Part shown: in pieces, positions 1 through 64,000 of the stretch
How the letters are laid out: each line of letters opens with the position of its first letter
Position numbering within the stretch: the stretch's first letter is position 1
Assembly: GCF_029626225.1 (NCBI RefSeq)
Contig: NZ_JARUBP010000001.1
Span: forward strand, 5,146,001-5,210,000
DNA length: 64,000 bases
Origin: Asanoa sp. WMMD1127
GTDB lineage: Bacteria > Actinomycetota > Actinomycetes > Mycobacteriales > Micromonosporaceae
Reading direction: 5' to 3'
Position numbers and translations under genes: made by a program
Notes under the pieces: generated by a model
Databases searched by the model: none
What the model was told of the DNA's origin: nothing
The model's input: the letters and a program-made list of their open reading frames with translations, nothing else

Positions 1-3000
1 AGGCGGACCTGTGCCGGCGGATAGCGGTTTACGAGCGACTGGACGACGAGCCGGAGGAGGTTGGTCTTGCCGCTCTCGCCGTCGCCGAACACGAGCAGGT
101 GTGGATCCTGGACGAAGTCGAGGACGACCGGCTCGTGTCGATAGACGTCAAGCCCAACCGGCAGACCACGCGAGTCGTTGGCGGCCAAGGCGACCAACGC
201 GGCTGCGGTCAGGCGGGCCGGCATCGGGTCGAGGCGGGGCGCGGGCGGTCCTGGCCAGGCGTTGGCGATCGTCTTCACCAGGTCACGAGTCGCCTCCGCG
301 CTCGGCGCACCGACCAGGTCGCCGCCCTGTGCTACCGCCGCCAAGAAATGGGCGCCGCCGCTAGCCAGGCCCCGACCCGGCGTCGCCGGCACGTCCCGCG
401 CGACGCGGCGGTTGATCTCCGAGTCGACCGGATCACCCAATCGCAGCTCAAGTCGGGAACCGAAGAAGTCACGTATGCCGGCGCGCAGCTCGACCCAACG
501 GTTGGCGGTGACGAGAACGTGCACGCCGAAGCCGAGGCCGCCGCGAGCAATGCCGGTGACAGCGGCTTCGAGGTCGTCGAAATCTTTGCACAGAGTGCCC
601 CACCCGTCGATGACCAGGAAGATGTCACCGCTGTCGCCGGTGTGTCGTCGGCGGTAGGTCTCGATCGAGTCGATGCCCTCCGCGGCGAATGAAGCCTCCC
701 GGCGCTCCAGCACGTTCTTCACGTGTGCGACGACGCGCCGAACCTGGTCGGGGTCGCGCCGGTCGACCACGCACGACACATGTGGCAGCTCCGCGAGCGC
801 GGAGAGCCCGCTACCACCGAAGTCGAGGCAGTAGAACCGCGCTTCGCGTGGCGTGTGGGTCAAAGCGAGTGCCGCGACCAAGGTGCGCGTCAGCGTGCTC
901 TTGCCCGACCGTGCCGTGCCGACCACCGCGGCATTGCCGGTGGCACCGGCCAGATCCACGAGCAGCGGCTCGCGCCGTTGTTCGAACGGCAGGTCGACAA
1001 TGCCAACCGGAACCTGGAACCGGCCGTTGCCGGGCCAGGCGGGCGCGTGCAGGCCGCGTTCGGCGTCGGCGTGCAACGGTGGTAGCAGCTGGGTAAGGGT
1101 GGGCGGCGTCGACAAGGGTGGAAGCCAGATTTGGTGGGCATGCGAGCCCTGCCCGGCCACGCGTGCGCCGATCGCCTCGAGCAGCGATGGCCGGAGGTCG
1201 TCCGGGGTCGGCGTCAGGTCGGCCGGCCCCGAAGCTTCCAGGAGCGGTCGCCGGCCGACGACCACGAATCCGTCGACCTCGGCTGGCAATGCAACGGCCG
1301 CGCGGGAAGTGCGGCGCGGGGGATAGGGGCCGGAGACGTAAGCGGCCCGGAATCGACGCAGCGGCTCGGTGCCATAGCGGAGATAGCCGTGGCCTGGCGC
1401 GCTGGGCAGCTCGTATGCGTCGGGCACACCCAGCACCATGCGGCTCTCGGCAGCAGAAAATGTGCGTAGGCCGATGCGGTAGGAGAGGTGGGTGTCGAGC
1501 CCGCGCAGCCGACCCTCTTCTAGACGCTGGCTGGCGAGCAGCAGGTGAACGCCCAGTGACCGGCCCACTCGGCCGATTTGCACGAACGTTTCGATGAAGT
1601 CGGGTTTGGCGGAGAGCAGCTCGCTGAACTCGTCGACGATAATCAGCAGCGACGGAAGCGGCGGGAGTGCCTCGCCGGCCCGGCGGGCCATTTCGTAGTC
1701 GCGCTGGCTGACGTAGTTGCCGCTGGCCCGCAGCAGTTCTTGGCGCCGCAGCAGCTCGCCGCCGAGTGCCTGCTGCATACGCTCGACGAGCCCGAGGTCC
1801 TCCGCGAGGTTGGTGATCACCGCGCTGGTGTGTGGCAGCTGGTCGAGCGACGTGAACGTCGCACCGCCCTTGAAGTCGACGAGCACTAGGTTGAGGTCGG
1901 CCGGCGAGTGCCGCAGGACGAGACTGGCGACGATCGTCCGCAGCAGCTCGCTCTTCCCCGACCCGGTGGCGCCGACAAGCAGACCGTGAGGGCCATGGCC
2001 ACCTTGAGCCGACTCCTTCAGATCGATCTCGACAGGTTGGCCGGTCGGACCGGTGCCGAGCAGGACGCGCAGCCGGTCGGCAGGCGGCCGTTCGCGCCAA
2101 GCCCGCTCGATATCGAAGCTCGCGAGATCACTCAAGCCGAGCAGGTCGCTAGCGTCGGAGTCGAAGAGCGGAATGTCCGACTCCGCCGGGCCCGGCATGC
2201 GATAGGGAGCGAGGCTACGCGCCACCGCGCGCGCCTGCGGCTCGCTCAGCTGGTCGGGAGACCCGATCGTCGTGGTGCGCGTGCCCTGATCGACGGTGAG
2301 TTTGGTGTCGGAGACGGACAGCTTAAGCAGCCAACGGCCTACGTCTTTGGGCACCCGACCGGAGAGGTCGACCACCGTGGTGCCGAGCAGGCCGGGCGCC
2401 GCCAACAGCTCGCCGCGCCCGGTATCTGCGCCGTCGACAATTAGGACTACGTGCGGTTCGGAGGTGAGTTCTTTGGCCGACGGACTGAATCTGGGCCTTC
2501 CGGGAAGCAACCCGCCGAGCTCCGACTCGGCGGCCGTCACGTCGGTGTGGAAGATGCCTTGGCCACGGGACCCGACCGGCAGCGCCCCGGTGTGCGGCAG
2601 CCACTTGACCCAGTCCCAGTCGGCGCGGCGGTCCGGGCTGGTAACGACGAGAATCCGCAGGTCCTCTGGGCTGTGCAGCACTGCGGCGGCGCACAGCATC
2701 GCGCGCACGAGGTCGAGGCAGTCGGGCCTCGGGCCGGCGACGACGACCCGGCTGAACGCGCGCAGGGACAATGAGACCGGGAGGTCTGGCACGACGGCAT
2801 GGGCGGCGACGAACCGCCGCATTGCCGCCGCCGACATTGGCTCGAGGTCTTCGACCGGACCGGTCTCCGGCGTGATCAGATCGACGGCGAGCCTCTGCGG
2901 GCCGGTGCCGATCCGCACGTGCCCGAAGTCGTCGTCGTGCGAGCGACGCTCCCACATCCTTTTGCCACCGGCGAAGGACCAGAGCGCGGCGGGCTCCGGG

Positions 3001-3386
3001 TGACGCCAGCGCTGCGATGCGGATTGCTGCTCGGCGGCCTTCCGTACCCGTCGGCGGACCGAGGCTAGATATCGAAGGTAACGTCTACGGTCAGCATCGA
3101 GGGTGCGACCGGCGCGGTCGACCGGCCTACCCATTTGATTCACCAACTGGCCCAAGGCGGCGATCCCGACGAGAGCTCCGGCGACGTAGGTGACGCCACC
3201 ACTGGCCGGGATCGCGAAGATCACCGCGACGCCCGCGAGCGCCACGATGGACGGCAGCATGGTCATCAGCAGTGCTGAATCGGGCGTCTCCTGCGGAAGC
3301 TTCGGCGGGGATTCCAACAGAATTTCGCCACTGGGCATAGCGGGACCCGACCGCCGCGGCGGACGGCGTATGGTCACGATGCTCAC
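1..3386 (-). CDS. eccC: Type VII secretion ATPase EccC (partial, C-terminus beyond left edge)
   Basis: Motor ATPase of an ESX secretion system, membrane anchored, which recognises substrates and powers export. I read one open frame over 1128 residues with no stop before the edge. The start is GTG at 3386 after GGAGG with 4 nt spacing. The N-terminus has the family signature ILLESPPKLP, then a hydrophobic pair near residues 38-75. Three FtsK/SpoIIIE modules follow. The Walker A motifs are GATGSGKS near residue 474 (Walker B IIVDEFSELL downstream), GTARSGKS near 823 and GDGESGKT near 1099. The family is usually about 1300 residues, so roughly 200 are missing at the edge. It is divergent from eccD across a 132-bp intergenic region that must hold both promoters. 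Confidence 0.95.
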   Translation of the reverse strand, partial: MSIVTIRRPPRRSGPAMPSGEILLESPPKLPQETPDSALLMTMLPSIVALAGVAVIFAIPASGGVTYVAGALVGIAALGQLVNQMGRPVDRAGRTLDADRRRYLRYLASVRRRVRKAAEQQSASQRWRHPEPAALWSFAGGKRMWERRSHDDDFGHVRIGTGPQRLAVDLITPETGPVEDLEPMSAAAMRRFVAAHAVVPDLPVSLSLRAFSRVVVAGPRPDCLDLVRAMLCAAAVLHSPEDLRILVVTSPDRRADWDWVKWLPHTGALPVGSRGQGIFHTDVTAAESELGGLLPGRPRFSPSAKELTSEPHVVLIVDGADTGRGELLAAPGLLGTTVVDLSGRVPKDVGRWLLKLSVSDTKLTVDQGTRTTTIGSPDQLSEPQARAVARSLAPYRMPGPAESDIPLFDSDASDLLGLSDLASFDIERAWRERPPADRLRVLLGTGPTGQPVEIDLKESAQGGHGPHGLLVGATGSGKSELLRTIVASLVLRHSPADLNLVLVDFKGGATFTSLDQLPHTSAVITNLAEDLGLVERMQQALGGELLRRQELLRASGNYVSQRDYEMARRAGEALPPLPSLLIIVDEFSELLSAKPDFIETFVQIGRVGRSLGVHLLLASQRLEEGRLRGLDTHLSYRIGLRTFSAAESRMVLGVPDAYELPSAPGHGYLRYGTEPLRRFRAAYVSGPYPPRRTSRAAVALPAEVDGFVVVGRRPLLEASGPADLTPTPDDLRPSLLEAIGARVAGQGSHAHQIWLPPLSTPPTLTQLLPPLHADAERGLHAPAWPGNGRFQVPVGIVDLPFEQRREPLLVDLAGATGNAAVVGTARSGKSTLTRTLVAALALTHTPREARFYCLDFGGSGLSALAELPHVSCVVDRRDPDQVRRVVAHVKNVLERREASFAAEGIDSIETYRRRHTGDSGDIFLVIDGWGTLCKDFDDLEAAVTGIARGGLGFGVHVLVTANRWVELRAGIRDFFGSRLELRLGDPVDSEINRRVARDVPATPGRGLASGGAHFLAAVAQGGDLVGAPSAEATRDLVKTIANAWPGPPAPRLDPMPARLTAAALVALAANDSRGLPVGLDVYRHEPVVLDFVQDPHLLVFGDGESGKTNLLRLVVQSLVNRYPPAQVR

Positions 3387-3518
3387 GCCGCCTCCTTCCG
3401 CAGGCTTGTGCGGCTCGAAGTGGCTCGTAACGCCGCCACGTAGCGTTTCGTAGTGTCCGCCATCATAGGTAACGTGGCGCGTGGCGTGGGTGGTGCCGCA
3501 GACGGAGGTTCAGCTGAC

Positions 3519-4871
3519 GTGGCAGACAATACAGTGGACAGCTTGTGCCGGCTGACAGTGATCACGCCGGACCGCCGCGTCGATGTCGCCGTTCCTGACG
3601 ACATTACGCTCGCCGATTTAGCGCCGTTCCTCCTGCCGACGATCTCGGGTGTGGAAAATGGACTCGACGCGGGTGGGTGGATCCTGGTACGCCCCGACGG
3701 CAGGCCACTTGACACCGGACGAACCCCGGTTGCTGCCGGTCTGGTGGACGGTGATCTGATCATGCTGACCCACCCCGACCGCGCACCGTCCGTCGTGTTC
3801 GATGACGTCGCCGACATGGTGGTGGCGGCCCGGGTCGAAGCCGAGCCCCTGTGGACCCGCTCGATCGCCCGCGTGTCAACCGTCGCAGCCATCGCCATCG
3901 GTGAAACGGTGATGATCTCGATCCCACTGGCGCGACCGTCCATGATGTTGGGTGCGATCGGGTTGGTCGCCGTCGTCACCGCCGTCGCAGTGGGCATCCT
4001 GCTGAGTCGGGCCCTGGGCGACGCGATGCTCGGCGCGGCCGCCGCCGCCGCCGCGCTGCCGATGGCGGTGCTCACACTGCCGATGGCGATGGGCATCGAA
4101 CCGCTACGCGCGCCCGGACTGCTCGTCGGTGCTGCGGCGTTGATCGTCCTCGCCGCAACGGGCCTCGTCGGGGTGGGCCAGTCGTCGGCGGTCTTCGTCG
4201 CCGTCATAGGCGCCGGCATGGCCCTCGCTCTCGGCGCAACGCTGACCATGTCTGTGATGACCGCGGTGCAGGCGGCTGCGATCATGATGACGGCCGCCGT
4301 AGGCCTCGGCCTCGCCGCGCCGTTCCTCGCCCTCCGGTTCGTCGCGGTGCCGATCGCCACCGTCGAGACCGACACCGCCGAACTCGCGGCGCCCGATCGG
4401 GTATCGGTTTTCCGCCGGGTCCACCTCGCCGGTCACGTGCTCAACGGCATACTTTCCGCCGCTGTGCTGACCATCGTCGGCTGCGCGACTGTGGGCGCGA
4501 TCACGCCCACCCGCGCCGGCGCTGCCCTGTCGGCTACCGCGGGCGTGCTGCTGAGTCTCCGGGCGCGCGCCTACCTGCACGCCGCACCGCGCCTGATCCA
4601 CCTCGTGGGCGCCGCCGCGACGATCTTCCTTGCGGGTGTGGCCTGCCTCCGGGCTCTCCCGGCCGCGACGCCTGTCGTACTGGCGGTTCTTGCCTTGGCC
4701 AGTGGCATCACGGCGGTGTCGGTCGCCGCCACCCACCGGGACCAGCGCGGGTCGCTCTTCTGGCCGAGGGCCGGTGACATCGTCGAGGCGCTGTGCGTGA
4801 TCGCGCTGATCCCCTTGACCGCACTCGTGTGCGGGCTGTTCGACGCCGTCCTAGCGACGGCTGCAAGGTAG
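3519..4871 (+). CDS. eccD: Type VII secretion integral membrane protein EccD
   Basis: Membrane channel component of the ESX core complex. The first 90 residues form a ubiquitin-like (YukD) domain (RLTVITPDRRVDVAVPDD), followed by a long run of hydrophobic helices to the C-terminus, consistent with the family's 11 spans. I prefer the GTG at 3519, preceded by GGAGG at 3504-3508. An upstream in-frame GTG at 3453 would add 22 residues unlike the family and has no clear ribosome site. Length 450 aa is normal. eccB begins 5 nt after its stop. Confidence 0.93.
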   Translation: MADNTVDSLCRLTVITPDRRVDVAVPDDITLADLAPFLLPTISGVENGLDAGGWILVRPDGRPLDTGRTPVAAGLVDGDLIMLTHPDRAPSVVFDDVADMVVAARVEAEPLWTRSIARVSTVAAIAIGETVMISIPLARPSMMLGAIGLVAVVTAVAVGILLSRALGDAMLGAAAAAAALPMAVLTLPMAMGIEPLRAPGLLVGAAALIVLAATGLVGVGQSSAVFVAVIGAGMALALGATLTMSVMTAVQAAAIMMTAAVGLGLAAPFLALRFVAVPIATVETDTAELAAPDRVSVFRRVHLAGHVLNGILSAAVLTIVGCATVGAITPTRAGAALSATAGVLLSLRARAYLHAAPRLIHLVGAAATIFLAGVACLRALPAATPVVLAVLALASGITAVSVAATHRDQRGSLFWPRAGDIVEALCVIALIPLTALVCGLFDAVLATAAR

Positions 4872-4876
4872 GCGCG

Positions 4877-6292
4877 ATGCCGAGCCGCCAGCAGCAACTC
4901 ACGGCGTACCAGAGCGCCATGCGACGAGTTCAGAGCGCGTTCGTCGCCGGTGACGCCGACGCACTCTCGCCGCGTCGCACATACCTGCTCTTGGCCGGCG
5001 TGTTCGTCACCGCGATCATCGCGGCTGGGGTCGCGGTGTACGGTCTCACCGGCGCTGCGGTGCCGACCTGGCGTGACGAGTCCGTGCTGGTCATCGACCG
5101 CGACACCGGAAGTCGTTACGTCTACCGCGCGCAGCTGCTACGCCCGGTGATCAATTACGCATCCGCACGCCTCATTCTCGGCGACGCGTCGGTCGACACC
5201 CGTCGGATTCCGCACCGGGTTCTCGTTGAAGCGGCGATCGGACCCCCGATCGGCATCCTCGGCGCGCCGGACGAGGTGCCGACCGCCGACCGGCTGCGAG
5301 CGTTGCCTTGGACCGTGTGCCGGTCGTCGACGGGGGGTGGGCACACAACCAGCACCGCGATCATCGGCACGCCCGTGCTGCCCAGCGCGGCGCCTTTGGC
5401 CGGCGGCCTGTTAGCTGCGGCGGGGCCTAGCGAGGGATACCTGCTCTGGGAGGGCCGCCGGCTGCGCTATGACCGCAGCGACGCCGCCGTCCTGGCTGCG
5501 CTTGGTTTCGCAGGGATAACGCCCGTCAGCGTCCCACAGACTTTCGTCGATGCTCTGCCCGAAGGTCCGGCCCTCGCCGCCCCAGCAATCCCAGGTGCAG
5601 GGAGTGCTGGCCCCAGGGTCGGTGGCGAGAATGCGCCGATCGGTCAACTGTTCCAGCTCAGCGGCGAGCAGGAATACTACGTCCTGCTCGGCGACGGCCT
5701 CGCCCGCGTGGCGGAGCCGACCTATCGCCTGTTGCGGCTTCGGGGCACACCTGGCAGCGAACCGCGCACCATTACTGCCGCCGCCGTCACCCTGCTGTCC
5801 CAGACTTCCCTGCTGCCAGTCGGACTGCCGGCGACCATGCCCGAAATAGCCCGGCCGGCCGATCCGGACACGGCCGTGGTCTGCGCGGAGCACCGGGAAT
5901 CCGGTGACGCGCAGACGTCGACGACGGTGAGGCTGCTCGAGTCCCTGCCGGCGGCCGTCCGCCCCCCGCCGTCCGGTCGCCCGGCCGCCCGGGGCACGGT
6001 TGACGGTGCGGTTATTCCGGAGGGTCGTGGGGCGTTGGTGCGAGCGGCCAACGGTGACGAGATTTGGCTGGTCGACAACCAAGGGGTGCGCTATCGGGTG
6101 ATCGACCGAGCGTCGCTGCACGCACTCGGCCTGGGTGAGGCGGCCGTCGTGAGCGTTGCGCCGGGATTGATCGACGCGCTTCCGCGCGGGCCCGATCTTA
6201 GCCGGGCCGCGGCGACCGAGACCGTCTCGGTGCAGGGCATCGGCGGCGACCCGAACCCGAGCCCGACGCCGTCTGCAGAGGTCGGGCGGTGA
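4877..6292 (+). CDS. eccB: Type VII secretion protein EccB
   Basis: ESX core component with a short cytoplasmic N-terminus, one membrane helix and a large extracytoplasmic domain. The N-terminus MPSRQQQLTAYQSAMRRVQS is characteristic of EccB, and the helix is at about residues 36-57. The remaining 400 residues form the repeat-rich outer domain, with paired cysteines near 165 and 340. The ATG at 4877 lies just after the eccD stop, so the two are probably cotranslated. A longer in-frame opening to 4793 lies inside eccD and is rejected. The last codon overlaps the next gene (GTGA). Confidence 0.94.
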   Translation: MPSRQQQLTAYQSAMRRVQSAFVAGDADALSPRRTYLLLAGVFVTAIIAAGVAVYGLTGAAVPTWRDESVLVIDRDTGSRYVYRAQLLRPVINYASARLILGDASVDTRRIPHRVLVEAAIGPPIGILGAPDEVPTADRLRALPWTVCRSSTGGGHTTSTAIIGTPVLPSAAPLAGGLLAAAGPSEGYLLWEGRRLRYDRSDAAVLAALGFAGITPVSVPQTFVDALPEGPALAAPAIPGAGSAGPRVGGENAPIGQLFQLSGEQEYYVLLGDGLARVAEPTYRLLRLRGTPGSEPRTITAAAVTLLSQTSLLPVGLPATMPEIARPADPDTAVVCAEHRESGDAQTSTTVRLLESLPAAVRPPPSGRPAARGTVDGAVIPEGRGALVRAANGDEIWLVDNQGVRYRVIDRASLHALGLGEAAVVSVAPGLIDALPRGPDLSRAAATETVSVQGIGGDPNPSPTPSAEVGR

Positions 6293-6648
6293 CCGACCAC
6301 GGCACCACCCCCAACCTGGCGGAGCTTCAGCGCTTCGCCGACCGGCTGCGGGGCCAATTGCGCGATCTCAGCTCCCAGCTTCCCGTCCTTGAGGCACTGC
6401 AACAGCAGCCTCTTCCGCTCCTCGACACCCCGCGCTCCCAGCAGCGGGCCCGTGAGTACGCCGAGATCTGCGCGGCCTATTACGGGCAACTAACCCGGCT
6501 CTGCGACGTCTACTCGGCCGCCATTACATTGACCGCTACCTTTATCAACTACTACCGCGTCGTCGACGAGGCCTCCCGCCTGCAGGTCATGCAGGCCTAC
6601 GAGAGATTTGATTCAGCTACCCGGCATCTCAAGGGGCGTGACACATGA
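6289..6648 (+). CDS. Small helical protein of the ESX operon
   Basis: A 119-aa protein with no signal peptide, predicted almost entirely helical, with heptad-like leucines (LAELQRFADRLRGQLRDLSS) and an aromatic patch (FINYYRVV). Its start overlaps the eccB stop by 4 nt and its own stop overlaps the next start by 4 nt (ATGA), so it is translationally coupled within the secretion operon. I do not recognise a named family. It could be a WXG100-partner-like protein, a chaperone or an operon-specific scaffold. Position is the only evidence for a secretion role. Confidence 0.75.
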   Translation: MTDHGTTPNLAELQRFADRLRGQLRDLSSQLPVLEALQQQPLPLLDTPRSQQRAREYAEICAAYYGQLTRLCDVYSAAITLTATFINYYRVVDEASRLQVMQAYERFDSATRHLKGRDT

Positions 6649-7322
6649 CCGACGAACCAACTCTCCCCGAGATCCACGCGCTCGCCCAGACGGCGGATCA
6701 CAACGTCGTCGCCAACATCGCGAACATTTGGGGCTCGCTCGGTGACCTCGCGCTGAATATCAGGGACGATCTGGAACGCGATCTCCAACGGCTGGCAGAC
6801 GAGTGGACCAGCCAGGCCGGTGACCGATTCCGCGATAATGTCACAAACATCAGGCAGTCGTGCCGCGACTTCGGGGAGGGTGCCCACTCGGTGCGCAGCG
6901 CGCTCATGCGGATGGCCAACCACATCGACGAAGCCCAGTTCGAGATCGAGCGCGAACGTCTCTCCGAGGGGCTGCCCGAATTCGACGACTACCCCGGTGT
7001 TCGTCCCGGAGCGGTTCCCGCCGTGATCGGCGACGCCGACGAATATGGCGGCGCCGGAATCGGCGTCATCGGTGGCGGCGTGCTGGGTGGCGACGACGCG
7101 GGAGGAGACGTCATCGACGGCGGTTTCGGCGCGAGTGAGAGCGGTGGTATCGATGCCAGCGTCGGTGTGATCGGGCAATTTCTCGGGCATCAGCGGTCGG
7201 CCGATATGAGCAGCGCAGGCCTTGAAAGGGCGAAACGGCGTCTCGACGAACTCGATGACCAGCTGCACGACCTGATGGCATTGGTGATATCCGCCGGACC
7301 GGATATCAACCGCCGGCACTGA
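6645..7322 (+). CDS. WXG100-like ESX substrate candidate with glycine-rich tail
   Basis: A 225-aa protein. Residues 1-110 look like an ESX helical hairpin: WGS near residue 29, then WTSQAGDRFRDN near residues 54-65, then a second amphipathic helix with arginines and glutamates. Residues about 115-165 are glycine and aspartate rich (GGAGIGVIGGGVLGG). A short charged helix ends the protein. No signal peptide is seen, as expected for ESX substrates. It is longer than a classic 100-aa WXG100 protein, so it may be a fused or two-helix substrate. Substrate status is inferred from the fold pattern and its place as the last gene of the eccD-eccB operon. Confidence 0.7.
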   Translation: MTDEPTLPEIHALAQTADHNVVANIANIWGSLGDLALNIRDDLERDLQRLADEWTSQAGDRFRDNVTNIRQSCRDFGEGAHSVRSALMRMANHIDEAQFEIERERLSEGLPEFDDYPGVRPGAVPAVIGDADEYGGAGIGVIGGGVLGGDDAGGDVIDGGFGASESGGIDASVGVIGQFLGHQRSADMSSAGLERAKRRLDELDDQLHDLMALVISAGPDINRRH

Positions 7323-7495
7323 ACGTCTCCGTAAGACCCTTGCGGTCCGCTCGGTGAAGGTTTCGGACGACATCGCCGAGGGCCGCCAAGATCAGTAAGC
7401 AGACTGGCCAGTCGTAAGGCGAGCCGGTTCCCCCGGCCGACGGCGTGCGATGTTGATGGCTGGACTAGTCGGATAGCAGAATCGTGCCAGCCAGG

Positions 7496-7516
7496 CGATA
7501 CCCCCGCTGGGTATCG
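7496..7516. repeat. Perfect 8-bp inverted repeat
   Basis: CGATACCC at 7496-7503 and GGGTATCG at 7509-7516 with a CCGCT loop. It lies in the 236-bp space between the convergent ESX operon end and the recombinase relic. There is no T-run on either side, so it is not a canonical terminator. It may be a bidirectional stop or part of an old attachment site. The rest of 7323-7558 shows nothing else. Confidence 0.5.
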
Positions 7517-7558
7517 GTTCGTGTGGCCCCTCGGACACTTTAACCCCGCCAAAGGCTT

Positions 7559-8712
7559 TCACGTTTCGTGGATGTCTTCGGTGGGGACTTCGTCGACCCC
7601 AAGATCGAGGGTGACGCCGACAGCGGTGCAGACGATCGTGATGCCGCGGACGCGTAGCGGTATGGCGAGCCCGGCGGAGTCGCTGCCGTAGGTTTTTTCG
7701 ACTATGCGCGGTGCCAGCTGGGCGCGGGCCCGCTGGAGAAGGTGGTCTTAACGGACGTACAAGGTCTTGGACCGGTCGGGTCGTGGGGCGCTGGCGCTCG
7801 TGTGGCCATGTCGGCAGCGGTAACGCGCCCTGCCGTGTGCCCAATGACCTTCGGCGCGACGTCCGCAGATTACGCAGATGACAAGGGCCCGTCAGCTGAG
7901 GAAGTCGGCTTCGCTGATTAGGGCTGGGTGGGCGCCGGGCGGGGAGAATTCCCATTGGTCGCGGGGATTCCAGCCGCGTGTGGGTTGTCCCGCGGCGGGC
8001 TGCTCGTGTCGCCGGGTTGGCTTTCGTGGTGGTCGACGCTTTCGGTGTAGCGAGGGTTCGCCCGGATCGAGGCGACGGTCCGCAGCGTCCACGCCGTGCC
8101 GGATCGATGCGGGCTTCGGGCCCGGTCGTGAGCTGAGGGAGGCGGCACGCCACGTGTGTTGAGGGCACGGGCGATGCCGGCGGTGCTGTGCAAGCGCCGA
8201 TCCCAGCGGGCATGCTGCACATTCGGATGCGGACCGGGGTCGACCAACCGGTATCCATACGGTGGGCGGCCGCCGAGGTGACGTCCCTGGGTGCGTACCT
8301 GTGCGGCCATCGCTGCTGTCGTGCGCCGACGAGCGCGCAGCATCTCCGTGCGCCTGATGGCCCAGCAGCTGCAGCACCGCCTGGTGGGTGCTGTCACTCA
8401 GATCGACCGGCCCGTCGAGCTTGGCCGGCCACTCACCGATCCCGTACGCGTTGAGCGGGGCGGTGATGCCGCGCGCGTGGCCGGCGGTGAAGGCCCGTTC
8501 GAACTCGCCGATCACCACAGCGTCGAAGGTGCGCTCGGGCGCGGAGGCAGAACGCAACAGGGCGGCAGCCGCTGGGCGATGATGCCAAGGCAGAGCCGTC
8601 GAGCAGCTGGACGGCGTTGTCACGCTGCCATTCGCGCGATGACGCCGGATCCTGGAACTGCTCCGTTGACGTTCGCCCGTAGAAGGCGATCTTTTCGGCA
8701 CCAGGGACCGAC
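7559..8712 (-). pseudogene. Large serine recombinase, multiply frameshifted relic
   Basis: Pieces of one serine recombinase occur in order, in different frames of the minus strand. Near 8690-8610 is the resolvase N-terminus KIAFYGRTSTEQFQDP. Near 8530-8380 is VVIGEFERAFTAGHARG and following. Near 8350-8020 is the recombinase domain (GRHLGGRPPYGYRLVDPGP, then WTLRTVASIRANPRYT). Near 7950-7900 is AHPALISEADF, and near 7880-7800 the zinc ribbon ICVICGRR with RYRCRHGHTS. A last piece runs to a TGA at 7559. At least three frame changes separate these pieces, so no functional protein can be made. Boundaries are approximate. It marks an old mobile element beside the ESX locus. Confidence 0.85.
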
Positions 8713-8841
8713 GCCGCAGCCGACCGCCTAACGACCAGTGATGATGCTCCGATTGCGGTCTGACAATGGTCGTGGCTGATCCGCCGAGCGACGGCCGTCG
8801 CCCTGCCACGAGAGCAGAGGCCGCGTCCTGCCCGGGCAGGG

Positions 8842-11610
8842 TCAGCCGGAGATGTCGAGTTGCACCGTGGCGATCTCCCAGGCCCGCAGTCGTAGCCGGA
8901 CCAGCCCGTCCGCGTCGACGGCGAGCGCATCGCCGGCCCGCCCGAGCAGGTCGGCTCGCCATGCCGCGCGGATCGTCGCGCCCCCGAGCACCGCGGTTGT
9001 CTCCGCCGGTGTCTGTGCCACCAGCCGCGCCTCGATGCGGCCGGCGCGGTTCCGGACGCTGGTCAGCGTCACGCCCTCGCCGTCGACGGACAGCCCGATG
9101 GCCGGCGTAGGCAGCGCGGAGGCCACGGCGTCCGTGCCGGGAAAGGCCAGCAGTTCATGGCGGTACGCCTCGGCCTGCGCCAGCAGCCCGGCCTCGTGCC
9201 AGGTGCCCCGGTGCGGCAGTATCGCGAGCTCGACCGTGCGGAGCCCGCGGCACTGCGCCTCCGGTGTCGGCAGTTGCGGGCCGGCGGGTTCGTCGCGCAG
9301 GGCGTGCCGGTTGCGGGACAGCATCCCGATGGCGCGCAGCATCGTCACCGCCAGTTCGCGGCCGGAGTCGGTCAGCTCGTACTCGGTGGGCTGGGTCAGC
9401 AGCACTGCCAGCCCGCCGGCGGCGACGAACCCGTTGGCGGGGAAGGTCGGCAGGGGGACCTCTCCGCCGCCGCCCTCCGCGGTCGACCCGCGCTCGATGA
9501 CGGCGAACTGGCCCTCGGCGTACGAGGTGTCGGCGGGCGACGGCAGCGGCAGGTGGAGCCGGACCCGGTGGTCGTCGCAGCGGTTGTCGAACTCGACCCG
9601 CAGGCGGGCGAACCGTTCGCCGCAGCGCAGTTCCACGCGGGTGGTGACGGTGATCGGCTCGCGGTCCACGGCGCGGGAGCCGGCGTCGACGTCAGCGCGG
9701 GCCGGCCAGCGGTACTCCCGCACGACGTCGAGCACGGCGACCAAGGGCCCGTCGTGTCGCACCGCCACGCGTACGGCCGTGGGCTTGTCGACGAGCTCGT
9801 CGGCGGCCGGCGGCGCGTAGTTGTAGCTGTCGCCCACGTCACCCCCGTCGACGATCCGCCCGATCCCGCCCGTGGTCACTCCGTCCGGGGTGGTCAGCGT
9901 GAGCGTGCCGTCTTCCGCGACCTCGACCCGTAGCAGGCCGTTGTCGAGGGCGGCGCCGGCCACCGTGCGCGACGCGCTCCCGAGGAACGGTCCGTGCGAA
10001 CCGGAATCCGATCGGAGCGGCTCGTAGCTCACGGGCGCCGGTCGGACAGCGGTGCGTCCCAGTGGCGGCACCTCGACCAGGGCGGCCACGGTGGCCCGCG
10101 GCGCGGCCAGGATCCGTACCCGCCAGGTTTCGCTCGGCTCGGCGGAGTGCAGCGCCAGCCGGACGTCCGCGACGTCGAAGGTGGGGTCGCCGTCCCGGGC
10201 GACGTGGAAGGTCAGGGTGGCGTCGCCAGGTGCCACGGACCACGCGGCGACCTCCTGACCGTAAAGCTCCCGACCGTGCACCCGGGTCAGCACCTTCGCC
10301 AGATCTGCCGCCGGCACCACCTCGTCGGCGAGGGTGGTGGCGTCCCGGGCCAGGACCTGTGCGGGCACCCCGCGGCCGACGGCGTCGACAAGGGACACGG
10401 CGCCGTCGACCGGCGCGTCGACGTCGAGGTGGACCAGCGCGGTGCGGACCGCCGGGGTGGGGTTGAACAGCAGGTAGCCGTCCCGGGGCACGGCCGCGGC
10501 CAGCCGCGCGCCGACGAGGTCGCACACCGCCCGGCCGAGCTGGTCGCCCTCGGCGAGGCGCACGGCGACCTGCTCGGCGGTCTCGTCGCAGCCGCAACCG
10601 GTCACCGAATCGTGGCAGCTCGCGTCGATCAGCCGCGTCCAGGCCATGTCGAGGAAGCGCTGCACGGACGCGTCGTTGGTCAGAGCCGCGAGTGGCTCGG
10701 CATAACGCTCGACGCGTCGCTCGGCGCGGCCCATGGCCCGCTTCAGGTGGCCGCGCACGGAGAGCACGCCCGGCAGGATGTTGGCCCGGGCATGCGAGCG
10801 CAGCTCACCGCGGACCACCGGCAGTCGGTCGACAGTAGACGGTTGGGTGGCGAAGTACTCGGTCAGCGTGCCCAGACGCAGCGTCGTGGCGGGGAGGTCG
10901 GCGGCGGCGAGCAGGTCGGGGGCGCCGGGTGCCGGTGCCGCGTGATCGGTGCCGTACATCGCGAGCGCGGGGGTCGTCTCCCCGTCGAACCGCCACGCGG
11001 CGAGCATGCCGGCGAGGTCGCCGGCCCGGCGGGTGACCTGCGCGGGATCGTCCAGCAGACCGGCGGCGTTGCCGTAGCCGCCGGGCAGGTACTCCGTGCG
11101 GACCGTGGTGCCGTCCGGCGCCTGCCAGGCGAAGGCATGCCGGTGCAGGGCTTGCGGAGCGCCGCGGAAGACACAGGCGTGGGCCAGCCCGGCCCCGACG
11201 AGAATCTGCGGCATCTGCGCGATGTGGCCGAACATGTCGGGCAGGTAGCCGACCGGCATCGCGCCGCCCAGCTCCGCGCTGCGACGCAGCCCTCGCTCCA
11301 GGTTGCGCACGATGTTCTCCCCGGAGCACAGGAACTCGTCGAGCAGGATCTGCCACGGTCCCACCGCCAGGCGGCCGGCCTTGACGAGGGCGATGACCTG
11401 CTCACGCCGTTCCGGGCGGACCTCGAGGTAGTCGTCGACCGCGGCGAGCTGCCCGTCGAGGGTGAACCGTTGCCTCGGATCCCGCTCCATCCGGTCGAAC
11501 ACGTCGTCGAGCAGCGCCACCAGCCGCAGCCGGAACCGCTGGAACGGCTCGTACCACTCCCGGTCCCAGTGCGTATGCGGCACCACGATGATCTCGGCCG
11601 GTCCTGTCAT
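8842..11610 (-). CDS. GH38 family alpha-mannosidase
   Basis: Retaining alpha-mannosidase that trims alpha-linked mannose from oligosaccharides. The 922-aa protein opens with the family's zinc-binding and catalytic start IIVVPHTHWDREWY (residues 7-20). The segment GYLPDMFGHIAQMPQIL near residue 125 carries the expected nucleophile aspartate. The large C-terminal beta region matches the family. No signal peptide is seen, so it should act in the cytoplasm on imported sugar. It is the last gene of the minus-strand carbohydrate operon, and its ATG overlaps the stop of the oxidoreductase gene (ATGA). Exact linkage preference cannot be read from sequence. Confidence 0.93.
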   Translation of the reverse strand: MTGPAEIIVVPHTHWDREWYEPFQRFRLRLVALLDDVFDRMERDPRQRFTLDGQLAAVDDYLEVRPERREQVIALVKAGRLAVGPWQILLDEFLCSGENIVRNLERGLRRSAELGGAMPVGYLPDMFGHIAQMPQILVGAGLAHACVFRGAPQALHRHAFAWQAPDGTTVRTEYLPGGYGNAAGLLDDPAQVTRRAGDLAGMLAAWRFDGETTPALAMYGTDHAAPAPGAPDLLAAADLPATTLRLGTLTEYFATQPSTVDRLPVVRGELRSHARANILPGVLSVRGHLKRAMGRAERRVERYAEPLAALTNDASVQRFLDMAWTRLIDASCHDSVTGCGCDETAEQVAVRLAEGDQLGRAVCDLVGARLAAAVPRDGYLLFNPTPAVRTALVHLDVDAPVDGAVSLVDAVGRGVPAQVLARDATTLADEVVPAADLAKVLTRVHGRELYGQEVAAWSVAPGDATLTFHVARDGDPTFDVADVRLALHSAEPSETWRVRILAAPRATVAALVEVPPLGRTAVRPAPVSYEPLRSDSGSHGPFLGSASRTVAGAALDNGLLRVEVAEDGTLTLTTPDGVTTGGIGRIVDGGDVGDSYNYAPPAADELVDKPTAVRVAVRHDGPLVAVLDVVREYRWPARADVDAGSRAVDREPITVTTRVELRCGERFARLRVEFDNRCDDHRVRLHLPLPSPADTSYAEGQFAVIERGSTAEGGGGEVPLPTFPANGFVAAGGLAVLLTQPTEYELTDSGRELAVTMLRAIGMLSRNRHALRDEPAGPQLPTPEAQCRGLRTVELAILPHRGTWHEAGLLAQAEAYRHELLAFPGTDAVASALPTPAIGLSVDGEGVTLTSVRNRAGRIEARLVAQTPAETTAVLGGATIRAAWRADLLGRAGDALAVDADGLVRLRLRAWEIATVQLDISG

Positions 11611-12734
11611 CGGCTCTCCGCCTCTCCGCCGATCGGCGCCCCGGTCAGCTCACCGAAGCGGCGCACCACCTGCTGGCTGGTCCTGATGTCGGCCGCGCCC
11701 TCCAGGACGCCGGTCAGTGGGGCCACACCCGCGGTGACCATCGCGTGGAACGCGACCAGCTGCTCCTCGAACGCCTCGGTCACCGAGCGGAACGCGGTGC
11801 GTCGCTCGGCGTCGCCCTGGGCTTCCACGACGGTCAGCGTGGTCGGCGTGTTGAGCAGGTAGGGCGACGGGAACACGAGCTCCAGCGAGCCGCGGGCGTG
11901 GTGCAGGGTGACCGTCTCGCGGTACGCGGGGTAGTCCGGCAGAAGCAGCCACCGGATCCCGTAGCGGGCGCCGCCGGTCAGCCGCCCGCTGATCTCGACG
12001 GACGGCTCGGCCGGGGCGTCGGGAAGGGGCCAGACGGCCACGTGGTCGACGGTGGCCGGCGGCCCGGTGAACAACCGCAGCAGCGACAGGTCGTGGGAGA
12101 TGCTGTTGATCAGAATCCGGTAGAGGGCACGGGCACCGGGGTCGGTGCCGACGGCAGCGTCGAGCAGCGCCCGGTCGGCGGCGGCGAGCCGGGCGGCGGT
12201 CGTGGCCGGCACGTCGGCCGGTGCTGGAGGCAGGTTGGCGAAGCGCAGCTGCCGGTCTCCACTGGGGTGCAGCACGGTCACCTCGACCGCGTGCACCGCC
12301 TGTGCGCCGCCGAGCTCGGCCAGCAGCCGCGCGGCCTCGACCACCGCCGGGTCGTACTGCTTCATGTAGCCGACCATCAGCGCACGGGTGCTGGTGGCGG
12401 CCAGTCGGGCCGTCTCCGCCAGCGTGTACGCCAAGGGCTTTTCACAGAGCACCGGAAGGCCTGTGTCCAGCGCCGCCGCGGCCAGCTCGCCGTGCGAGCC
12501 GGAGGTGGCCAGCAGCAGCCCGTCGCAGCCGCCCTCGGTCACCATCCGGGCCGCGTCGGTGTAGCGGCGGGACGGCTCGACCCCGTACCGCTCGCCCAGC
12601 TCGGCGACCCGGGACGGGGACACGTCGGCCAGCGCCACGAGCTCGAACAGGTCGTCGCGGCGGCGCAACAGCGGCAGGTGCACGGTGCGGGCGATGGTGC
12701 CCAGTCCGGCCACCGCGACCCGGATCCGCTTCAT
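11607..12734 (-). CDS. Gfo/Idh/MocA family oxidoreductase
   Basis: NAD(P)-dependent sugar oxidoreductase of about 375 aa. The Rossmann start is RIRVAVAGLGTIARTVHLPL, and the family's CEKPLAYT segment (usual form EKP) lies near residue 100. I chose ATG at 12734, which overlaps the TGA of the preceding gene (ATGA). A start at 12755 would add seven residues inside that gene. It probably oxidises or epimerises the sugar released by the mannosidase or processed by the neighbouring isomerase-like protein. The substrate is unknown. Confidence 0.9.
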   Translation of the reverse strand: MKRIRVAVAGLGTIARTVHLPLLRRRDDLFELVALADVSPSRVAELGERYGVEPSRRYTDAARMVTEGGCDGLLLATSGSHGELAAAALDTGLPVLCEKPLAYTLAETARLAATSTRALMVGYMKQYDPAVVEAARLLAELGGAQAVHAVEVTVLHPSGDRQLRFANLPPAPADVPATTAARLAAADRALLDAAVGTDPGARALYRILINSISHDLSLLRLFTGPPATVDHVAVWPLPDAPAEPSVEISGRLTGGARYGIRWLLLPDYPAYRETVTLHHARGSLELVFPSPYLLNTPTTLTVVEAQGDAERRTAFRSVTEAFEEQLVAFHAMVTAGVAPLTGVLEGAADIRTSQQVVRRFGELTGAPIGGEAESR

Positions 12735-13642
12735 CGCAACGCCTCGTCGAGCCACCGCCGGTTGGCGTGCTGGTCCGCGCGGATCCGGCCGAGATCGCGA
12801 CCTGCGGCGGGGCTGTCCTGCTCGATCACCAACCAGCCGAGGTAGCCGATCTCGTCGAGACCGGCGAGCACACCGGCGAGGTCGACGTCGCCGCGGCCCA
12901 GAGCGCAGAACCCGCCGGCCGCCACCACATCCATCAGATCGCCGCCGGCCGCCCGGACTCGCGCGTGGGCGGCCAGGTCCGCGTCCTTCAGGTGCACCTG
13001 GCCGATCCGTCCGGCCCAGCGGCGCACGGCGGCGACCGGGTCACCGCCGGCGAGCGCGAGGTGCCCCGTGTCCAGGCAGATCGCGAGGTCGGTGAGCTCG
13101 AGCAGGCGGTCGGCCTCCGCCGCGGACTCCACGTCGGTGCCGAGGTGGTAGTGGAAGACCGGCTCCAGGCCGCGGTCGCGGCAACGATCGGCGGCCTGCT
13201 GGATCCGGGCGGCGAAGTCCGGCCAGGCCCCGTCGGGCAGCGCTGACGCCGGGTCGGCCGGGATGCCGGGTCGGGCCATCCGCGCGGGATTGCCGGGGCA
13301 GGCCAGCGTCGGCCGGGGCGCGAACCGCGGGTCGTCGCCGCGTGCGGCGGTGAACACGTCGAGCGCGGCGTCCAGCAGAACAAGATCCTCGGCGAACCCG
13401 TCCGGATCCGCGAAACGCAGGTCGACCCACCCGCCGGCGAGCGCGATGCCGGCCCCTTCCAGTCGCCGGGGAAGGGTCGCCACGTCACCGAGGTAGCCGA
13501 TCGGGCCGGAGTCGACGCCGGTATAGCCGTCTTCGGCGAGCGCTGCCAGCAGCTGGTCGGGACCGACGGGCGCGGTCGCGGTCTGGTAGATGCCGTAGTT
13601 GACGGGGGCGCCGGCCACCCGGGTGCGTGCGCTCAGCCGCAC
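12731..13642 (-). CDS. Sugar phosphate isomerase/epimerase-like TIM barrel
   Basis: Protein of about 303 aa of the xylose-isomerase-like TIM barrel superfamily (IolE, hydroxypyruvate isomerase and relatives). Visible marks are VNYGIYQTA at the start, VFHYHLGTDVES, ICLDTGHLALAGG and QVHLKDAD, which are the metal-binding strands of this fold. I prefer the GTG at 13642, preceded by GGAGG with 10 nt spacing inside the end of the PHP gene. The open frame continues upstream to 14041 but that part is a shadow of the PHP gene. It is coupled by overlap to both neighbours. The reaction is not determined. Confidence 0.88.
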   Translation of the reverse strand: MRLSARTRVAGAPVNYGIYQTATAPVGPDQLLAALAEDGYTGVDSGPIGYLGDVATLPRRLEGAGIALAGGWVDLRFADPDGFAEDLVLLDAALDVFTAARGDDPRFAPRPTLACPGNPARMARPGIPADPASALPDGAWPDFAARIQQAADRCRDRGLEPVFHYHLGTDVESAAEADRLLELTDLAICLDTGHLALAGGDPVAAVRRWAGRIGQVHLKDADLAAHARVRAAGGDLMDVVAAGGFCALGRGDVDLAGVLAGLDEIGYLGWLVIEQDSPAAGRDLGRIRADQHANRRWLDEALR

Positions 13643-14841
13643 AGTGCGATCACCTCCATGCGGTAGGACTCCAGGATGTGCAGCCCCTCGGTGGCCGGTA
13701 GCAGGCACCGGTCGCCGCGGACCAGCCGGTGCCGCCCGTCCGGATAGGCCAGCAGGGCGCCGTCGGCGTCGAGCGCCAGCAGCTCGTCGTCCAGCCGCAG
13801 CAGCAGTGGTCCGTCGGGATCGGCGGAGATGGCGGTGCGGCCGGCGCGCAACGCGTCCAGCACGGCGTCGCCGGGCGGGGCGTCGCGGTCGGCGAGCAGC
13901 CAGGTGGTGGGGGAGCCGGGCAGCGCGTCGGCGCCGGGACGGTGAAAGTCGCTGCCGCCGATCGGGATGACATCGGGCCGCCAGGCCCGCGCGAAGGCCA
14001 GCGGCGCGCCCCAGGTCCGGTCCCACCAGCCGGAGTGCCACACCTCGACCAGGCGGGTGCGGTCGGCGAGCGGCTGGCGCCAGGCGCAGTCGCCGCCGAG
14101 CGGGTGGTTGACCGACATCACGCCGCCGTCCCGCTGCGCGGCCGCGCTCCAGTCATCGGGCGCCCGCCGGAAGTCGATCCAGCGCACCGGGCCGAAGACG
14201 TTGGCGTGCCCGCGGTCGGTGGTCACCTCCTGGCCGGGCACCAAGGTGATGCCGTAGCGGTCGGAGGCGGCCGGCAGCCACGGGTGGTGGCTGACGGTGT
14301 TGTGGTCGGTGACGGCGAGGAAGTCGAGGCCGCGGGAGGCGGCGAGCGCGGCGAGCTCGTCGATGGTGTGGGCCCCGTCGCTGTGCACCGTGTGCGCGTG
14401 GAGGTCGCCGGCGAGCCACCGCCGGCCGTCGACGTCGGGTAGGTCCCGCCGGGGCGGCCGCCATGGGCGAGGCGGCGCGGCCGGCGGCTCGGGCGCCGGG
14501 GGAGCGGCGCCGGTGGTGGTGGCGGTCACCTCGTAGTCGAGGCCGCCCGGTGGGATGCGGTGCAGCCGCAGCAGCACCTGCCACTCGCCGGGTGGCAGCT
14601 CGCCGGGCAGGTAGCCGGGCGTGGCCCAGCCGGCGGCGATGGTGTAGCTGTCGCGGGCGCCACCCGACCAGCCGCGGAAGCCGGCCGGGTCGAGGCAGCC
14701 CAGGTCGAGCACGCCCGCCTCGCGGGGATAGTCCAGCCGCACGGTGAGCGCCGCGGTGCCGGGCGGGACGGTGACCGGCAGCGTCCGCAGCACGTCGTCG
14801 GCCCGATGCTGCAACGTCCACCGGCCCCGGTGCACGACCAT
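13633..14841 (-). CDS. PHP-domain metallohydrolase (CehA/McbA-like)
   Basis: 402 aa. Residues 1-115 form a beta-rich domain without metal motifs. A proline-rich linker leads to a PHP domain from about residue 142: the metal site GDLHAHTVHSDGAHT (His148, His150), VTDHNT near 180 and GSDFHRP near 294. PHP proteins hydrolyse phosphoesters or related bonds with two or three metal ions. In this operon a role in hydrolysing a sugar ester or phosphodiester is plausible but inferred. The ATG at 14841 is 2 nt after the stop of the ATPase gene. No signal peptide is present. Confidence 0.87.
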   Translation of the reverse strand: MVVHRGRWTLQHRADDVLRTLPVTVPPGTAALTVRLDYPREAGVLDLGCLDPAGFRGWSGGARDSYTIAAGWATPGYLPGELPPGEWQVLLRLHRIPPGGLDYEVTATTTGAAPPAPEPPAAPPRPWRPPRRDLPDVDGRRWLAGDLHAHTVHSDGAHTIDELAALAASRGLDFLAVTDHNTVSHHPWLPAASDRYGITLVPGQEVTTDRGHANVFGPVRWIDFRRAPDDWSAAAQRDGGVMSVNHPLGGDCAWRQPLADRTRLVEVWHSGWWDRTWGAPLAFARAWRPDVIPIGGSDFHRPGADALPGSPTTWLLADRDAPPGDAVLDALRAGRTAISADPDGPLLLRLDDELLALDADGALLAYPDGRHRLVRGDRCLLPATEGLHILESYRMEVIALCG

Positions 14842-14843
14842 GC

Positions 14844-15980
14844 TCAGCTCCGCGCCGCAGCGGGCACGCCCGCTTCGGCGCCGGCGGTGACCAGGTCACC
14901 GTCGCGGTAGAGCAGCGACCGGCCCGGGCGGGGAACCACCCACCCGACATCGCCCGCGTCCGGTTCACGGCCCTCCGCCACGACGACCTGGACGCTCGTG
15001 GTGTCCCCTTCGGTGCCGTCAGGGGCGCCGGTCGGGACGTCGAGCGAGACCAGGGACAGGCTGCCCAGGTTCTCCACCACCACGACCTGCCCGGTGAGCG
15101 CGCCCTCGACCCGCGTGGGGGAGTAGTCGAGGTACTCCGGGCGGACCGCGTAGACCAGCCGTTCCCCATCGGTGACCTGGCCCCGCGCGTCGTCGGGCAG
15201 CGGGAGCCGGGCGGCGCCGACGGCCAGTTCGTCGCCGCGCACCTCCGCGCCGATGAGGTTCATCGGTGTCGACCCGATGAACCCGGCGACGAACGTGTTG
15301 GCCGGGCGGCGGAACACCTCGGTAGGGGTGCCGACCTGGCGGATCCGGCCGCCCTCCATGACCGCGATCCGGTCGGCGAGGGCGAGCGCCTCGGCCTGGT
15401 CGTGGGTGACGAAGACGGTGGTGACGCCGAGCTCACGTTGGAGCCGCTTGAGGAAGGTGCGTGCCTCCAGGCGGAGCCGAGCATCCAGATTGGACAGTGG
15501 TTCGTCGAGTAGGAACACCTGCGGGTGGCAGGCCATCGCCCGGGCGAGTGCGACGCGCTGCTGCTGACCGCCGGAGAGCTGCCCCGGGCGCCGTTGCAGA
15601 AGCGCGGACAGGCCGAGCTCGTCGGCGGTCTCCGCGGCCTTTTCGGTGCGCTCGCGCCGGTCGACCTTCTTGATCCGCAACGGGTAGGCGATGTTGTCCT
15701 GGACCGTCATGTGCGGGAAGAGCGCGTAGTCCTGGAAGACCATGGCCACGTCGCGCTTGCCCGGCGGCAGGTTGGTGACGTCGCGCTCACCGATGTGCAC
15801 AGCGCCGCCGGAGGCGACCTCCAGACCGGCGATGGTGCGCAACAGCGTGGTCTTGCCGCAGCCGGACGGGCCGAGCAGGGCGAAGAACTCGCCGTCGGCG
15901 ATCTCGAGGTCGAGGGCGTCGAGGGCGCGTACTCCGCCGGGGTAGACCTTGGTCAGCTCGCGCATGGTGATGGCGGACAT
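14844..15980 (-). CDS. Carbohydrate ABC transporter ATP-binding protein (MalK/UgpC type)
   Basis: Energises sugar import through the two permeases upstream. 378 aa with Walker A GPSGCGKTT near residue 38, signature LSGGQQQR, Walker B VFLLDEPLSNLD and H-loop VTHDQAEA. A C-terminal TOBE/MalK regulatory domain includes YAVRPEYLDY. The ATG at 15980 shares one base with the permease stop (TGATG). A longer open frame to 16211 is permease shadow. MalK-type ATPases often serve several importers, but here it is within the operon. Confidence 0.95.
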   Translation of the reverse strand: MSAITMRELTKVYPGGVRALDALDLEIADGEFFALLGPSGCGKTTLLRTIAGLEVASGGAVHIGERDVTNLPPGKRDVAMVFQDYALFPHMTVQDNIAYPLRIKKVDRRERTEKAAETADELGLSALLQRRPGQLSGGQQQRVALARAMACHPQVFLLDEPLSNLDARLRLEARTFLKRLQRELGVTTVFVTHDQAEALALADRIAVMEGGRIRQVGTPTEVFRRPANTFVAGFIGSTPMNLIGAEVRGDELAVGAARLPLPDDARGQVTDGERLVYAVRPEYLDYSPTRVEGALTGQVVVVENLGSLSLVSLDVPTGAPDGTEGDTTSVQVVVAEGREPDAGDVGWVVPRPGRSLLYRDGDLVTAGAEAGVPAAARS

Positions 15981-16849
15981 CAGCGCTTGATCCCTCCGTG
16001 GAAGCGGAATCCGTATCGGCTGCTGACGAAGACGAACATCAGCGCCACCGGCAGCGAGTACAGCAACGAGAACGTGGAGAGCAGCCGAAGGTCGGCCTGG
16101 CCGCCCTCGGTGTAGAGGGTGTACATGATGACCGCTGCCGGCGCCTTGTCCGGGCCGCGCAGCAGCAGGAACGGCACCAGGAAGTTGCCCCAGACGTTGG
16201 CCACGGCCCACACTCCGACGGTGGCCAGGCCGGGGCGGACCAACGGCACCACGATGTGCCGCATGATCTGCAACGGGCTGGCGCCGAAGACGCGGGCAGA
16301 CTCCTCATAGGACGCCGGAGTGGAGTCCATGAAGTCCTTGAGGATGAAGATGGCGGCCGGCAGCAGGCCTCCGCTGAGGATCAGGATCACGCCGAGTCGG
16401 GAGTCGATCAGGTTGAGCCGGAAGGCCAGCTCGAACAGCGGCACCATGGTGGCGGTGCCGGTGACGATCGACGAGAGCAGCAGCAGACCGTAGAGCAGCG
16501 CGTCCCGGCCTGGCACCCGGACCCGGCTCAGCGCGTACGCGGCGAGGGCGGCGAACGTCACCACCAGCACGGCGGTGCCGGCGGCGAGGTAGACCGAGTT
16601 GAGCAGCGACCGCAACGCGTACGGGTTGTCCAGCAAAGCCCGGAAGTTGTCCAAGGTGAACCGGGGCAGCGAGGCCGTTACCGTCGGTGTGTCGTCGAAC
16701 GGGGCGGTGGCCAGCCACAGCAGCGGCAACGCGAAGAAGGCCAGGACGACGCTGAGGAACGTGTAGCGGCCGATCTGGGCCAGCAGGTGCCGCACCGCGA
16801 CGGTCGGACGCTGCCCGGTCGGTGCGCTCGGGGCGGTGGTGACGGTCAC
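15980..16849 (-). CDS. Carbohydrate ABC transporter permease (MalG type)
   Basis: Inner-membrane permease of 289 aa with six hydrophobic spans. The EAA loop EESARVFGASPLQIMRHIVV docks onto the ATPase. It pairs with the upstream MalF-type permease, whose stop overlaps this start by 4 nt (GTGA). The N-terminal 25 residues are polar and cytoplasmic. Confidence 0.94.
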   Translation of the reverse strand: MTVTTAPSAPTGQRPTVAVRHLLAQIGRYTFLSVVLAFFALPLLWLATAPFDDTPTVTASLPRFTLDNFRALLDNPYALRSLLNSVYLAAGTAVLVVTFAALAAYALSRVRVPGRDALLYGLLLLSSIVTGTATMVPLFELAFRLNLIDSRLGVILILSGGLLPAAIFILKDFMDSTPASYEESARVFGASPLQIMRHIVVPLVRPGLATVGVWAVANVWGNFLVPFLLLRGPDKAPAAVIMYTLYTEGGQADLRLLSTFSLLYSLPVALMFVFVSSRYGFRFHGGIKR

Positions 16850-17793
16850 GAAGGCTCCTTCCGCCGTCCCAGCAGGCGCAGGTAGACCAGCGCGATGACC
16901 AGGTTGATCAGCAGCATGACGAACGAGATCGCGGCGCCGAAACCGAGCTCACCGCCGGCGAGCGCCACCTTGTAGACGTACACCGGCAGGATCTCCGAAC
17001 GCTGCTCCGGCCCGCCCGCGGTGATCAGGAACGGCGCGAAGTCGTTGAACGTCCAGAGGCTGATCAGCAGGAGGTTGGTCAGCACGTGCCCGCGAATGCG
17101 GGGGAACACCACATCGCGCAGCTGTTGCCAGGTCGACGCGCCGGCCAGGCGGGCGGTCTCCAGGTGCGAGCGGGGGACGTTCTCCAGCGCCGCGGCGTAG
17201 AGCATCATCGAGAACGCGGTGCCGCGCCAGGTGTTGAAGATGATGATCGACAGCATGGGGTAGTCGAGCAGCCAGGCCATGCCGGGGATGCCGAGCAACG
17301 CGTTGAGCGTGCCCGCGTCCCGGTCGAGCAGGGCGATCCACAGGAAGGCGACCACCGAGCTCGGCAGGATCCACGAGAGCAGGATCAGCCCTTCAACGAC
17401 CCGACGCAGCGGGCCGCGGCGGTCGCGCAGCGCGTACGCGATGGCGAAGCCCAACCCGGCCTGGCCGATGACCGCGGAACCGAGGACGAACTGGAGTGTC
17501 AGCAGCAGCGAGGTGCGGAACCGCTCGTCGCCCAGCGCGTTGGTGAAGTTGTCCAGCCCCACGATCTCCGGACTGGCCGCGGCCAGTCCCGTCAGCCGGT
17601 AGTTGGTCAGTCCCAGGTAGATCGTCCAGACGGCGGGCACCACCAGGAAGACCAGGATCAGCACCATGGCCGGGACGAGGAAACCGGCGGCCCGGGCCCG
17701 GCCGAGGCCCGCGGCGTCGGGGGCGGGGGAGGCGCCCGGGATGGGGCGCTCTCCCTCGACCAGCTCGTCAGGAGGCGACGTTGCCTGCGCCAC
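16846..17793 (-). CDS. Carbohydrate ABC transporter permease (MalF type)
   Basis: Permease of about 315 aa with six spans. The EAA loop is HLETARLAGASTWQQLRDVV. I prefer GTG at 17793, preceded by GAAGGG with suitable spacing. The start at 17853 would run deeper into the solute-binding-protein gene. With 17793 the two genes still overlap by 26 nt, which implies translational coupling. The N-terminal tail is proline and acidic rich before the first helix (FLVPAMVLILVFLVVPAVW). Confidence 0.92.
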   Translation of the reverse strand: MAQATSPPDELVEGERPIPGASPAPDAAGLGRARAAGFLVPAMVLILVFLVVPAVWTIYLGLTNYRLTGLAAASPEIVGLDNFTNALGDERFRTSLLLTLQFVLGSAVIGQAGLGFAIAYALRDRRGPLRRVVEGLILLSWILPSSVVAFLWIALLDRDAGTLNALLGIPGMAWLLDYPMLSIIIFNTWRGTAFSMMLYAAALENVPRSHLETARLAGASTWQQLRDVVFPRIRGHVLTNLLLISLWTFNDFAPFLITAGGPEQRSEILPVYVYKVALAGGELGFGAAISFVMLLINLVIALVYLRLLGRRKEPS

Positions 17794-19171
17794 CGACGAT
17801 CCCTTCGAGCTTTTGCTGGTAGGCGGTGGCCACCTCGTCGACGCTCTTGCCACCGGTCACCTCGGCGGTCGCCTCTTGCAGCGCGACCGACACCTGCGGG
17901 TAGACCGCCAGCGGCGGCCGGTACGCGGTGATCGGGAGCACCTTCTCGGCGACGAAGTTGAGCATCGGGTCGGCCGCGAGCACCTCCTTGTTGACGTCGG
18001 TGCGGGCGGTGATCCGGGTCGCGCCGGCGAGCTCGGCCTTGACCGCCTCCGCCGAGTGCATGAAGGACAACAGCTCCCACGCCTGCGACGGGTACTTGGA
18101 GTTGGGGTTGAGCGTCCGCACGCCGCCGCCGGACATGCTGACGAAGTCCTGGCCGTTGATGCCCGCGCCGGGCTGCTTGGCGGGGATCAGCGCGTAACCG
18201 ACGGTGGCGTCACGATCGCCCATCTTGGCGATGCCGTCCGTGGGGTGCACCACGCTGCGCCAGAAGTAGTCGCCCTCGGCGAGGATGCCGATCTTGCCAG
18301 CGGCGAACTCGGTGAATGACTTGTCCCGACCCTTCGCCTCCTGCTGCAGCTTCGGGTCGCCCAGGCCCCCAGCGTAGATCTTGCTGTAGAGGTCGAGCAT
18401 GTCCTTGACCGGCTGGCCGGCGCCCGCCCACTTGCCGTCCTGGTAGATCTCGCCGCCGGCGCCGGCCAGCATGGGCAGCGCACCCTGCATCGAGGTCGCC
18501 TCGCCCATGGCCGTGCCGGCGTTGAGCTGGATGGGAGTGACGCCTGGTAGCGCCTTGAGTTTGGCGCCGGCGTCAAGGATCTCCTGCCAGCTCTTGGGCT
18601 GCCATTCGGCGGGCAGACCGGCCTGGGCGAACAGCTTCTTGTTGTAGTAGAGGACCCGACCGTCGGTGCCCAGCGGGATGCCGTAGCGCTTGTCCTCGAA
18701 GGTGCCGAGACCCTGCACCGTCTCCGGGATCTGCGACCAGCCCTCCCAGGTGTCCACCTGGTCGCCGGCCACCTCGCCGAGGGGCTTGAGATATCCGGCC
18801 TGTACGAACTCGCCGACCCAGATGCCGTCGACGGCGATCACGTCGGCGCCGCCCTTGGACCGCAGGTCGAGGGCCAGCTTCGTCTTGAACTGCTCGTCAT
18901 CGACGCCGCTGGGCACGAAGGTCACCTTGGCGGTGACACCCTTGGCCTTCTGCGCCTCGACGAACCGCGGGATGACCCATTGCTCGATCCACTCCGCGCC
19001 AGCGGCGTTCTTGCCGCCGGCGATCGCGTTGGCGGAGATGGTGAGCGTGATGTTCTTGGCGTCCTTGCCCGCGGGCTCGGACGAGTCGCCGCACGCCGTC
19101 GTGGTGAGGCCGACGGCGAGGGCGGTGCACGCGGCGAGCACGCGCGTCGCGTGTCTGGGCTTGGCTGACAT
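17768..19171 (-). CDS. Carbohydrate ABC transporter solute-binding lipoprotein
   Basis: Extracytoplasmic sugar receptor of 467 aa. A lipoprotein signal peptide ends at Cys27 (LAVGLTTTACGDS), so the mature protein is lipid anchored. The body shows the bacterial solute-binding protein family 1 layout, with conserved MSGGGVRTLNPNS and FAAGKIGILAEGDYFW. I chose ATG at 19171, which follows an AGGGAAG ribosome site. The 19261 start gives an N-terminus that is not a signal sequence. It is the first gene of the operon, 92 nt downstream of a palindrome shared with the GntR promoter. The ligand is probably a mannose-containing oligosaccharide, inferred from the mannosidase. Confidence 0.93.
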   Translation of the reverse strand: MSAKPRHATRVLAACTALAVGLTTTACGDSSEPAGKDAKNITLTISANAIAGGKNAAGAEWIEQWVIPRFVEAQKAKGVTAKVTFVPSGVDDEQFKTKLALDLRSKGGADVIAVDGIWVGEFVQAGYLKPLGEVAGDQVDTWEGWSQIPETVQGLGTFEDKRYGIPLGTDGRVLYYNKKLFAQAGLPAEWQPKSWQEILDAGAKLKALPGVTPIQLNAGTAMGEATSMQGALPMLAGAGGEIYQDGKWAGAGQPVKDMLDLYSKIYAGGLGDPKLQQEAKGRDKSFTEFAAGKIGILAEGDYFWRSVVHPTDGIAKMGDRDATVGYALIPAKQPGAGINGQDFVSMSGGGVRTLNPNSKYPSQAWELLSFMHSAEAVKAELAGATRITARTDVNKEVLAADPMLNFVAEKVLPITAYRPPLAVYPQVSVALQEATAEVTGGKSVDEVATAYQQKLEGIVGGAGNVAS

Positions 19172-19262
19172 GGGCTGCTTCCCTTCGCAAGGAGAGGCTT
19201 CGAAGAGACTCGCGAATCGCCCGCCGACCGCGCGATGTGCCGCCAGCGGTACAAGCGCCACA

Positions 19263-19273
19263 ATGTCATGACA
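19263..19273. promoter_or_regulatory. Probable GntR operator of the carbohydrate operon
   Basis: ATGTCATGACA, containing the perfect palindrome TGTCATGACA (19264-19273), 92 nt upstream of the solute-binding-protein start. The same 11 bases occur at 20139-20149 in front of the GntR gene. A weaker related element, TGTCATTGAAATGA, lies beside it at 19293-19306. GntR/HutC regulators bind such short palindromes, so repression relieved by a sugar ligand is the likely mode. Confidence 0.75.
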
Positions 19274-19323
19274 GCCTGACGACGTAAATACCTGTCATTG
19301 AAATGATCCGGAAACACGTCGGG

Positions 19324-20061
19324 TCACCGCTCGGCGACGGACACCTCGAGCGAGTACCGGCTGCCGCGGTAGATGTGCGCGCCGTGTTCGACGCAGATGC
19401 CCAGGTCGTCGTATCCGGTGCGGCTCATCGTGAGCACCGGTGCGCCGCGCCGCTCGCCGAGCATCTTCGCCTCCACACCGGTCGCCGCCCGGGCACCGAT
19501 GCGCTGGTGGGCGCCGCGAATCCGGATGCCGCTCGCGCGCAGGATCGTGTAGAGACCGTCGCGCTGCAGTGCGTCGATCGTGAGCTTGACCCGGTCGACA
19601 GGCAGCCAGTTCTCCATCACGGCCAAGGGCTCGCCGTCGGCGAGCCGTAGCCGTCGCAGGTGCTGCACATCCTTGCCGGCGGCGATGCCGAGCGCGACGG
19701 CGATCTCGGCCGGACAGGGCACGGTCGCCAGCTCGAGCACCGACGTGGACGGTCGCTGCCCGCTTCGCAGCAGGTCGTCGTGCAGGCTGGTCAACTCGAC
19801 CGACCGTCGCACCTCGACCCGGACGACCTGGGTGCCGACGCCACGGCGACGGACCATCAGTCCCTTGTCGACGAGGTGTTGGATGGCCTGTCGGACGGTC
19901 GGGCGCGACAGCCCGAGCCGGTCGGCCAGCTGCAACTCGCTGTCGAGCCGGTCACCGGGCGCCAGCTCGCCGCGCCGGATCGCCGCGGCCAGCTGCTCGG
20001 CGACCTGGAAGTAGAGCGGGACCGGGCTGCTCCGGTCGACCGCGATCTCGGGACGGCTCAC
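19324..20061 (-). CDS. GntR family (HutC/UTRA type) transcriptional regulator
   Basis: 245 aa. The N-terminal winged helix includes LYFQVAEQLAAAIRRGELAPG and LADRLGLSRPTVRQAIQHLV (about residues 15-80). The C-terminal UTRA ligand domain includes LRRLRLADGEPLAVMENWLP. GTG at 20061 follows GAGGAGG closely, which fixes the start. The gene lies directly upstream of the carbohydrate operon on the same strand, separated by 152 nt. Identical palindromes before it and before the operon suggest autoregulation and control of the operon by a sugar or sugar phosphate. Confidence 0.93.
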   Translation of the reverse strand: MSRPEIAVDRSSPVPLYFQVAEQLAAAIRRGELAPGDRLDSELQLADRLGLSRPTVRQAIQHLVDKGLMVRRRGVGTQVVRVEVRRSVELTSLHDDLLRSGQRPSTSVLELATVPCPAEIAVALGIAAGKDVQHLRRLRLADGEPLAVMENWLPVDRVKLTIDALQRDGLYTILRASGIRIRGAHQRIGARAATGVEAKMLGERRGAPVLTMSRTGYDDLGICVEHGAHIYRGSRYSLEVSVAER

Positions 20062-20138
20062 GGTACCTCCTCGCTGTGCGCACGCGGGGATCATGTGGGC
20101 GTCACTGTACCTATCCGGTCACCTGACGGTAGGCGCGG

Positions 20139-20149
20139 ATGTCATGACA
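20139..20149. promoter_or_regulatory. Probable GntR autoregulatory operator
   Basis: Second copy of ATGTCATGACA, with the perfect palindrome TGTCATGACA at 20140-20149, 78 nt upstream of the GntR start codon. It is followed by ACATGATGATG, so the TCATG core partly repeats. The rest of 20062-20224 shows nothing else I can name. Confidence 0.72.
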
Positions 20150-20224
20150 ACATGATGATGTACGACTTCGCGGCAAGTACGCGGTCCGCGAGCTACGCGG
20201 GATTCCGTCCGCCTGAGCTCCTTG

Positions 20225-21595
20225 CTAGCTACGGTCCATGTCACGCTCCAGGTCGCCGTTGTAAAGGTCGCGGACGATCGCCCGGACGAGCCGGGGTACG
20301 CCGGTGCGCAAGCTCGCGATGTCGCCGACCAGTCGCCCGAAGCTGGGACTGGCCGCCGCGGTGAACGTGTGCACGTCCCGGAGAAAGGGCGCGTCGCCCG
20401 GGCGCTTCTCGCACAACTGGTAACCCGACCCGACGTAGGGGTAGCCGCTCAGACGGGACGGAGCGGCGGCGGCGGGCGGGTGCCGGTCGTGCCACATCGC
20501 GATGTCGCCGGCGATCCGGCGCAGTTCGACACGCGTATGCGGGTCGTACTGGTAGCCCGTGCCGGCGATGACGAAGTCGAACAGGTGGGAGCCGTCGTCC
20601 GTGTCGACCCGGACCTTCCCACGGCGGACCCGGACGGCCCGCCACGTCGTGCCGACATGGAGGTGAAAGGCGCGATGGACAGTGGCTCGCCGCACCGCCT
20701 CCAGCGGGACACTGGCGCCGCCGCGGTGCGCGCGCGTCCACGTCTCCCAACGGAAATCGTCGGGCCGCAGGTGGTACGCCTCCTCGGCACCGGCGTTCGG
20801 TGGGATGCTGTTCGGCCGCGCGATCACGACGTCCGGCCGTCGGCAGAAGAGACGGACCTCCGCCGCTCCTGCTTCGAGCGCCGTAGCGGCGGCGTCGAAC
20901 GCCGACGAAGCCGCGCCGAGGATGCCGACGGAGGCGCCGGCGAGCCCCGCGAAGTCGATCCGGTCCGCCGTGTGGGCGCGCAGGTGGCGGGGGAGCGTGG
21001 CGAGGGCCGGCGGCACGAACGGCCCACCGGTGCCGTCGACGCCGTTGGCGAGCACCACCTTGCGGACGGTCTCCACCGTCGCCGCTCCGTCGCGGAGGAG
21101 GTGCAGGCGCAGGTGTCCGCGCGCCGGTTCGATGTCGACGAGCCGGGTCCGGTGCCGCACGGCGACACCGACCTGGCCGGTGAACCAGGTCAGGTAGTCG
21201 GCCCAGTCGGTCCGTGCGATCCGGTCAACGGCATGAAAGGCCTCGACGCCGTGCGACGCTTCGTACCACGCGCGGAAGCTGAGCGCCGGGATGCCGATCT
21301 CCGGGCCGGACCGGTCCTTGGGTGTGCGGAGCACCCGCATCCGGGCCGTCGTCCGCCAGCCACCCACCTCGGCCGGGTCGGCCGCGTCCAGCACCGTGAT
21401 GTTGCGGACGCCGGCGCGGCGTAGGGCGAAAGCGATGGTGACGCCGCACTGGCCGCCGCCGACGACGGCGACGTCACGGTCGACACCCGCTGGCTCGACC
21501 CAGTTGGCGGGCTCAGGGCCCAGGAGGCGCAACGCCTCCTGGGCCCTGACGTCGGCCAGCGCCGCTCGGTGCGGGCGCGGCCCGGCGGCGTTCAC
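20225..21595 (-). CDS. FAD/NAD(P)-binding flavoprotein oxidoreductase
   Basis: 456 aa, flavin monooxygenase-like. The FAD-binding site is DVAVVGGGQCGVTIAFALRR (residues 41-60). A second nucleotide site is GILGAASSAFDAA near residue 228. A third motif, VIAGTGYQYDPHTRVEL, resembles the ATG-motif of N-hydroxylating and Baeyer-Villiger flavoenzymes. The start GTG at 21595 overlaps the stop of the 41-aa gene by 4 nt, so it is coupled to it. The substrate is unknown. Candidates are a small amine, an acid or the coupled peptide itself. It is the last gene of the three-gene cassette. Confidence 0.85.
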   Translation of the reverse strand: MNAAGPRPHRAALADVRAQEALRLLGPEPANWVEPAGVDRDVAVVGGGQCGVTIAFALRRAGVRNITVLDAADPAEVGGWRTTARMRVLRTPKDRSGPEIGIPALSFRAWYEASHGVEAFHAVDRIARTDWADYLTWFTGQVGVAVRHRTRLVDIEPARGHLRLHLLRDGAATVETVRKVVLANGVDGTGGPFVPPALATLPRHLRAHTADRIDFAGLAGASVGILGAASSAFDAAATALEAGAAEVRLFCRRPDVVIARPNSIPPNAGAEEAYHLRPDDFRWETWTRAHRGGASVPLEAVRRATVHRAFHLHVGTTWRAVRVRRGKVRVDTDDGSHLFDFVIAGTGYQYDPHTRVELRRIAGDIAMWHDRHPPAAAAPSRLSGYPYVGSGYQLCEKRPGDAPFLRDVHTFTAAASPSFGRLVGDIASLRTGVPRLVRAIVRDLYNGDLERDMDRS

Positions 21596-21717
21596 CGCTC
21601 GGCGAAGGACCAGCAGAAGTCGAACTCCTCGCCGAACTCGACGAATCGGTCGAAGTAGTGGGTCTGGATGAGCTCCGCGAGCTTCTCCGCCGTCATGGTC
21701 GCCTCAGTTGTTGACAT
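21592..21717 (-). CDS. 41-aa peptide between the helical protein and flavoprotein
   Basis: A very short gene with a strong ribosome site (GGAGG, six bases before ATG at 21717). It overlaps the preceding gene by 14 nt and the flavoprotein start by 4 nt, so its translation is clearly intended. The product starts MSTTEATMTAEKLAEL, continues with an acidic aromatic segment and ends EFDFCWSFAER, with one cysteine. It has no signal peptide or membrane helix. It could be a RiPP-like precursor, a small subunit or a carrier. I do not recognise the family. Confidence 0.7.
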   Translation of the reverse strand: MSTTEATMTAEKLAELIQTHYFDRFVEFGEEFDFCWSFAER

Positions 21718-22249
21718 GCCGTTCCTCCAGTTGGGTTTTGTTCCCGGCCGTGTTCCGGCCAAGCTCGTTGATCTCGGGCAGGCTCAGGCCGAGTTCGTCG
21801 CGGAGAAAGGTGCACACCCGCCAGTACTGCGCCCGCTCTTCGGTGAACTCCCCGAATCGGCTGACGTACCGCGGAATCCAGGCGACGAACTCCCGCACGG
21901 CCGCCGTGCGCCCGACCGCTTCGATGTAGGCGGAAAGCTTCAGCGACTCGTGATGGACGAAGGTCCCACCCGGCAGGCTTTCGCACAGCCGCGCATACGA
22001 GCGGGTCTGCACGACCAACGCGTGCCAGATCTCGTCGACCTCCTTGCTCAGCGGGATGAAACACCCACCGAGTTCCGAGGCGATGCTCAGAAACCTCAGG
22101 CATTCCTCGACCTGCACGCCGAGCGCGACCGGTGACCGGTCGGAGAACTCCTCGCGGAGGAGCTCCCACATGCGGGCGCTGATCAGTGAGCTGGTGAGCG
22201 TGTCCTGCGTAACGCGGCCTCCACTGTGCACGGCCACGAGGTTACGCAC
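21704..22249 (-). CDS. GRDP-like helical protein with DEIWH motif
   Basis: 181 aa, mainly helical and soluble. The segment PLSKEVDEIWHALVVQTRSY (residues 67-86), followed by FVHH near 98, resembles the pattern of glycine-rich-domain-like (DUF1399) proteins, where VDxxWHxH is typical; this similarity is by eye only. The conserved histidines and acids may bind a metal. It is the first gene of the cassette. The 279 bp upstream, shared with a divergent membrane-protein gene, must hold its promoter. Function unknown. Confidence 0.72.
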   Translation of the reverse strand: MRNLVAVHSGGRVTQDTLTSSLISARMWELLREEFSDRSPVALGVQVEECLRFLSIASELGGCFIPLSKEVDEIWHALVVQTRSYARLCESLPGGTFVHHESLKLSAYIEAVGRTAAVREFVAWIPRYVSRFGEFTEERAQYWRVCTFLRDELGLSLPEINELGRNTAGNKTQLEERHVNN

Positions 22250-22528
22250 GGGCGCGCCGCCGCCGCTGTCGCCGGCAGGCGTCGCTTCGCGCCGTCGTTT
22301 ACGTCGAGAGGCGACTGTGCGGCGGTGATCCGCGCCGTCGCGCCGCGGCGGAACGCCATCACCGGGCTGATGCGCGGGTGTGGCGATCGTCAGGAGGCGA
22401 CGCCGCGCCCCGTCGAAGGCGACCGGGACCGCGCTTCCGCTCGGCAGACGAGGGAGTCGAGCACCCCTAGCGTTCGAGTCGACCGGACAGCAGCGGCGCA
22501 GGGTCGCCGCGACCTAGTGGAGGACGCA

Positions 22529-23053
22529 ATGTCTCGTACGAGACTGACGACAATCGCGCTCATCGTGTTCGTGTGGGCGTCGATGATGGCATTCGGCGGC
22601 GTCGCCGCCGAAACCGTGATGCTCTATCCCAATATCTTCGGCGATGCGCCCGCGTCGCTGGACCGCGCCCGGGATTTCCTGGTCGACGGCGGCCCGAGCG
22701 ACTACTTCCCGCCGCTCGGTGCCATGACGGTGCTGGCCGCCGCGGCGAGCGTCGTGCTGACGTGGCGGGTGCGCCGCATCCGCTGGTTCGTGGTGGCCGC
22801 GACGGGCGTGTTCGTCGCCTGTGACTTCCTCTTCTCTGTGCTGTTCTTCTGGCCGCGCAACGACATCATGTTCGTCGACCCGCCCGGCACCCACACGGCG
22901 GAGTATCTGCGCCAAGTGGCGGAGGAGTTCGTCGCCGGCCACTCCGTCCGACTCGTCGGTGGCGCGGTGACCTCGGCCCTCGCCTTCACGGCGCTTCTGG
23001 TGTGGGTCCGCGACAACGCCCGGACGCCTGTGGCGGCTGACGCCGTCCCGTGA
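22529..23053 (+). CDS. Four-helix membrane protein (DUF1772-like)
   Basis: 174 aa with four hydrophobic segments. The ATG at 22529 follows GGAGG at good spacing. The open frame extends upstream to 22226 but the extra part is arginine rich and overlaps the regulatory space, so I reject it. The loop between the first two helices (ETVMLYPNIFGDAPASL) and the charge pattern resemble small uncharacterised membrane proteins of the DUF1772 kind, a tentative match. No operon partner is obvious. Confidence 0.75.
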   Translation: MSRTRLTTIALIVFVWASMMAFGGVAAETVMLYPNIFGDAPASLDRARDFLVDGGPSDYFPPLGAMTVLAAAASVVLTWRVRRIRWFVVAATGVFVACDFLFSVLFFWPRNDIMFVDPPGTHTAEYLRQVAEEFVAGHSVRLVGGAVTSALAFTALLVWVRDNARTPVAADAVP

Positions 23054-23135
23054 GCGCACGTGCGGGACCGGGCCGGCGACGCCAGCCCGGTCCCGCAACG
23101 ACTTCTGCTCTACCAGACATTCCAAAAGGGACACC

Positions 23136-23987
23136 GTGACGGCATTTCGCATTCTCCATCTCTCCGACCCGCACCTGACCGGCAGCGGATACGACGAAGA
23201 CGGCGTGGACGCCGCTCGAGCGCTCGACTTGGTGATCGCGGCGGCCCGTGACGTCGACGACCTCGATCTGATCGTGACCACCGGTGACATCGCGGACGAC
23301 GGATCTGTCAAAGGATGCCTGCGGGCGCGCGACGCGATCGGCGCGTTCGCCGGCGAGCGGGGCGTGCCGCACGTCTACACCACCGGAAACCACGACCGCC
23401 GGCCGGCATTCGAGGAGGTGTTCGGCAGTGGTCACCTCGGCGCCGACGGCCGGGATGTCGCCACCGCCCGCGGTCCCGCGGGCGCGTGCGCGGCCGTGAG
23501 TGAGGTCCTGGGCCTGCGGGTCGTCACGCTGGACAGCCTGGTGCCCGGCTCGGGGCACGGACTCCTCGGTGGCGCTCAGCTCCAGTGGTTGGGTGACCTG
23601 CTCTCGACGGACGCGCCGCGCGGGACGATCGTCGCGCTGCATCACCCGCCCATCGCTCTCACCCGGCATCCGCTGTCACACCTGCTGCTGCACGATCCGC
23701 AGCCGTTGGCGGACGCCGTCGCCAACAGCGACGTCCGTGCCATCCTGTGCGGACACCTGCACCACGACCTGGCCGGCGCGCTGGGACCGGTGGCGGTCCA
23801 CGTCGCACCCGGCATTGTCACCCGGGTCGACCTGGCAGGGCCGAGCACCGAGCTGACGGCCGTGCTGGGCCCGCGGGCATCCATTGTGGAGCTGGGCACC
23901 GAGTGGGCTCCGACGACCTGCACCCTGACGGCCCGCGATCCGTGGGCCGGGAGGCTGGTCTACCGCGTCGACGCCACCGCCGTCTGA
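23136..23987 (+). CDS. Calcineurin-like metallophosphoesterase (CpdA/Icc-like)
   Basis: 283 aa. The metal-binding motifs are in order: LHLSDPHLT (DxH, residues 8-16), VTTGDIADDG (GD, near 50), TTGNHDRR (GNHD, near 86), ALHHPPI (near 169) and CGHLHHD (GHxH, near 207). Class III phosphodiesterases such as CpdA hydrolyse cyclic AMP with this set, and the length fits. Substrate may be a cyclic nucleotide or a phospholipid-type diester. GTG at 23136 follows AAGGGA. The next gene converges on it only 8 nt away. Confidence 0.9.
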   Translation: MTAFRILHLSDPHLTGSGYDEDGVDAARALDLVIAAARDVDDLDLIVTTGDIADDGSVKGCLRARDAIGAFAGERGVPHVYTTGNHDRRPAFEEVFGSGHLGADGRDVATARGPAGACAAVSEVLGLRVVTLDSLVPGSGHGLLGGAQLQWLGDLLSTDAPRGTIVALHHPPIALTRHPLSHLLLHDPQPLADAVANSDVRAILCGHLHHDLAGALGPVAVHVAPGIVTRVDLAGPSTELTAVLGPRASIVELGTEWAPTTCTLTARDPWAGRLVYRVDATAV

Positions 23988-23995
23988 GTCGGCCC

Positions 23996-24646
23996 TCACT
24001 CCACCAGGCCGGCGCGATGCGCCAACACGACCAGTTGGGACCGGTCGCGCGCCGCCAGCTTGGTCAGCAGTCGACTCACGTACGTGCGTGCCGTGTCGGG
24101 ACTCAGGAACAGTGCCCGGCCGATCTCCTCATTGGACATGCCGCGGCCGACGTGGGCGAGGATCTCGCGCTCGCGTTCGGTGAGGCCGGCGAGCTCGTGG
24201 TCGCGCGTCCGGCGTGACGGGATACGGGCGAGTTGCGCCATCATCTGCCGGGCGACTGACGGCGTCACGGGCGACTCTCCGGCAGCGGCCGTGCGGACGG
24301 CGGCCCGCAGCGCGTCCGCGTCCATGTCCTTGAGCAGGTAGCCCGTCGCCCCGGCCCGGACGGCGTCCAGGACGTCGTCCTCCTCGTCGAAGGTCGTCAG
24401 GATGAGCACCGGGGTGTCGCGCAAAGTCGGGTCGGCGCGAATGGCCGCCGTGGCGGCGACCCCGTCCATGACCGGCATCTTCAGATCCATGAGGAACAGG
24501 TCGGGACGCAGCGCGCGCCCCTGCGTGAGCGCGTCGCGGCCGTGGATGGCCTCGCCCGCCACCGCGATGTCGTCGGTGTTCTCGATGAGCGCCCGCAATC
24601 CGGCCCGGACGAGTTCCTGGTCGTCGACGATGAGCAGTCGGATCAC
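23996..24646 (-). CDS. NarL/FixJ family response regulator
   Basis: 216 aa. The receiver domain has acidic residues Asp8 and Asp9, the phosphoacceptor Asp54 (LFLMDLKMP) and the conserved lysine in GYLLKD. A LuxR-type helix-turn-helix is at the end (LTEREREILAHVGRGMSNEE). GTG at 24646 overlaps the kinase stop (GTGA), so the pair is cotranslated. An open frame to 24916 is kinase shadow. Target genes are unknown. Confidence 0.93.
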   Translation of the reverse strand: MIRLLIVDDQELVRAGLRALIENTDDIAVAGEAIHGRDALTQGRALRPDLFLMDLKMPVMDGVAATAAIRADPTLRDTPVLILTTFDEEDDVLDAVRAGATGYLLKDMDADALRAAVRTAAAGESPVTPSVARQMMAQLARIPSRRTRDHELAGLTEREREILAHVGRGMSNEEIGRALFLSPDTARTYVSRLLTKLAARDRSQLVVLAHRAGLVE

Positions 24647-25815
24647 GGCAGCGCCTTTCCGGGAAGGGTCGCGTGGACGCGCCAGCCGCCCGGGCCGGCG
24701 TTGACGTCGAAGGAACCACCCAGGTTGGCCACTCGTTCCCGCATTCCGCGGACGCCGTGGCCAGGGGTGAACCGTGGTACCCGCGTGGCGCTGCCGTTGT
24801 CGTCGACCGCGACCTCCACCAGGTTGTCCTTGCGCCGAACCTTGGCTTCGATGCGCGTGGCGTTGGAGTGCCGCATGGTGTTGGTGACCGATTCCTGGAT
24901 GATGCGGTAGACGCACGCCTGGACCTCGGGGCTGGCGACCACATCGTCGTCGACAGCGATCGTCACGTCGTAGCCGGCAGACGCGGGACCGTCGAGCAAG
25001 CGGTGCAGATCCTGGAAAGCGGGGTTGACGGCCGGGTCTCCACTGGAGGAACGCAACAGCGTCACGGTCGAACGCAGCTGGGCCATCGCATCGGAGACCG
25101 CGGATTTCACCCTGTCCAGAGCGGTGGCCTGACCGGCCTCGTCAGCCTCGCGAGCCACGTCGGCGAAGAGCGAGGCGACCGACAACGAATGCCCCATCGA
25201 GTCGTGGAGCTCGCGGGCCAGCGCGATCTGCTTGTCGCGGGCATGAGCAGCGGTGTCCATGGCGGTCTGTCGGCTCACCAGCCGGACGACCTGATCGGTT
25301 CTGCGCGCGAGACTCCGTCTGGCCCGCACGCTGTAGCCGAGCGCGATGACGGCAGCGATCAGCGCGGCGTGGCTGAGGAGTTCGTAACCGAGCACAAACG
25401 ACGCCGACTGGCCGGACACGAGCCGGAACGTGGTCGAGGCGGCCAGCACCACCACGCCGGTGAGCACGGACGCCCGCAGGAAACCGGCTTCGGTCGCCGA
25501 GAACAGCGCCGCGGAGACGGGCAGCGCCACGCCGACGGCCGGATACCCGGCGATGTAGTAGGTGAAGAACCCCAACGCGGTCAGGACGAGCACGATGCGC
25601 GGCATCGTGCGGCGGACCAGCATGAGCGCGCCGAGCCCGACCGCCCACAGGTATGCCAGGAAGTCCGGCGAGCGCGATCCGGCCTCGCCGTAGCGGCTGT
25701 CGAACAGGTCCGCCCACGGATCGGAGTAGACCACGACGGACAGCACCACCGTGACGCCGACGAACAGCCCGATATCGACCATACGGTCGCTCGGTGAACG
25801 CTGGTTCCGCGTCAT
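24643..25815 (-). CDS. DesK/NarX-type sensor histidine kinase
   Basis: 390 aa. The N-terminus has several membrane spans (residues about 15-160). The HisKA_3 dimerisation helix is ALARELHDSMGHSLS, with the phosphorylated histidine near residue 205. The ATPase domain contains QESVTNTMRHSNA and the G-box GHGVRGMRERV. I start at ATG 25815. The 25869 start would add 18 residues over the upstream spacer. The small loops between helices suggest sensing at or in the membrane. Confidence 0.92.
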   Translation of the reverse strand: MTRNQRSPSDRMVDIGLFVGVTVVLSVVVYSDPWADLFDSRYGEAGSRSPDFLAYLWAVGLGALMLVRRTMPRIVLVLTALGFFTYYIAGYPAVGVALPVSAALFSATEAGFLRASVLTGVVVLAASTTFRLVSGQSASFVLGYELLSHAALIAAVIALGYSVRARRSLARRTDQVVRLVSRQTAMDTAAHARDKQIALARELHDSMGHSLSVASLFADVAREADEAGQATALDRVKSAVSDAMAQLRSTVTLLRSSSGDPAVNPAFQDLHRLLDGPASAGYDVTIAVDDDVVASPEVQACVYRIIQESVTNTMRHSNATRIEAKVRRKDNLVEVAVDDNGSATRVPRFTPGHGVRGMRERVANLGGSFDVNAGPGGWRVHATLPGKALP

Positions 25816-25865
25816 GCTCCGATCGTATGCGGGAGTTCCCGCTGGTGACACGCGCATCGGAACCA

Positions 25866-26930
25866 TCACCGCGGTGCCAGGGGGAGCAGCGCCCTCATCG
25901 CGGCGTTGCGCAGCCCGGCGAACCAGTTGGCATGCTGGACCCGCAACAGCCGCCGCGAGCGGCGCACCAGGCGGGCTCCGGCCGGCCGCATCGCCGCGTC
26001 GTACTGCCGCAGCGCGCGTCGAGTGTCCTGATCGGCGTCAATCAGACCGACCAGCGTTATCGCGTCCAGGATGGCCTGGCAGGCGCCCTGGCCGAGGCTC
26101 GGCGCCATCGCGTGCGCGGCGTCACCCACGAGCGCGACCGGCCCTCGGACGTAGCTGCGTAGCGTCGGAAGGTCGTACAGATCATGATGCAGGAGGTCCG
26201 CGTCGGGTGTCCGGGCGATGGCGTCGGCGAGCTCCCCAGGCCAGCGGCGCACGAGCGCGCGCAGGGCGTCGCGGTCGGGCACGTCGCGACCGGCGTGGCA
26301 GACGTACCAGTTGGTGCGTCCGCGTCCGGCCGGGGTCAGCCCGGCGAAGACGCCGCGACCCCAGATTTCGCCCCACTGGTCGGCAGATCCGGCGCACGAG
26401 CCGCGCCAGGCGGCGGCTCCCAGGCGTCGCGGCTGATGGTCGCCGGGGAACACGGCCGTCGGCACGGAGCTGTTGATGCCGTCGGCGCCGACGACGAGGC
26501 TGTGCCCGCGCATGGACGCGACATCGGCGAGCCGCACTCCGAATCTGATCGGCTCGTCGCTGCTCTGCGCGTAGGCGGCGGCGAGTGCCGTCATCAGATC
26601 CGGGCGGGACACGAGCATGACCGGTCGCCCGTACCGCTTCTCGATCTCGCGCAGCGGAAGGTGACCGACGAGATCGCCCGAGTCCGTGCGGATGGTTGCT
26701 CGCGTGTACGGCTGGCAGTCCCGCAGCCGTTCGGTCACGCCCAGGCGGCGCAGGCCGGTCCACGCGTGCGGCCAGATCCCGAGCGCGGCGCCCCGACTGT
26801 CGATTCCCTCGCCACGGTCGACGACGGTGACGTCCCAGCCGGCCTGGCGCAGCGCGATCGCGGTGGTCAGGCCGCTGACCCCGGCACCGACGACCAGGGC
26901 TGTGCGTCGCGTGGTCATTGGCGTCACCAT
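25866..26930 (-). CDS. FAD-dependent monooxygenase (PHBH/aromatic hydroxylase-like)
   Basis: 354 aa. The nucleotide fold is ALVVGAGVSGLTTAIALRQAG (near residues 10-30), followed by the DG motif LVVGADGINS and the GD motif VALVGDAAHAMAPSLGQGAC. This trio defines class A flavoprotein monooxygenases that hydroxylate aromatic or polyketide substrates or cause drug resistance. The start is MVTPMTTRR; a second ATG four codons in is possible. It lies 50 nt upstream of the kinase gene on the same strand, so it may be cotranscribed with the two-component pair. Confidence 0.9.
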   Translation of the reverse strand: MVTPMTTRRTALVVGAGVSGLTTAIALRQAGWDVTVVDRGEGIDSRGAALGIWPHAWTGLRRLGVTERLRDCQPYTRATIRTDSGDLVGHLPLREIEKRYGRPVMLVSRPDLMTALAAAYAQSSDEPIRFGVRLADVASMRGHSLVVGADGINSSVPTAVFPGDHQPRRLGAAAWRGSCAGSADQWGEIWGRGVFAGLTPAGRGRTNWYVCHAGRDVPDRDALRALVRRWPGELADAIARTPDADLLHHDLYDLPTLRSYVRGPVALVGDAAHAMAPSLGQGACQAILDAITLVGLIDADQDTRRALRQYDAAMRPAGARLVRRSRRLLRVQHANWFAGLRNAAMRALLPLAPR

Positions 26931-27097
26931 CCTGTCCGTCCGACGGGTCGTCTGGTCGAACGGTACGGCGGGCGGAAGCTCTCCGCGTACGCCGGAGAGC
27001 GTCGGCGGAGTCGCGGGCGAGCGACGCGCTCCTGAGCGACGTGGATGACGCTTCCGGACGGATGGCCGGCGCTGTGCGCGCTCCTAGCGTCGGACGC

Positions 27098-27580
27098 ATG
27101 AACTCGAACGATCATCCTCGCGCTCCGCGACGCTACCGCCTGGGCCTGCCGCTCTGGCAGGTCGCGGCCCTGGCCGCGCTGGCGATGCCGCGGGTCTTCG
27201 TCCACGACCTCGGTGTGTCGGTCTCCGGGCCGGTGCAGGCGCTGCTGGTCTTCGTGCCGCCGGCGATCTGGGTGGCCGTTGCGGTGTTACGCCAGATCTC
27301 GGCGCCGGTCGTGACGCTGTTGTCGATCGGCGGCCTCTACGGTGTCGGGCTCGCGGTGGTCCACAACATCTACTGGTCCAGCGTCTTCGAATCACGGCCT
27401 CCGGAGCTGGGCGGCAACCTGGCGGGGCAGTTGGCGCCCGGCACGGAAGAGCTGATCTTCCGGATCGCCACCGGGGCCAGCAGCCTGCTCACCGGACTGG
27501 TCGTCGGCCTGATCACCGGACTGGTCGCCTCGGTCATCCTCAGGAAGATTCGCTGGCGACGTCCGCCTCACCAGGCGTGA
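27098..27580 (+). CDS. Small integral membrane protein
   Basis: 160 aa with about four hydrophobic segments: WQVAALAALAMPRV, ALLVFVPPAIWVAVAV, VTLLSIGGLYGVGLAVV and GLVVGLITGLVASVIL. A soluble loop (SSVFESRPPELGGNLAGQLA) lies before the last helix. I take ATG at 27098. The frame is open back to 26918 but that region overlaps the FAD monooxygenase start. It is divergent from the monooxygenase gene. I do not recognise the family. Confidence 0.72.
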   Translation: MNSNDHPRAPRRYRLGLPLWQVAALAALAMPRVFVHDLGVSVSGPVQALLVFVPPAIWVAVAVLRQISAPVVTLLSIGGLYGVGLAVVHNIYWSSVFESRPPELGGNLAGQLAPGTEELIFRIATGASSLLTGLVVGLITGLVASVILRKIRWRRPPHQA

Positions 27581-27581
27581 C

Positions 27582-27998
27582 CTAAGCATCCGGTCCCGTC
27601 GCGAGCTGCTCGCGGAGGATGTCCGCATGGCCGCAGTGCCGGGCCAGCTCGCGGATCATGTGGACGTAGACGTAGCGCAACGACACCCTCCCCAGCCGGG
27701 GATGAGGCACGGTGTGGTCGAGGTCGATGCTCGCGGCCAGGCGCCTCGACCGCTCGCAGACGTCTTCGTAATCCGCCACGACCTCCGCCATCGTCTCGGT
27801 CGGCCCGACCCTCCAACTGCCGAGCCCGAGAACGGTCGTCAGCGACGGTACGAGACGGCGCCGCGCCTCCTCCTCCGACAGTCCCCGCAGCGCGTCCGTG
27901 AGCTCTTCCCGGTAGGCGTCGAGGAAAGCCTCCGGCACCGCGCGCTCCGGCGCTGTGCTGCACCGTTCCTCGCTGTCGAGCGGTCGCTGGGCCGTCAC
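27582..27998 (-). CDS. DinB/DUF664-like protein, apparently missing its middle
   Basis: 138 aa. The C-terminal half matches DUF664/DinB-like proteins: SLRYVYVHMIRELARHCGHA gives the usual metal-site histidines (HM and RHxGHAD). The N-terminal half shows LRGLSEEEARRRLVP and SLTTVLGL. In the family, about 40-50 residues normally separate VLGL from the next block, and they include the first metal histidine. Here GSWRVGPTETMAEV follows at once. I infer an internal in-frame deletion, so the protein may be inactive. GTG at 27998 overlaps the stop of the 61-aa gene. Confidence 0.65.
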   Translation of the reverse strand: MTAQRPLDSEERCSTAPERAVPEAFLDAYREELTDALRGLSEEEARRRLVPSLTTVLGLGSWRVGPTETMAEVVADYEDVCERSRRLAASIDLDHTVPHPRLGRVSLRYVYVHMIRELARHCGHADILREQLATGPDA

Positions 27999-28180
27999 GG
28001 CGCGGACCCCGGCCGCAGCCGTTCGCCGTACTCGCGGGCGACGGGCCGGATGAGGTCGCGGCTGCTGTGCTGGAATTCGCCGAGTGGATTCCTGCCGTCC
28101 GGCTCGAGCAGGCTCGTCTCGCCAGCTGGAGCGGCTCGTCGCCGGCCGCCGTCTGGACAGCGCCCAATTCTGCATCGCAT
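27995..28180 (-). CDS. Small arginine-rich protein coupled to the DinB-like gene
   Basis: 61 aa, starting MRCRIGRCPDGG. ATG at 28180 follows GAGGAG at good spacing and the stop overlaps the next start by 4 nt (GTGA), which is why I accept it. Two cysteines lie within the first eight residues. No membrane segment. Unknown function. It could instead be a leader-type reading frame for the DinB-like gene. Confidence 0.5.
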   Translation of the reverse strand: MRCRIGRCPDGGRRRAAPAGETSLLEPDGRNPLGEFQHSSRDLIRPVAREYGERLRPGSAP

Positions 28181-28527
28181 GACGGTCTCCTCGCGGCGGG
28201 TGTGTAGGGGACGCCACACCGGGCAACGGGGGGAGACCCGATGTGGCGTCCGTATGACGCCTGGCCTTGCACGGCCAGGACGCCAAGCCGTCGTACACCC
28301 CGAGCGGGCACGCGAACGCGCATCACCCGCGGAGCCGGTGTTTCGTTGCGTTCGCCAATCTAACGGCGGTCGGCGCGCCTCGCCGTCGCCTGGAAGCGAC
28401 AGTCGCGGCCGCGATTACGTCCACGAGCGACGCTTCGCCCTGCCGGCTTTCGAGCGGGAACTCGCGGCCGCATGCGAACGACCGACTCAGGGGCGTGTCC
28501 CTACGCCTCCCGATCGAGAAGGCCAGG
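28181..28527. other. Divergent intergenic region (347 bp)
   Basis: Space between the minus-strand DinB-like pair and the plus-strand DsbA-VKOR pair. It holds the perfect inverted repeat at 28209-28251 described separately. I see no gene with a credible ribosome site. The open frames that cross it are arginine-rich shadows. Confidence 0.6.
28209..28251. repeat. Perfect 10-bp inverted repeat
   Basis: GGACGCCACA (28209-28218) and TGTGGCGTCC (28242-28251) flank a 23-nt G-rich loop. It lies 29 nt upstream of the 61-aa gene start on the minus strand and 277 nt upstream of the DsbA start. It could be an operator or an RNA hairpin in the minus-strand leader. Confidence 0.55.
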
Positions 28528-29265
28528 ATGTCGAAGAAGAACGCCAGTCCACGTGGTGTCAACGGGGCCAGGTCGCCGCGGGTGAGGCACGCCAACAGAT
28601 CCACGACCGGTTTGCGGGGCATGAGCACGAACGCCAAATTGACGGTTTCCTTGCTGGCCGCCGTGCTGGTCGGCCTCGTCAGCCTGTTCGTCTACGTCGA
28701 GCGCACCGGCGACGAGACCCTCAGCGGAGCCGAATTGGTCACCGCCGAGAATCACCGCCTGTCCAACGCCGACGACGGCAAGGTGACTCTCGTCGAGTTC
28801 CTCGACTTCGAGTGTCCCTCCTGCCGTCAGGTGTTCCCCTTGGCCGAGCGATTGCGCGCGGAGTACGACGGGCGGATCACCTATGTGGTGCGGCATTTCC
28901 CGCTGCCGTCGCACCGCAACGCGGAGAACGCGGCCAGGGCGGCCGAGGCGGCGGCGCTGCAGGGCAGGTTCGAACCGATGTACCTCAAGCTCTTCGAGAA
29001 TCAGCAGGCGTGGGGCGACGCGCAGGACGACCGGTCCGAGACCTTCGTCGACTACGCACGACAGATCGGCCTCGACGTCGACCGGTTCAGGTCCGACCTC
29101 GCGGGCACGGAGGTGGAACGGCGCATGCGCACCGACGTGGCCGCGGCGGAGGCGGCCGGCGTGACCGGCACGCCGACGTTCTTCCTCAATGGAGAGCGGC
29201 TGTCCACCCCCACGTCCTACCAGGCCTTCAAGGACCTCATCGACCAGGCGCTGGCCGCCCGGTGA
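28528..29265 (+). CDS. DsbA-like thioredoxin-fold disulfide oxidoreductase
   Basis: 245 aa. A basic N-terminal tail is followed by one membrane anchor (LTVSLLAAVLVGLVSLFVYV, residues about 37-56), then a thioredoxin fold with the redox motif Cys96-Pro-Ser-Cys99 (FECPSCRQVF). The cis-proline loop is VTGTPTFFLNG. It should introduce disulfides into exported proteins. ATG at 28528 has an AAGG-rich site. A shorter start at ATG 28621 (MSTNAKLTV) is also possible and would leave the anchor intact. Its TGA overlaps the next start (GTGA), pairing it with the VKOR protein that reoxidises it. Confidence 0.92.
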   Translation: MSKKNASPRGVNGARSPRVRHANRSTTGLRGMSTNAKLTVSLLAAVLVGLVSLFVYVERTGDETLSGAELVTAENHRLSNADDGKVTLVEFLDFECPSCRQVFPLAERLRAEYDGRITYVVRHFPLPSHRNAENAARAAEAAALQGRFEPMYLKLFENQQAWGDAQDDRSETFVDYARQIGLDVDRFRSDLAGTEVERRMRTDVAAAEAAGVTGTPTFFLNGERLSTPTSYQAFKDLIDQALAAR

Positions 29266-29840
29266 CGGTCGGCTGGGTGCTGACCGTCGGCGGGGCGTGC
29301 GGGGTTGTCGCGTCGGCGGTCCTGGTCGTCGAGAAGATGCGTCTGCTCGCCGATCCCACCTACCGGCCGAGTTGCAGCATCAACCCGATCCTGTCCTGTG
29401 AATCGGTGATGACGACCCCGCAGGCGGAGATCTTCGGTTTTCCCAACCCGGTGCTCGGCCTGGTGGCTTTCCCGGTGGTGGCCGCACTGGGTGCCGCGGT
29501 GCTGACAGGGATTCAGCTCAACCGCCTTTTCTGGCTTGGCCTGCAGGCCGGCGGCCTGGGCGGAGTCGCGTTCGTCCATTGGCTGATCGTCCAGAGCCTC
29601 TACCGCATCGGGGCACTGTGCCCGTACTGCATGGTCGTCTGGGTCGCGACCATCGCGATCTTCTGGTCCGTCACCGTGCACAACCTGCGCACCGGTCAGC
29701 TGCGGCCACCGCGCTCGCTCGCGCCCGTCGCGCGGCTCGCGCTGGCCGGTCACACGTTCGTCCTTCTCCTGTGGTACCTGACGATCGTCGTGTTGATCGG
29801 CGTCCGATTCTGGAGCTTCTGGCGGACCCTGCTCGACTGA
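29262..29840 (+). CDS. Vitamin K epoxide reductase (VKOR) family protein
   Basis: 192 aa membrane quinone reductase that reoxidises DsbA-like proteins. The loop cysteines are in PSCSINPILSCESVM and the active pair is CPYC (GALCPYCMVVW), embedded in four or five hydrophobic spans. GTG at 29262 overlaps the DsbA stop. The long open frame upstream to 27627 is a shadow. The DsbA-VKOR couple is the standard actinobacterial disulfide system. Confidence 0.94.
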   Translation: MTVGWVLTVGGACGVVASAVLVVEKMRLLADPTYRPSCSINPILSCESVMTTPQAEIFGFPNPVLGLVAFPVVAALGAAVLTGIQLNRLFWLGLQAGGLGGVAFVHWLIVQSLYRIGALCPYCMVVWVATIAIFWSVTVHNLRTGQLRPPRSLAPVARLALAGHTFVLLLWYLTIVVLIGVRFWSFWRTLLD

Positions 29841-29845
29841 GCGCG

Positions 29846-30646
29846 TCAGCCGGCGAACAGGTCGTGGAGAGCCGCCAGTGCGTTCTCCGCGTACGCCTGG
29901 CGGCCTGGCCCCATGCCGTAGGCCAGGTCTTCGAGCGCCTGGCAGCGCGCGAAGAACACGGCTCGCGGATCCGGCTGGATCGTCCGCATCCCGAAGTCGC
30001 GCAGGAGCCGGCCGGTGTCCGACGCCGGGTCCGCCATCGCCGCGTCGGCCCAGTCGATGATGCCGGTGACCCGGCCGGTGCGGGTGTCGACCAGGATGTG
30101 CTCGGCGCCGAGATCGTTGTGGCAGAAGACGAGCTGGTCGGACGGAGCCGGCCCCGCATCGTCGGCGAGGAAGCGCTCGACCGCCGGCCTCAGCCGCACC
30201 GGCACGCGGTCCGCGGCGACGCGGTAGGAGGCGCGGGCGTCGGCCAGCCACTCGGCGGCCGACGCCACGTCGGTGCGACCGACCCGGATCGGCGCGATGT
30301 CGCGGCGGAGTCGGTCCAACGTGGACACCACGTCGCCCACCGCGCGCCTGTCGCGTGGCAGTTCCGACAGGATGGATCCGGGCAGCTTGCGGTAGACGGT
30401 CAGCCCAGCGTGCGCGACCACCACCAGCGGCTCGGGCACCGGCGTGTCCGTGGCCGCGCGCACGGTAGCCAGCACGTCGACCTCATAGCGGGTATCTTGC
30501 TCGTCCGGCTGTCGCGCGACGCGGGCGACCAGGTCGCCGTTCACCTCGTAGGTTCGGTTCGTCACGCCACCGCCCAGCGGCGTGACGGTCCGGACGGAGA
30601 AGTATTCGCGCAGTGTTTCCCGCAACTGATCGACCTCGGCACTCAT
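29846..30646 (-). CDS. Aminoglycoside/macrolide phosphotransferase-like kinase
   Basis: 266 aa of the APH/ChoK fold. A glycine loop is GGGVTNRTYEV, the catalytic loop is FCHNDLGAEHILVD (HxDxxxxN-like) and the metal site is VTGIIDWADAAMADP. APH-like enzymes phosphorylate antibiotics or small alcohols, and similar ones occur in housekeeping roles, so resistance cannot be assumed. I start at ATG 30646 (MSAEVDQLRETLREYF). The open frame continues to 30841 but that portion is not family-like. Confidence 0.85.
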   Translation of the reverse strand: MSAEVDQLRETLREYFSVRTVTPLGGGVTNRTYEVNGDLVARVARQPDEQDTRYEVDVLATVRAATDTPVPEPLVVVAHAGLTVYRKLPGSILSELPRDRRAVGDVVSTLDRLRRDIAPIRVGRTDVASAAEWLADARASYRVAADRVPVRLRPAVERFLADDAGPAPSDQLVFCHNDLGAEHILVDTRTGRVTGIIDWADAAMADPASDTGRLLRDFGMRTIQPDPRAVFFARCQALEDLAYGMGPGRQAYAENALAALHDLFAG

Positions 30647-30696
30647 GTGGATCGACGGTAGCCGCCCGGTCCGACCGGGCCATTCGTCCCGGAGCG

Positions 30697-31695
30697 TCAT
30701 CGCGGTCGCCCAGCAGCGCGCGGCACGGTGGCCTGTCGGCCGGGAACGGGGGCGCGGAAACGAGCCCGGTACGCGGTCGGCGTGACGCCGGCGACGCGCA
30801 CGAAGGCCCGGCGCATCGTGTCGGTCGATCCGAAGCCGCATGCGCCCGCGACGGCGGCGAGGCCGCCGTTGCCGCGCTCGAGCCGCCGCTGGGCGGCGTG
30901 GACGCGGAGCTGCTCGATCTGCCGAACAGGGCTGACGCCGAGGTCACGCTGGAACAGCCGGGTGAGATGCCGTTCGCTGACCGCCACCCGGGCAGCCATG
31001 GCGGCGAGGCTGTGGTCACCGGCGGGGTCGGCCGCCGCCGCTTTCAGCACCTGGCGGACCACCGGGTCCCGCGGCTCGGGCCCACTGGGCAGGTCGAACT
31101 GAGCCTGCCCGCCCGGTCGTTGGAGGAAGACGACGAGGTGCTTGGCGACGGTTCGGGCCCGCTCGACGCCCATGTCCTCAGCGACGAGGGCGAGCGCGAG
31201 ATCAATGCCGGCCGTGACACCGGCGGAGGTGAAAACCGGCCCGTCGCGGACGCAGATGGCATCGGGCTGCACTGTGACGTCCGGGTACCGAGCCAGGGCG
31301 GAGCAGGCCCGCCAGTGGGTCGTAGCGCGCCGGCCGGCCAGGAGTCCGGCTTCGGCCAGCACCAGCGCACCCGTGCAGACCGAAGCGACGCGTCGTGCCT
31401 GAGCGGCGAGGCGGCGTACGTGTTCAGTCACATCGTCCGGTGGGCGGTGACCCTTCCTGGTCGGAAAGCCCGCGACGAGGACCGTGTCGACCGGCGATCG
31501 CAGCTGCGACAGCGCCAGGTCGACACCCATCGGCACGCCGACGTCCGTGCGGACGGGGCGACCGTGGGGTGAGGCGAGCCGCACCCGGTAGCCGGCCGCG
31601 CCGTTGAGCACCTGCAGTGGTCCGGCGATGTCCATGAGGACCGCGCCGTCGTAGAGGACCAGGACCACCTCTCGCCGATCTTTCGTCACAATCAT
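30697..31695 (-). CDS. GlxA family regulator (DJ-1 domain plus AraC helix-turn-helix)
   Basis: 332 aa. The N-terminal DJ-1/PfpI-like domain includes VVLVLYDGAVLMDIAGPLQVL and the nucleophile-elbow SVCTGALVLAEAG. The C-terminal AraC domain includes LAAMAARVAVSERHLTRLFQ and FGSTDTMRRAFVRVAGVTP. Such proteins usually sense a metabolite and activate neighbouring genes. It is divergent from the DJ-1-led importer and copper operon at 31818, which it may control. That is inference from position and from the two genes sharing a DJ-1 domain. Confidence 0.92.
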   Translation of the reverse strand: MIVTKDRREVVLVLYDGAVLMDIAGPLQVLNGAAGYRVRLASPHGRPVRTDVGVPMGVDLALSQLRSPVDTVLVAGFPTRKGHRPPDDVTEHVRRLAAQARRVASVCTGALVLAEAGLLAGRRATTHWRACSALARYPDVTVQPDAICVRDGPVFTSAGVTAGIDLALALVAEDMGVERARTVAKHLVVFLQRPGGQAQFDLPSGPEPRDPVVRQVLKAAAADPAGDHSLAAMAARVAVSERHLTRLFQRDLGVSPVRQIEQLRVHAAQRRLERGNGGLAAVAGACGFGSTDTMRRAFVRVAGVTPTAYRARFRAPVPGRQATVPRAAGRPR

Positions 31696-31817
31696 CCAGT
31701 CGCGCTGACCGTCGGCCCGGTTCCCCGAACCGCCTGATCCGGACCAGCCGGCCGCACATCCGGACCAGGACCGGCCTGCACGGAACCGGTCGGGCCGTCG
31801 GGGCCGACCAACGGACC

Positions 31818-32510
31818 ATGAACCACTCGATCAACCGCCCTGCGCGTAGCGGATCTGGGCCCGTCGTCGCGCTTCTGCTCTTCGACGGGCTCACCGCGAT
31901 TGACGCCGTCGGACCGTACGAGGTGCTCAGCCGGGTTCCTGGAGCCTCGGTCGTCACCGTGGGCAAACGGACCGGCCTGGTCCGGACCGACAGCGGCATG
32001 CTCGAACTCGGTGTGGGCCACACCCTGGAGCAGGTCTCCCACGCCGACGTGCTGGTCGTGCCCGGTGGAGACGTGCGCGAGCTGCGGGCCGACGACCAGG
32101 TTCTCGAATGGGTCCGACGGATACATCGGCGCTCCACGTGGACGGCGTCCGTCTGCACCGGTTCGCTCGTGCTCGGCGCCGCCGGCCTGCTGCGCGGGTT
32201 GCCGGCGACCACGTACTGGGCCATGCGGGCCGAGCTCGCCGGGTTCGGTGCCCGCTACGTCCAGGACCGGTTCGTCGAAGCCGATCGGATCATCACGTCC
32301 GCGGGCATGTCGGCCGGCATCGACATGGCCCTGCACCTGGCCGCCAAGCTGACCGATGACCGGGTGGGGCAGGCGCTGCAGCTCCTGGTCGAGTACGACC
32401 CCGCGCCGCCGTTCGACACCGGAAGTCCGGAGAAGGCGGGAGCGGATCTGCAACGCCTGGCGCTGGACCTGTTGGGGCTGCCCGATGCCGCACGGACGGG
32501 GACCCGATGA
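31818..32510 (+). CDS. DJ-1/PfpI family protein (isonitrile hydratase-like)
   Basis: 230 aa, one DJ-1 domain: VVALLLFDGLTAIDAVGPYEVL, VLVVPGGDVRE and the nucleophile cysteine in SVCTGSLVLGAAGLL. Members include isonitrile hydratases and stress-response hydrolases. No helix-turn-helix is present, unlike the divergent neighbour. The stop overlaps the start of the binding protein (ATGA), so it leads the importer operon and may modify or release the imported ligand. Function is not determined. Confidence 0.87.
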   Translation: MNHSINRPARSGSGPVVALLLFDGLTAIDAVGPYEVLSRVPGASVVTVGKRTGLVRTDSGMLELGVGHTLEQVSHADVLVVPGGDVRELRADDQVLEWVRRIHRRSTWTASVCTGSLVLGAAGLLRGLPATTYWAMRAELAGFGARYVQDRFVEADRIITSAGMSAGIDMALHLAAKLTDDRVGQALQLLVEYDPAPPFDTGSPEKAGADLQRLALDLLGLPDAARTGTR

Positions 32511-33505
32511 TGCTCCGCAGGCGCGCGTTGCTCCTCCTGGCCGTGACAGTGCTGACGAGCGGCTGCGGGTCCGGCGCGCCCGCTGCCACCGACCGGGCGG
32601 CTGCGGCGGTGGCCGTGACCGACTGCGAGGGCGAGGATGTCAATGTTCCCCGTGCGCCGCGCCGTGTCGTGACCTTGGACGGGTACGCCGCTCAGGTGCT
32701 GGTCCGGCTCGGCCTCGCGGATCGGATCGTCGGCACCGGGGCGCCGGCTCCGTTCACCGCCGAGAACGGGGCGTTTCGCCAGGAGCTCATGGGTATCCCG
32801 GTGCTGTCCCGGACCCTGGCTCCGACCGAGATGGTCGCGGCCCAGAACCCGGACCTGGTGTTGACCGGGTTCGCGGACTTCGGTCTGGCCCCGGGCAGTC
32901 CCAAGGCGGCCGACCTGCGGAGCATCGGAGTCCCCGGCCTGGCCGCCTGCCTGCCCGACGGTCCGGCTGGGCCGTCGGTGACCGACCTGTCGCCCACCTA
33001 CGACTTCGTGCTCAAGTTGGGCCAGGTCTTCGACGTGCCGGACCGAGCCGAACGCCTGGTCGCCGAACTGCGTGAGCGCGAGCAGGCGGTGCGGAAGCGG
33101 GCCGGTCCGGACCGCCCGCGGGTCCTCATCCTCCAGGACAATCCGGTCGCGGGGCGGCCGATCAAGACCTCCGGAACGGGCACCATCGCACACGCCCTCA
33201 TCCTGCTGGCCGGCGGGGAGAACGTCTTCAGCGACGTGACGTCGATGCACGCCGACGTATCGCCTGAGGAAGTGCTCAACCGGGATCCGCAGGTCCTCTG
33301 GGTCATCACCGACTACCCGTTCACCACCAGCACCGGCGACGAGCTCGTCCGGCTCGTGAAGTCCAACCCGCTGCTGGCGTCGACCACCGCCGGTCGGCAG
33401 GGGCGTGTGTTCGCCACGTCGCAGTACCTCGTCGCCTTTCCCACGCCGTTGAACGTCGACGCGCTGGAGCGGCTGGGGGCACACCTGGGAACGACCGGAT
33501 GGTGA
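32507..33505 (+). CDS. Periplasmic-binding lipoprotein of a BtuF/FepB-type importer
   Basis: 332 aa. The lipoprotein signal ends at Cys20 (LLAVTVLTSGC). The mature part has the FepB/BtuF two-lobe layout: RRVVTLDGYAAQVLVRLGL, LAPTEMVAAQNPDLVL and VLWVITDYPF. Ligands of this family are ferric siderophores, haem, cobalamin or other metal chelates. The operon also encodes copper proteins, so a metal complex is likely. ATG at 32507 overlaps the preceding gene, and its stop overlaps the permease start. Confidence 0.9.
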   Translation: MMLRRRALLLLAVTVLTSGCGSGAPAATDRAAAAVAVTDCEGEDVNVPRAPRRVVTLDGYAAQVLVRLGLADRIVGTGAPAPFTAENGAFRQELMGIPVLSRTLAPTEMVAAQNPDLVLTGFADFGLAPGSPKAADLRSIGVPGLAACLPDGPAGPSVTDLSPTYDFVLKLGQVFDVPDRAERLVAELREREQAVRKRAGPDRPRVLILQDNPVAGRPIKTSGTGTIAHALILLAGGENVFSDVTSMHADVSPEEVLNRDPQVLWVITDYPFTTSTGDELVRLVKSNPLLASTTAGRQGRVFATSQYLVAFPTPLNVDALERLGAHLGTTGW

Positions 33506-34569
33506 CAGTCGCACCACGGGCGCCTGATCGAATCCGTCGGCCGGCACTCGGATATCCGGCGATCGTCACGGCGCTCGCCGGGGCGCTCGCTGTCTCGGTG
33601 GTCATCGCCACCGGCATCGGGCCGGTCGCCGTCCCGGCCGACGAGGTGGCGCGGATCCTGCTCCACCACCTCACGGGCGTGGGAGAGAACCACCCGACCG
33701 CGGACGTGATCGTCTGGCGGATCCGCTTCCCGCGAGTGCTGCTCGGCGCGGTGGTCGGCGCCGGCCTGGCGCTGGCGGGTGCCGTCGTCCAGGGCGTCGT
33801 ACGCAACCCGGTCGCGGATCCGTACCTGCTCGGCCTGTCGCACGGGGCCTCGCTGGGCGCCGTCGTCGTGCTGACCTCCGGGGCCGCCGCCCTCGGGGCC
33901 CTCAGCGTGCCGGTGGCTGCCTTCGTCGGCGCCGCGGTGGCCATGGTCGCCGTGCTCGCGATGGCCCGGCACGGCGGCCGGCTGCTGCCGCTGCGGCTGG
34001 TGCTGGTCGGCGTCGCCTTCGGACACCTCTTCGCGGGAGCGACCTCCTTCGTGCTGGCCCGCGCGGAGAGCTCGGCCGCCCAGCAGCAGATCATCTTCTG
34101 GCTGCTCGGTGGTCTTTCCGGCGCGCAGTGGGCCAGCCTGCCGGTGCCGGCGGCCGTGGTCGTGGGCGGGGGCGCGCTGCTGTTCCTGCGCGGCCGTCGG
34201 CTCAACGCGCTCGTGCTGGGGGAAGAGGCCAGCGCCGCTCTCGGCGTCCACGCCAGCCGGCTCCGCCGCCAGCTCCTGGTGCTCACGACGCTGCTGACAG
34301 GCACGGTTGTGGCGGTGTCCGGCGGCATCGGTTTCGTCGGCCTGATCGTGCCGCATCTGGCCCGCATGGTGGTCGGCGCGGACCACCGTCGAATGCTGCC
34401 GGTCACCGCCCTGCTGGGGGCTTCCTTTCTCCTGTGGGCGGACGTCGCCGCTCGAATGGTGATCTCGCCGACCGAGCTGCCGATCGGCATCCTGACCGCC
34501 TTTCTCGGGGTGCCGTTCTTCCTGCTCGTCATGCGCGCTCGAGGCCTGGCCGGACAGGAGAACGGATGA
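33499..34569 (+). CDS. FecCD-family ABC transporter permease
   Basis: 356 aa, mostly hydrophobic, about ten spans. FecCD marks include IRFPRVLLGAVVGAGLALAG, GVVRNPVADPYLLGLSHGAS and GGIGFVGLIVPHLARMVVG. It is the channel of the metal-chelate importer. ATG at 33499 overlaps the binding-protein gene by 7 nt, and the stop overlaps the ATPase start (ATGA). Confidence 0.94.
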   Translation: MVTVAPRAPDRIRRPALGYPAIVTALAGALAVSVVIATGIGPVAVPADEVARILLHHLTGVGENHPTADVIVWRIRFPRVLLGAVVGAGLALAGAVVQGVVRNPVADPYLLGLSHGASLGAVVVLTSGAAALGALSVPVAAFVGAAVAMVAVLAMARHGGRLLPLRLVLVGVAFGHLFAGATSFVLARAESSAAQQQIIFWLLGGLSGAQWASLPVPAAVVVGGGALLFLRGRRLNALVLGEEASAALGVHASRLRRQLLVLTTLLTGTVVAVSGGIGFVGLIVPHLARMVVGADHRRMLPVTALLGASFLLWADVAARMVISPTELPIGILTAFLGVPFFLLVMRARGLAGQENG

Positions 34570-35368
34570 GACTCGACATCGAGTCCGTATCGGCGACGCT
34601 CGGCGGCCGGCGCGTCCTCGACGACATCACGATGTCGGTTCCGTCCGGCCGGTTCGCGGCGCTGGTCGGACCCAACGGCAGCGGCAAGTCGACCCTGCTC
34701 CGGGCCGTCTACCGGGCGCGGCGACCCGATGCCGGCAGCATCAGGCTGGACGGCGCCGACGTGTGGCGGATGTCCGCCGCGGACGCCGCACGCCACACAG
34801 GTGTGCTCATGCAGGAGTCGCACACGGGATTCGAGTTCACCGTTGCCGAGACCGTCGGGTTGGGCCGCAGCCCGCACCTCGGCCTCTTCGATCGCCTCAC
34901 CCGCAGCGACCGGGCAGTCGTCTCCGACGCGCTGGGTCGCACCGGCCTCACGGCCTTCGCAAGCCGGCCAGTCGGTGAGCTTTCCGGCGGTGAACGCCAG
35001 CGTGTGCTGCTCGCTCGCGCGCTGGCCCAGCAACCGCGGCTCCTCGTCCTCGACGAACCCACCAACCACCTCGACATCCGACATCAACTCGAGCTGCTCG
35101 AACTCGTCCGAGACCTGGACGTCACCGTCCTCGCCGCCCTCCACAGCCTCGAACTCGCGGCCGCCTACGCCGACACGACCGCCGTGCTGCGCGCCGGTCG
35201 CCTGGTGGCGCACGGCCCGACCGCCGAGGTGCTCACGCCGGCGCGGATCGGCGAGGTGTTCGAGGTCGAAGCGTCGCGCACCGGGGCCACCTTCCACCTG
35301 CGGCCCCGATGTGTGTGTCCAATGCAGTCCTGCCATTGGAGCTGCCGGCGGCGGGAGGTGACACCACA

Positions 35369-37590
<2,222 letters not shown>

Positions 37591-37594
<4 letters not shown>

Positions 37595-39465
37595 ACGGGC
37601 GACTTCAGGCGCGAACGACCCTGCTCGGCGCCGGCCTCGGCGTCGCCGCTGCCGGGTTGGCCGTGCTGGCCGTGACCGTCGGGCAGCCGTACGCGCCTCT
37701 CGGCGTCGCCGACCCCGGGCTGCTGGTCCGGCTGGCCACCCCGGTCGTCCGGCTGGTCACCGACGTCGCCGCGACGATCGTCGTCGGCGCGCTGGTGTTC
37801 GCCACCTTCCTGACCCGCGCGCAATCCACCGGCATCGTGTCTCCCGCGGGATACGCCGCGTTGCGCACCGCGACCAGAGCGGCCGCGATCTGGCTGCCCG
37901 GCGCGACCCTGATGGTCGCGTTGGACGCGGCGGACAAGGCCGGCGTCCCGATCACGCGGCTGACAGAGCCGGACGCCCTGCCGATCCTGATCGACGCGCT
38001 CGAGGCGCCCAAGGCGTGGGCCGTCAGCGCCGCCTGCGCGGCCGTTGTCGCGCTGGGCTGCCGGTGGAGCCTCCGGCGGACGACCGGCGCGGTCCTCCTC
38101 GTCGTCGCCACCGTCGGCCTGGTCGCGCCGTTGACGACCGGCCACTCGGCATCGGAAGCCGATCACGACGTGGCCACCGTGGCCGTCATCGTGCACGTGG
38201 TCGCGGCGGCGACCTGGCTCGGCACGCTGTGGTCCCTGCTGCGGGCTCGCGGTGGTCTGGCCCAGCAGGCGTGGGACCGCTATCGCCGGCTGTCCTCGGC
38301 GTGCGCCGTCGTGGTCGCGGTGTCGGGCCTCGTCGACGGGACAGTGCTGGCTCCGGGCGCCACCCCCGTCACGACGGGGTACGGCTGGCTGCTCCTGGCC
38401 AAGGGGGCCGTCCTCGTGGTGCTCGGCAGCGTGCTGTTCCGGCTCAGGACCGGCGTCCACACCACGCGCCGGCGATTGGTCGCCGGCGAACTGCTGTTGG
38501 TGCTGGCGGCGTACGGCCTGTCGGTCGCGCTGACCCGCATTCCGGCGCCGAAGTTCCTCCTCGGCCCGGCCACCGGTCACGAGACGCTCATCGGCTACGA
38601 CCTGACCGGTCCGCCGACGCTGGTCCGGCTGGCCGTCGACTGGCGGATCGAAATACTGTTCCTGCCGCTGGCGGTGCTGGCGGCGGTGGCATACGCCCTC
38701 GGCGTGCGCCGCCTGCGCCGCGACGGGCGCCGCTGGCCGACCTGGCGGACCGTCGCATGGTGGTGCGGATGTGCGGTCATCGTGGCCGCCACGTCCTCCG
38801 GCCTCGGGCGGTACGCACCGGCCATGTTCAGCGTCCATGCGGTCTCGCACATGGCGATGGGCATGCTGGCGCCGCTGTTGTTGGTGCTGGGAACGCCCTT
38901 CACGCTTGCTCGCGCGGCCTTGCCCGTCGCCCCTCCCGACAGTCTTCCCGGACCACGCGAGTGGCTCGAGGCGGTGCGCGCGTCGGCCCCGGCGCGGTGG
39001 CTCACCCATCCCGTGGTCGGCACGCTGGTGTTCAGCGCGGCGCCGTTCGCGCTCTACTTCACCGGGCTGTTCGACGTCAGCATCCGCTACCACTGGGCCC
39101 ACGTCGCGGTGCACGCCCTGTTCCTGGTCGTCGGCTTCGCGTTCTGCTGGATGGTCGTCGGGGGCGACCCGCTGCCGAGGCCGGCCAACGACCTGTTCCG
39201 GCTCGGCGCGCTGATGGTGGCCATGCCCCTGTGCATCGTGTTCGGGGCGGCGCTGGTCAACCACCGAGCAGTGCTCGGCGACGGCAACGCCAGCGGCAAC
39301 CTCTACACCGCCCTCGCCCTGCCCTGGGTGCCGGACCTTCAGGCGGAGCAACGCCTCGGCGGATACGTCTCCCTAGCCCTCGGCGAGGCGTGCATGCTGG
39401 TGCTGCTGATCGTGCTCGTCATCCGTTGGAGTCGCCGAATCGGGGCGCGCGAGGATCCACCGTAG
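37591..39465 (+). CDS. CopD plus CtaG fusion: copper import and cytochrome oxidase assembly membrane protein
   Basis: About 624 aa with some 14-16 hydrophobic spans. The first half (to about residue 300) resembles CopD: histidine-bearing helices (HSASEADHDVATVAVIVH, then HTTRRRLVAGE). The second half is CtaG-like: MFSVHAVSHMAMGMLAPLLL, HWAHVAVHALFLVVGF and ALVNHRAVLGDGNASGN carry the conserved histidines. Such fusions are common in actinobacteria and are linked to copper supply for cytochrome c oxidase. GTG at 37591 overlaps the ATPase stop (GTGA). The frame is open upstream to 37432 within the ATPase. Confidence 0.9.
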
Positions 39466-39478
39466 ACGCCGTAGCGGG

Positions 39479-39712
39479 TCAGCGGCCGTGGGGTCGCGGA
39501 ACATGTCGCTGATCAGGGACAGCGTCGACGGCATGAGGGTCGCGCCGGCGACGCCGAACACCGCGGCGCCGATCATCAGCAGCCAGCGTCGCCCGATCCG
39601 GTCGCCCAGCGTACCCATGGTGACGAAACCCGGCGATCATGAAACCGTAGATGTCCGTGATCCGGAGCACGTTCAGGTCAAGCGCGAGCAGCGCGAGTAC
39701 GCCCAGCGCGAT
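39479..39712 (-). pseudogene. MFS transporter remnant (N-terminal pieces only)
   Basis: Short recognisable pieces of a 14-spanner drug transporter lie in order with gaps and a frame change: RREWIALGVLALL, ITDIYGFMIAGF, MGTLGDRIGRRWLL (MFS motif A) and GATLMPSTLSLISDMF. The first two are in one frame and the last two in another. Between them the family normally has tens more residues, so at least two deletions occurred. The remnant stops against the 3' end of the CopD/CtaG gene. It cannot be functional. Confidence 0.82.
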
Positions 39713-40232
39713 CCACTCCCGCCGGCCGGCGCTCGTCGGCGGTCCATCGGGTGGGCTCCACGTCGGCGTCGGTCGCGAAGCCGTCCGCCCGGGTCGGCGT
39801 GATGCCGTAGACGTCGTAGGGCGGGGGGCCCGCTGTCGGAGCGCCTTCGGCATCGTGGAACGCGCCGTCACGTGGTGTGACCTGCCACCCGTACTTGCTG
39901 GCATAGGTGTCGGCGAGCGCGCGGAGGCGGTCCTCGTCGGCCACCTTCGTCGCCGTGCCGTAGACCACCATGTCGACCGACGGTCCACTCGCGCCGATCA
40001 CACAACGCGGGTCTGCGGCGAGGTCTCGTGCCTTGCGGGTGCGGCCGGACGCCGCGAAGTGCGCGGTGCCGTCCAGGACCACGGCGAGCACCGGCACCAG
40101 GTGCGGCCGGCCTTCCGCGCTGGTGGTCACGAGCCAGTAGGTGCTCGCATCGCCGAATCGCCTCAACGCCTCGGTCCAGGATGTCGTCGATCGGCCGGCG
40201 AGTAGTGGTCGGGCGCGCATCGGTGTTGTCAT
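39678..40232 (-). CDS. Pyridoxamine 5'-phosphate oxidase-fold (PPOX) protein with foreign tail
   Basis: 184 aa from ATG 40232, after a G-rich site. PPOX marks are TYWLVTTSAEGRPHLVPVLAV, VLDGTAHFAASGRTRKARDL and VIGASGPSVDMVVYGTATKV. Such proteins bind FMN or F420 and reduce diverse small molecules. The normal end is near FATDADVEPTRW. The last 20 or so residues (ADERRPAGVDRAGRTRAARA) come from reading, out of frame, into the MFS remnant. The gene may still work but has lost its original stop. It is divergent from the HxlR relic. Confidence 0.75.
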   Translation of the reverse strand: MTTPMRARPLLAGRSTTSWTEALRRFGDASTYWLVTTSAEGRPHLVPVLAVVLDGTAHFAASGRTRKARDLAADPRCVIGASGPSVDMVVYGTATKVADEDRLRALADTYASKYGWQVTPRDGAFHDAEGAPTAGPPPYDVYGITPTRADGFATDADVEPTRWTADERRPAGVDRAGRTRAARA

Positions 40233-40262
40233 CTGAACGTTCCCCCCGCTTAGTCTCCTCAA

Positions 40263-40299
40263 GGAACGGACGTTACCAAAGACCGTTCCCTGAGGGAAC
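40263..40299. promoter_or_regulatory. Probable HxlR operator between PPOX and HxlR relic
   Basis: Inverted repeat GGAACGG (40263-40269) and CCGTTCC (40283-40289) with a 13-nt spacer, then a second overlapping repeat GTTCCC (40285-40290) and GGGAAC (40294-40299). Placed between divergent PPOX and HxlR genes, it is where such regulators normally bind. Confidence 0.6.
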
Positions 40300-40316
40300 T
40301 CTGTGGAGGGTGATTG

Positions 40317-40710
40317 GTGCAGCGAACCAACATCGCCGACCGTGCATGCTCGGTGGCGCGCACGTTCGCTTCGAGGACCTCAAACGAGATCTCGGGATCT
40401 CCCGCAAGGTGCTCGCCGAGCGACTCGGACGGTTACTCGAAAAGGAGATTCTGCGACGACATCAGTATTCAGACAGGCCACCCCGGTTCGAGTACCTGCT
40501 GACGGAGAAGGGCCTCGACCTGTGCGCCGTCCTGCTCGCCGCGATGGCGTGGGGCGATCGCTGGACCGCCGGCCCGGCCGGGCCACCGGTCCTCCTGCGC
40601 CACCAGGCCTGCGGTGAGATGACGCACGCGGTGCTTCGCTGCGCCGGGTGCGGGCAACCATTGGACGCCACCGACGTGGGACCTCGAAGACGGCACGCGG
40701 TAGCTCCGTC
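40317..40710 (+). pseudogene. HxlR family regulator with internal deletion and frameshift
   Basis: The first 16 residues are typical (GTG at 40317 after GGAGGG; VQRTNIADRACSVART). The text then jumps, in another frame, to HVRFEDLKRDLGISRKVLAE and LLTEKGLDLCAVLLAAMAWG, followed by the small CxxC block CAGCGQPL. The intervening 20 or so residues, including EWWTLL-type helix residues of the family, are missing. A deletion of about 60-70 bp that is not a multiple of three explains this. No regulator can be made. The downstream limit is approximate. No stop occurs in that frame until 40957. Confidence 0.85.
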
Positions 40711-40872
40711 AGGGATTGAGATCTGGCGATCTGGTGGCGACAACTTGCCATTGGCTTGTCCTGGGTCGCACAACAGTGTGGTTTGGCGCGCCGGTCGGCG
40801 GTCACGACTGGCTCGGCGCGGCCGCCAATGCAATGGGTTCGGTTCCTCATGGTCCACGTGGGTGAGCCCGTC

Positions 40873-42265
40873 TCAGCTGGCGCTCGGATCGTGCCAGCCG
40901 CCGTGGTGGGCCGTGAGGCGCTGCGCCTCGTCCGGTCCCCACGTGCCCGGTTCGTAACGGTGCGGGGCCGACGGGTCGTCGAGCACCGGCTCGACCACCG
41001 CCCACGCCGCTTCCACGCTCTGCTCCGTCGTGAACAGCGAGGCGTCCCCGGCCAGGGCGTCACCGAGCAGACGTTGGTACGGCGGCAGGTCCGGTTCCGC
41101 GGGGCGGTTGAGCGCCGCGAGCTCGACGGCGGTGCCCGTCATCGCCGCGCCCGGGGCCTTGACCGTCACGCCGAGAGAAATGGCGCCGTCCGGGCCGAGC
41201 CGGAACCTGACGTAGTTCGGCGGGTGGTCGCGGTCCACTGAGGCCAGTGCGGCCGGCGGCCGGCGGCCGGCGCAGGCGGACGACGACCTCGGTGGCGGTC
41301 ACCGGCAGCCGCTTGCCGGCCCGGATGTAGAACGGCACGCCGGCCCACCGCCAGGTGTCCACGTGGGCCCGCAGCGCCACGAAGGTCTCCACGGTGGAGC
41401 CCGCCGCCACGCCGTTCTCGTCGAGGTAGCCGGTGAACTGGCCGCGGACCACGTCGTTGTGGCGGAGCGGCGGCATGGCCCGCAACACTTTGGCCTTCTC
41501 GACGCGGATGTCCTGATGCCCGTAGCCGCCCGGCGGTTCCATCGCCACCAGGCTCAGCACCTGGAGCAGGTGGTTCTGCACGACGTCGCGGATCACACCG
41601 GTCTTGTCGTAGAAGGCGCCCCGCCCGGCGACGCCGAACTCCTCGGCCATGGTGATCTGCACGGAGTCGACGTAGAACCGGTTCCAGAACGGCTCGAGCA
41701 GGGCGTTGGCGAAGCGGAAGTACAGCAGGCCAAGCACGGCGTCCTTGCCGAGGAAATGGTCGATGCGATAGATCGCGTCGTCGGGGAAATAACGGCGCAG
41801 CAGCGCGTTCAGCTCACGCGCTTCGGCGAGGTCGCGGCCGAACGGCTTCTCCACGACGACCCGGCCGCCGTCGGCGGACCCGGAGTCGTGCAGCGCGGTC
41901 GCGACCGTTCCGAACAACGCCGGCGGGATCGCGAGGTAGAACAGCGGCGCTCGGGCGGTGCCGAGCGCTGTGCGGAGGGCCTCGAACGTGGAGGCGTCGC
42001 GGTAGTCACCGTCGACGTATCGCAGGCGTTCGATGAGCTGCCGCACGGTCGGCTCGTCGTGGAGACCGGCTTCGGCCAGGCTGTCGCGCGCCCGCTGAGC
42101 CAGCTGGTCGCGGTCCCAGCCGGCCTTCGCGACGCCGATCACCGGCATGTCCAGTCGACCCTGAGAGATCAGGCCCGCGAGGGCAGGAAAGATCTGCTTG
42201 TACGCGAGGTCGCCGGTGGCGCCGAAGAAGACCGGCGCGTCGGCGCGCCCGGTCGGTGTGCCCAC
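40873..42265 (-). pseudogene. zwf: Glucose-6-phosphate 1-dehydrogenase, frameshifted by a 7-bp repeat unit
   Basis: First step of the oxidative pentose phosphate pathway. The reading frame is open from GTG 42265 (after GGAGGAG) with the nucleotide site [22 protein letters not shown] and the active site [12 protein letters not shown], up to [11 protein letters not shown]. It then leaves the family. The rest of the protein ([19 protein letters not shown] to the stop at 40873) lies in another frame. The switch point is a tandem run of the heptamer GGCGGCC. Removing one heptamer restores a single frame of 462 codons, a normal length. This could be a real lesion, a phase-variable site or a sequencing error in a GC repeat. 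Confidence 0.88.
41248..41268. repeat. Heptamer tandem repeat at the zwf frameshift
   Basis: Plus strand: tGCGGCC, then GGCGGCC at 41255-41261 and at 41262-41268, followed by GGCGCAG. Period 7, so gain or loss of one unit shifts the frame of zwf. Two rather than three units would keep the frame open. Confidence 0.85.
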
Positions 42266-42356
42266 CCACGCTCCTCCTCACCGGCGACGACCTGGTCCGG
42301 CTCATTCTCGCGCGTGTCAGGTCGTCGCGACGCCGAATCGGAGGGATCGCCCCGGG

Positions 42357-43985
42357 TCAGCCTCGCATGGCGAGGTAGCGCCGGATCAGCTCCCGCGTCG
42401 AGGAGTCGTGCTGGGCGGACGGCTCGGCGGCCCCGGTCAGCTCTGGAATGATCTTCGCCGCGAGCACCTTGCCGAGCTCGACGCCCCACTGGTCGAAGGA
42501 GTCGATGCCCCAGATCGTGCCCTGGGTGAACACGCTGTGCTCGTAGAGCGCCACCAGCGCGCCCAGCACCCGCGGGGTGAGCCGCTCGGCCAGCAGCACG
42601 TTGCTCGGGCGGTTGCCCTCCATGACCCGATGGGCAACGACGTCGTCGGCGGTGCCTTCGGCCCGTACCTCCTCCTGGGTCCTGCCGAACGCCAACGCCT
42701 GCGCCTGCGCGAACACGTTGGAGGAGAGCAGGTCGTGGTGGTCGCGCAGCGGGTTGAGGGTCTGGCCGAAGCCGATCAGGTCGACGGGGATGAGCCGCGT
42801 GCCCTGGTGGAGCAGCTGGTAGAAGCTGTGCTGGCCGTTGGTGCCCGGTTCACCCCAGTAGACCGGGCCGGTGTCGTAGTCGACCGGACGGCCGTCGCGG
42901 GTGACGTGCTTGCCGTTGGACTCCATGGTGAGCTGTTGCAGATAGGCCGGAAAACGCTTCAGATACTGCTCGTACGGCATGACGCCGACACTCTGCACAT
43001 TGAAGAAGTTGACGTACCAGACGGTGAGCAGGCCCATCAGCGCCGGCAGGTTCCGGTCCAGCGGGGTGGTGCGGAAGTGCTCGTCCATCTCGTGGAAGCC
43101 CGCCAGCATCTCGGCGAAGCCCTGCGGACCGACGGCGACCATGGTGGACAGTCCGATGGCGGAGTCCATCGAGTAGCGGCCGCCGACCCAGTCCCAGAAC
43201 CCGAACATGTTGGCGGTGTCGATGCCGAACTCGGCGACCCGGTCCGCGTTGGTGGACACGGCGACGAAGTGCTTAGCCACCGCGGCCTCGTCGCCGAGCT
43301 GGCCGACCACCCAGTCGCGCGCCGAATGGGCGTTGGTCAGGGTCTCGAGCGTGCCGAACGTCTTGGAGGAGACGATGAACAGCGTCTCCTCGGCGCGCAG
43401 GTCCCTGGTGGCCTCGACGAAGTCGGTCGAGTCCACATTGGACACGAACCGGAACGTCAGATCCCGGCGGGTGTAGTGCCGCAGAGCCTCGTACGCCATG
43501 ACCGGTCCGAGGTCCGATCCGCCGATGCCGACGTTGACGATCGCCTTGATCGGCTTGCCGGTGTGCCCCAGCCACTGTCCTGAACGGATCCGGTCGGCGA
43601 AGGCGGCCATGCGGTCCAGCTCGCCGTGGACCTGGGCGACCACGTCCACGCCGTCGACGACCAGGGAGGCGCTCTTCGGCATCCGCAGGGCCACGTGCAA
43701 CACGGACCGGTGCTCCGAGGAGTTGATAGGCGCGCCGGAGAACATCAGGTCGCGGCGCTGTTCGAGCTCGCACTCGCGGGCGAGCTGAAACAGCAGCCGC
43801 AACGTCTCCTCGGTGATCCGGTTCTTGGAGTAGTCGAGGTAGAGCCCGGCCCCCTCGGCCGTCAACCGCTCACCCCGCGCGGGGTCGTCCGCGAACAGTT
43901 CTCGCAGGTGCCGGCCACCGAGGTCGGCGTGGTGCGCGGCGAGGGCCTGCCAGGCGGCGCGTTCGCGCAGCGGCATCGTCGACAT
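42357..43985 (-). CDS. pgi: Glucose-6-phosphate isomerase
   Basis: Interconverts glucose 6-phosphate and fructose 6-phosphate. 542 aa, normal length. Signatures include [20 protein letters not shown], the active-site glutamate region [12 protein letters not shown] and [20 protein letters not shown]. The last residues IRRYLAMRG are usual. It lies upstream of zwf on the same strand with a 91-bp gap, a common actinobacterial arrangement for glucose 6-phosphate flux. I see no damage in this gene. Confidence 0.96.
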
Positions 43986-44085
43986 CGTTCCTCCGATCGG
44001 CCGACGGGCTGAGCCGGCGCCGCTGGTGATGCTACCGGCGCCGACGGCCTGAGGAGATGGTTGGTAAGTCTTGGCCGCAACACTC

Positions 44086-44101
44086 TGAAGCGGTTATGAA
44101 G
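44086..44101 (+). promoter_or_regulatory. 11-bp TGAAG direct repeat (SARP-type operator) before secreted protein gene
   Basis: TGAAGCGGTTATGAAG: TGAAG at 44086 and 44097, exactly 11 bp apart. The second copy ends 57 nt before the TTG start at 44159. A -10-like TCTCAT begins 11 nt after the second copy. SARP regulators bind direct repeats with 11-bp pitch in the -35 region. The same unit and the same 57-nt gap recur at 45725 and 55572. Confidence 0.7.
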
Positions 44102-44158
44102 TCGAGACGTGCTCTCATTGGGCGGCCATCCGGTGTGGAGTGAAAGGGAACAGGCACC

Positions 44159-44575
44159 TTGAAGAGAGTTAGATGGGCAGCCATCGTCGGGCTGACGGCT
44201 GTGCTCCTGGTCAGCCTGACACCGGGAGCCGCCTTGGCGGACAGTAAGGAGATTCGCAATACGGGCAGGTACGCCATCGGTGCCGTCAAGGACTTCGACG
44301 GATACTTCGACCAGGGCAAATACGATGCTCTGATCCCGCCCGGGCGATTCTCGGGCTGGGCGAGCACCGCGGGCATCTGGATCGGGCCGAACTACTGCGT
44401 GCGCGTTCGCTACTGGCGTTCGGGGACGGAGGCCAACCCGCCCGGTCCGGCGCAGCTCACGGATCCCTCGATCGCTTACGGCGGCTCAAAGGGGAAGTAC
44501 CAGAGCCTCACTACTCATATCGGCGTCGATGTGCGCGCACTGCCGTACAGCGAACCCGACTGTTGGCGGCTCTGA
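44159..44575 (+). CDS. Small secreted protein A (paralogue of 45145)
   Basis: 138 aa from TTG 44159, after GAAAGGG. A Sec signal peptide (VGLTAVLLVSLTPGAALA) is followed by a mature part of about 110 residues. It shares long blocks with the product at 45145: IRNTGRYAIGAVKDFDG, YDALIPPGRFSGWAS, SGTEANPPGPAQL and the ending ALPYSEPDCW. Two cysteines in the mature part (YCVR and DCW) suggest one disulfide. I do not recognise a named family. Expression is likely under the TGAAG repeat upstream. Confidence 0.8.
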   Translation: MKRVRWAAIVGLTAVLLVSLTPGAALADSKEIRNTGRYAIGAVKDFDGYFDQGKYDALIPPGRFSGWASTAGIWIGPNYCVRVRYWRSGTEANPPGPAQLTDPSIAYGGSKGKYQSLTTHIGVDVRALPYSEPDCWRL

Positions 44576-44630
44576 GCCTTCGAGCCCCCTTGTGCGAGCA
44601 GCGTACGGCGCGGCAGAGGAGAAGTAGCCA

Positions 44631-45092
44631 ATGCGGAACCTTCGGACAGCTCAGATCCTGGCGTTCGCCGGCGCGGTCATCGCGCTGGCCACCGCCGCGC
44701 CTTCGCCGGCGCACGCGGCCACCACATTGGAGGTGAGGCCGGGGCTGAGTCCGTTCTATCCCAATGGCAAGAACGGCAGCGGACCCAGGGAGTACGTGAC
44801 CCGCAACCTGACCACGGAGTCTCGGAACCTGTACCTGCGCAACTGCCGGTCGGGTTACTCCTGCTATGCCGTGGGAGAGGGCGACGGCCAACACACGTTC
44901 TTCGAGCTCTACTACTGCGACAAGCGGAGCATCACCAACTTCCTGGGTCGCGGCGCCGCCGTCAACCACCAGACGGGCAGTGCGGTGGCGGAACTCCGCG
45001 ACCGGCACGGTTGGTTGGTCCAGTCGGTCAACGCGGACAACAAAGCGGTTTCGGTCGACTGGGATCCGATCTGGAGCATCGTTCCGTGTTGA
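44631..45092 (+). CDS. Small secreted cysteine-containing protein
   Basis: 153 aa with a Sec signal peptide ending near SPAHA-ATT. The mature part has five cysteines (NCRSGYSCYAV, YYCDK and the terminal VPC) and aromatic residues. It lacks the PPGRFSGWAS block of its two neighbours, so it is not their close paralogue. It lies 55 nt after the first secreted protein and 52 nt before the next, in the same direction. ATG at 44631 follows GGAGAAG. Function unknown. Confidence 0.78.
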   Translation: MRNLRTAQILAFAGAVIALATAAPSPAHAATTLEVRPGLSPFYPNGKNGSGPREYVTRNLTTESRNLYLRNCRSGYSCYAVGEGDGQHTFFELYYCDKRSITNFLGRGAAVNHQTGSAVAELRDRHGWLVQSVNADNKAVSVDWDPIWSIVPC

Positions 45093-45144
45093 TCCGCTGA
45101 CCGCGCCCGCGCCGTCTCCGACGCAGCTGAAAGGAAGAGTCGAA

Positions 45145-45567
45145 GTGAAGAAAATGAGATGGGCGACCACGTTTGCCCTGACCGCCGTACTTGTCATCGG
45201 TCTGACACCGGGATCCGCCTCAGCCGCCACCAAGGAGATGCGCAATACAGGCGACTATGCCATCGGTGCCATCCAGGTCTTCGACGGCACTTACGCTCAG
45301 GGCGGCGGCCGATACGACGCCCTGATTCCCCCTGGCCGATTCTCGGGCTGGGCCAGCACTGACGGAATCTACATTGGGCCCGGGTGGTGCGTGCGAAGGC
45401 GCTTCTGGCTGTCGGGAACCGAGGCTTCTCCTCCCGGTCCGGCGCAGCTCGGCGACCCGAAAATCCATTACGGCGGGGCAAACGGGTTGTGGGTCAGGTT
45501 CCATTCGGAGATAGGCGTCGACATAAAGGCACTCCCCTACAGCCATCCCGACTGCTGGAACGAGTAA
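45145..45567 (+). CDS. Small secreted protein B (paralogue of 44159)
   Basis: 140 aa. GTG at 45145 follows AAGGAAG. A Sec signal ends near GSASA-ATK. Mature part: MRNTGDYAIGAIQVFDG, YDALIPPGRFSGWAS, SGTEASPPGPAQL, EIGVDIKALPYSHPDCW. The order, length and cysteine placement (WCVR, DCW) equal those of the product at 44159, so the pair arose by duplication with the 153-aa gene lying between them. The open frame back to 44866 is a shadow of that gene. Confidence 0.82.
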   Translation: MKKMRWATTFALTAVLVIGLTPGSASAATKEMRNTGDYAIGAIQVFDGTYAQGGGRYDALIPPGRFSGWASTDGIYIGPGWCVRRRFWLSGTEASPPGPAQLGDPKIHYGGANGLWVRFHSEIGVDIKALPYSHPDCWNE

Positions 45568-45724
45568 CCGGATCGTTCCGACCTCGGCGCTGAAACCGTT
45601 TCTCGTACGTTGGAGACTGGTCAGGACGAGCCGTTCGGTGGTGATGGTCCTCGGTTCGAACGTGGTCACGTCGGTGACGAGGCTCTACAAGATCACCTAC
45701 GTGCCAGCATCGTGATCAGGTGGC

Positions 45725-45740
45725 TGAAGTAGATGTGAAG
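45725..45740 (+). promoter_or_regulatory. 11-bp TGAAG direct repeat before membrane protein gene
   Basis: TGAAGTAGATGTGAAG: copies at 45725 and 45736, 11 bp apart, both followed by GT. The second copy ends 57 nt before ATG 45798. A weak -10-like TTGGAT begins 11 nt after it. The spacing equals that before the secreted protein at 44159. Confidence 0.68.
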
Positions 45741-45797
45741 TCGGCAGCGGATTGGATGACGGAAAGTCGGCACGGGTACGCGAGGTAAGGAGCCGCT

Positions 45798-46370
45798 ATG
45801 GCGTCGGACGCGCTCGCCGCACCTGAGGAGGCGCCGTCGCGCCGGTGGGCGGTCCGCCATCGCTGGCCGACCGCGTTGGGTCTCGCGGCGGCTGCGACAC
45901 AACTCGCCTTCGGCCCGGATGCCGAGACGCTGGCGACCGTGATCGCCGTCGCGGTGTTGTGCTATCTGGGTGCCGCCGCCCTCGATCGCCGCTGGGTCGG
46001 CTGGGCCGGTTGCCTGGCCTTTCCCGCGGTGCTGGTAACCAGCCAGGTCGTCGGTGTGACGTGGTGGGTGGTCGGTTCGGCGGTCGCGGTCGTTCTGCTG
46101 GTCGTTGGTCTGGCGACTCGCGCTCCGCGGCCGCCGCTGACCGCCCAGAGCCTGGCGCTGCTCGGCTACGGCGTGGTCGCCGTGACGGCGCTGTTCCTGA
46201 GCCCACGGACGGGTCTCGTCGTCGCCGGGTTCGCGCTTGCGAGTCATGGAATCTGGGACGTCATCCACTATCGACGCAACCAGGTCGTCAACCGGTCTCT
46301 GGCCGAGTTCTGCATCGTGTTGGACGTGCCGCTGGGCGTGGCAGCCATTCTCGTAGCCCTGGCAGGCTGA
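45798..46370 (+). CDS. Six-helix membrane protein of unknown function
   Basis: 190 aa with about six hydrophobic spans after a polar 20-residue start. The motif LASHGIWDVIHYRRNQVVNRSLAE before the last helix is notable, with HGxWD and a basic loop. Start ATG 45798 after AAGGAG. It lies downstream of the secreted-protein cluster and has its own TGAAG repeat. I do not recognise a family name. Confidence 0.78.
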   Translation: MASDALAAPEEAPSRRWAVRHRWPTALGLAAAATQLAFGPDAETLATVIAVAVLCYLGAAALDRRWVGWAGCLAFPAVLVTSQVVGVTWWVVGSAVAVVLLVVGLATRAPRPPLTAQSLALLGYGVVAVTALFLSPRTGLVVAGFALASHGIWDVIHYRRNQVVNRSLAEFCIVLDVPLGVAAILVALAG

Positions 46371-46574
46371 TCGGGTGTGAGGCCGCACTCCACCTTCTTG
46401 ACGGTTGGTCGAACCGCCCGTCGCTGGCCGCTTCGCCCACGGTGGCGGCCGCTGGCTCATCCTTGCCGGTGTTGCGCTCGACGGTGTCGGCACCGCGACC
46501 GCCGGTGGCCGGAGCGATGGCGGTCAGGACGCTTGGCGGAGCTTTGGCTCGACGTGACCCATGTGCCCTTGTCC

Positions 46575-46590
46575 TGAAGCGTTGTTGAAG
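46575..46590 (+). promoter_or_regulatory. 11-bp TGAAG direct repeat, target unclear
   Basis: TGAAG at 46575 and 46586 in TGAAGCGTTGTTGAAG. No start codon with a ribosome site lies 57 nt beyond it, unlike the three best copies. The next plus-strand gene is SARP1, 381 nt downstream. Confidence 0.5.
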
Positions 46591-46750
46591 CGCGTGTCGG
46601 CGCTTCCCCACCACCGCGGGTGCAGAACGCACATCTGCGAGTGTGCGAAACCCACATCGATCCCGTGCTCGTCACACTGGTCGGCCGACGATCGCTCCTT
46701 CCACACTTGTGCCGTGTCAGCGACGTCCCGGCGCAGGACGTTCGAGAGCC

Positions 46751-46801
46751 CCCTGCGGCGCCGGCCCGCGAACGATCGGGTGGGGGACCGGCGCCGCAGG
46801 G
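46751..46801. repeat. Perfect 14-bp GC-rich inverted repeat upstream of SARP1
   Basis: CCCTGCGGCGCCGG (46751-46764) and CCGGCGCCGCAGGG (46788-46801) with a 23-nt loop that can itself pair partly (CCCG and CGGG). It is the strongest hairpin I found in the window. No T-run follows. It ends 170 nt before the SARP1 start. It may stop upstream transcription or fold in the SARP1 leader. Confidence 0.65.
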
Positions 46802-46971
46802 TAATCCCGAAAGGGCTCCATCATGCAGACAGCTGGCCGCCTGGCTGCGCATCGCGGTCAACCCGACCGCTCGGCGTGCGCTCGACCGCGTCCGCAGGCA
46901 GAGCCGAAGTGGCGCCGTGAAAGCCGGCCGGTGAATGCGGCGCGCCGGTCGTACGCCACGGGATGTGACTG

Positions 46972-49776
46972 ATGTCCGGCATCGACATTCGCGTTCTCGG
47001 CCCGCTGTCGGCGCTCAACGAGGGCCGGGAGGCGCACCTGACCTCGCGCCGCGTCCGGGCGTTCGTCGCCGCGCTGACGGTGAACGTCGGCCGTCCGGTG
47101 ACGGTGGCGGAGCTGGTCGACGCGGTTTGGGGTGACGCACAGCCGGAGAACCCTCGCCGGGCTCTCCAGCTCGCCGCCTGGCGCGCCCGTGCCATTCTCG
47201 GTCAGATCGACGCCGCAGAGATCATCGTCACCAGTCCCGATGGCTATCGGCTCGACCTGCCGATCGAGCGAACCGATCTCGGCCGGGTGCGGCGCTTCCT
47301 CCAGGACGCCGACCGTGCGGCCGAAGCGGGCGACCTCGAACGAGAGCTCACCGCTGTCAGCGGCGCCCTCGACCAGTGGCGCGCGGAACCACTGTTGGAC
47401 GTACCGTCCGACGTGCTGCAGCGGGAGGTCGCGCCGTGGTTGCGGGAGCAGCGGTTGCAGTTGGCCGAGCGGCGTGTCGACATCATGCTGCGGCTCGAAC
47501 GGTTCGCCGAGATCACCGATGAGCTGATGGTCCTGACCGCACAACATCCCCTGCGGGAGCGGTTGTGGGGTCAGCTGATGGACGCCCTGCGTCGCCGCGG
47601 TCGGCGCGTCGAGGCGTTGAACGCCTATCACACGCTGAGGCGCAACCTGGCCGACGAGCTCGGCATCGATCCGAGCGAGCCGATCCGGGCACTGCACACG
47701 GCGATTCTCACCAGCCAGCCCGTCGGCGCGCGCCGGCCGGCGCCGCTGCCGTCCGTTCCGCGCCAGTTGCCGCCGGACATCCGCGGCTTCACCGGCCGGC
47801 AGCGTGAGCTGTCGAAGCTCGACGAGCTGGCCGCCACGGTGGATACGACCTCCGGGCCCGTCGTCGTGGTGATCACCGGCACCGCCGGCGTCGGCAAGAG
47901 CACGCTGGCCACGCATTGGGCGCACCGCGTCGCCGACGACTTCCCCGACGGCCAGTTCTTCGTCGACCTGCGCGGCTATCACCCGGCCCAAGCGTTGACG
48001 CCGGCCCAGGCGCTGGCCCGTTTTCTGCACACCCTGGGCGTACGCGGTGACGACGTGCCCGCCGACGTCGAGGAACGGGCGGCGTTGTATCGGTCCTTGA
48101 TGGACGGACGTCGGGCGCTGGTGCTGATCGACAATGCCAACAGCGCGGCACAGCTTCGGCCGCTGCTCCCCGGCGCCGTGGGCTGCCTCGTCCTGGTTAC
48201 GAGCCGCGACCAACTGGTGAGCGTGGTCGCCAGCGACGGCGCCTGTCCAGTGCCACTCGATCTGCTCAGCGTCGGTGACGCCGGTCGGCTGCTCGCCGAG
48301 CGGCTCGGCCGTGAACGACTGGCCGCGGAGCCGGAGGCCGTGCGGCACATGATAGCCGCGAGCGCGCGGCTGCCGCTCGCGTTGGCGATCGTCGCCGCCC
48401 GGGCCGCGGTCCGCCCGGACGCCCCGCTCGGCAAGATCGCCGCGCGGCTTCGCGACGGTCTCGACGCCTTCGACACCGCCTCTCCGGCCACGGACGTGCG
48501 CGCCGTTTTCTCGTGGTCCTATCGTGAGCTCGACCCCGCCGCGGCCCGCCTGTTCCGGCTGCTGGGCCTGCACCCCGGTCCGGACCTGCCGACGGCGGCG
48601 GCGGCGAGCCTCGGCGGCCTGTCACCCGGCGCGGCGAAGCGCGTGCTGGGCGAGCTGGTGCGCGCCCACCTCGTGGTCGAGCACGAACCCGGTCGGTTCA
48701 GCCTGCACGACCTGCTCCGGGCCTACGCGGCCGAGCTGGCACACGCAGCGGAGCCCGAGGACGGGCGCTACCAGGCCGCCCGGCGACTGCTCGACCATTA
48801 CCTGCACACCGGCCACGGCGCCGCGACGATCCTCAACCCGCAACGCACCGAGCTGGTGCTGGGCCCGCCTCTACCGGGCGCGGTGCGCCACCACCTCGCC
48901 GGGTACGACGAGGCGATGGGCTGGTTCAACGCCGAACGCGAGACGATGCTGAGTCTGCTGCGCTGGTCAGCGACCACCGGACGCGACGTCGAGACGGGTC
49001 AGCTCGCCTGGGTCCTGGCCGGCTTCCTCGAGCGCCAGGGCTACTGGGACCAGTGGACACAGACCCAGCGCGCGGCCATCGCCGCCGCCGAGCGACTGGG
49101 TGACGGCGTGCTCGAGGCGCACGCGCACCGCGGGCTCGGCCGTGCGTACGCCCGCCGCGGGCAGGCCGTCGACGCTCACCACCATTACCGCCGTGCCCTG
49201 GAGCTCTACCGGCTCACCGGCCACCTCGGCGGTCAGGCCCGCACGGAGACGAACCTCGCGCTCCTGCATGAGCAGCATGGCCGCCACCGGGAGGCGCTCG
49301 CACACGCGCTGCGGGCGCTCGCCCTGCAGCAGCGTCTGGGCGACGACCCGGTCGGTCACGCCAACGCGCTCAACACCGTGGCGTGGTGCCATGCCCAGCT
49401 CGGCGAGTACGAGCCGGCGGTCCGCTACTGCCGGATGGCGATCGAGCGGCACGAGAAGATCAGCGATCTCGACGGTCAAGCGGCGACTCTCGACACGCTC
49501 GGATACGCCCTGCACCACCTGGGTCGATACGACGAAGCGGTCATCAGCTACCGGCGGGCCATCGACCTGTACGTTCAGTTGGGCGACAGCTACTACGCCT
49601 CGGTCAGCCTGGTGCACCTGGGCGAGACCTTCGAGGCGGTGGGCGACGTGGCCGTGGCCCACACGCAGTGGCGCCAGGCGGAGACCATCCTCGCTGAGCT
49701 CGACCATCCCGCCTTGGAGCAGGTGCGCCGGAAACTGGCCGGCGCGGCCACCGTCAATCCGGCGATGACGCGCTGA
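46972..49776 (+). CDS. Large AfsR-type SARP regulator 1 (BTAD, NB-ARC, TPR)
   Basis: 934 aa. A winged-helix DNA-binding domain (residues about 1-95) is followed by the bacterial transcriptional activator domain (to about 250; HPLRERLWGQLMDALRRRGR is typical). A STAND NTPase has P-loop TGTAGVGKSTLA near 302 and Walker B-like ALVLIDNA. C-terminal TPR repeats run from about 690 to 910 (NLALLHEQHGRHREAL, LGYALHHLGRYDEAVISY). It should bind 11-bp direct repeats and recruit RNA polymerase once the NTPase/TPR part receives a signal. ATG 46972 is inside GTGACTGATGTCC with no strong ribosome site. Confidence 0.92.
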   Translation: MSGIDIRVLGPLSALNEGREAHLTSRRVRAFVAALTVNVGRPVTVAELVDAVWGDAQPENPRRALQLAAWRARAILGQIDAAEIIVTSPDGYRLDLPIERTDLGRVRRFLQDADRAAEAGDLERELTAVSGALDQWRAEPLLDVPSDVLQREVAPWLREQRLQLAERRVDIMLRLERFAEITDELMVLTAQHPLRERLWGQLMDALRRRGRRVEALNAYHTLRRNLADELGIDPSEPIRALHTAILTSQPVGARRPAPLPSVPRQLPPDIRGFTGRQRELSKLDELAATVDTTSGPVVVVITGTAGVGKSTLATHWAHRVADDFPDGQFFVDLRGYHPAQALTPAQALARFLHTLGVRGDDVPADVEERAALYRSLMDGRRALVLIDNANSAAQLRPLLPGAVGCLVLVTSRDQLVSVVASDGACPVPLDLLSVGDAGRLLAERLGRERLAAEPEAVRHMIAASARLPLALAIVAARAAVRPDAPLGKIAARLRDGLDAFDTASPATDVRAVFSWSYRELDPAAARLFRLLGLHPGPDLPTAAAASLGGLSPGAAKRVLGELVRAHLVVEHEPGRFSLHDLLRAYAAELAHAAEPEDGRYQAARRLLDHYLHTGHGAATILNPQRTELVLGPPLPGAVRHHLAGYDEAMGWFNAERETMLSLLRWSATTGRDVETGQLAWVLAGFLERQGYWDQWTQTQRAAIAAAERLGDGVLEAHAHRGLGRAYARRGQAVDAHHHYRRALELYRLTGHLGGQARTETNLALLHEQHGRHREALAHALRALALQQRLGDDPVGHANALNTVAWCHAQLGEYEPAVRYCRMAIERHEKISDLDGQAATLDTLGYALHHLGRYDEAVISYRRAIDLYVQLGDSYYASVSLVHLGETFEAVGDVAVAHTQWRQAETILAELDHPALEQVRRKLAGAATVNPAMTR

Positions 49777-49787
49777 GCCGGGGCGCC

Positions 49788-49938
49788 GATGGTCTGGTCG
49801 CCGTGCTGGGTCTCGAGGATGACATCGAGGTGGTCGCCGAGGTCGCGACCGGGAATTGGGTAAGGACGCGCCGTGACCAGGCTCGATGCGCGTAACCGCG
49901 TGGACGCCATCCACATCGCTCGTCGCGCGGGCTGGCTC
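49788..49938 (+). pseudogene. Response-regulator relic: first and last pieces only
   Basis: Plus strand: VLGLEDDIEVVAEVATG matches the start of a DesR-like receiver domain. About 15 nt on, in another frame, LDARNRVDAIHIARRAGWL matches the last 20 residues of the LuxR-type output domain of the same family. Some 150 residues in between, including the phosphorylated aspartate and most of the DNA-binding domain, are gone. It is a deletion relic of one response regulator. It lies 12 nt after SARP1, and 49939-50174 shows nothing else. Confidence 0.72.
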
Positions 49939-50174
49939 CGAGCCGCAGTGATGGCCGGCCAGCAGCGACCGCAGGCGATGGCGCTGCTGGCCGACGGACC
50001 ATGGACTTCGGAGTATGAGCGGGCGGGCGCGCCCGCAGGTCATCAGTACTCGCGGTCGCGCATCGCCGCACCTCCTCCCGTATGCCGACGGTCCAACGCT
50101 CGACCCGCCGGCAACGTATCCGGCACCGATTTCAAAACGACTTCGGTCAAGATCGGCGCCTGACCTCGACGATG

Positions 50175-51452
50175 TCACGTCACGACGCCGTGGTCGGCCG
50201 GGAAGGCGCGCAGACGGGGGATCGGCGACAACAGGATCGGGATGATGGCAAGGGCATATCCGACTGCGCCCAGCCACAGCGTTGCTCTCAGGCCAATCAT
50301 TTCCCCGAGTACGCCGCCGGCGAGGGCGCCGAGCGGAAGGGCGCCGAAGACGAGCGTGCGGACACTCGCGTTCATTCGGCCCCGCAGGTGCTCGGGCGTC
50401 AACGCCTGCCGCAGACTGGCGTTGATCACGTTGGTGTTGGCCAGGCTCGCCTGCCAGACGAAGAAGCTCAGCATGCAGATCCCGACCACCACGGGCGTGG
50501 GACCAACGGCGAGCGGCAGGAGCAGCGTGCCGCCGGCGCCCACGGCGCGGGCGGTGACATAGAGGCGGCCCAGCGGAAAGCGCCGGCAGAGCCAGTTGGC
50601 GAACGCCGCACCGAGCACCCCGCCCGCGCCGATGGCCGACAGCGTCAGGCCCAGGAGAGCCGGCGTCAGGTTCAACTGGCGCAGGGAGTACACCAGGAAG
50701 ACGGTCTCGGTGAGGTTCGCGAAGAGGTTGCCAAGGGCGGCGGCGTACGCGGTGGCGCGGATATGTGGCTCGGTGAAGGCGAACCGCAAGCCTTCGACAA
50801 GCTCGCGCCTGACCGTGCGCCGCCGTGCGGGCGGGACCCGATGCGGCTCCGGCGCCCGCACCAGGATCAAAGCGACCGTCGCCACGAGATAGGTGACCGC
50901 GTCCACGATGAGGGCGATGGGCGCGGTCACCAGCTGCACCAGCAGACCGCCGGCGCCGGGCCCGGCGACCTCGGCGGCGGCGTGGCTGGCGGAGACCTTG
51001 CTCATCGCATCCACGAGGTGGTCGCGGTGCACCAGGTCGGGAACGTAGGACAACCAGCAGACCTCGAACATGGCAGCGCAGGTGCCCACCGCGAATGCGA
51101 TCACGACGAGCAGCGGAAGTCGCATCAGCCCCAGAGCCGTGCACAGTGGAACGATCGCCAGCAGCGCGCAGCGGGCCGCGTTGGAGACGATCATCAGGGT
51201 GCGGCGGCGGAGGCGGTCGGCCACCACGCCGAATGCCAGCGTGAACACAAGGAACGGCAGGTACTCCGCGAATCGCAGCAGGCCCAGCTCGGCGGTGCTG
51301 ACGTCCAGGGCGACCATCGCCAGGAGCGGCAGCGCGACGAAGGTCACCTGACTGCCGACGAGCGACACGGACTCGCCGAACCAGAAGGTGATGAAGGCGC
51401 GGTTGTGCCACAACGACGAGGGCGGGATGTGGCCCCCGGTCAGTGACCGCAA
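50175..51452 (-). CDS. MFS transporter
   Basis: 425 aa with about 12 spans. The motif A region is FGVVADRLRRRTLMIV. The N-terminus WHNRAFITFWFGESVSLVG is typical of the enterobactin-exporter/macrolide-efflux type of MFS. Start 51452, 17 nt downstream of the SARP2 stop on the same strand, so SARP2 and this gene probably form an operon. It may export a molecule that the SARP network produces or senses. Substrate unknown. Confidence 0.88.
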   Translation of the reverse strand: MRSLTGGHIPPSSLWHNRAFITFWFGESVSLVGSQVTFVALPLLAMVALDVSTAELGLLRFAEYLPFLVFTLAFGVVADRLRRRTLMIVSNAARCALLAIVPLCTALGLMRLPLLVVIAFAVGTCAAMFEVCWLSYVPDLVHRDHLVDAMSKVSASHAAAEVAGPGAGGLLVQLVTAPIALIVDAVTYLVATVALILVRAPEPHRVPPARRRTVRRELVEGLRFAFTEPHIRATAYAAALGNLFANLTETVFLVYSLRQLNLTPALLGLTLSAIGAGGVLGAAFANWLCRRFPLGRLYVTARAVGAGGTLLLPLAVGPTPVVVGICMLSFFVWQASLANTNVINASLRQALTPEHLRGRMNASVRTLVFGALPLGALAGGVLGEMIGLRATLWLGAVGYALAIIPILLSPIPRLRAFPADHGVVT

Positions 51453-51469
51453 CGGACGTACCCCACCGA

Positions 51470-54265
51470 TCAGAGCCGCACGGGCTGGGCGATCTCGTCG
51501 AGGATGGTGACGGCCGCGCGCCAGGATGCTTGCGCGGCCGCGGGTTGACCGGCTTCGTAGTGTGTGTCGCCGATGCGCCGAAGGGTGCCGGCCGCGCCTT
51601 CCCTGTGCCCGACCGCCGTGCGGATCTCCAGCGCCCGCTGGTATGCCGCCAGGGCGTCGCGATGGTCACCCAGGCGATGGCGGATGAAGCCCAGGCTGTC
51701 CCACGTCGCGGCCTCGGAGATCTGGTCCTTCGCCTCGACCGCGAGGGCAACGGCTCGCTCGCAGGTGGCCAAGGCCTCATGCAGCTTGCCAAGCTGTGCG
51801 AGGCACCAGCCGGCCGAGTTGAGCAGCCGGCCGAGGCTCGACCTCGGACCGTTCGGCGGGAACAGTTCCAGAGCCCGCTGCGCGTGTGCCAGGGCGGCGT
51901 CGTGATCGCCCTGTCGCTCGAGCGTCGTCGAGAGGTTCTCGTGGGTGTGGACCTGGCCCATCCGTTCGTCGCTGTCCCGGTAGAGCGTCAACGCGTCGCG
52001 CAGGTGTGCGTGGGCAGAGACGTAGTCGTCCAGGTGGGCGTACGCCAGTCCCAGACAGCGGTGAGCGCGGGCCTGTTCGATGCGGTCACCGAGCCGCGTC
52101 GCAGCGGCCAGAGCGGTGCGCAGCGTCGCCGCCCGGTCTGGCCAACGGCCCTGCCACTGCAGGTAGTTCTCCAAGGACCACGCCAGCTGCCAGACGTGGC
52201 GGTCGAACCGGCCGACCCACGCCGACGTGACCGCCGCCAACAGCGCTGACCGCTCCACGTCGAACCACGCGAGGGACTCTTCGCGGCTCTTGAAACGCTC
52301 GGCCGTGACGGTGGGATCAAGCGGTGGAAGGGGGATCGGATCGCGAAGCGGTTCGATCAGAAGGGCCGAGTGCGCGGCCGAGCTGAGATAGTGGTCGAGG
52401 ACGCGGCGCTGGGCGGCCTGCCGCTCCTCCTCGGTGTCGTGCCGGTGCAAGAGCTCTCCGGCGTAGGTCCGGAGCAGATCGTGACAGCTGTAGCGACCCG
52501 GAAGGTGCTCCTGGAGCAGGTGGGCTCGGCGAAGCTCCGTGAGCGACTGCCGCACCTGGGGTACGGGCACGCCGCTGAGGCTGGCCGCCGCGTGCACACC
52601 GGTGCTCGGCAGAATGCTCAGCAGCCTGAACAGTCGTTTGGCCGGCGTGCTGAGCCGTCCGTAGGACCAGGAGAAGACTCCGCGGATGTCGGTCGCCGCG
52701 TCCGGGCTGGCGAGTGCGTCAAGGCTGGTGTGGAACTGTCCTAGCTCCTCGGCGAGCGCGGGCAGGCTCAGGCGACGGAGACCGTTGGCCCGGGCCGCCG
52801 TGATCGCGAGGGCGAGCGGTAGCCCAGCGCAGATGTCGACGATTCGCCCCGCCACCTCGGGGTCGGCTTCGACGACGTCGGCCCCCAGCCGCGAGGCCAG
52901 CAGCTCCGTCGACTCGGCCGCGGACAGCACGTCCAGGGTGACCGGTTCGGCGCCCGCGGCCACCAGCTCGGGCATCTGCTGGCGACTGGTGACCACGGCG
53001 GCACTGTGCGGCGCGCCCGGAAGCAGCGGACGCACCTGCTCGGCGTCGAGGGCGTTGTCCAGCACGATGAGCACTCGCTTGCCGGCCAGCAGGCTGCGGA
53101 ACAGACCCACCTGGGCGGCGAGGTCGGTGGGCACGTAAGCCGGAACGATGCCGAAGGCTTCGAGGAACCCGCGGATCGCGGTCTCGGCCCGGACAGCCTG
53201 GCCATCGGGGGCGAACCCGCGAAGATCGACGTAGAGCTGCCCGTCGGGAAACCGTGGCGAGATCTCGTGTGCCCAGTGGACGGTCAGCGTCGTCTTCCCG
53301 ACTCCCGCGCCCCCGGTCACGATCGCGACCGGGGCCTCGTCGTCGAGCCGATCCAGCGCATGGTGGAGCTGAGCCAGGCTTGTCGACCGCCCCGCCAGCC
53401 GGCCGACCCGGGCGGGCAGCTGCCGCGGAACAGGCACGTGCCCGGACGTTGTCGCCGGTGGCAGTGGCGCCTGCTCGCCGGCGAGCATCCGTTGATGGAG
53501 CTCCTGGATCGCGGCGCTCGGGGCGATACCCAGCTCGTCGGCGAGCAGGCGGTAGAGCCGTTGGTAGACGGACAGCGCCTCAGCCTGCTGACCGCACCGG
53601 TAAAGGGCGATCATCAGCTGCCCCCACGGCCGTTCGCGCAGCGGGTGCCGGTTCACCAGCTGGCGTAGGTCCTCGACGACGGCGCTGTCCAGGCCGGCGG
53701 CGAGGTCGAGGTCGATGCGTCGTTCCATCGCGGCTAGGTAGCGGTCGATCAGCCTGGGGCCCTCGATCTGCTCCAACCACGAGGCGTGCAGGCCTTCGAA
53801 CGGGTTGCCCCGCCAGAGGGCGAGCGCTTCGCCGAGCAGGACCCGCTCCTTGGCTGGTTCGGCCGCGGCGGCCGCGTCATCGAGGAGGTCGGTGAACCGC
53901 AGCGCGTCGACGTCGTGGGCCTTGAGGACGTAGCCGTCCGGTTCGGTGTCGATCGCGCGGCCACCCAACAGGCCGCGCAGCCGCGTGACGTACAGCTGCA
54001 CGCTGCGGCGGCCGTCGCCCGGAAGCTCCTCGCCCCAGATCCGGGCGGCCAGGCGTTCGGGCGCGACGGCACGTCCGTGGCTCATCGCCATGACCGCCAC
54101 CAGCGCTCTCAGCCGACCGGTCTTGACGGTCACCGGTCGACCGTCGACCCGGACCTTCAGCGAGCCCAGCACGCCTACGTGCAGTCCGCCCCCGCCGGGG
54201 CGGCTGGGGGCGTCCTGGTGTGCACCACGCCACTCTGCGATGCGCATCGCAATCCCCGTATCCAT
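51470..54265 (-). CDS. Large AfsR-type SARP regulator 2 (BTAD, NB-ARC, TPR)
   Basis: 931 aa with the same layout as SARP1. The winged helix with LGSLKVRVDGRPVTVKTGRL starts near residue 33. The activator domain contains HPLRERPWGQLMIALYRCGQ. The P-loop is TGGAGVGKTTLT near 318 and C-terminal TPR motifs include LGLAYAHLDDYVSAHAHL. The start ATG 54265 leaves an extra 30-residue head. A GTG or ATG nearer the domain is also possible. The upstream space holds a TGAAG array on its coding strand, which would fit control by itself or a sister SARP. Confidence 0.92.
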   Translation of the reverse strand: MDTGIAMRIAEWRGAHQDAPSRPGGGGLHVGVLGSLKVRVDGRPVTVKTGRLRALVAVMAMSHGRAVAPERLAARIWGEELPGDGRRSVQLYVTRLRGLLGGRAIDTEPDGYVLKAHDVDALRFTDLLDDAAAAAEPAKERVLLGEALALWRGNPFEGLHASWLEQIEGPRLIDRYLAAMERRIDLDLAAGLDSAVVEDLRQLVNRHPLRERPWGQLMIALYRCGQQAEALSVYQRLYRLLADELGIAPSAAIQELHQRMLAGEQAPLPPATTSGHVPVPRQLPARVGRLAGRSTSLAQLHHALDRLDDEAPVAIVTGGAGVGKTTLTVHWAHEISPRFPDGQLYVDLRGFAPDGQAVRAETAIRGFLEAFGIVPAYVPTDLAAQVGLFRSLLAGKRVLIVLDNALDAEQVRPLLPGAPHSAAVVTSRQQMPELVAAGAEPVTLDVLSAAESTELLASRLGADVVEADPEVAGRIVDICAGLPLALAITAARANGLRRLSLPALAEELGQFHTSLDALASPDAATDIRGVFSWSYGRLSTPAKRLFRLLSILPSTGVHAAASLSGVPVPQVRQSLTELRRAHLLQEHLPGRYSCHDLLRTYAGELLHRHDTEEERQAAQRRVLDHYLSSAAHSALLIEPLRDPIPLPPLDPTVTAERFKSREESLAWFDVERSALLAAVTSAWVGRFDRHVWQLAWSLENYLQWQGRWPDRAATLRTALAAATRLGDRIEQARAHRCLGLAYAHLDDYVSAHAHLRDALTLYRDSDERMGQVHTHENLSTTLERQGDHDAALAHAQRALELFPPNGPRSSLGRLLNSAGWCLAQLGKLHEALATCERAVALAVEAKDQISEAATWDSLGFIRHRLGDHRDALAAYQRALEIRTAVGHREGAAGTLRRIGDTHYEAGQPAAAQASWRAAVTILDEIAQPVRL

Positions 54266-54354
54266 CGTGGCCGCGCAGCGCCGAGTCCTGACACCATCGC
54301 TCGAACGAGCCTGTGCGGCCGAACTGAACCGCCCAAGACCGAATCACAGACCCC

Positions 54355-54381
54355 CTTCATTTCCGTTTCGCGGCTGCTTCA
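54355..54381 (-). promoter_or_regulatory. Three-unit 11-bp repeat upstream of SARP2
   Basis: On the minus strand, TGAAG occurs at 54381-54377 and at 54359-54355, 22 bp apart, with a degenerate unit (CGAAA) exactly midway. TTC on the plus strand therefore falls at 54356, 54367 and 54378, an 11-bp pitch. The last unit ends 89 nt before the SARP2 ATG. This is less regular than the copies at 44086, 45725 and 55572. Confidence 0.5.
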
Positions 54382-54425
54382 GCATCGGGCGACGGGGCTC
54401 GCGCACCGCTCGCAGGCGAGGCTCG

Positions 54426-55514
54426 TCACCTACGACCGTTCAGCGAGTCGAGGAAACGCCGTTCGAACGCGGTGGCGTCGGCCCCCAGCGCCGCCCGGAT
54501 CCGTGCGCCACCTGGGGTGACGACGGTGCGCCCACACTGCACGCCGTCCTGCACGACCGCGACGTCGGCGCGCTCGAACCTCGCTACGGCCCCGTCGTCG
54601 TGCACGGCGGACACCGCGGCCAGCGCGTCCCACCAGTACATGATGCCCAGGTCGATCAGGGCCGCCAGGTCAGGATGGGTCAGGATCCGGTAGGTGAGCG
54701 CAGCGCCCGGTCTCACCTGGTCGGCAGCCAGCCGTGCGACGAAGGAGTCGGTGATCGGCGCCGCCGCGGTCGCGTCCAGCGGGACCAGGTGGACGCTTCC
54801 CGGCCGAGCCCGACGGAAGACCTCGCTCGCCGCTGCCGGATCGAGCCACATGTTGAACTCCTGGGAGTTGTCGAACCCAGGCAGTGCCGAGCCGTAGAGG
54901 TTGCCCGGCACGTGGAGAGCCCCGCCCATGATCTGGATCCGCTCGATCCGGGCGGCCACACCGGGTACCCGCAGCGCCGCCGCGAGGTTCGTCAGCGGGC
55001 CCGTGGCCACCACCGTGACCGGCCGCCGGGCCGCGGTGACCGTTCGCACGAGGAGGTCGCGGGCACTCAGCGGCGCCTGGTGCGGCGGGCGGTCCCCGTC
55101 GCCGAGCGCGTCACGCAGGACGGTCTCGATGGTGGCGACCAGCTCGGCGGGCGCGGGGTTGCGGCCCTCGCCGGTCGCGCCCTCGGCCACCGGAACCGAC
55201 GGCAGCCCACACTCCTCCAGGATGGTCACGGCATGCCGCGACGTCCGTCCCGGCTGGCCGAAGCCGTTGTTGGCGACCGTGACGGCCCGCAGGTCGATGC
55301 GGCCGAGCTTGTGCTCCTCGCACAGGTAGGCCAGCGTCGACGCGTCGTCGAAGTCCAGATCGCTGTCGTAGATCACCGGGGTCGCCCGGCGTTTCTCGAC
55401 GGCCCACGACGGCGCGGCGCCGCCCACGGCGGAGGTGACGGCGGCGGCCGCGACCGTGGCGATCGCCTCCCGCCGTGACAGACGCATGGGGGGCCGCTCG
55501 ACCCGACGACGCAT
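54426..55514 (-). CDS. Tat-exported inosine-uridine nucleoside hydrolase-like protein
   Basis: 362 aa. A twin-arginine signal (RLSRREAIATVAAAAVTSAV) suggests folded export. The calcium and active-site segment DSDLDFDDASTLAYL (residues about 40-54) replaces the family's DTDPGxDDA, and NNGFGQPGRTS and VVATGPLTNLAAAL follow. Members cleave N-glycosidic bonds of nucleosides. The altered first motif could change specificity. ATG at 55514 follows GGAGG. The 55730 start runs through the repeat and is not a signal. It is 57 nt downstream of a TGAAG repeat. Confidence 0.86.
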   Translation of the reverse strand: MRRRVERPPMRLSRREAIATVAAAAVTSAVGGAAPSWAVEKRRATPVIYDSDLDFDDASTLAYLCEEHKLGRIDLRAVTVANNGFGQPGRTSRHAVTILEECGLPSVPVAEGATGEGRNPAPAELVATIETVLRDALGDGDRPPHQAPLSARDLLVRTVTAARRPVTVVATGPLTNLAAALRVPGVAARIERIQIMGGALHVPGNLYGSALPGFDNSQEFNMWLDPAAASEVFRRARPGSVHLVPLDATAAAPITDSFVARLAADQVRPGAALTYRILTHPDLAALIDLGIMYWWDALAAVSAVHDDGAVARFERADVAVVQDGVQCGRTVVTPGGARIRAALGADATAFERRFLDSLNGRR

Positions 55515-55571
55515 TTCTCGACCTCCGCACGACCGGGGGATGCGATGCGACGGGAGCCTATGCCTGGCAGG

Positions 55572-55587
55572 CTTCATCGCGGCTTCA
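55572..55587 (-). promoter_or_regulatory. 11-bp TGAAG direct repeat before the nucleoside hydrolase gene
   Basis: On the minus strand, TGAAGCCGCGATGAAG: copies at 55587-55583 and 55576-55572, 11 bp apart. Exactly 57 nt separate the last copy from ATG 55514. A good -10, TAGGCT, begins 11 nt after it. Same geometry as at 44086 and 45725. Confidence 0.72.
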
Positions 55588-55624
55588 TCGGGGCGCGCGC
55601 CGACCACGGTCGGCGGCGTGCCGA

Positions 55625-58471
55625 CTAGAGCCGTTCGGTCAGGTGGATCCGAATGGCCTCGGCCGTCACTTCGCCCTCCTCGGTCGTGCTGGCGTCGATG
55701 CCCGCGAGAAGGTCCAGCGCGCGTTGCCAATGTCGGCGGGCCGGCGCCGATCGGCCGATGCCCAAGCTGGCTTTCGCCAAGGCGTCATGGGCGCGCGCCT
55801 GGTCGGCGTGGTGGCTCAGCTCGCCGGCGATGCGAAGGGCCGACTGGTGATACTCGACGGATCGCCCGGGCTGGCCCGTTGCCCGGTACAGCAGGCCGAG
55901 GCCGTGGGCGGACTCCATCTGCCAGTTGCGGTCGCCCAGGCTTTCGGCGGACGTGGCCGCCCGTCGGTAGTGCGTTTCCGCCGACCGGTGGTCGCCCAGG
56001 AGTCGGAACGCGTCACCGAGGCCGGAGACGGCGTTGAGCCCGGGCGAGCTCGCACCGATGCTCTGCCCGAGGCGGTCCGCCCGCGCGAAGGTGCTCAACG
56101 CGGTCCGGAACCGTCGTCGCAGCAGGAGCGTTCGGCCGAGACCGGTCAGAGCGTCCAGCTTGTCGAGTGGTCGCTGGGTCAGCTCGGCGAGCGCGAGCGC
56201 CGCGTGGTAGTGGCCGGTCGCCGACTCGAGTCGGGACAGCTTCCGCTCGACATGGCCCAATCTCGTCAGGGCGGCCAGCTCGCCGGCGCGATCGCCGATC
56301 TCGCGGGCCAACCGCAGGGCCCTGGTCAGGATGTCCACGGCATCCGTCGCACGGTCCTGGCGGCGGAACAAGGCGCCGAGCCCCAGCATCGCGGTCAGTT
56401 GGGCCGGCTGATCGCGCAGTTCCCGGGCTACGGCCAGCGCGCGACTGTGCAGCAGCTGCGCGTCCGCGTACCTGTTGCGTGTCTCCAGGTGTCGGGCCAG
56501 CAGGTCGGACAGCAGCAGCAGGTGGTCGGGCCGGCAGTTGTCGGCCGCGTAGTGACCGGTCGCCAACAGGTTGGACAGCTCGGCATCCAGCCAACGCCGC
56601 GCCACCTCGTTGTTCGGAAACTGGCTGTCGCGACCCTGTCGCCGGGACACGACGCTCGTCGCCGCCGCGGCGGTCAGCCCGTAGTGGTCGAGAAGCCGGT
56701 CGATGGACGCCGCTCGATCGGCCTGGGACGCGTGCCCGAGCGCGGCGGCGTGCCGGCGGACGAGCTCCCGGAAGCGGTAGCGACCGGAGTGCGGCTCGTC
56801 CATCAGGTGCGCGTCCAGCAGATCTTCGATGACGCGGGTGGTGGCGGTGCTCGACATACCCGTCAGGGCGGCCGCCGCCGCGGCGTCGAAATCCGCTCCG
56901 GGGTGCAGACCCAGCAGCCGGTACGCTGTCCGGCTGCGCTCGACGAGGTTCCGGTAGGAGCCGTCCAACGCCGTGGCGATGCCGCTCGTGGGTTCGACCT
57001 CGAGTGCGGCGACACGCCGCTCCTCGAGGTCCAGCCGAGCGGAAAGGTCAGCGGGCGTCCAGGCCGGGTGCGTTCGCAGCCGGGCGGCGGCGTCGAGCAG
57101 CACGAGCGGAAGCCCGCCGCACATCCGGACCAGGCGGATGAGGTCGCGGCTGGGACTGGCGGCCAGTCGTCGCCGGCCCACCGCCCGGCGCAGCAGGGCC
57201 AGCCCGTCGCCGGCCGGCAACACGGGCACGTCGATGCGGTGTGCGGAGCTCAAGGACCCCAGCCGGCGGCGGCTGGTGACGATGACGCGGCTCTCCGGGG
57301 TGCCGGGCAACAGGGGCACGACCTGGTCCTCGCCCGCCGCGTCGTCGAGTACCAGCAAGATTCGCCGGCCGGCGACGCAGGTGCGGAACAGGGCGGACTT
57401 CTCGGCCAGGTCCGGCGGAATCTCGCCGTGCTCGACGCCGAGCGCCCGCAACATCCCGTCGAGCGCTCGCGCCGGCTCGACAGCCTCCTGGCCTGCGCTG
57501 TGGCCGTGCAGGTCGACGAAGAGTTGGCCGTCCGGGAACCGGGAGCTGACCTGGTGCGCGACGTGCAACGCCAGTGCCGTCTTGCCCACGCCGGCCATGC
57601 CGTTGACGACCGTCACGGCCGGCCCGACGTCGCTGTCGATACCCGCGAGGTCCGCCGCCTCCGGGCGACGTCCGGTGAAGAACGCCGCCGCGGCCGGCAA
57701 CTGATGTGGGGTGTGGAACGGCTTCGGCGGCGGGGGGTTGCCGGGGATCGCGCCGGACAGCAGATCGGCGTAGATCGTCTTCAGCTCGGCGCCAGGATCG
57801 GTGCCCAGCTCCTCGGCCAGGTGGCTGCGCACCGCTTCGTAGGCGGCCAGCGCGTCCGCGGGCCGGCCGCTGCGGGCCAGGGCGACGAGCAGCCGTGCCC
57901 AGAGAGTCTCGTGCAGGGGGTGGAGCCGGGTCAGCTTCCTTAGATCGGCGACGAGTCCTTCGTGACGGCCCTCAGCGAGATCCAGATCCGCCTTCCTGAC
58001 GACGGCCGCCAGGTAGCGCTCCACCAGCGCGGGCGCCTCGACCGCACTGAGCCAGCTGGAGCCGAGGTCTTCGAACGGTGCGCCCCGCCAAAGTCCGAGC
58101 GCCTCGGTCAGGAGCGCACGCCTGCGCTCCGCATGGTCCGCACTGTCTGCCGCGTCCACCAACTGGCCGAAGCGCAGGGCGTCCACCGCGGACGGCGTGA
58201 TCCGCAGGCGGTAGCCACTCGGCTCGGTGTCGATGCGGTCGCCGCCCAACGCGTTACGCAGCCGTGTCACGTACGTCTGGATGCTCCGTCGCGGGTTCTC
58301 CGGTTGCTCGTCTGCCCAGAGGGCCGTCGCGAGGGTTTCCAACGTCACCGGCCGGGCGGGGGACAACGCCAGCAGCGTGAGCAGCACGCGGAGCCGGCCG
58401 GCCGTGAGGTCCAGGTCCCGACCGTCCAGGGAGACACGTAGCGGGCCGAGGAGATCGATCGCCAGTGGCAC
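55625..58471 (-). CDS. Large AfsR-type SARP regulator 3 (BTAD, NB-ARC, TPR)
   Basis: 948 aa. The DNA-binding domain opens at once (MPLAIDLLGPLRVSLDG) and reaches the activator domain HPLHETLWARLLVALARSGR. The P-loop is GMAGVGKTALALH near 290, and TPR repeats fill the last 330 residues (LGALFRRQDRATDAVDILTR, LGRTLLLRRRFRTALSTF). GTG at 58471 is the first start. It differs from SARP1 and SARP2 in the linker and NTPase text, so the three are paralogues of some age, not recent copies. Confidence 0.92.
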   Translation of the reverse strand: MPLAIDLLGPLRVSLDGRDLDLTAGRLRVLLTLLALSPARPVTLETLATALWADEQPENPRRSIQTYVTRLRNALGGDRIDTEPSGYRLRITPSAVDALRFGQLVDAADSADHAERRRALLTEALGLWRGAPFEDLGSSWLSAVEAPALVERYLAAVVRKADLDLAEGRHEGLVADLRKLTRLHPLHETLWARLLVALARSGRPADALAAYEAVRSHLAEELGTDPGAELKTIYADLLSGAIPGNPPPPKPFHTPHQLPAAAAFFTGRRPEAADLAGIDSDVGPAVTVVNGMAGVGKTALALHVAHQVSSRFPDGQLFVDLHGHSAGQEAVEPARALDGMLRALGVEHGEIPPDLAEKSALFRTCVAGRRILLVLDDAAGEDQVVPLLPGTPESRVIVTSRRRLGSLSSAHRIDVPVLPAGDGLALLRRAVGRRRLAASPSRDLIRLVRMCGGLPLVLLDAAARLRTHPAWTPADLSARLDLEERRVAALEVEPTSGIATALDGSYRNLVERSRTAYRLLGLHPGADFDAAAAAALTGMSSTATTRVIEDLLDAHLMDEPHSGRYRFRELVRRHAAALGHASQADRAASIDRLLDHYGLTAAAATSVVSRRQGRDSQFPNNEVARRWLDAELSNLLATGHYAADNCRPDHLLLLSDLLARHLETRNRYADAQLLHSRALAVARELRDQPAQLTAMLGLGALFRRQDRATDAVDILTRALRLAREIGDRAGELAALTRLGHVERKLSRLESATGHYHAALALAELTQRPLDKLDALTGLGRTLLLRRRFRTALSTFARADRLGQSIGASSPGLNAVSGLGDAFRLLGDHRSAETHYRRAATSAESLGDRNWQMESAHGLGLLYRATGQPGRSVEYHQSALRIAGELSHHADQARAHDALAKASLGIGRSAPARRHWQRALDLLAGIDASTTEEGEVTAEAIRIHLTERL

Positions 58472-58672
58472 ACAGCAAGCCTAGGACCAGTTTGGTCCAG
58501 ATACCTCGCCGACCAGGCTGACCTCGTTCGTCGGGCGCCGGGACGACGCTTACGGCCGACGACGAAGACGTCGTCCTGCGGGTCGCCAATGACGGCGCCT
58601 CGTCACCCCGTCCCACGGCGCCGACCGAGGGCTATCGCTCGGGACGACCGGTCGCCACCGCGGGCTAGACGG

Positions 58673-58699
58673 CTTCACGACGGCTTCACGACGGCTTCA
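58673..58699 (-). promoter_or_regulatory. Triple 11-bp TGAAG repeat upstream of SARP3
   Basis: Three near-identical 11-bp units GACGGCTTCAC on the plus strand at 58668, 58679 and 58690 (the last ends AT). TGAAG on the minus strand is therefore at 58699, 58688 and 58677. This is the longest and cleanest array. It is 201 nt upstream of the SARP3 start and 98 nt upstream of the divergent membrane gene at 58798. The rest of the 326-bp gap has a TATATT at 58748-58753 and nothing else I can name. Confidence 0.68.
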
Positions 58700-58797
58700 T
58701 CGGGAAGATCGGGCTGTCAGGCCGGCGGAAGGCGCCGATCTCGTACGTATATTCGGCAATGCGGTCTTGACTGATCGATGTGAGACAGGAGAGCGAC

Positions 58798-59457
58798 GTG
58801 CCCGAACCCGTGCCGGCCGACCCTGCGGCGCAACCGGTCTCCGCCGCCGTGCGCACGCAGATCCTGGCAACCGAGCATTGGAGCCTGCTGGCCACCCGGA
58901 ACCTGGCGTGGAGCGAAAGCTTCAACCGCGCCAGCTGGTTCGTTACGGTCCTGTCGGCCGCCGTCGTCTCGCTGGCTCTGGTGGCTGACAGCAGTGAGTT
59001 CGGCGCCGGCTTCCGCGTTTTCGCTCTCCTGCTCATCTCCCTGCTGATCATGATCGGCGTCGCGACCGTCGTCCGCCTGGTGTCGCTCAACAGCGAGGAC
59101 GTCGAGCTGGTCGTCGGCATGAACCGGTTGCGACGCGGCTACCTCGATCTCGCTCCGGAGCTCGAGCAGTACTTCGTCACGAGCCCGCACGAGGACTTCG
59201 CCGGGATCATGCAGACGTACGGGGGCGCCCGATCCCGCCTTCCGACCGCCCAGTTCGTGACCAGCATCCCGTTGCTGCTCAGCGTCATCGTCGCTGCCCT
59301 CGTCGGCGCGTTGGCCGGCCTCGTCGCCGACTCCCTCGGTGCCGCGACCGCACTGGCCGTCGCCATCGGCGTCGTGGCCGCCCTCGCCGCTCTGGCCACC
59401 TTGACGCTGATCGTGGTCAGGCAGGCCCGCCGCACCTGGTTCCGCTCGGCAGGGTGA
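58798..59457 (+). CDS. Membrane protein with cytoplasmic N-terminus
   Basis: 219 aa. The GTG at 58798 follows AGGAG and is preferred over 58780. A polar N-terminus is followed by a helix pair near residues 48-95 (FVTVLSAAVVSLALV, VFALLLISLLIMIGVAT), a charged middle (ELEQYFVTSPHEDF) and a second pair near 160-210. The overall layout loosely resembles small SLATT-like membrane proteins, but I cannot prove it. It is divergent from SARP3 and shares the triple repeat region. Confidence 0.72.
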   Translation: MPEPVPADPAAQPVSAAVRTQILATEHWSLLATRNLAWSESFNRASWFVTVLSAAVVSLALVADSSEFGAGFRVFALLLISLLIMIGVATVVRLVSLNSEDVELVVGMNRLRRGYLDLAPELEQYFVTSPHEDFAGIMQTYGGARSRLPTAQFVTSIPLLLSVIVAALVGALAGLVADSLGAATALAVAIGVVAALAALATLTLIVVRQARRTWFRSAG

Positions 59458-59552
59458 CGCCGTCACGGCCGTCTCGGCGCTGAAGGACGAACACACCGGC
59501 AACCGCCCCGGCGGGGCTCAGGACATACCCGGATCACCTGGAGGTCGAAAGA

Positions 59553-60329
59553 ATGGACAAGACCGCGTACCTGGATGCCGTCGTCGAACAGACACGCACG
59601 TTCGCGGACTGGGTGCAGGACAAGGACGCGTCCGCTCCCGTGCCGACGTGTCCGAAATGGACGCTCGGTGACCTGGTCGACCATGTCGGCGCCACCCAAC
59701 GGATGGTGGCGATGCTCGTCGGTGAGCGGTTGGACGACCCGAGCAGCGCGTACGCCAGATACGTCCCGGGGCCGACGGACTCCGCGCAGTGGCGTGCGTG
59801 GTTGACCGAAGGCGCGGGCGAGGCGAGGCGGGCGTTCGCGTCGGTCGCCGATGACACAGCGGTCTGGGACCCGTCCGGCGGGGACGCCGGCGTGCCGTTC
59901 TGGTCTCGACGGCTGCTCGGGGAGGCGTGCGTGCACCGCGCCGACGCGGCCGCCGCGCTCGGCACGCACTACGAGCTGGCGCCGGAGATCGCCGTCGAGG
60001 CCATCGAGGACTGGTTGGACACCATGACGTCCCGTGGGTACTGGGAGAACCGGCCCGACTTCGCCGATGCGATGCGCGGCGACGGCCAGACCCTCCATTT
60101 CCACGCGACCGACGCGCCGGGGGAGTGGCTGGCCCGCCGGGAACAGGACGAGGTCGTCCTGGAACGCACGCACGCCGAGGCGGACGTCACCGTCAGCGGC
60201 CCAGCCACAGACCTCCTGCTCGCGATCTGCCGGCGACGTCCGCTCACTCGATCATCCACACTGGACGTTGAGGGCGACCACGCGTTGCTCGAACATTGGA
60301 TCGAGCACATGGACTGGGTCACGGACTGA
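59553..60329 (+). CDS. Maleylpyruvate isomerase family (mycothiol-dependent DinB-like) protein
   Basis: 258 aa. The N-terminal metal-binding domain includes TCPKWTLGDLVDHVGATQRM and the helix GEACVHRADAAAALG with the second and third metal ligands. The C-terminal SCP-2-like part includes ADVTVSGPATDLLLAI and the ending EGDHALLEHWIEHMDWV. Such proteins use mycothiol or act in detoxification, and mycothiol is restricted to actinobacteria. ATG 59553 after GGAGGTCGAAAG. Confidence 0.85.
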   Translation: MDKTAYLDAVVEQTRTFADWVQDKDASAPVPTCPKWTLGDLVDHVGATQRMVAMLVGERLDDPSSAYARYVPGPTDSAQWRAWLTEGAGEARRAFASVADDTAVWDPSGGDAGVPFWSRRLLGEACVHRADAAAALGTHYELAPEIAVEAIEDWLDTMTSRGYWENRPDFADAMRGDGQTLHFHATDAPGEWLARREQDEVVLERTHAEADVTVSGPATDLLLAICRRRPLTRSSTLDVEGDHALLEHWIEHMDWVTD

Positions 60330-60443
60330 GTCACGGCGCGCGGACCACGGTGTGTAGGGCGGTCCGTGGCCGCCGATGTGGCCGACAAACGGGGCGGGGC
60401 ACCGAGATCAGGTGCCACCGCCCCAGGACGCCATGTGCCGCGG

Positions 60444-60617
60444 TCAGCTCTTGAAGGCGTCCTTTATTTTCTCGCCGGCCTGCTTGACGTTGGACTTCGC
60501 CTGGTCGAGACGACCTTCGGCCTCGAGGTCCTCGTCGCCCGTGGCTTTGCCGACGCCCTTCTTGACCTTGCCGGCAACTTCTTCCGCTTTGTTGTTGATC
60601 TTGTCGTCGAGACCCAT
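60444..60617 (-). CDS. CsbD family stress protein
   Basis: 57 aa, lysine and glutamate rich, with repeated helices: MGLDDKINNKAEEVAGKVKK, GDEDLEAEGRLDQAKSN and GEKIKDAFKS. CsbD proteins are induced by general stress and have no known enzymatic role. ATG 60617 after GAAGGG. The longer frame to 60770 is not family-like. Confidence 0.93.
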   Translation of the reverse strand: MGLDDKINNKAEEVAGKVKKGVGKATGDEDLEAEGRLDQAKSNVKQAGEKIKDAFKS

Positions 60618-60669
60618 GTCGAGTTCCCTTCGGGTTGCTGGCACCAGAACGGCCACGCTGGAAGCAGAT

Positions 60670-60930
60670 CTACGGTTCGGTCGACGTTTCGGAATTGGCC
60701 GCGAGGTAGCCGCGGATCCGGCGCAGTAAGCGATTCGCTTCCATGGCGTGGGCCGTGCCGGTGCGATCACCAGCGCGGTAGATGGTTTCGGCCAGGGCCA
60801 CCGCCTCCCTTCGTAGCCTTGCCGGCGCCGAATGTTCGGCTGCGGCGGGCAATTGGCGGACGGCGTCGTCGAGCTGCCCGAGCGTCAGAGTCAGCGGGCG
60901 GCTGGGCGGCAGTGGAGCGATGGGTTGCAT
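60670..60930 (-). CDS. Small helical hypothetical protein
   Basis: 86 aa, mostly helical (LGQLDDAVRQLPAAAEHSA, ARLRREAVALAETIYRAG, MEANRLLRRIRGYLAA). ATG 60930 follows GAAGGTGGCG. It lies 52 nt upstream of CsbD on the same strand, so they may be cotranscribed stress genes. Family not recognised. Confidence 0.6.
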   Translation of the reverse strand: MQPIAPLPPSRPLTLTLGQLDDAVRQLPAAAEHSAPARLRREAVALAETIYRAGDRTGTAHAMEANRLLRRIRGYLAANSETSTEP

Positions 60931-61238
60931 CTCTCGCCACCTTCTCGTGTCAGTTTCGACCTAACCCTGTCCACGTCGTACTCCATCAGTATGCGGGATA
61001 TACCTCCCAAATGGACCGGAACGCCCGATCTGCCCGCAGCCGCACCGGTTCGAGCCGTCGCTTGCACGACGTGAGATGGGAGGGAGACTCATGATGTCAG
61101 TCAACGATCATGCAGACGCCGCCCGCGACGCGATACCGTCCAAAGGGGAGGTCAGACGTTATCCGACATGTGCGACCTGTCTGGATGACTCTGCGTGTCG
61201 TTCGCTGTGCTGGTGGGTTGGTCTTGGAGACTCAGCGG
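60931..61238. other. Intergenic region before the multicopper oxidase
   Basis: 308 bp divergent space between the 86-aa gene and the multicopper oxidase. It should hold both promoters. Open frames starting at 61076 and 61110 lack family text until the Tat signal begins at 61239. I see no repeat or hairpin worth naming. Confidence 0.5.
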
Positions 61239-62708
61239 GTGGAACGGTCAACGGTCAGCAGACGCGACGCCATCCTCAACGTGACAGCGGGCCTGGCCGG
61301 CCTCGTCGCCGGCGGTGCCTCTGCCGCGCGGGCCACCGCCGCGGAGGCGGCCACCGCCCCGGCGCACCCGCCGCACAGCGGACCGCGGCGCCCGTCGGGG
61401 CGGGCCGTCGAACCGTTCAGCGTCCGCATGCCCGTCCCGCAGGTGCTGCGACCGCAGTCCGTTCGCGGTGACACCGATTTCTACCTCATGACCTCCCGGA
61501 AGGCGCGGATCGAGATCCTGCCGGGTACGCGCACCGAGATGCTGACGTACGCCGGGATGTTCCCCGGGCCGACGTTTCGCGTGCGCGCCGGACGCAAGGC
61601 GGTCGTCAGGCACACCAACGACCTCGACATGGCAACCTCGGTGCACGTGCACGGGGGCTGCACTCCGGCGAGCAGCGACGGGTTCCCCACCGACACGCTG
61701 GAGTCGGGCAGCAGCCGCAACTACACCTATCCGAACCAGCAGCGCGCCGCAACGCTCTGGTACCACGACCACGCCCACCACATGGAGGCCGAGCACGTCT
61801 TCCGCGGGCTCGCCGGCGTGTATCTGATCGAGGATCCGGACGAGGCCGAACTGCGTCTGCCCAGCGGCGACCACGACGTCCCGATCATGCTCCGCGACGC
61901 CCGGTTCGACGAGAAGGCCCGCCTGGTCTTCGAACCGCATGACTTCCAGAACCGCACGATGATCCTCGCCAACGGGCGGCCATCGCCGTACTTCCCGGTC
62001 GCGGCACGGCGCTATCGCCTGCGGTTCGTCAACGCCGCCAACCTGCGTACGTTCACGCTGCGGTTGGGTAGGGACACCGAGGTCGCGCAGATCGCCAGCG
62101 ACGGCGGTCTGCTGCGGGCGCCGGCGGCCGTGCGGTCATGGCGGATGACGCCGGGGGAGCGGGTCGAGGTCGTCGTCGACTTCGGCCGGTTCCCGGTCGG
62201 CAGCCAGGTCTTCCTCACCGACGCTGAGGTCGGACCGGTGTTGCGATTCGACGTCACGCGCGCGAGCGCTGACACGAGCCGCGTCCCGGACCGCCTCAGC
62301 ACGATCCCGGCGCTGCCGGCGGCCACGGGCAAGCGGCGCATCGTGCTCAGCTTCGACCGGTCCTCGGGCCGTTTCCTCATCAACGGCCGTCAGTTCGACG
62401 CCAACCGGGTCGACGCGCAGATCAAGCTCGGGACGACCGAGGTGTGGACGGTGACGAACGACAGGTCCGGTTTCGCGGTCCCGCACAACTTCCACGCCCA
62501 CCTCGTGCAGTTCCGGATCCTCGACCGCAACGGCCGCCCGCCGGCAGCGGGCGAAGCCGGCGTCAAGGACACGGTCGCCGTCGCTCCAGGCGAGACGGTC
62601 CGACTGCAGGCGACGTTCGGGCCGCACACGGGGAACTACGTGTACCACTGCCACATGATCGACCACTCGTCCACCGGCATGATGGCGCAGATGAAGATCG
62701 TCGCTTGA
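61239..62708 (+). CDS. Tat-exported multicopper oxidase
   Basis: 489 aa. GTG 61239 follows TTGGAGA. The Tat signal is STVSRRDAILNVTAGLAGLV. The copper ligands are in four blocks: SVHVHGG near residue 136, LWYHDHAHH near 174, VPHNFHAHLVQF near 417 and YHCHMIDHSSTGMM near 469. The type 1 axial ligand is the methionine after the last block. This is a CotA/bilirubin-oxidase-like three-domain enzyme that oxidises phenols, metals or bilirubin-like compounds with O2. A longer start at 61110 would put the signal 43 residues inside, so I reject it. Confidence 0.93.
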   Translation: MERSTVSRRDAILNVTAGLAGLVAGGASAARATAAEAATAPAHPPHSGPRRPSGRAVEPFSVRMPVPQVLRPQSVRGDTDFYLMTSRKARIEILPGTRTEMLTYAGMFPGPTFRVRAGRKAVVRHTNDLDMATSVHVHGGCTPASSDGFPTDTLESGSSRNYTYPNQQRAATLWYHDHAHHMEAEHVFRGLAGVYLIEDPDEAELRLPSGDHDVPIMLRDARFDEKARLVFEPHDFQNRTMILANGRPSPYFPVAARRYRLRFVNAANLRTFTLRLGRDTEVAQIASDGGLLRAPAAVRSWRMTPGERVEVVVDFGRFPVGSQVFLTDAEVGPVLRFDVTRASADTSRVPDRLSTIPALPAATGKRRIVLSFDRSSGRFLINGRQFDANRVDAQIKLGTTEVWTVTNDRSGFAVPHNFHAHLVQFRILDRNGRPPAAGEAGVKDTVAVAPGETVRLQATFGPHTGNYVYHCHMIDHSSTGMMAQMKIVA

Positions 62709-62725
62709 AGCGTGGCTCTCGCACC

Positions 62726-63256
62726 GTGCGTTCACGGGTGGTGTCCCGCAGCGCCGACGTCGTTCTCGTAACGGTGCGCGAACTGCGTCTCCTGCTCGGG
62801 CTCCTGCTGATCCTGTTCTTGACGGCAGAGACGTGGCGCTTCGTCGGCCAGCTCACCACGTTGCGCCTGCTCGTTTTCATAGCGCTGACGTTCGCCGCGG
62901 CATTTCTGGTCGTGGGAGTGGGACTGCGGCGGGTACTGCGAAGATCGATCGCCAGGCGGGCCGCCGTGCGCGTCGGGCTCGAGATCCTTGCGTTCGCCAC
63001 GGCCATCTTCGTCACGTTCGCCACGGCCGGGGTGGCATCCGTCGATGCCGAACTGGTCACCGAGTGGTCGGGCAGCCAGGGCGGGGTGCTGGTGTCGCTG
63101 GGAATCGGACGGCCGCCGCTGGTGATCACGCGACAGCTCCTCCAGGTCGCGGCATTCCTGGCCGCTCTGGGCGCCCTCGTCTTCGCCATCGAGGTCATCG
63201 CGGACGAGGACACCCGCCACACCCTCACCCATGACCTGGCCGGGCCACCGGATTGA
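62726..63256 (+). CDS. Four-helix membrane protein downstream of the oxidase
   Basis: 176 aa from GTG 62726, or 183 from a TTG at 62705 that overlaps the oxidase stop (TTGA). Hydrophobic spans: LLLGLLLILFLTA, LLVFIALTFAAAFLVVGVG, LEILAFATAIFVTFATAGV and LLQVAAFLAALGALVFAIEV. The basic loop VLRRSIARRAAVRV is cytoplasmic. It is probably cotranscribed with the oxidase. Family unknown. The 5' limit is uncertain. Confidence 0.68.
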   Translation: MRSRVVSRSADVVLVTVRELRLLLGLLLILFLTAETWRFVGQLTTLRLLVFIALTFAAAFLVVGVGLRRVLRRSIARRAAVRVGLEILAFATAIFVTFATAGVASVDAELVTEWSGSQGGVLVSLGIGRPPLVITRQLLQVAAFLAALGALVFAIEVIADEDTRHTLTHDLAGPPD

Positions 63257-63278
63257 TGTCACCTGCGTCCGGCACCGG

Positions 63279-64000
63279 TCAGGTATTTGCCTTGACCGTG
63301 CCGTCCTCGCTCACGTCGGCCGCCGTCTCGTCCGCGACGTGCCGGCCCTGCGGGCGGCGCGTGGCGAACCTGAGCCCGAACCCCACCAGGACAAGACCGA
63401 TCACGACGAGGGCGAGCGGCCCCCACAGCTTGACGATCTGCAGCAGCTGCCGGTTGGACGAGGCGGTGTCGGCGCTGCGGGCGACCGTGTCGTCGGTGTA
63501 GGTGAACAGCGCGTCGAGGATCGTCACGGACTGGCCGTTGTTGCCGACCAGGCTCTTCTCCTGGTCTTCCTGGACCTTGATGTATTGGCCGGTGGTCGGC
63601 TCCACCCACACGGTGCGGGTGTTGTTGTAGACGATGTTGCCGGAGGTCGCGCCGGGCAACAGCGCGGCGAGCAGCGCCTGCATCCGGTCGGCCGGCACCT
63701 CCTGGCGACCCTCCCGGATCTCCTGCGTGAACTGGTAGGTCTCCAGGCCGTTGATCTCCTCGGTCTTGACGAAGTTCGCCGGCTGGGTGGCGAGCACGTC
63801 GCGGTCGAAGATCGGGTAGGCCTTCTGCTCGGTGCCGAAGGGGAACTTGTACATGTGGCCCGAGTAGTCGACGCTCTGCCGGTTGCTGCCGGTGTCGAGC
63901 CATTGGCCGTTCCAGGGCACCGCCGCGGCCGTCTTGCGATCCAGCGCCAACTTCGTGCTGTACGCGCTGATCAGCGCGTTGTTGTCGATGCGCACGACCT
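63279..64000 (-). CDS. DUF3068 (PorA-like) membrane protein, partial at right edge
   Basis: The C-terminal 240 residues are visible. The text RIDNNALISAYSTKLALD followed by NGLETYQFTQEI and TRTVWVEPTTGQYIKVQ is typical of DUF3068 proteins of actinobacteria, annotated as PorA family. A membrane helix near the end (LLQIVKLWGPLALVVIGLVL) is followed by a basic tail. The N-terminal helix and about 100 residues lie beyond the edge. The frame is open to base 64000. The ATG at 63995 is internal. Confidence 0.87.
   Translation of the reverse strand, partial: VVRIDNNALISAYSTKLALDRKTAAAVPWNGQWLDTGSNRQSVDYSGHMYKFPFGTEQKAYPIFDRDVLATQPANFVKTEEINGLETYQFTQEIREGRQEVPADRMQALLAALLPGATSGNIVYNNTRTVWVEPTTGQYIKVQEDQEKSLVGNNGQSVTILDALFTYTDDTVARSADTASSNRQLLQIVKLWGPLALVVIGLVLVGFGLRFATRRPQGRHVADETAADVSEDGTVKANT

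Follow-up and report, generated by a model that had tools for sequence, protein, structure and literature searches.

Paired TGAAG repeats as candidate SARP operators at a locus with three large SARPs in Asanoa sp. WMMD1127

The window, which is the whole analysed stretch of 64,000 nt from Asanoa sp. WMMD1127, encodes three large SARPs, as the sequence-only reading had described, close to six TGAAG repeat boxes (Table 1). SARP1, SARP2 and SARP3 all have the N-terminal OmpR-type winged helix (Trans_reg_C) and BTAD domain of large SARPs, followed by NB-ARC and TPR parts. Trans_reg_C scores were 21.6 bits for SARP1, 24.1 for SARP2 and 32.7 for SARP3, and only the last exceeds the cut-off of 26.2. 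A PDB search with the three proteins matched AfsR and EmbR, and Arg92 of AfsR aligns by eye to an arginine in each. The cut-off of the NCBIfam AfsR equivalog (1430 bits) was missed by SARP1 (519), SARP2 (477) and SARP3 (435). SARP2 and SARP3 have a common recognition helix; that of SARP1 differs. Genomes of the genus have 31-55 SARP-like matches each. The 44159 protein had no match in Pfam and NCBIfam, and its AlphaFold model, based on two sequences, was uninformative (mean pLDDT 37). The gene behind it may belong to the same transcript. Among the 29 ORFs scanned in the window, none belonged to PKS or NRPS families.

Table 1. Repeat boxes and genes of the locus (positions in the window)
Feature	Position	Strand	Context
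TGAAG pair (44086-44101) with -10-like TCTCAT (44113-44118)	44086..44118	+	upstream of small exported-protein gene
138-aa protein, signal-peptide-like start, TTG start	44159..44575	+	65% identical paralogue at 45145; homologue with same box upstream in G051
Second small protein, signal-peptide-like start	44631..45092	+	
Paralogue of the 44159 protein, GTG start	45145..45567	+	
TGAAG pair (45725-45740) with -10-like TTGGAT (45752-45757)	45725..45757	+	
Membrane protein (by eye), 190 aa	45798..46370	+	homologues with same box upstream in G111, G060 and G103
TGAAG pair, without hexamer after 11 nt	46575..46590	+	381 nt upstream of SARP1
SARP1, large SARP: winged helix, BTAD, NB-ARC, TPR	46972..49776	+	
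SARP2, large SARP	51470..54265	-	
Imperfect triple TGAAG-N6-CGAAA-N6-TGAAG (54355-54381) with -10-like TTCGGT (54338-54343) 11 nt on	54338..54381	-	89 nt upstream of SARP2
Nucleoside hydrolase (PF01156), ATG 55514	54426..55514	-	
TGAAG pair (55572-55587) with -10-like TAGGCT (55555-55560)	55555..55587	-	upstream of nucleoside hydrolase
SARP3, large SARP	55625..58471	-	
Perfect TGAAG triple, without T....T after last copy	58673..58699	-	201 nt upstream of SARP3

Three of the boxes had been described before as coding-strand TGAAG pairs with an 11-bp period, placed 57 nt before the start codons TTG 44159, ATG 45798 and ATG 55514. These coordinates and starts were confirmed, as were the T....T hexamers TCTCAT, TTGGAT and TAGGCT starting 11 nt past the last copy. 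Three further boxes were found, at 46575-46590, 54355-54381 and 58673-58699. The hexamer is present at four of the six boxes and absent at the 46575 and 58673 boxes; the 57-nt gap occurs at three, and the others lie 89, 201 and 381 nt from their genes. SARP operators are direct repeats with an 11-bp period, as are the TGAAG boxes, and their 3' repeat is located 8 bp upstream of the -10 element (excerpts of PMC4393881). With the longer unit TGAAGCCG, the boxes that have [TC]....T at offset 11 lie at this distance of 8 bp from it. Judged from sequence, the box, its longer unit and the hexamer spacing thus have the published SARP geometry.

The exact pattern TGAAG-N6-TGAAG occurs six times in the whole 7.97-Mb genome, compared with two occurrences of the reversed control pattern, if the perfect triple at 58673-58699 is counted as two pairs. 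All six are located within 14.6 kb (44086-58699) alongside the three SARPs. With one mismatch allowed, 81 matches against 79 in the control represent background. As a side observation, the single-mismatch pattern combined with the hexamer gave six matches in this genome, five outside the locus (nine in all against four in the control); they were not counted as support. In the window, TGAAG-N6 is the strongest of 8192 combinations of 5-mer and gap (log10 p -15.9, the next at -7.4), and 20 dinucleotide shuffles gave -5.7 at best. The motif was selected after the window had been read, and the gap at three genes is by itself weak evidence. A chance or post hoc motif is nevertheless negligibly probable, being contradicted by the genome-wide count, the scan with its shuffles and the recurrence of box plus hexamer in other genera. 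The paired TGAAG looks like a real regulatory switch because all exact copies lie within 15 kb around the SARPs and because the box precedes exported-protein genes in related genera.

The fixed 57-nt gap did not hold up as a rule. In relatives, gaps range from 15 to 194 nt. With starts chosen automatically, 17 of 37 gaps fall between 54 and 71 nt, so that 57 nt is an ordinary length for a leader. No other single value occurs as often (4/37), but a fixed functional spacing was rejected on account of the variation. The hexamer behaves differently. Among 33 sites in 13 genomes of two genera, gathered irrespective of the hexamer, 21 have [TC]....T at offset 11, against 2.9 on average at other offsets. 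The hexamer 11 nt past the box is a rule across two genera, unlike the 57-nt gap. The identical gap at three genes could also reflect copies of one duplicated promoter segment, that is, shared origin and not a shared regulator. This is very improbable: the sequences between box and start are unlike in the three genes (by eye), and relatives in other genera retain box and hexamer, not the gap.

The box is conserved upstream of all four SARP2 orthologues as (T/C)GAAA-N6-TGAAG, followed after 11 nt by TTCGGT, TTTGGT, TTACGT or TTACCT. In other genera, it directly precedes homologues of the membrane protein in three genomes and of the exported protein in one. The strict pattern gave 72 matches in 51 of 300 genomes, compared with 20 for the reversed pattern. 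In G129, a box, a small exported protein and a SARP of the subclass represented by SARP2 and SARP3 follow each other within 0.8 kb. Other boxes precede SARPs with different helices (L211, L230). Five other genomes of the genus hold 14 exact pairs, four of them adjoining SARP genes. In two of these four (L021 and L022, in G001 and G005), the repeats before the SARP contain the 16-mer of the 55572 box, yet their repeated word is GCGATGA; T....T is absent after 11 nt, the SARP there has another helix, and they were not counted as support. In G005, the pair immediately behind the SARP2 orthologue (L023) points, by eye, towards a convergent gene.

Strict sites were found in 12 of 20 genomes with the subclass and in 39 of 280 others (p 7.7e-6, kinship of genomes uncorrected). 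Without the own genus, the counts are 10 of 18 and 38 of 276 (p 8.8e-5, kinship likewise uncorrected). Scores against the subclass profile show no clear break, and the 12 rows of the profile were selected with the site-bearing genomes already known. Exceptions exist on both sides: eight of the 20 subclass genomes are without a strict site, and 39 genomes beyond the cut have one.

PHO boxes and GlnR operators consist of GTTCACC or GTnAC/GAAAC repeats at genes across the genome. The TGAAG box has a different core (by eye), and in this genome all its exact pairs lie at a single locus. OtcR is a small SARP, unlike the large SARP1-3. Its 9-nt repeat CGGTCGAAG at the oxytetracycline promoters of S. 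rimosus also has an 11-bp period and also ends in GAAG; OtcR differs in acting within an antibiotic cluster (excerpts of PMC4393881). AfsR of Streptomyces coelicolor is a large SARP with winged helix, BTAD, NOD and TPR, and in its afs box before afsS a pair of 11-bp direct repeats overlaps the -35 region (excerpts of PMC10936776 and PMC10972967). With the 5-nt core placed on GTTCA, we count 11 nt to the -10 element, as in the TGAAG boxes. The AfsR repeat CGTT(T/C)ATCGNN differs from TGAAGCCGNNN here, possibly in opposite orientation. According to excerpts of PMC5930380, the pimM operator of PimR in S. natalensis consists of three heptamers separated by 4 bp each, of which two or more are needed, and the heptamer CGGCAAG ends in AAG, comparable to TGAAG. 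PimR is a SARP-LAL protein, its operator does not overlap the -35 region, and pimM is its sole target in that text. A literature search of limited scope found no report of a TGAAG box as SARP operator (TGAAG in one actinomycete paper was a primer) and nothing on Asanoa SARPs or on SARP repeats in Micromonospora.

From the computed boxes, their geometry, clustering, conservation and association with the DNA-binding subclass, we infer binding, activation, the acting SARP and its dependence on a signal. The TGAAG pairs are probably operators of the subclass represented by SARP2 and SARP3, and SARP2 and/or SARP3 would bind them and activate the small exported and membrane proteins, the nucleoside hydrolase and themselves. 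Two SARP winged-helix domains would occupy adjacent positions on two TGAAGCCG-like repeats spaced by one helical turn. The bound pair would cover the -35 region, 8 bp upstream of the -10 element, and recruit RNA polymerase to the promoters of these targets. The NB-ARC and TPR parts presumably gate SARP activity on a signal. SARP2 would feed back on itself, and SARP3 and SARP1 probably too, as they carry the same box. Counter-evidence comes from the SARP1 and SARP3 boxes, which do not fit the promoter geometry, and from the different recognition helix of SARP1. For SARP3, a leaderless promoter of its own is possible. Of the regulon originally proposed, a local set of SARP-type operators stands, based on clustering, -10 spacing, conservation at SARP2 orthologues and the subclass link; the fixed gap does not.

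Alternatively, the boxes may be bound by a single regulator whose gene lies outside the locus, either a SARP of the AfsR type or a response regulator of the OmpR type such as PhoP; the local SARPs would then be targets and not binders. Boxes upstream of SARPs with unlike recognition helices would fit this, as would the targets in other genomes, most of which have no SARP nearby (only 9 of 40 fetched sites have one within some 10 kb). Two of these 40 boxes (L236, L242) are upstream of genes that were identified by eye as response regulators. Read on the opposite strand, some boxes give CTTCATCG, which is similar to the AfsR repeat CGTT(T/C)ATCG, a sequence also recognised by PhoP (excerpts of PMC10972967). 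A global regulator would hardly be expected to have all exact sites within 14.6 kb, the presence of boxes is associated with the SARP subclass, and the 11-bp words at SARPs of the genus are distinct and particular to them. A global regulator of the PhoP or AfsR kind is thus unlikely and ranks below control by the local SARPs.

These words were evaluated upstream of 71 SARPs of the genus, each gene oriented. Triples with period 11 and a score of at least 15 precede 12 of 71, against 1.1 expected and 0-3 at other periods; the 12 include orthologous or shared intergenic regions, and we count eight independent motifs, the present locus included. When the score is relaxed to 14, period 11 (22/71) is not special compared with period 9 (23) and period 12 (17). 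For 21 other SARPs with a triple at this score, recurrence of the word was tested in the SARP's own stretch, mostly 20 kb. In 19 cases, the word was absent outside the own promoter region; one of the remaining two had one extra pair, and a GC-rich word (AGCGCG) had six. Tentatively, and with some doubt, SARPs in these SARP-rich genomes may have 11-bp-repeat words at their own promoters that are private to them. Here, one code would have spread to unrelated neighbouring promoters; the three SARPs would regulate each other and a set of exported proteins within a compact island that is unconnected with antibiotic synthesis.

In actinomycetes, SARPs typically act as activators of antibiotic clusters. 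The predicted targets here, small exported and membrane proteins and a nucleoside hydrolase, point to a possible function of SARPs beyond antibiotic synthesis. The locus offers a testable candidate operator with conserved -10 spacing and a candidate cognate DNA-binding subclass. To our knowledge, most SARP-like proteins of the genus have no known operator. If the reading of private words is true, the sequence could reveal the DNA code that dozens of uncharacterised SARPs use, and if the signature holds SARP by SARP, operators would become predictable for many silent regulators.

The TGAAG boxes around the three large SARP genes are a real, conserved class of predicted SARP-type operators. Behind a phosphoglucose isomerase gene follow three small genes with signal-peptide-like starts, the membrane protein, SARP1, SARP2, the nucleoside hydrolase and SARP3. 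The sequence-only reading had listed three boxes, pairs of TGAAG copies 11 bp apart (TGAAG-N6-TGAAG); rereading the window confirmed their positions and layout, and boxes before the three SARP genes were added. The TGAAG orientation is that of the downstream gene at 6/6 boxes. The promoter geometry does not fit at the boxes of SARP1 and SARP3.

Boxes, genes and other sequence features of the window
Feature	Position	Strand	Remark
Phosphoglucose isomerase gene	42357-43985		ahead of the small-gene group
Pair	44086-44101	+	57 nt before small exported protein (44159)
Pair	45725-45740	+	57 nt before membrane protein (45798)
Pair	46575		added; before SARP1
Inverted repeat	46751-46764 / 46788-46801		CCCTGCGGCGCCGG / CCGGCGCCGCAGGG
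SARP1	46972-49776	+	
SARP2	51470-54265	-	
Imperfect triple	54355-54381		added; before SARP2
Nucleoside hydrolase	54426-55514		
Pair	55572-55587	-	57 nt before nucleoside hydrolase
SARP3	55625-58471	-	
TAGGCT and palindrome	58478-58498		GGACCAAACTGGTCC
Triple	58673-58699		added; before SARP3
Divergent frame	58780-59457	+	divergent to SARP3

Two upstream features were seen by eye. The inverted repeat between the 46575 box and SARP1 is perfect over 14 bp, a possible terminator or attenuator if SARP1 is transcribed with a long leader. TAGGCT lies 6 nt ahead of the SARP3 GTG, with the palindrome immediately upstream; the promoter of SARP3 may be leaderless and answer to a different regulator.

The genome-wide count that the sequence-only reading had proposed speaks against chance. 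The 7.97 Mb genome (G000; window at C1:5146001-5210000) has six exact pairs, all in one 14.6-kb part of the window, and two matches to the reversed control pattern. With one mismatch allowed, 81 pattern matches stand against 79 control matches; the signal is therefore the cluster of exact pairs. Because the motif was chosen after reading the window, all 512 strand-merged five-mers were scored across it with 16 gaps. TGAAG-N6 reached a log10 p of -15.9, the runner-up -7.4 and the best of 20 dinucleotide shuffles -5.7.

The distance to a -10-like hexamer recurs in other genera. The strict site (pair-N11-T....T) occurs 72 times in 51/300 genomes of the family, Micromonosporaceae; the reversed pattern gave 20 sites in 20 genomes. 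To keep the hexamer out of the selection, pairs were also collected irrespective of it, demanding only A/T at one position beyond. The 13 genomes sampled from genera g31 and g32 contained 37 such sites (reversed control, 9), or 33 after merging five copies of one orthologous site. [TC]....T was found at offset 11 in 21/33 sites, with a mean of 2.9 over 18 other offsets (binomial p ~1e-14); the T-first class is inflated, the genera having been chosen for their wealth of strict sites (10/13 genomes with one). The C-first class is free of this selection and, by subtraction, also peaks at offset 11 (9 sites, mean 2.2). Column counts of the collected sites suggest a longer repeat unit, TGAAGCCG. 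Its end lies 8 bp ahead of the -10, matching the spacing between repeat and -10 in the SARP rule given in PMC4393881.

SARP2 has orthologues in G005 (73%, profile match), G111 (64%) and G060 (61-64%, two frames). (T/C)GAAA-N6-TGAAG lies upstream of 4/4 SARP2 genes, our strain's included, with a hexamer 11 nt past the box (TTCGGT, TTTGGT, TTACGT or TTACCT). The 57-nt gap to the start codon, held to be fixed, is a frequent leader length and not a fixed rule: the distance is 89 nt at the SARP2 genes of our strain and G005. Further pairs with up to one mismatch were absent from the 20-kb stretches flanking the G111 and G060 copies (L150, L151). In G003, a decayed SARP1-like SARP lies near a pair, with TAATTT 11 nt on and then a membrane-protein-like frame.

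The most likely binder, judged from sequence, would be SARP2 and/or SARP3. These share a recognition helix (RRSVQLYVTRLRGLLG, RRSIQTYVTRLRNALG) and the wing IDTEPxGYxL; the SARP1 helix (RRALQLAAWRARAILG) is unlike theirs. PMC10936776 names AfsR R92 as a base-contacting residue. Aligned by eye, all three SARPs have R at this position; at AfsR T88, SARP3 has T and SARP1 and SARP2 have L. A subclass profile was built from 12 DNA-binding domains; the site-bearing genomes were already known when these were picked, but two site-less genomes (G082, G043) are represented. It matched in 20/300 genomes at E up to 1.1e-33, without a sharp boundary below. Ignoring kinship of genomes, strict sites occur in 12/20 subclass genomes vs 39/280 others (p 7.7e-6), and in 10/18 vs 38/276 with our genus excluded (p 8.8e-5); 8/20 subclass genomes lack them. 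By coordinates, 5/69 strict sites beyond our genome have a domain matching the profile at E up to 1e-28 no more than 10 kb away (G129, G053, G127, G065, G077), where chance is estimated to give about 0.3.

For each of the 20 genomes, the 1.5-kb flanks of one best subclass member (L263-L282) were searched for a box, exact or with one mismatch plus hexamer. Eight had one: G060, G111, G000 and G005 (SARP2 orthologues), G129, G035, G277 and G053. Those of G277 (without hexamer) and G053 sit on the opposite strand. The same flanks of the next ten members (L283-L292) held none. G129 has a box, a small exported protein and a subclass SARP in succession within 0.8 kb. SARPs with other helices also have boxes ahead of them, and SARPs may therefore themselves be targets. 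Read on the reverse strand, some boxes look like the AfsR repeat, so the putative bound protein may have either orientation.

Genes behind the boxes were followed at 40 loci, covering 42/72 strict sites. Homologues of the membrane protein lie directly behind a box in G111, G060 and G103 (32-34% identity, E 1e-16 to 1e-21), and one of the 44159 protein in G051 (54%, E 4e-35), also retrieved by a separate protein search. Others are SARPs (L211, L230), small proteins with signal-peptide-like starts and reductase-like proteins, named by eye (G111, G060, G079). A simple signal-peptide rule found exported or membrane-type starts after 15/42 sites (34 with a frame) vs 0/20 controls (12 with a frame; shorter flanks), and after 7/31 of an overlapping second set. 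A SARP gene lies within about 10 kb in just 9/40 loci; the putative regulon is therefore mostly dispersed outside our strain's genome.

Three further observations concern single loci. L222 (G065, another genus) has exact pairs at 10033, 7641 and 1872 (-), within 8.2 kb around a SARP and with a hexamer at one; this is perhaps a second local cluster. At the two loci inspected (L236, G020; L242, G158), a conserved variant, TGAAGGSCAGATGAAGA, lies 55-56 nt ahead of a response-regulator-like gene; it has similar sites in G149, G140 and G224 and perhaps belongs to a different regulon. The frame divergent to SARP3 has a homologue in G119 (L217; 72% identity), with a strict site about 1.5 kb away; the 300 nt upstream of that homologue hold no box at up to two mismatches.

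Across six genomes of the genus, SARP2 matches number 31-55 per genome, some of them without the DNA-binding part. Upstream of 71 SARP genes (57 merged stretches), repeat triples scoring at least 15 had period 11 in 12 cases (expected 1.1; 0-3 at each other period from 7 to 22), which collapse to eight independent motifs; at a looser score of 14, period 11 was not special in these 71 (22 vs 23 at period 9). The words vary between SARPs (CGTCCT, CCCGAT, CGTACA, TTGACG and others). One divergent SARP gene pair with a common intergenic CGTCCT/AGGACG triple is kept in two species (L076, G001; L112, G003). For 19/21 other SARPs the word did not recur beyond its own promoter region, and compared with these 21 only the window locus reuses its word at several unrelated promoters. 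The predicted operator set is unusually compact in the genome of our strain.
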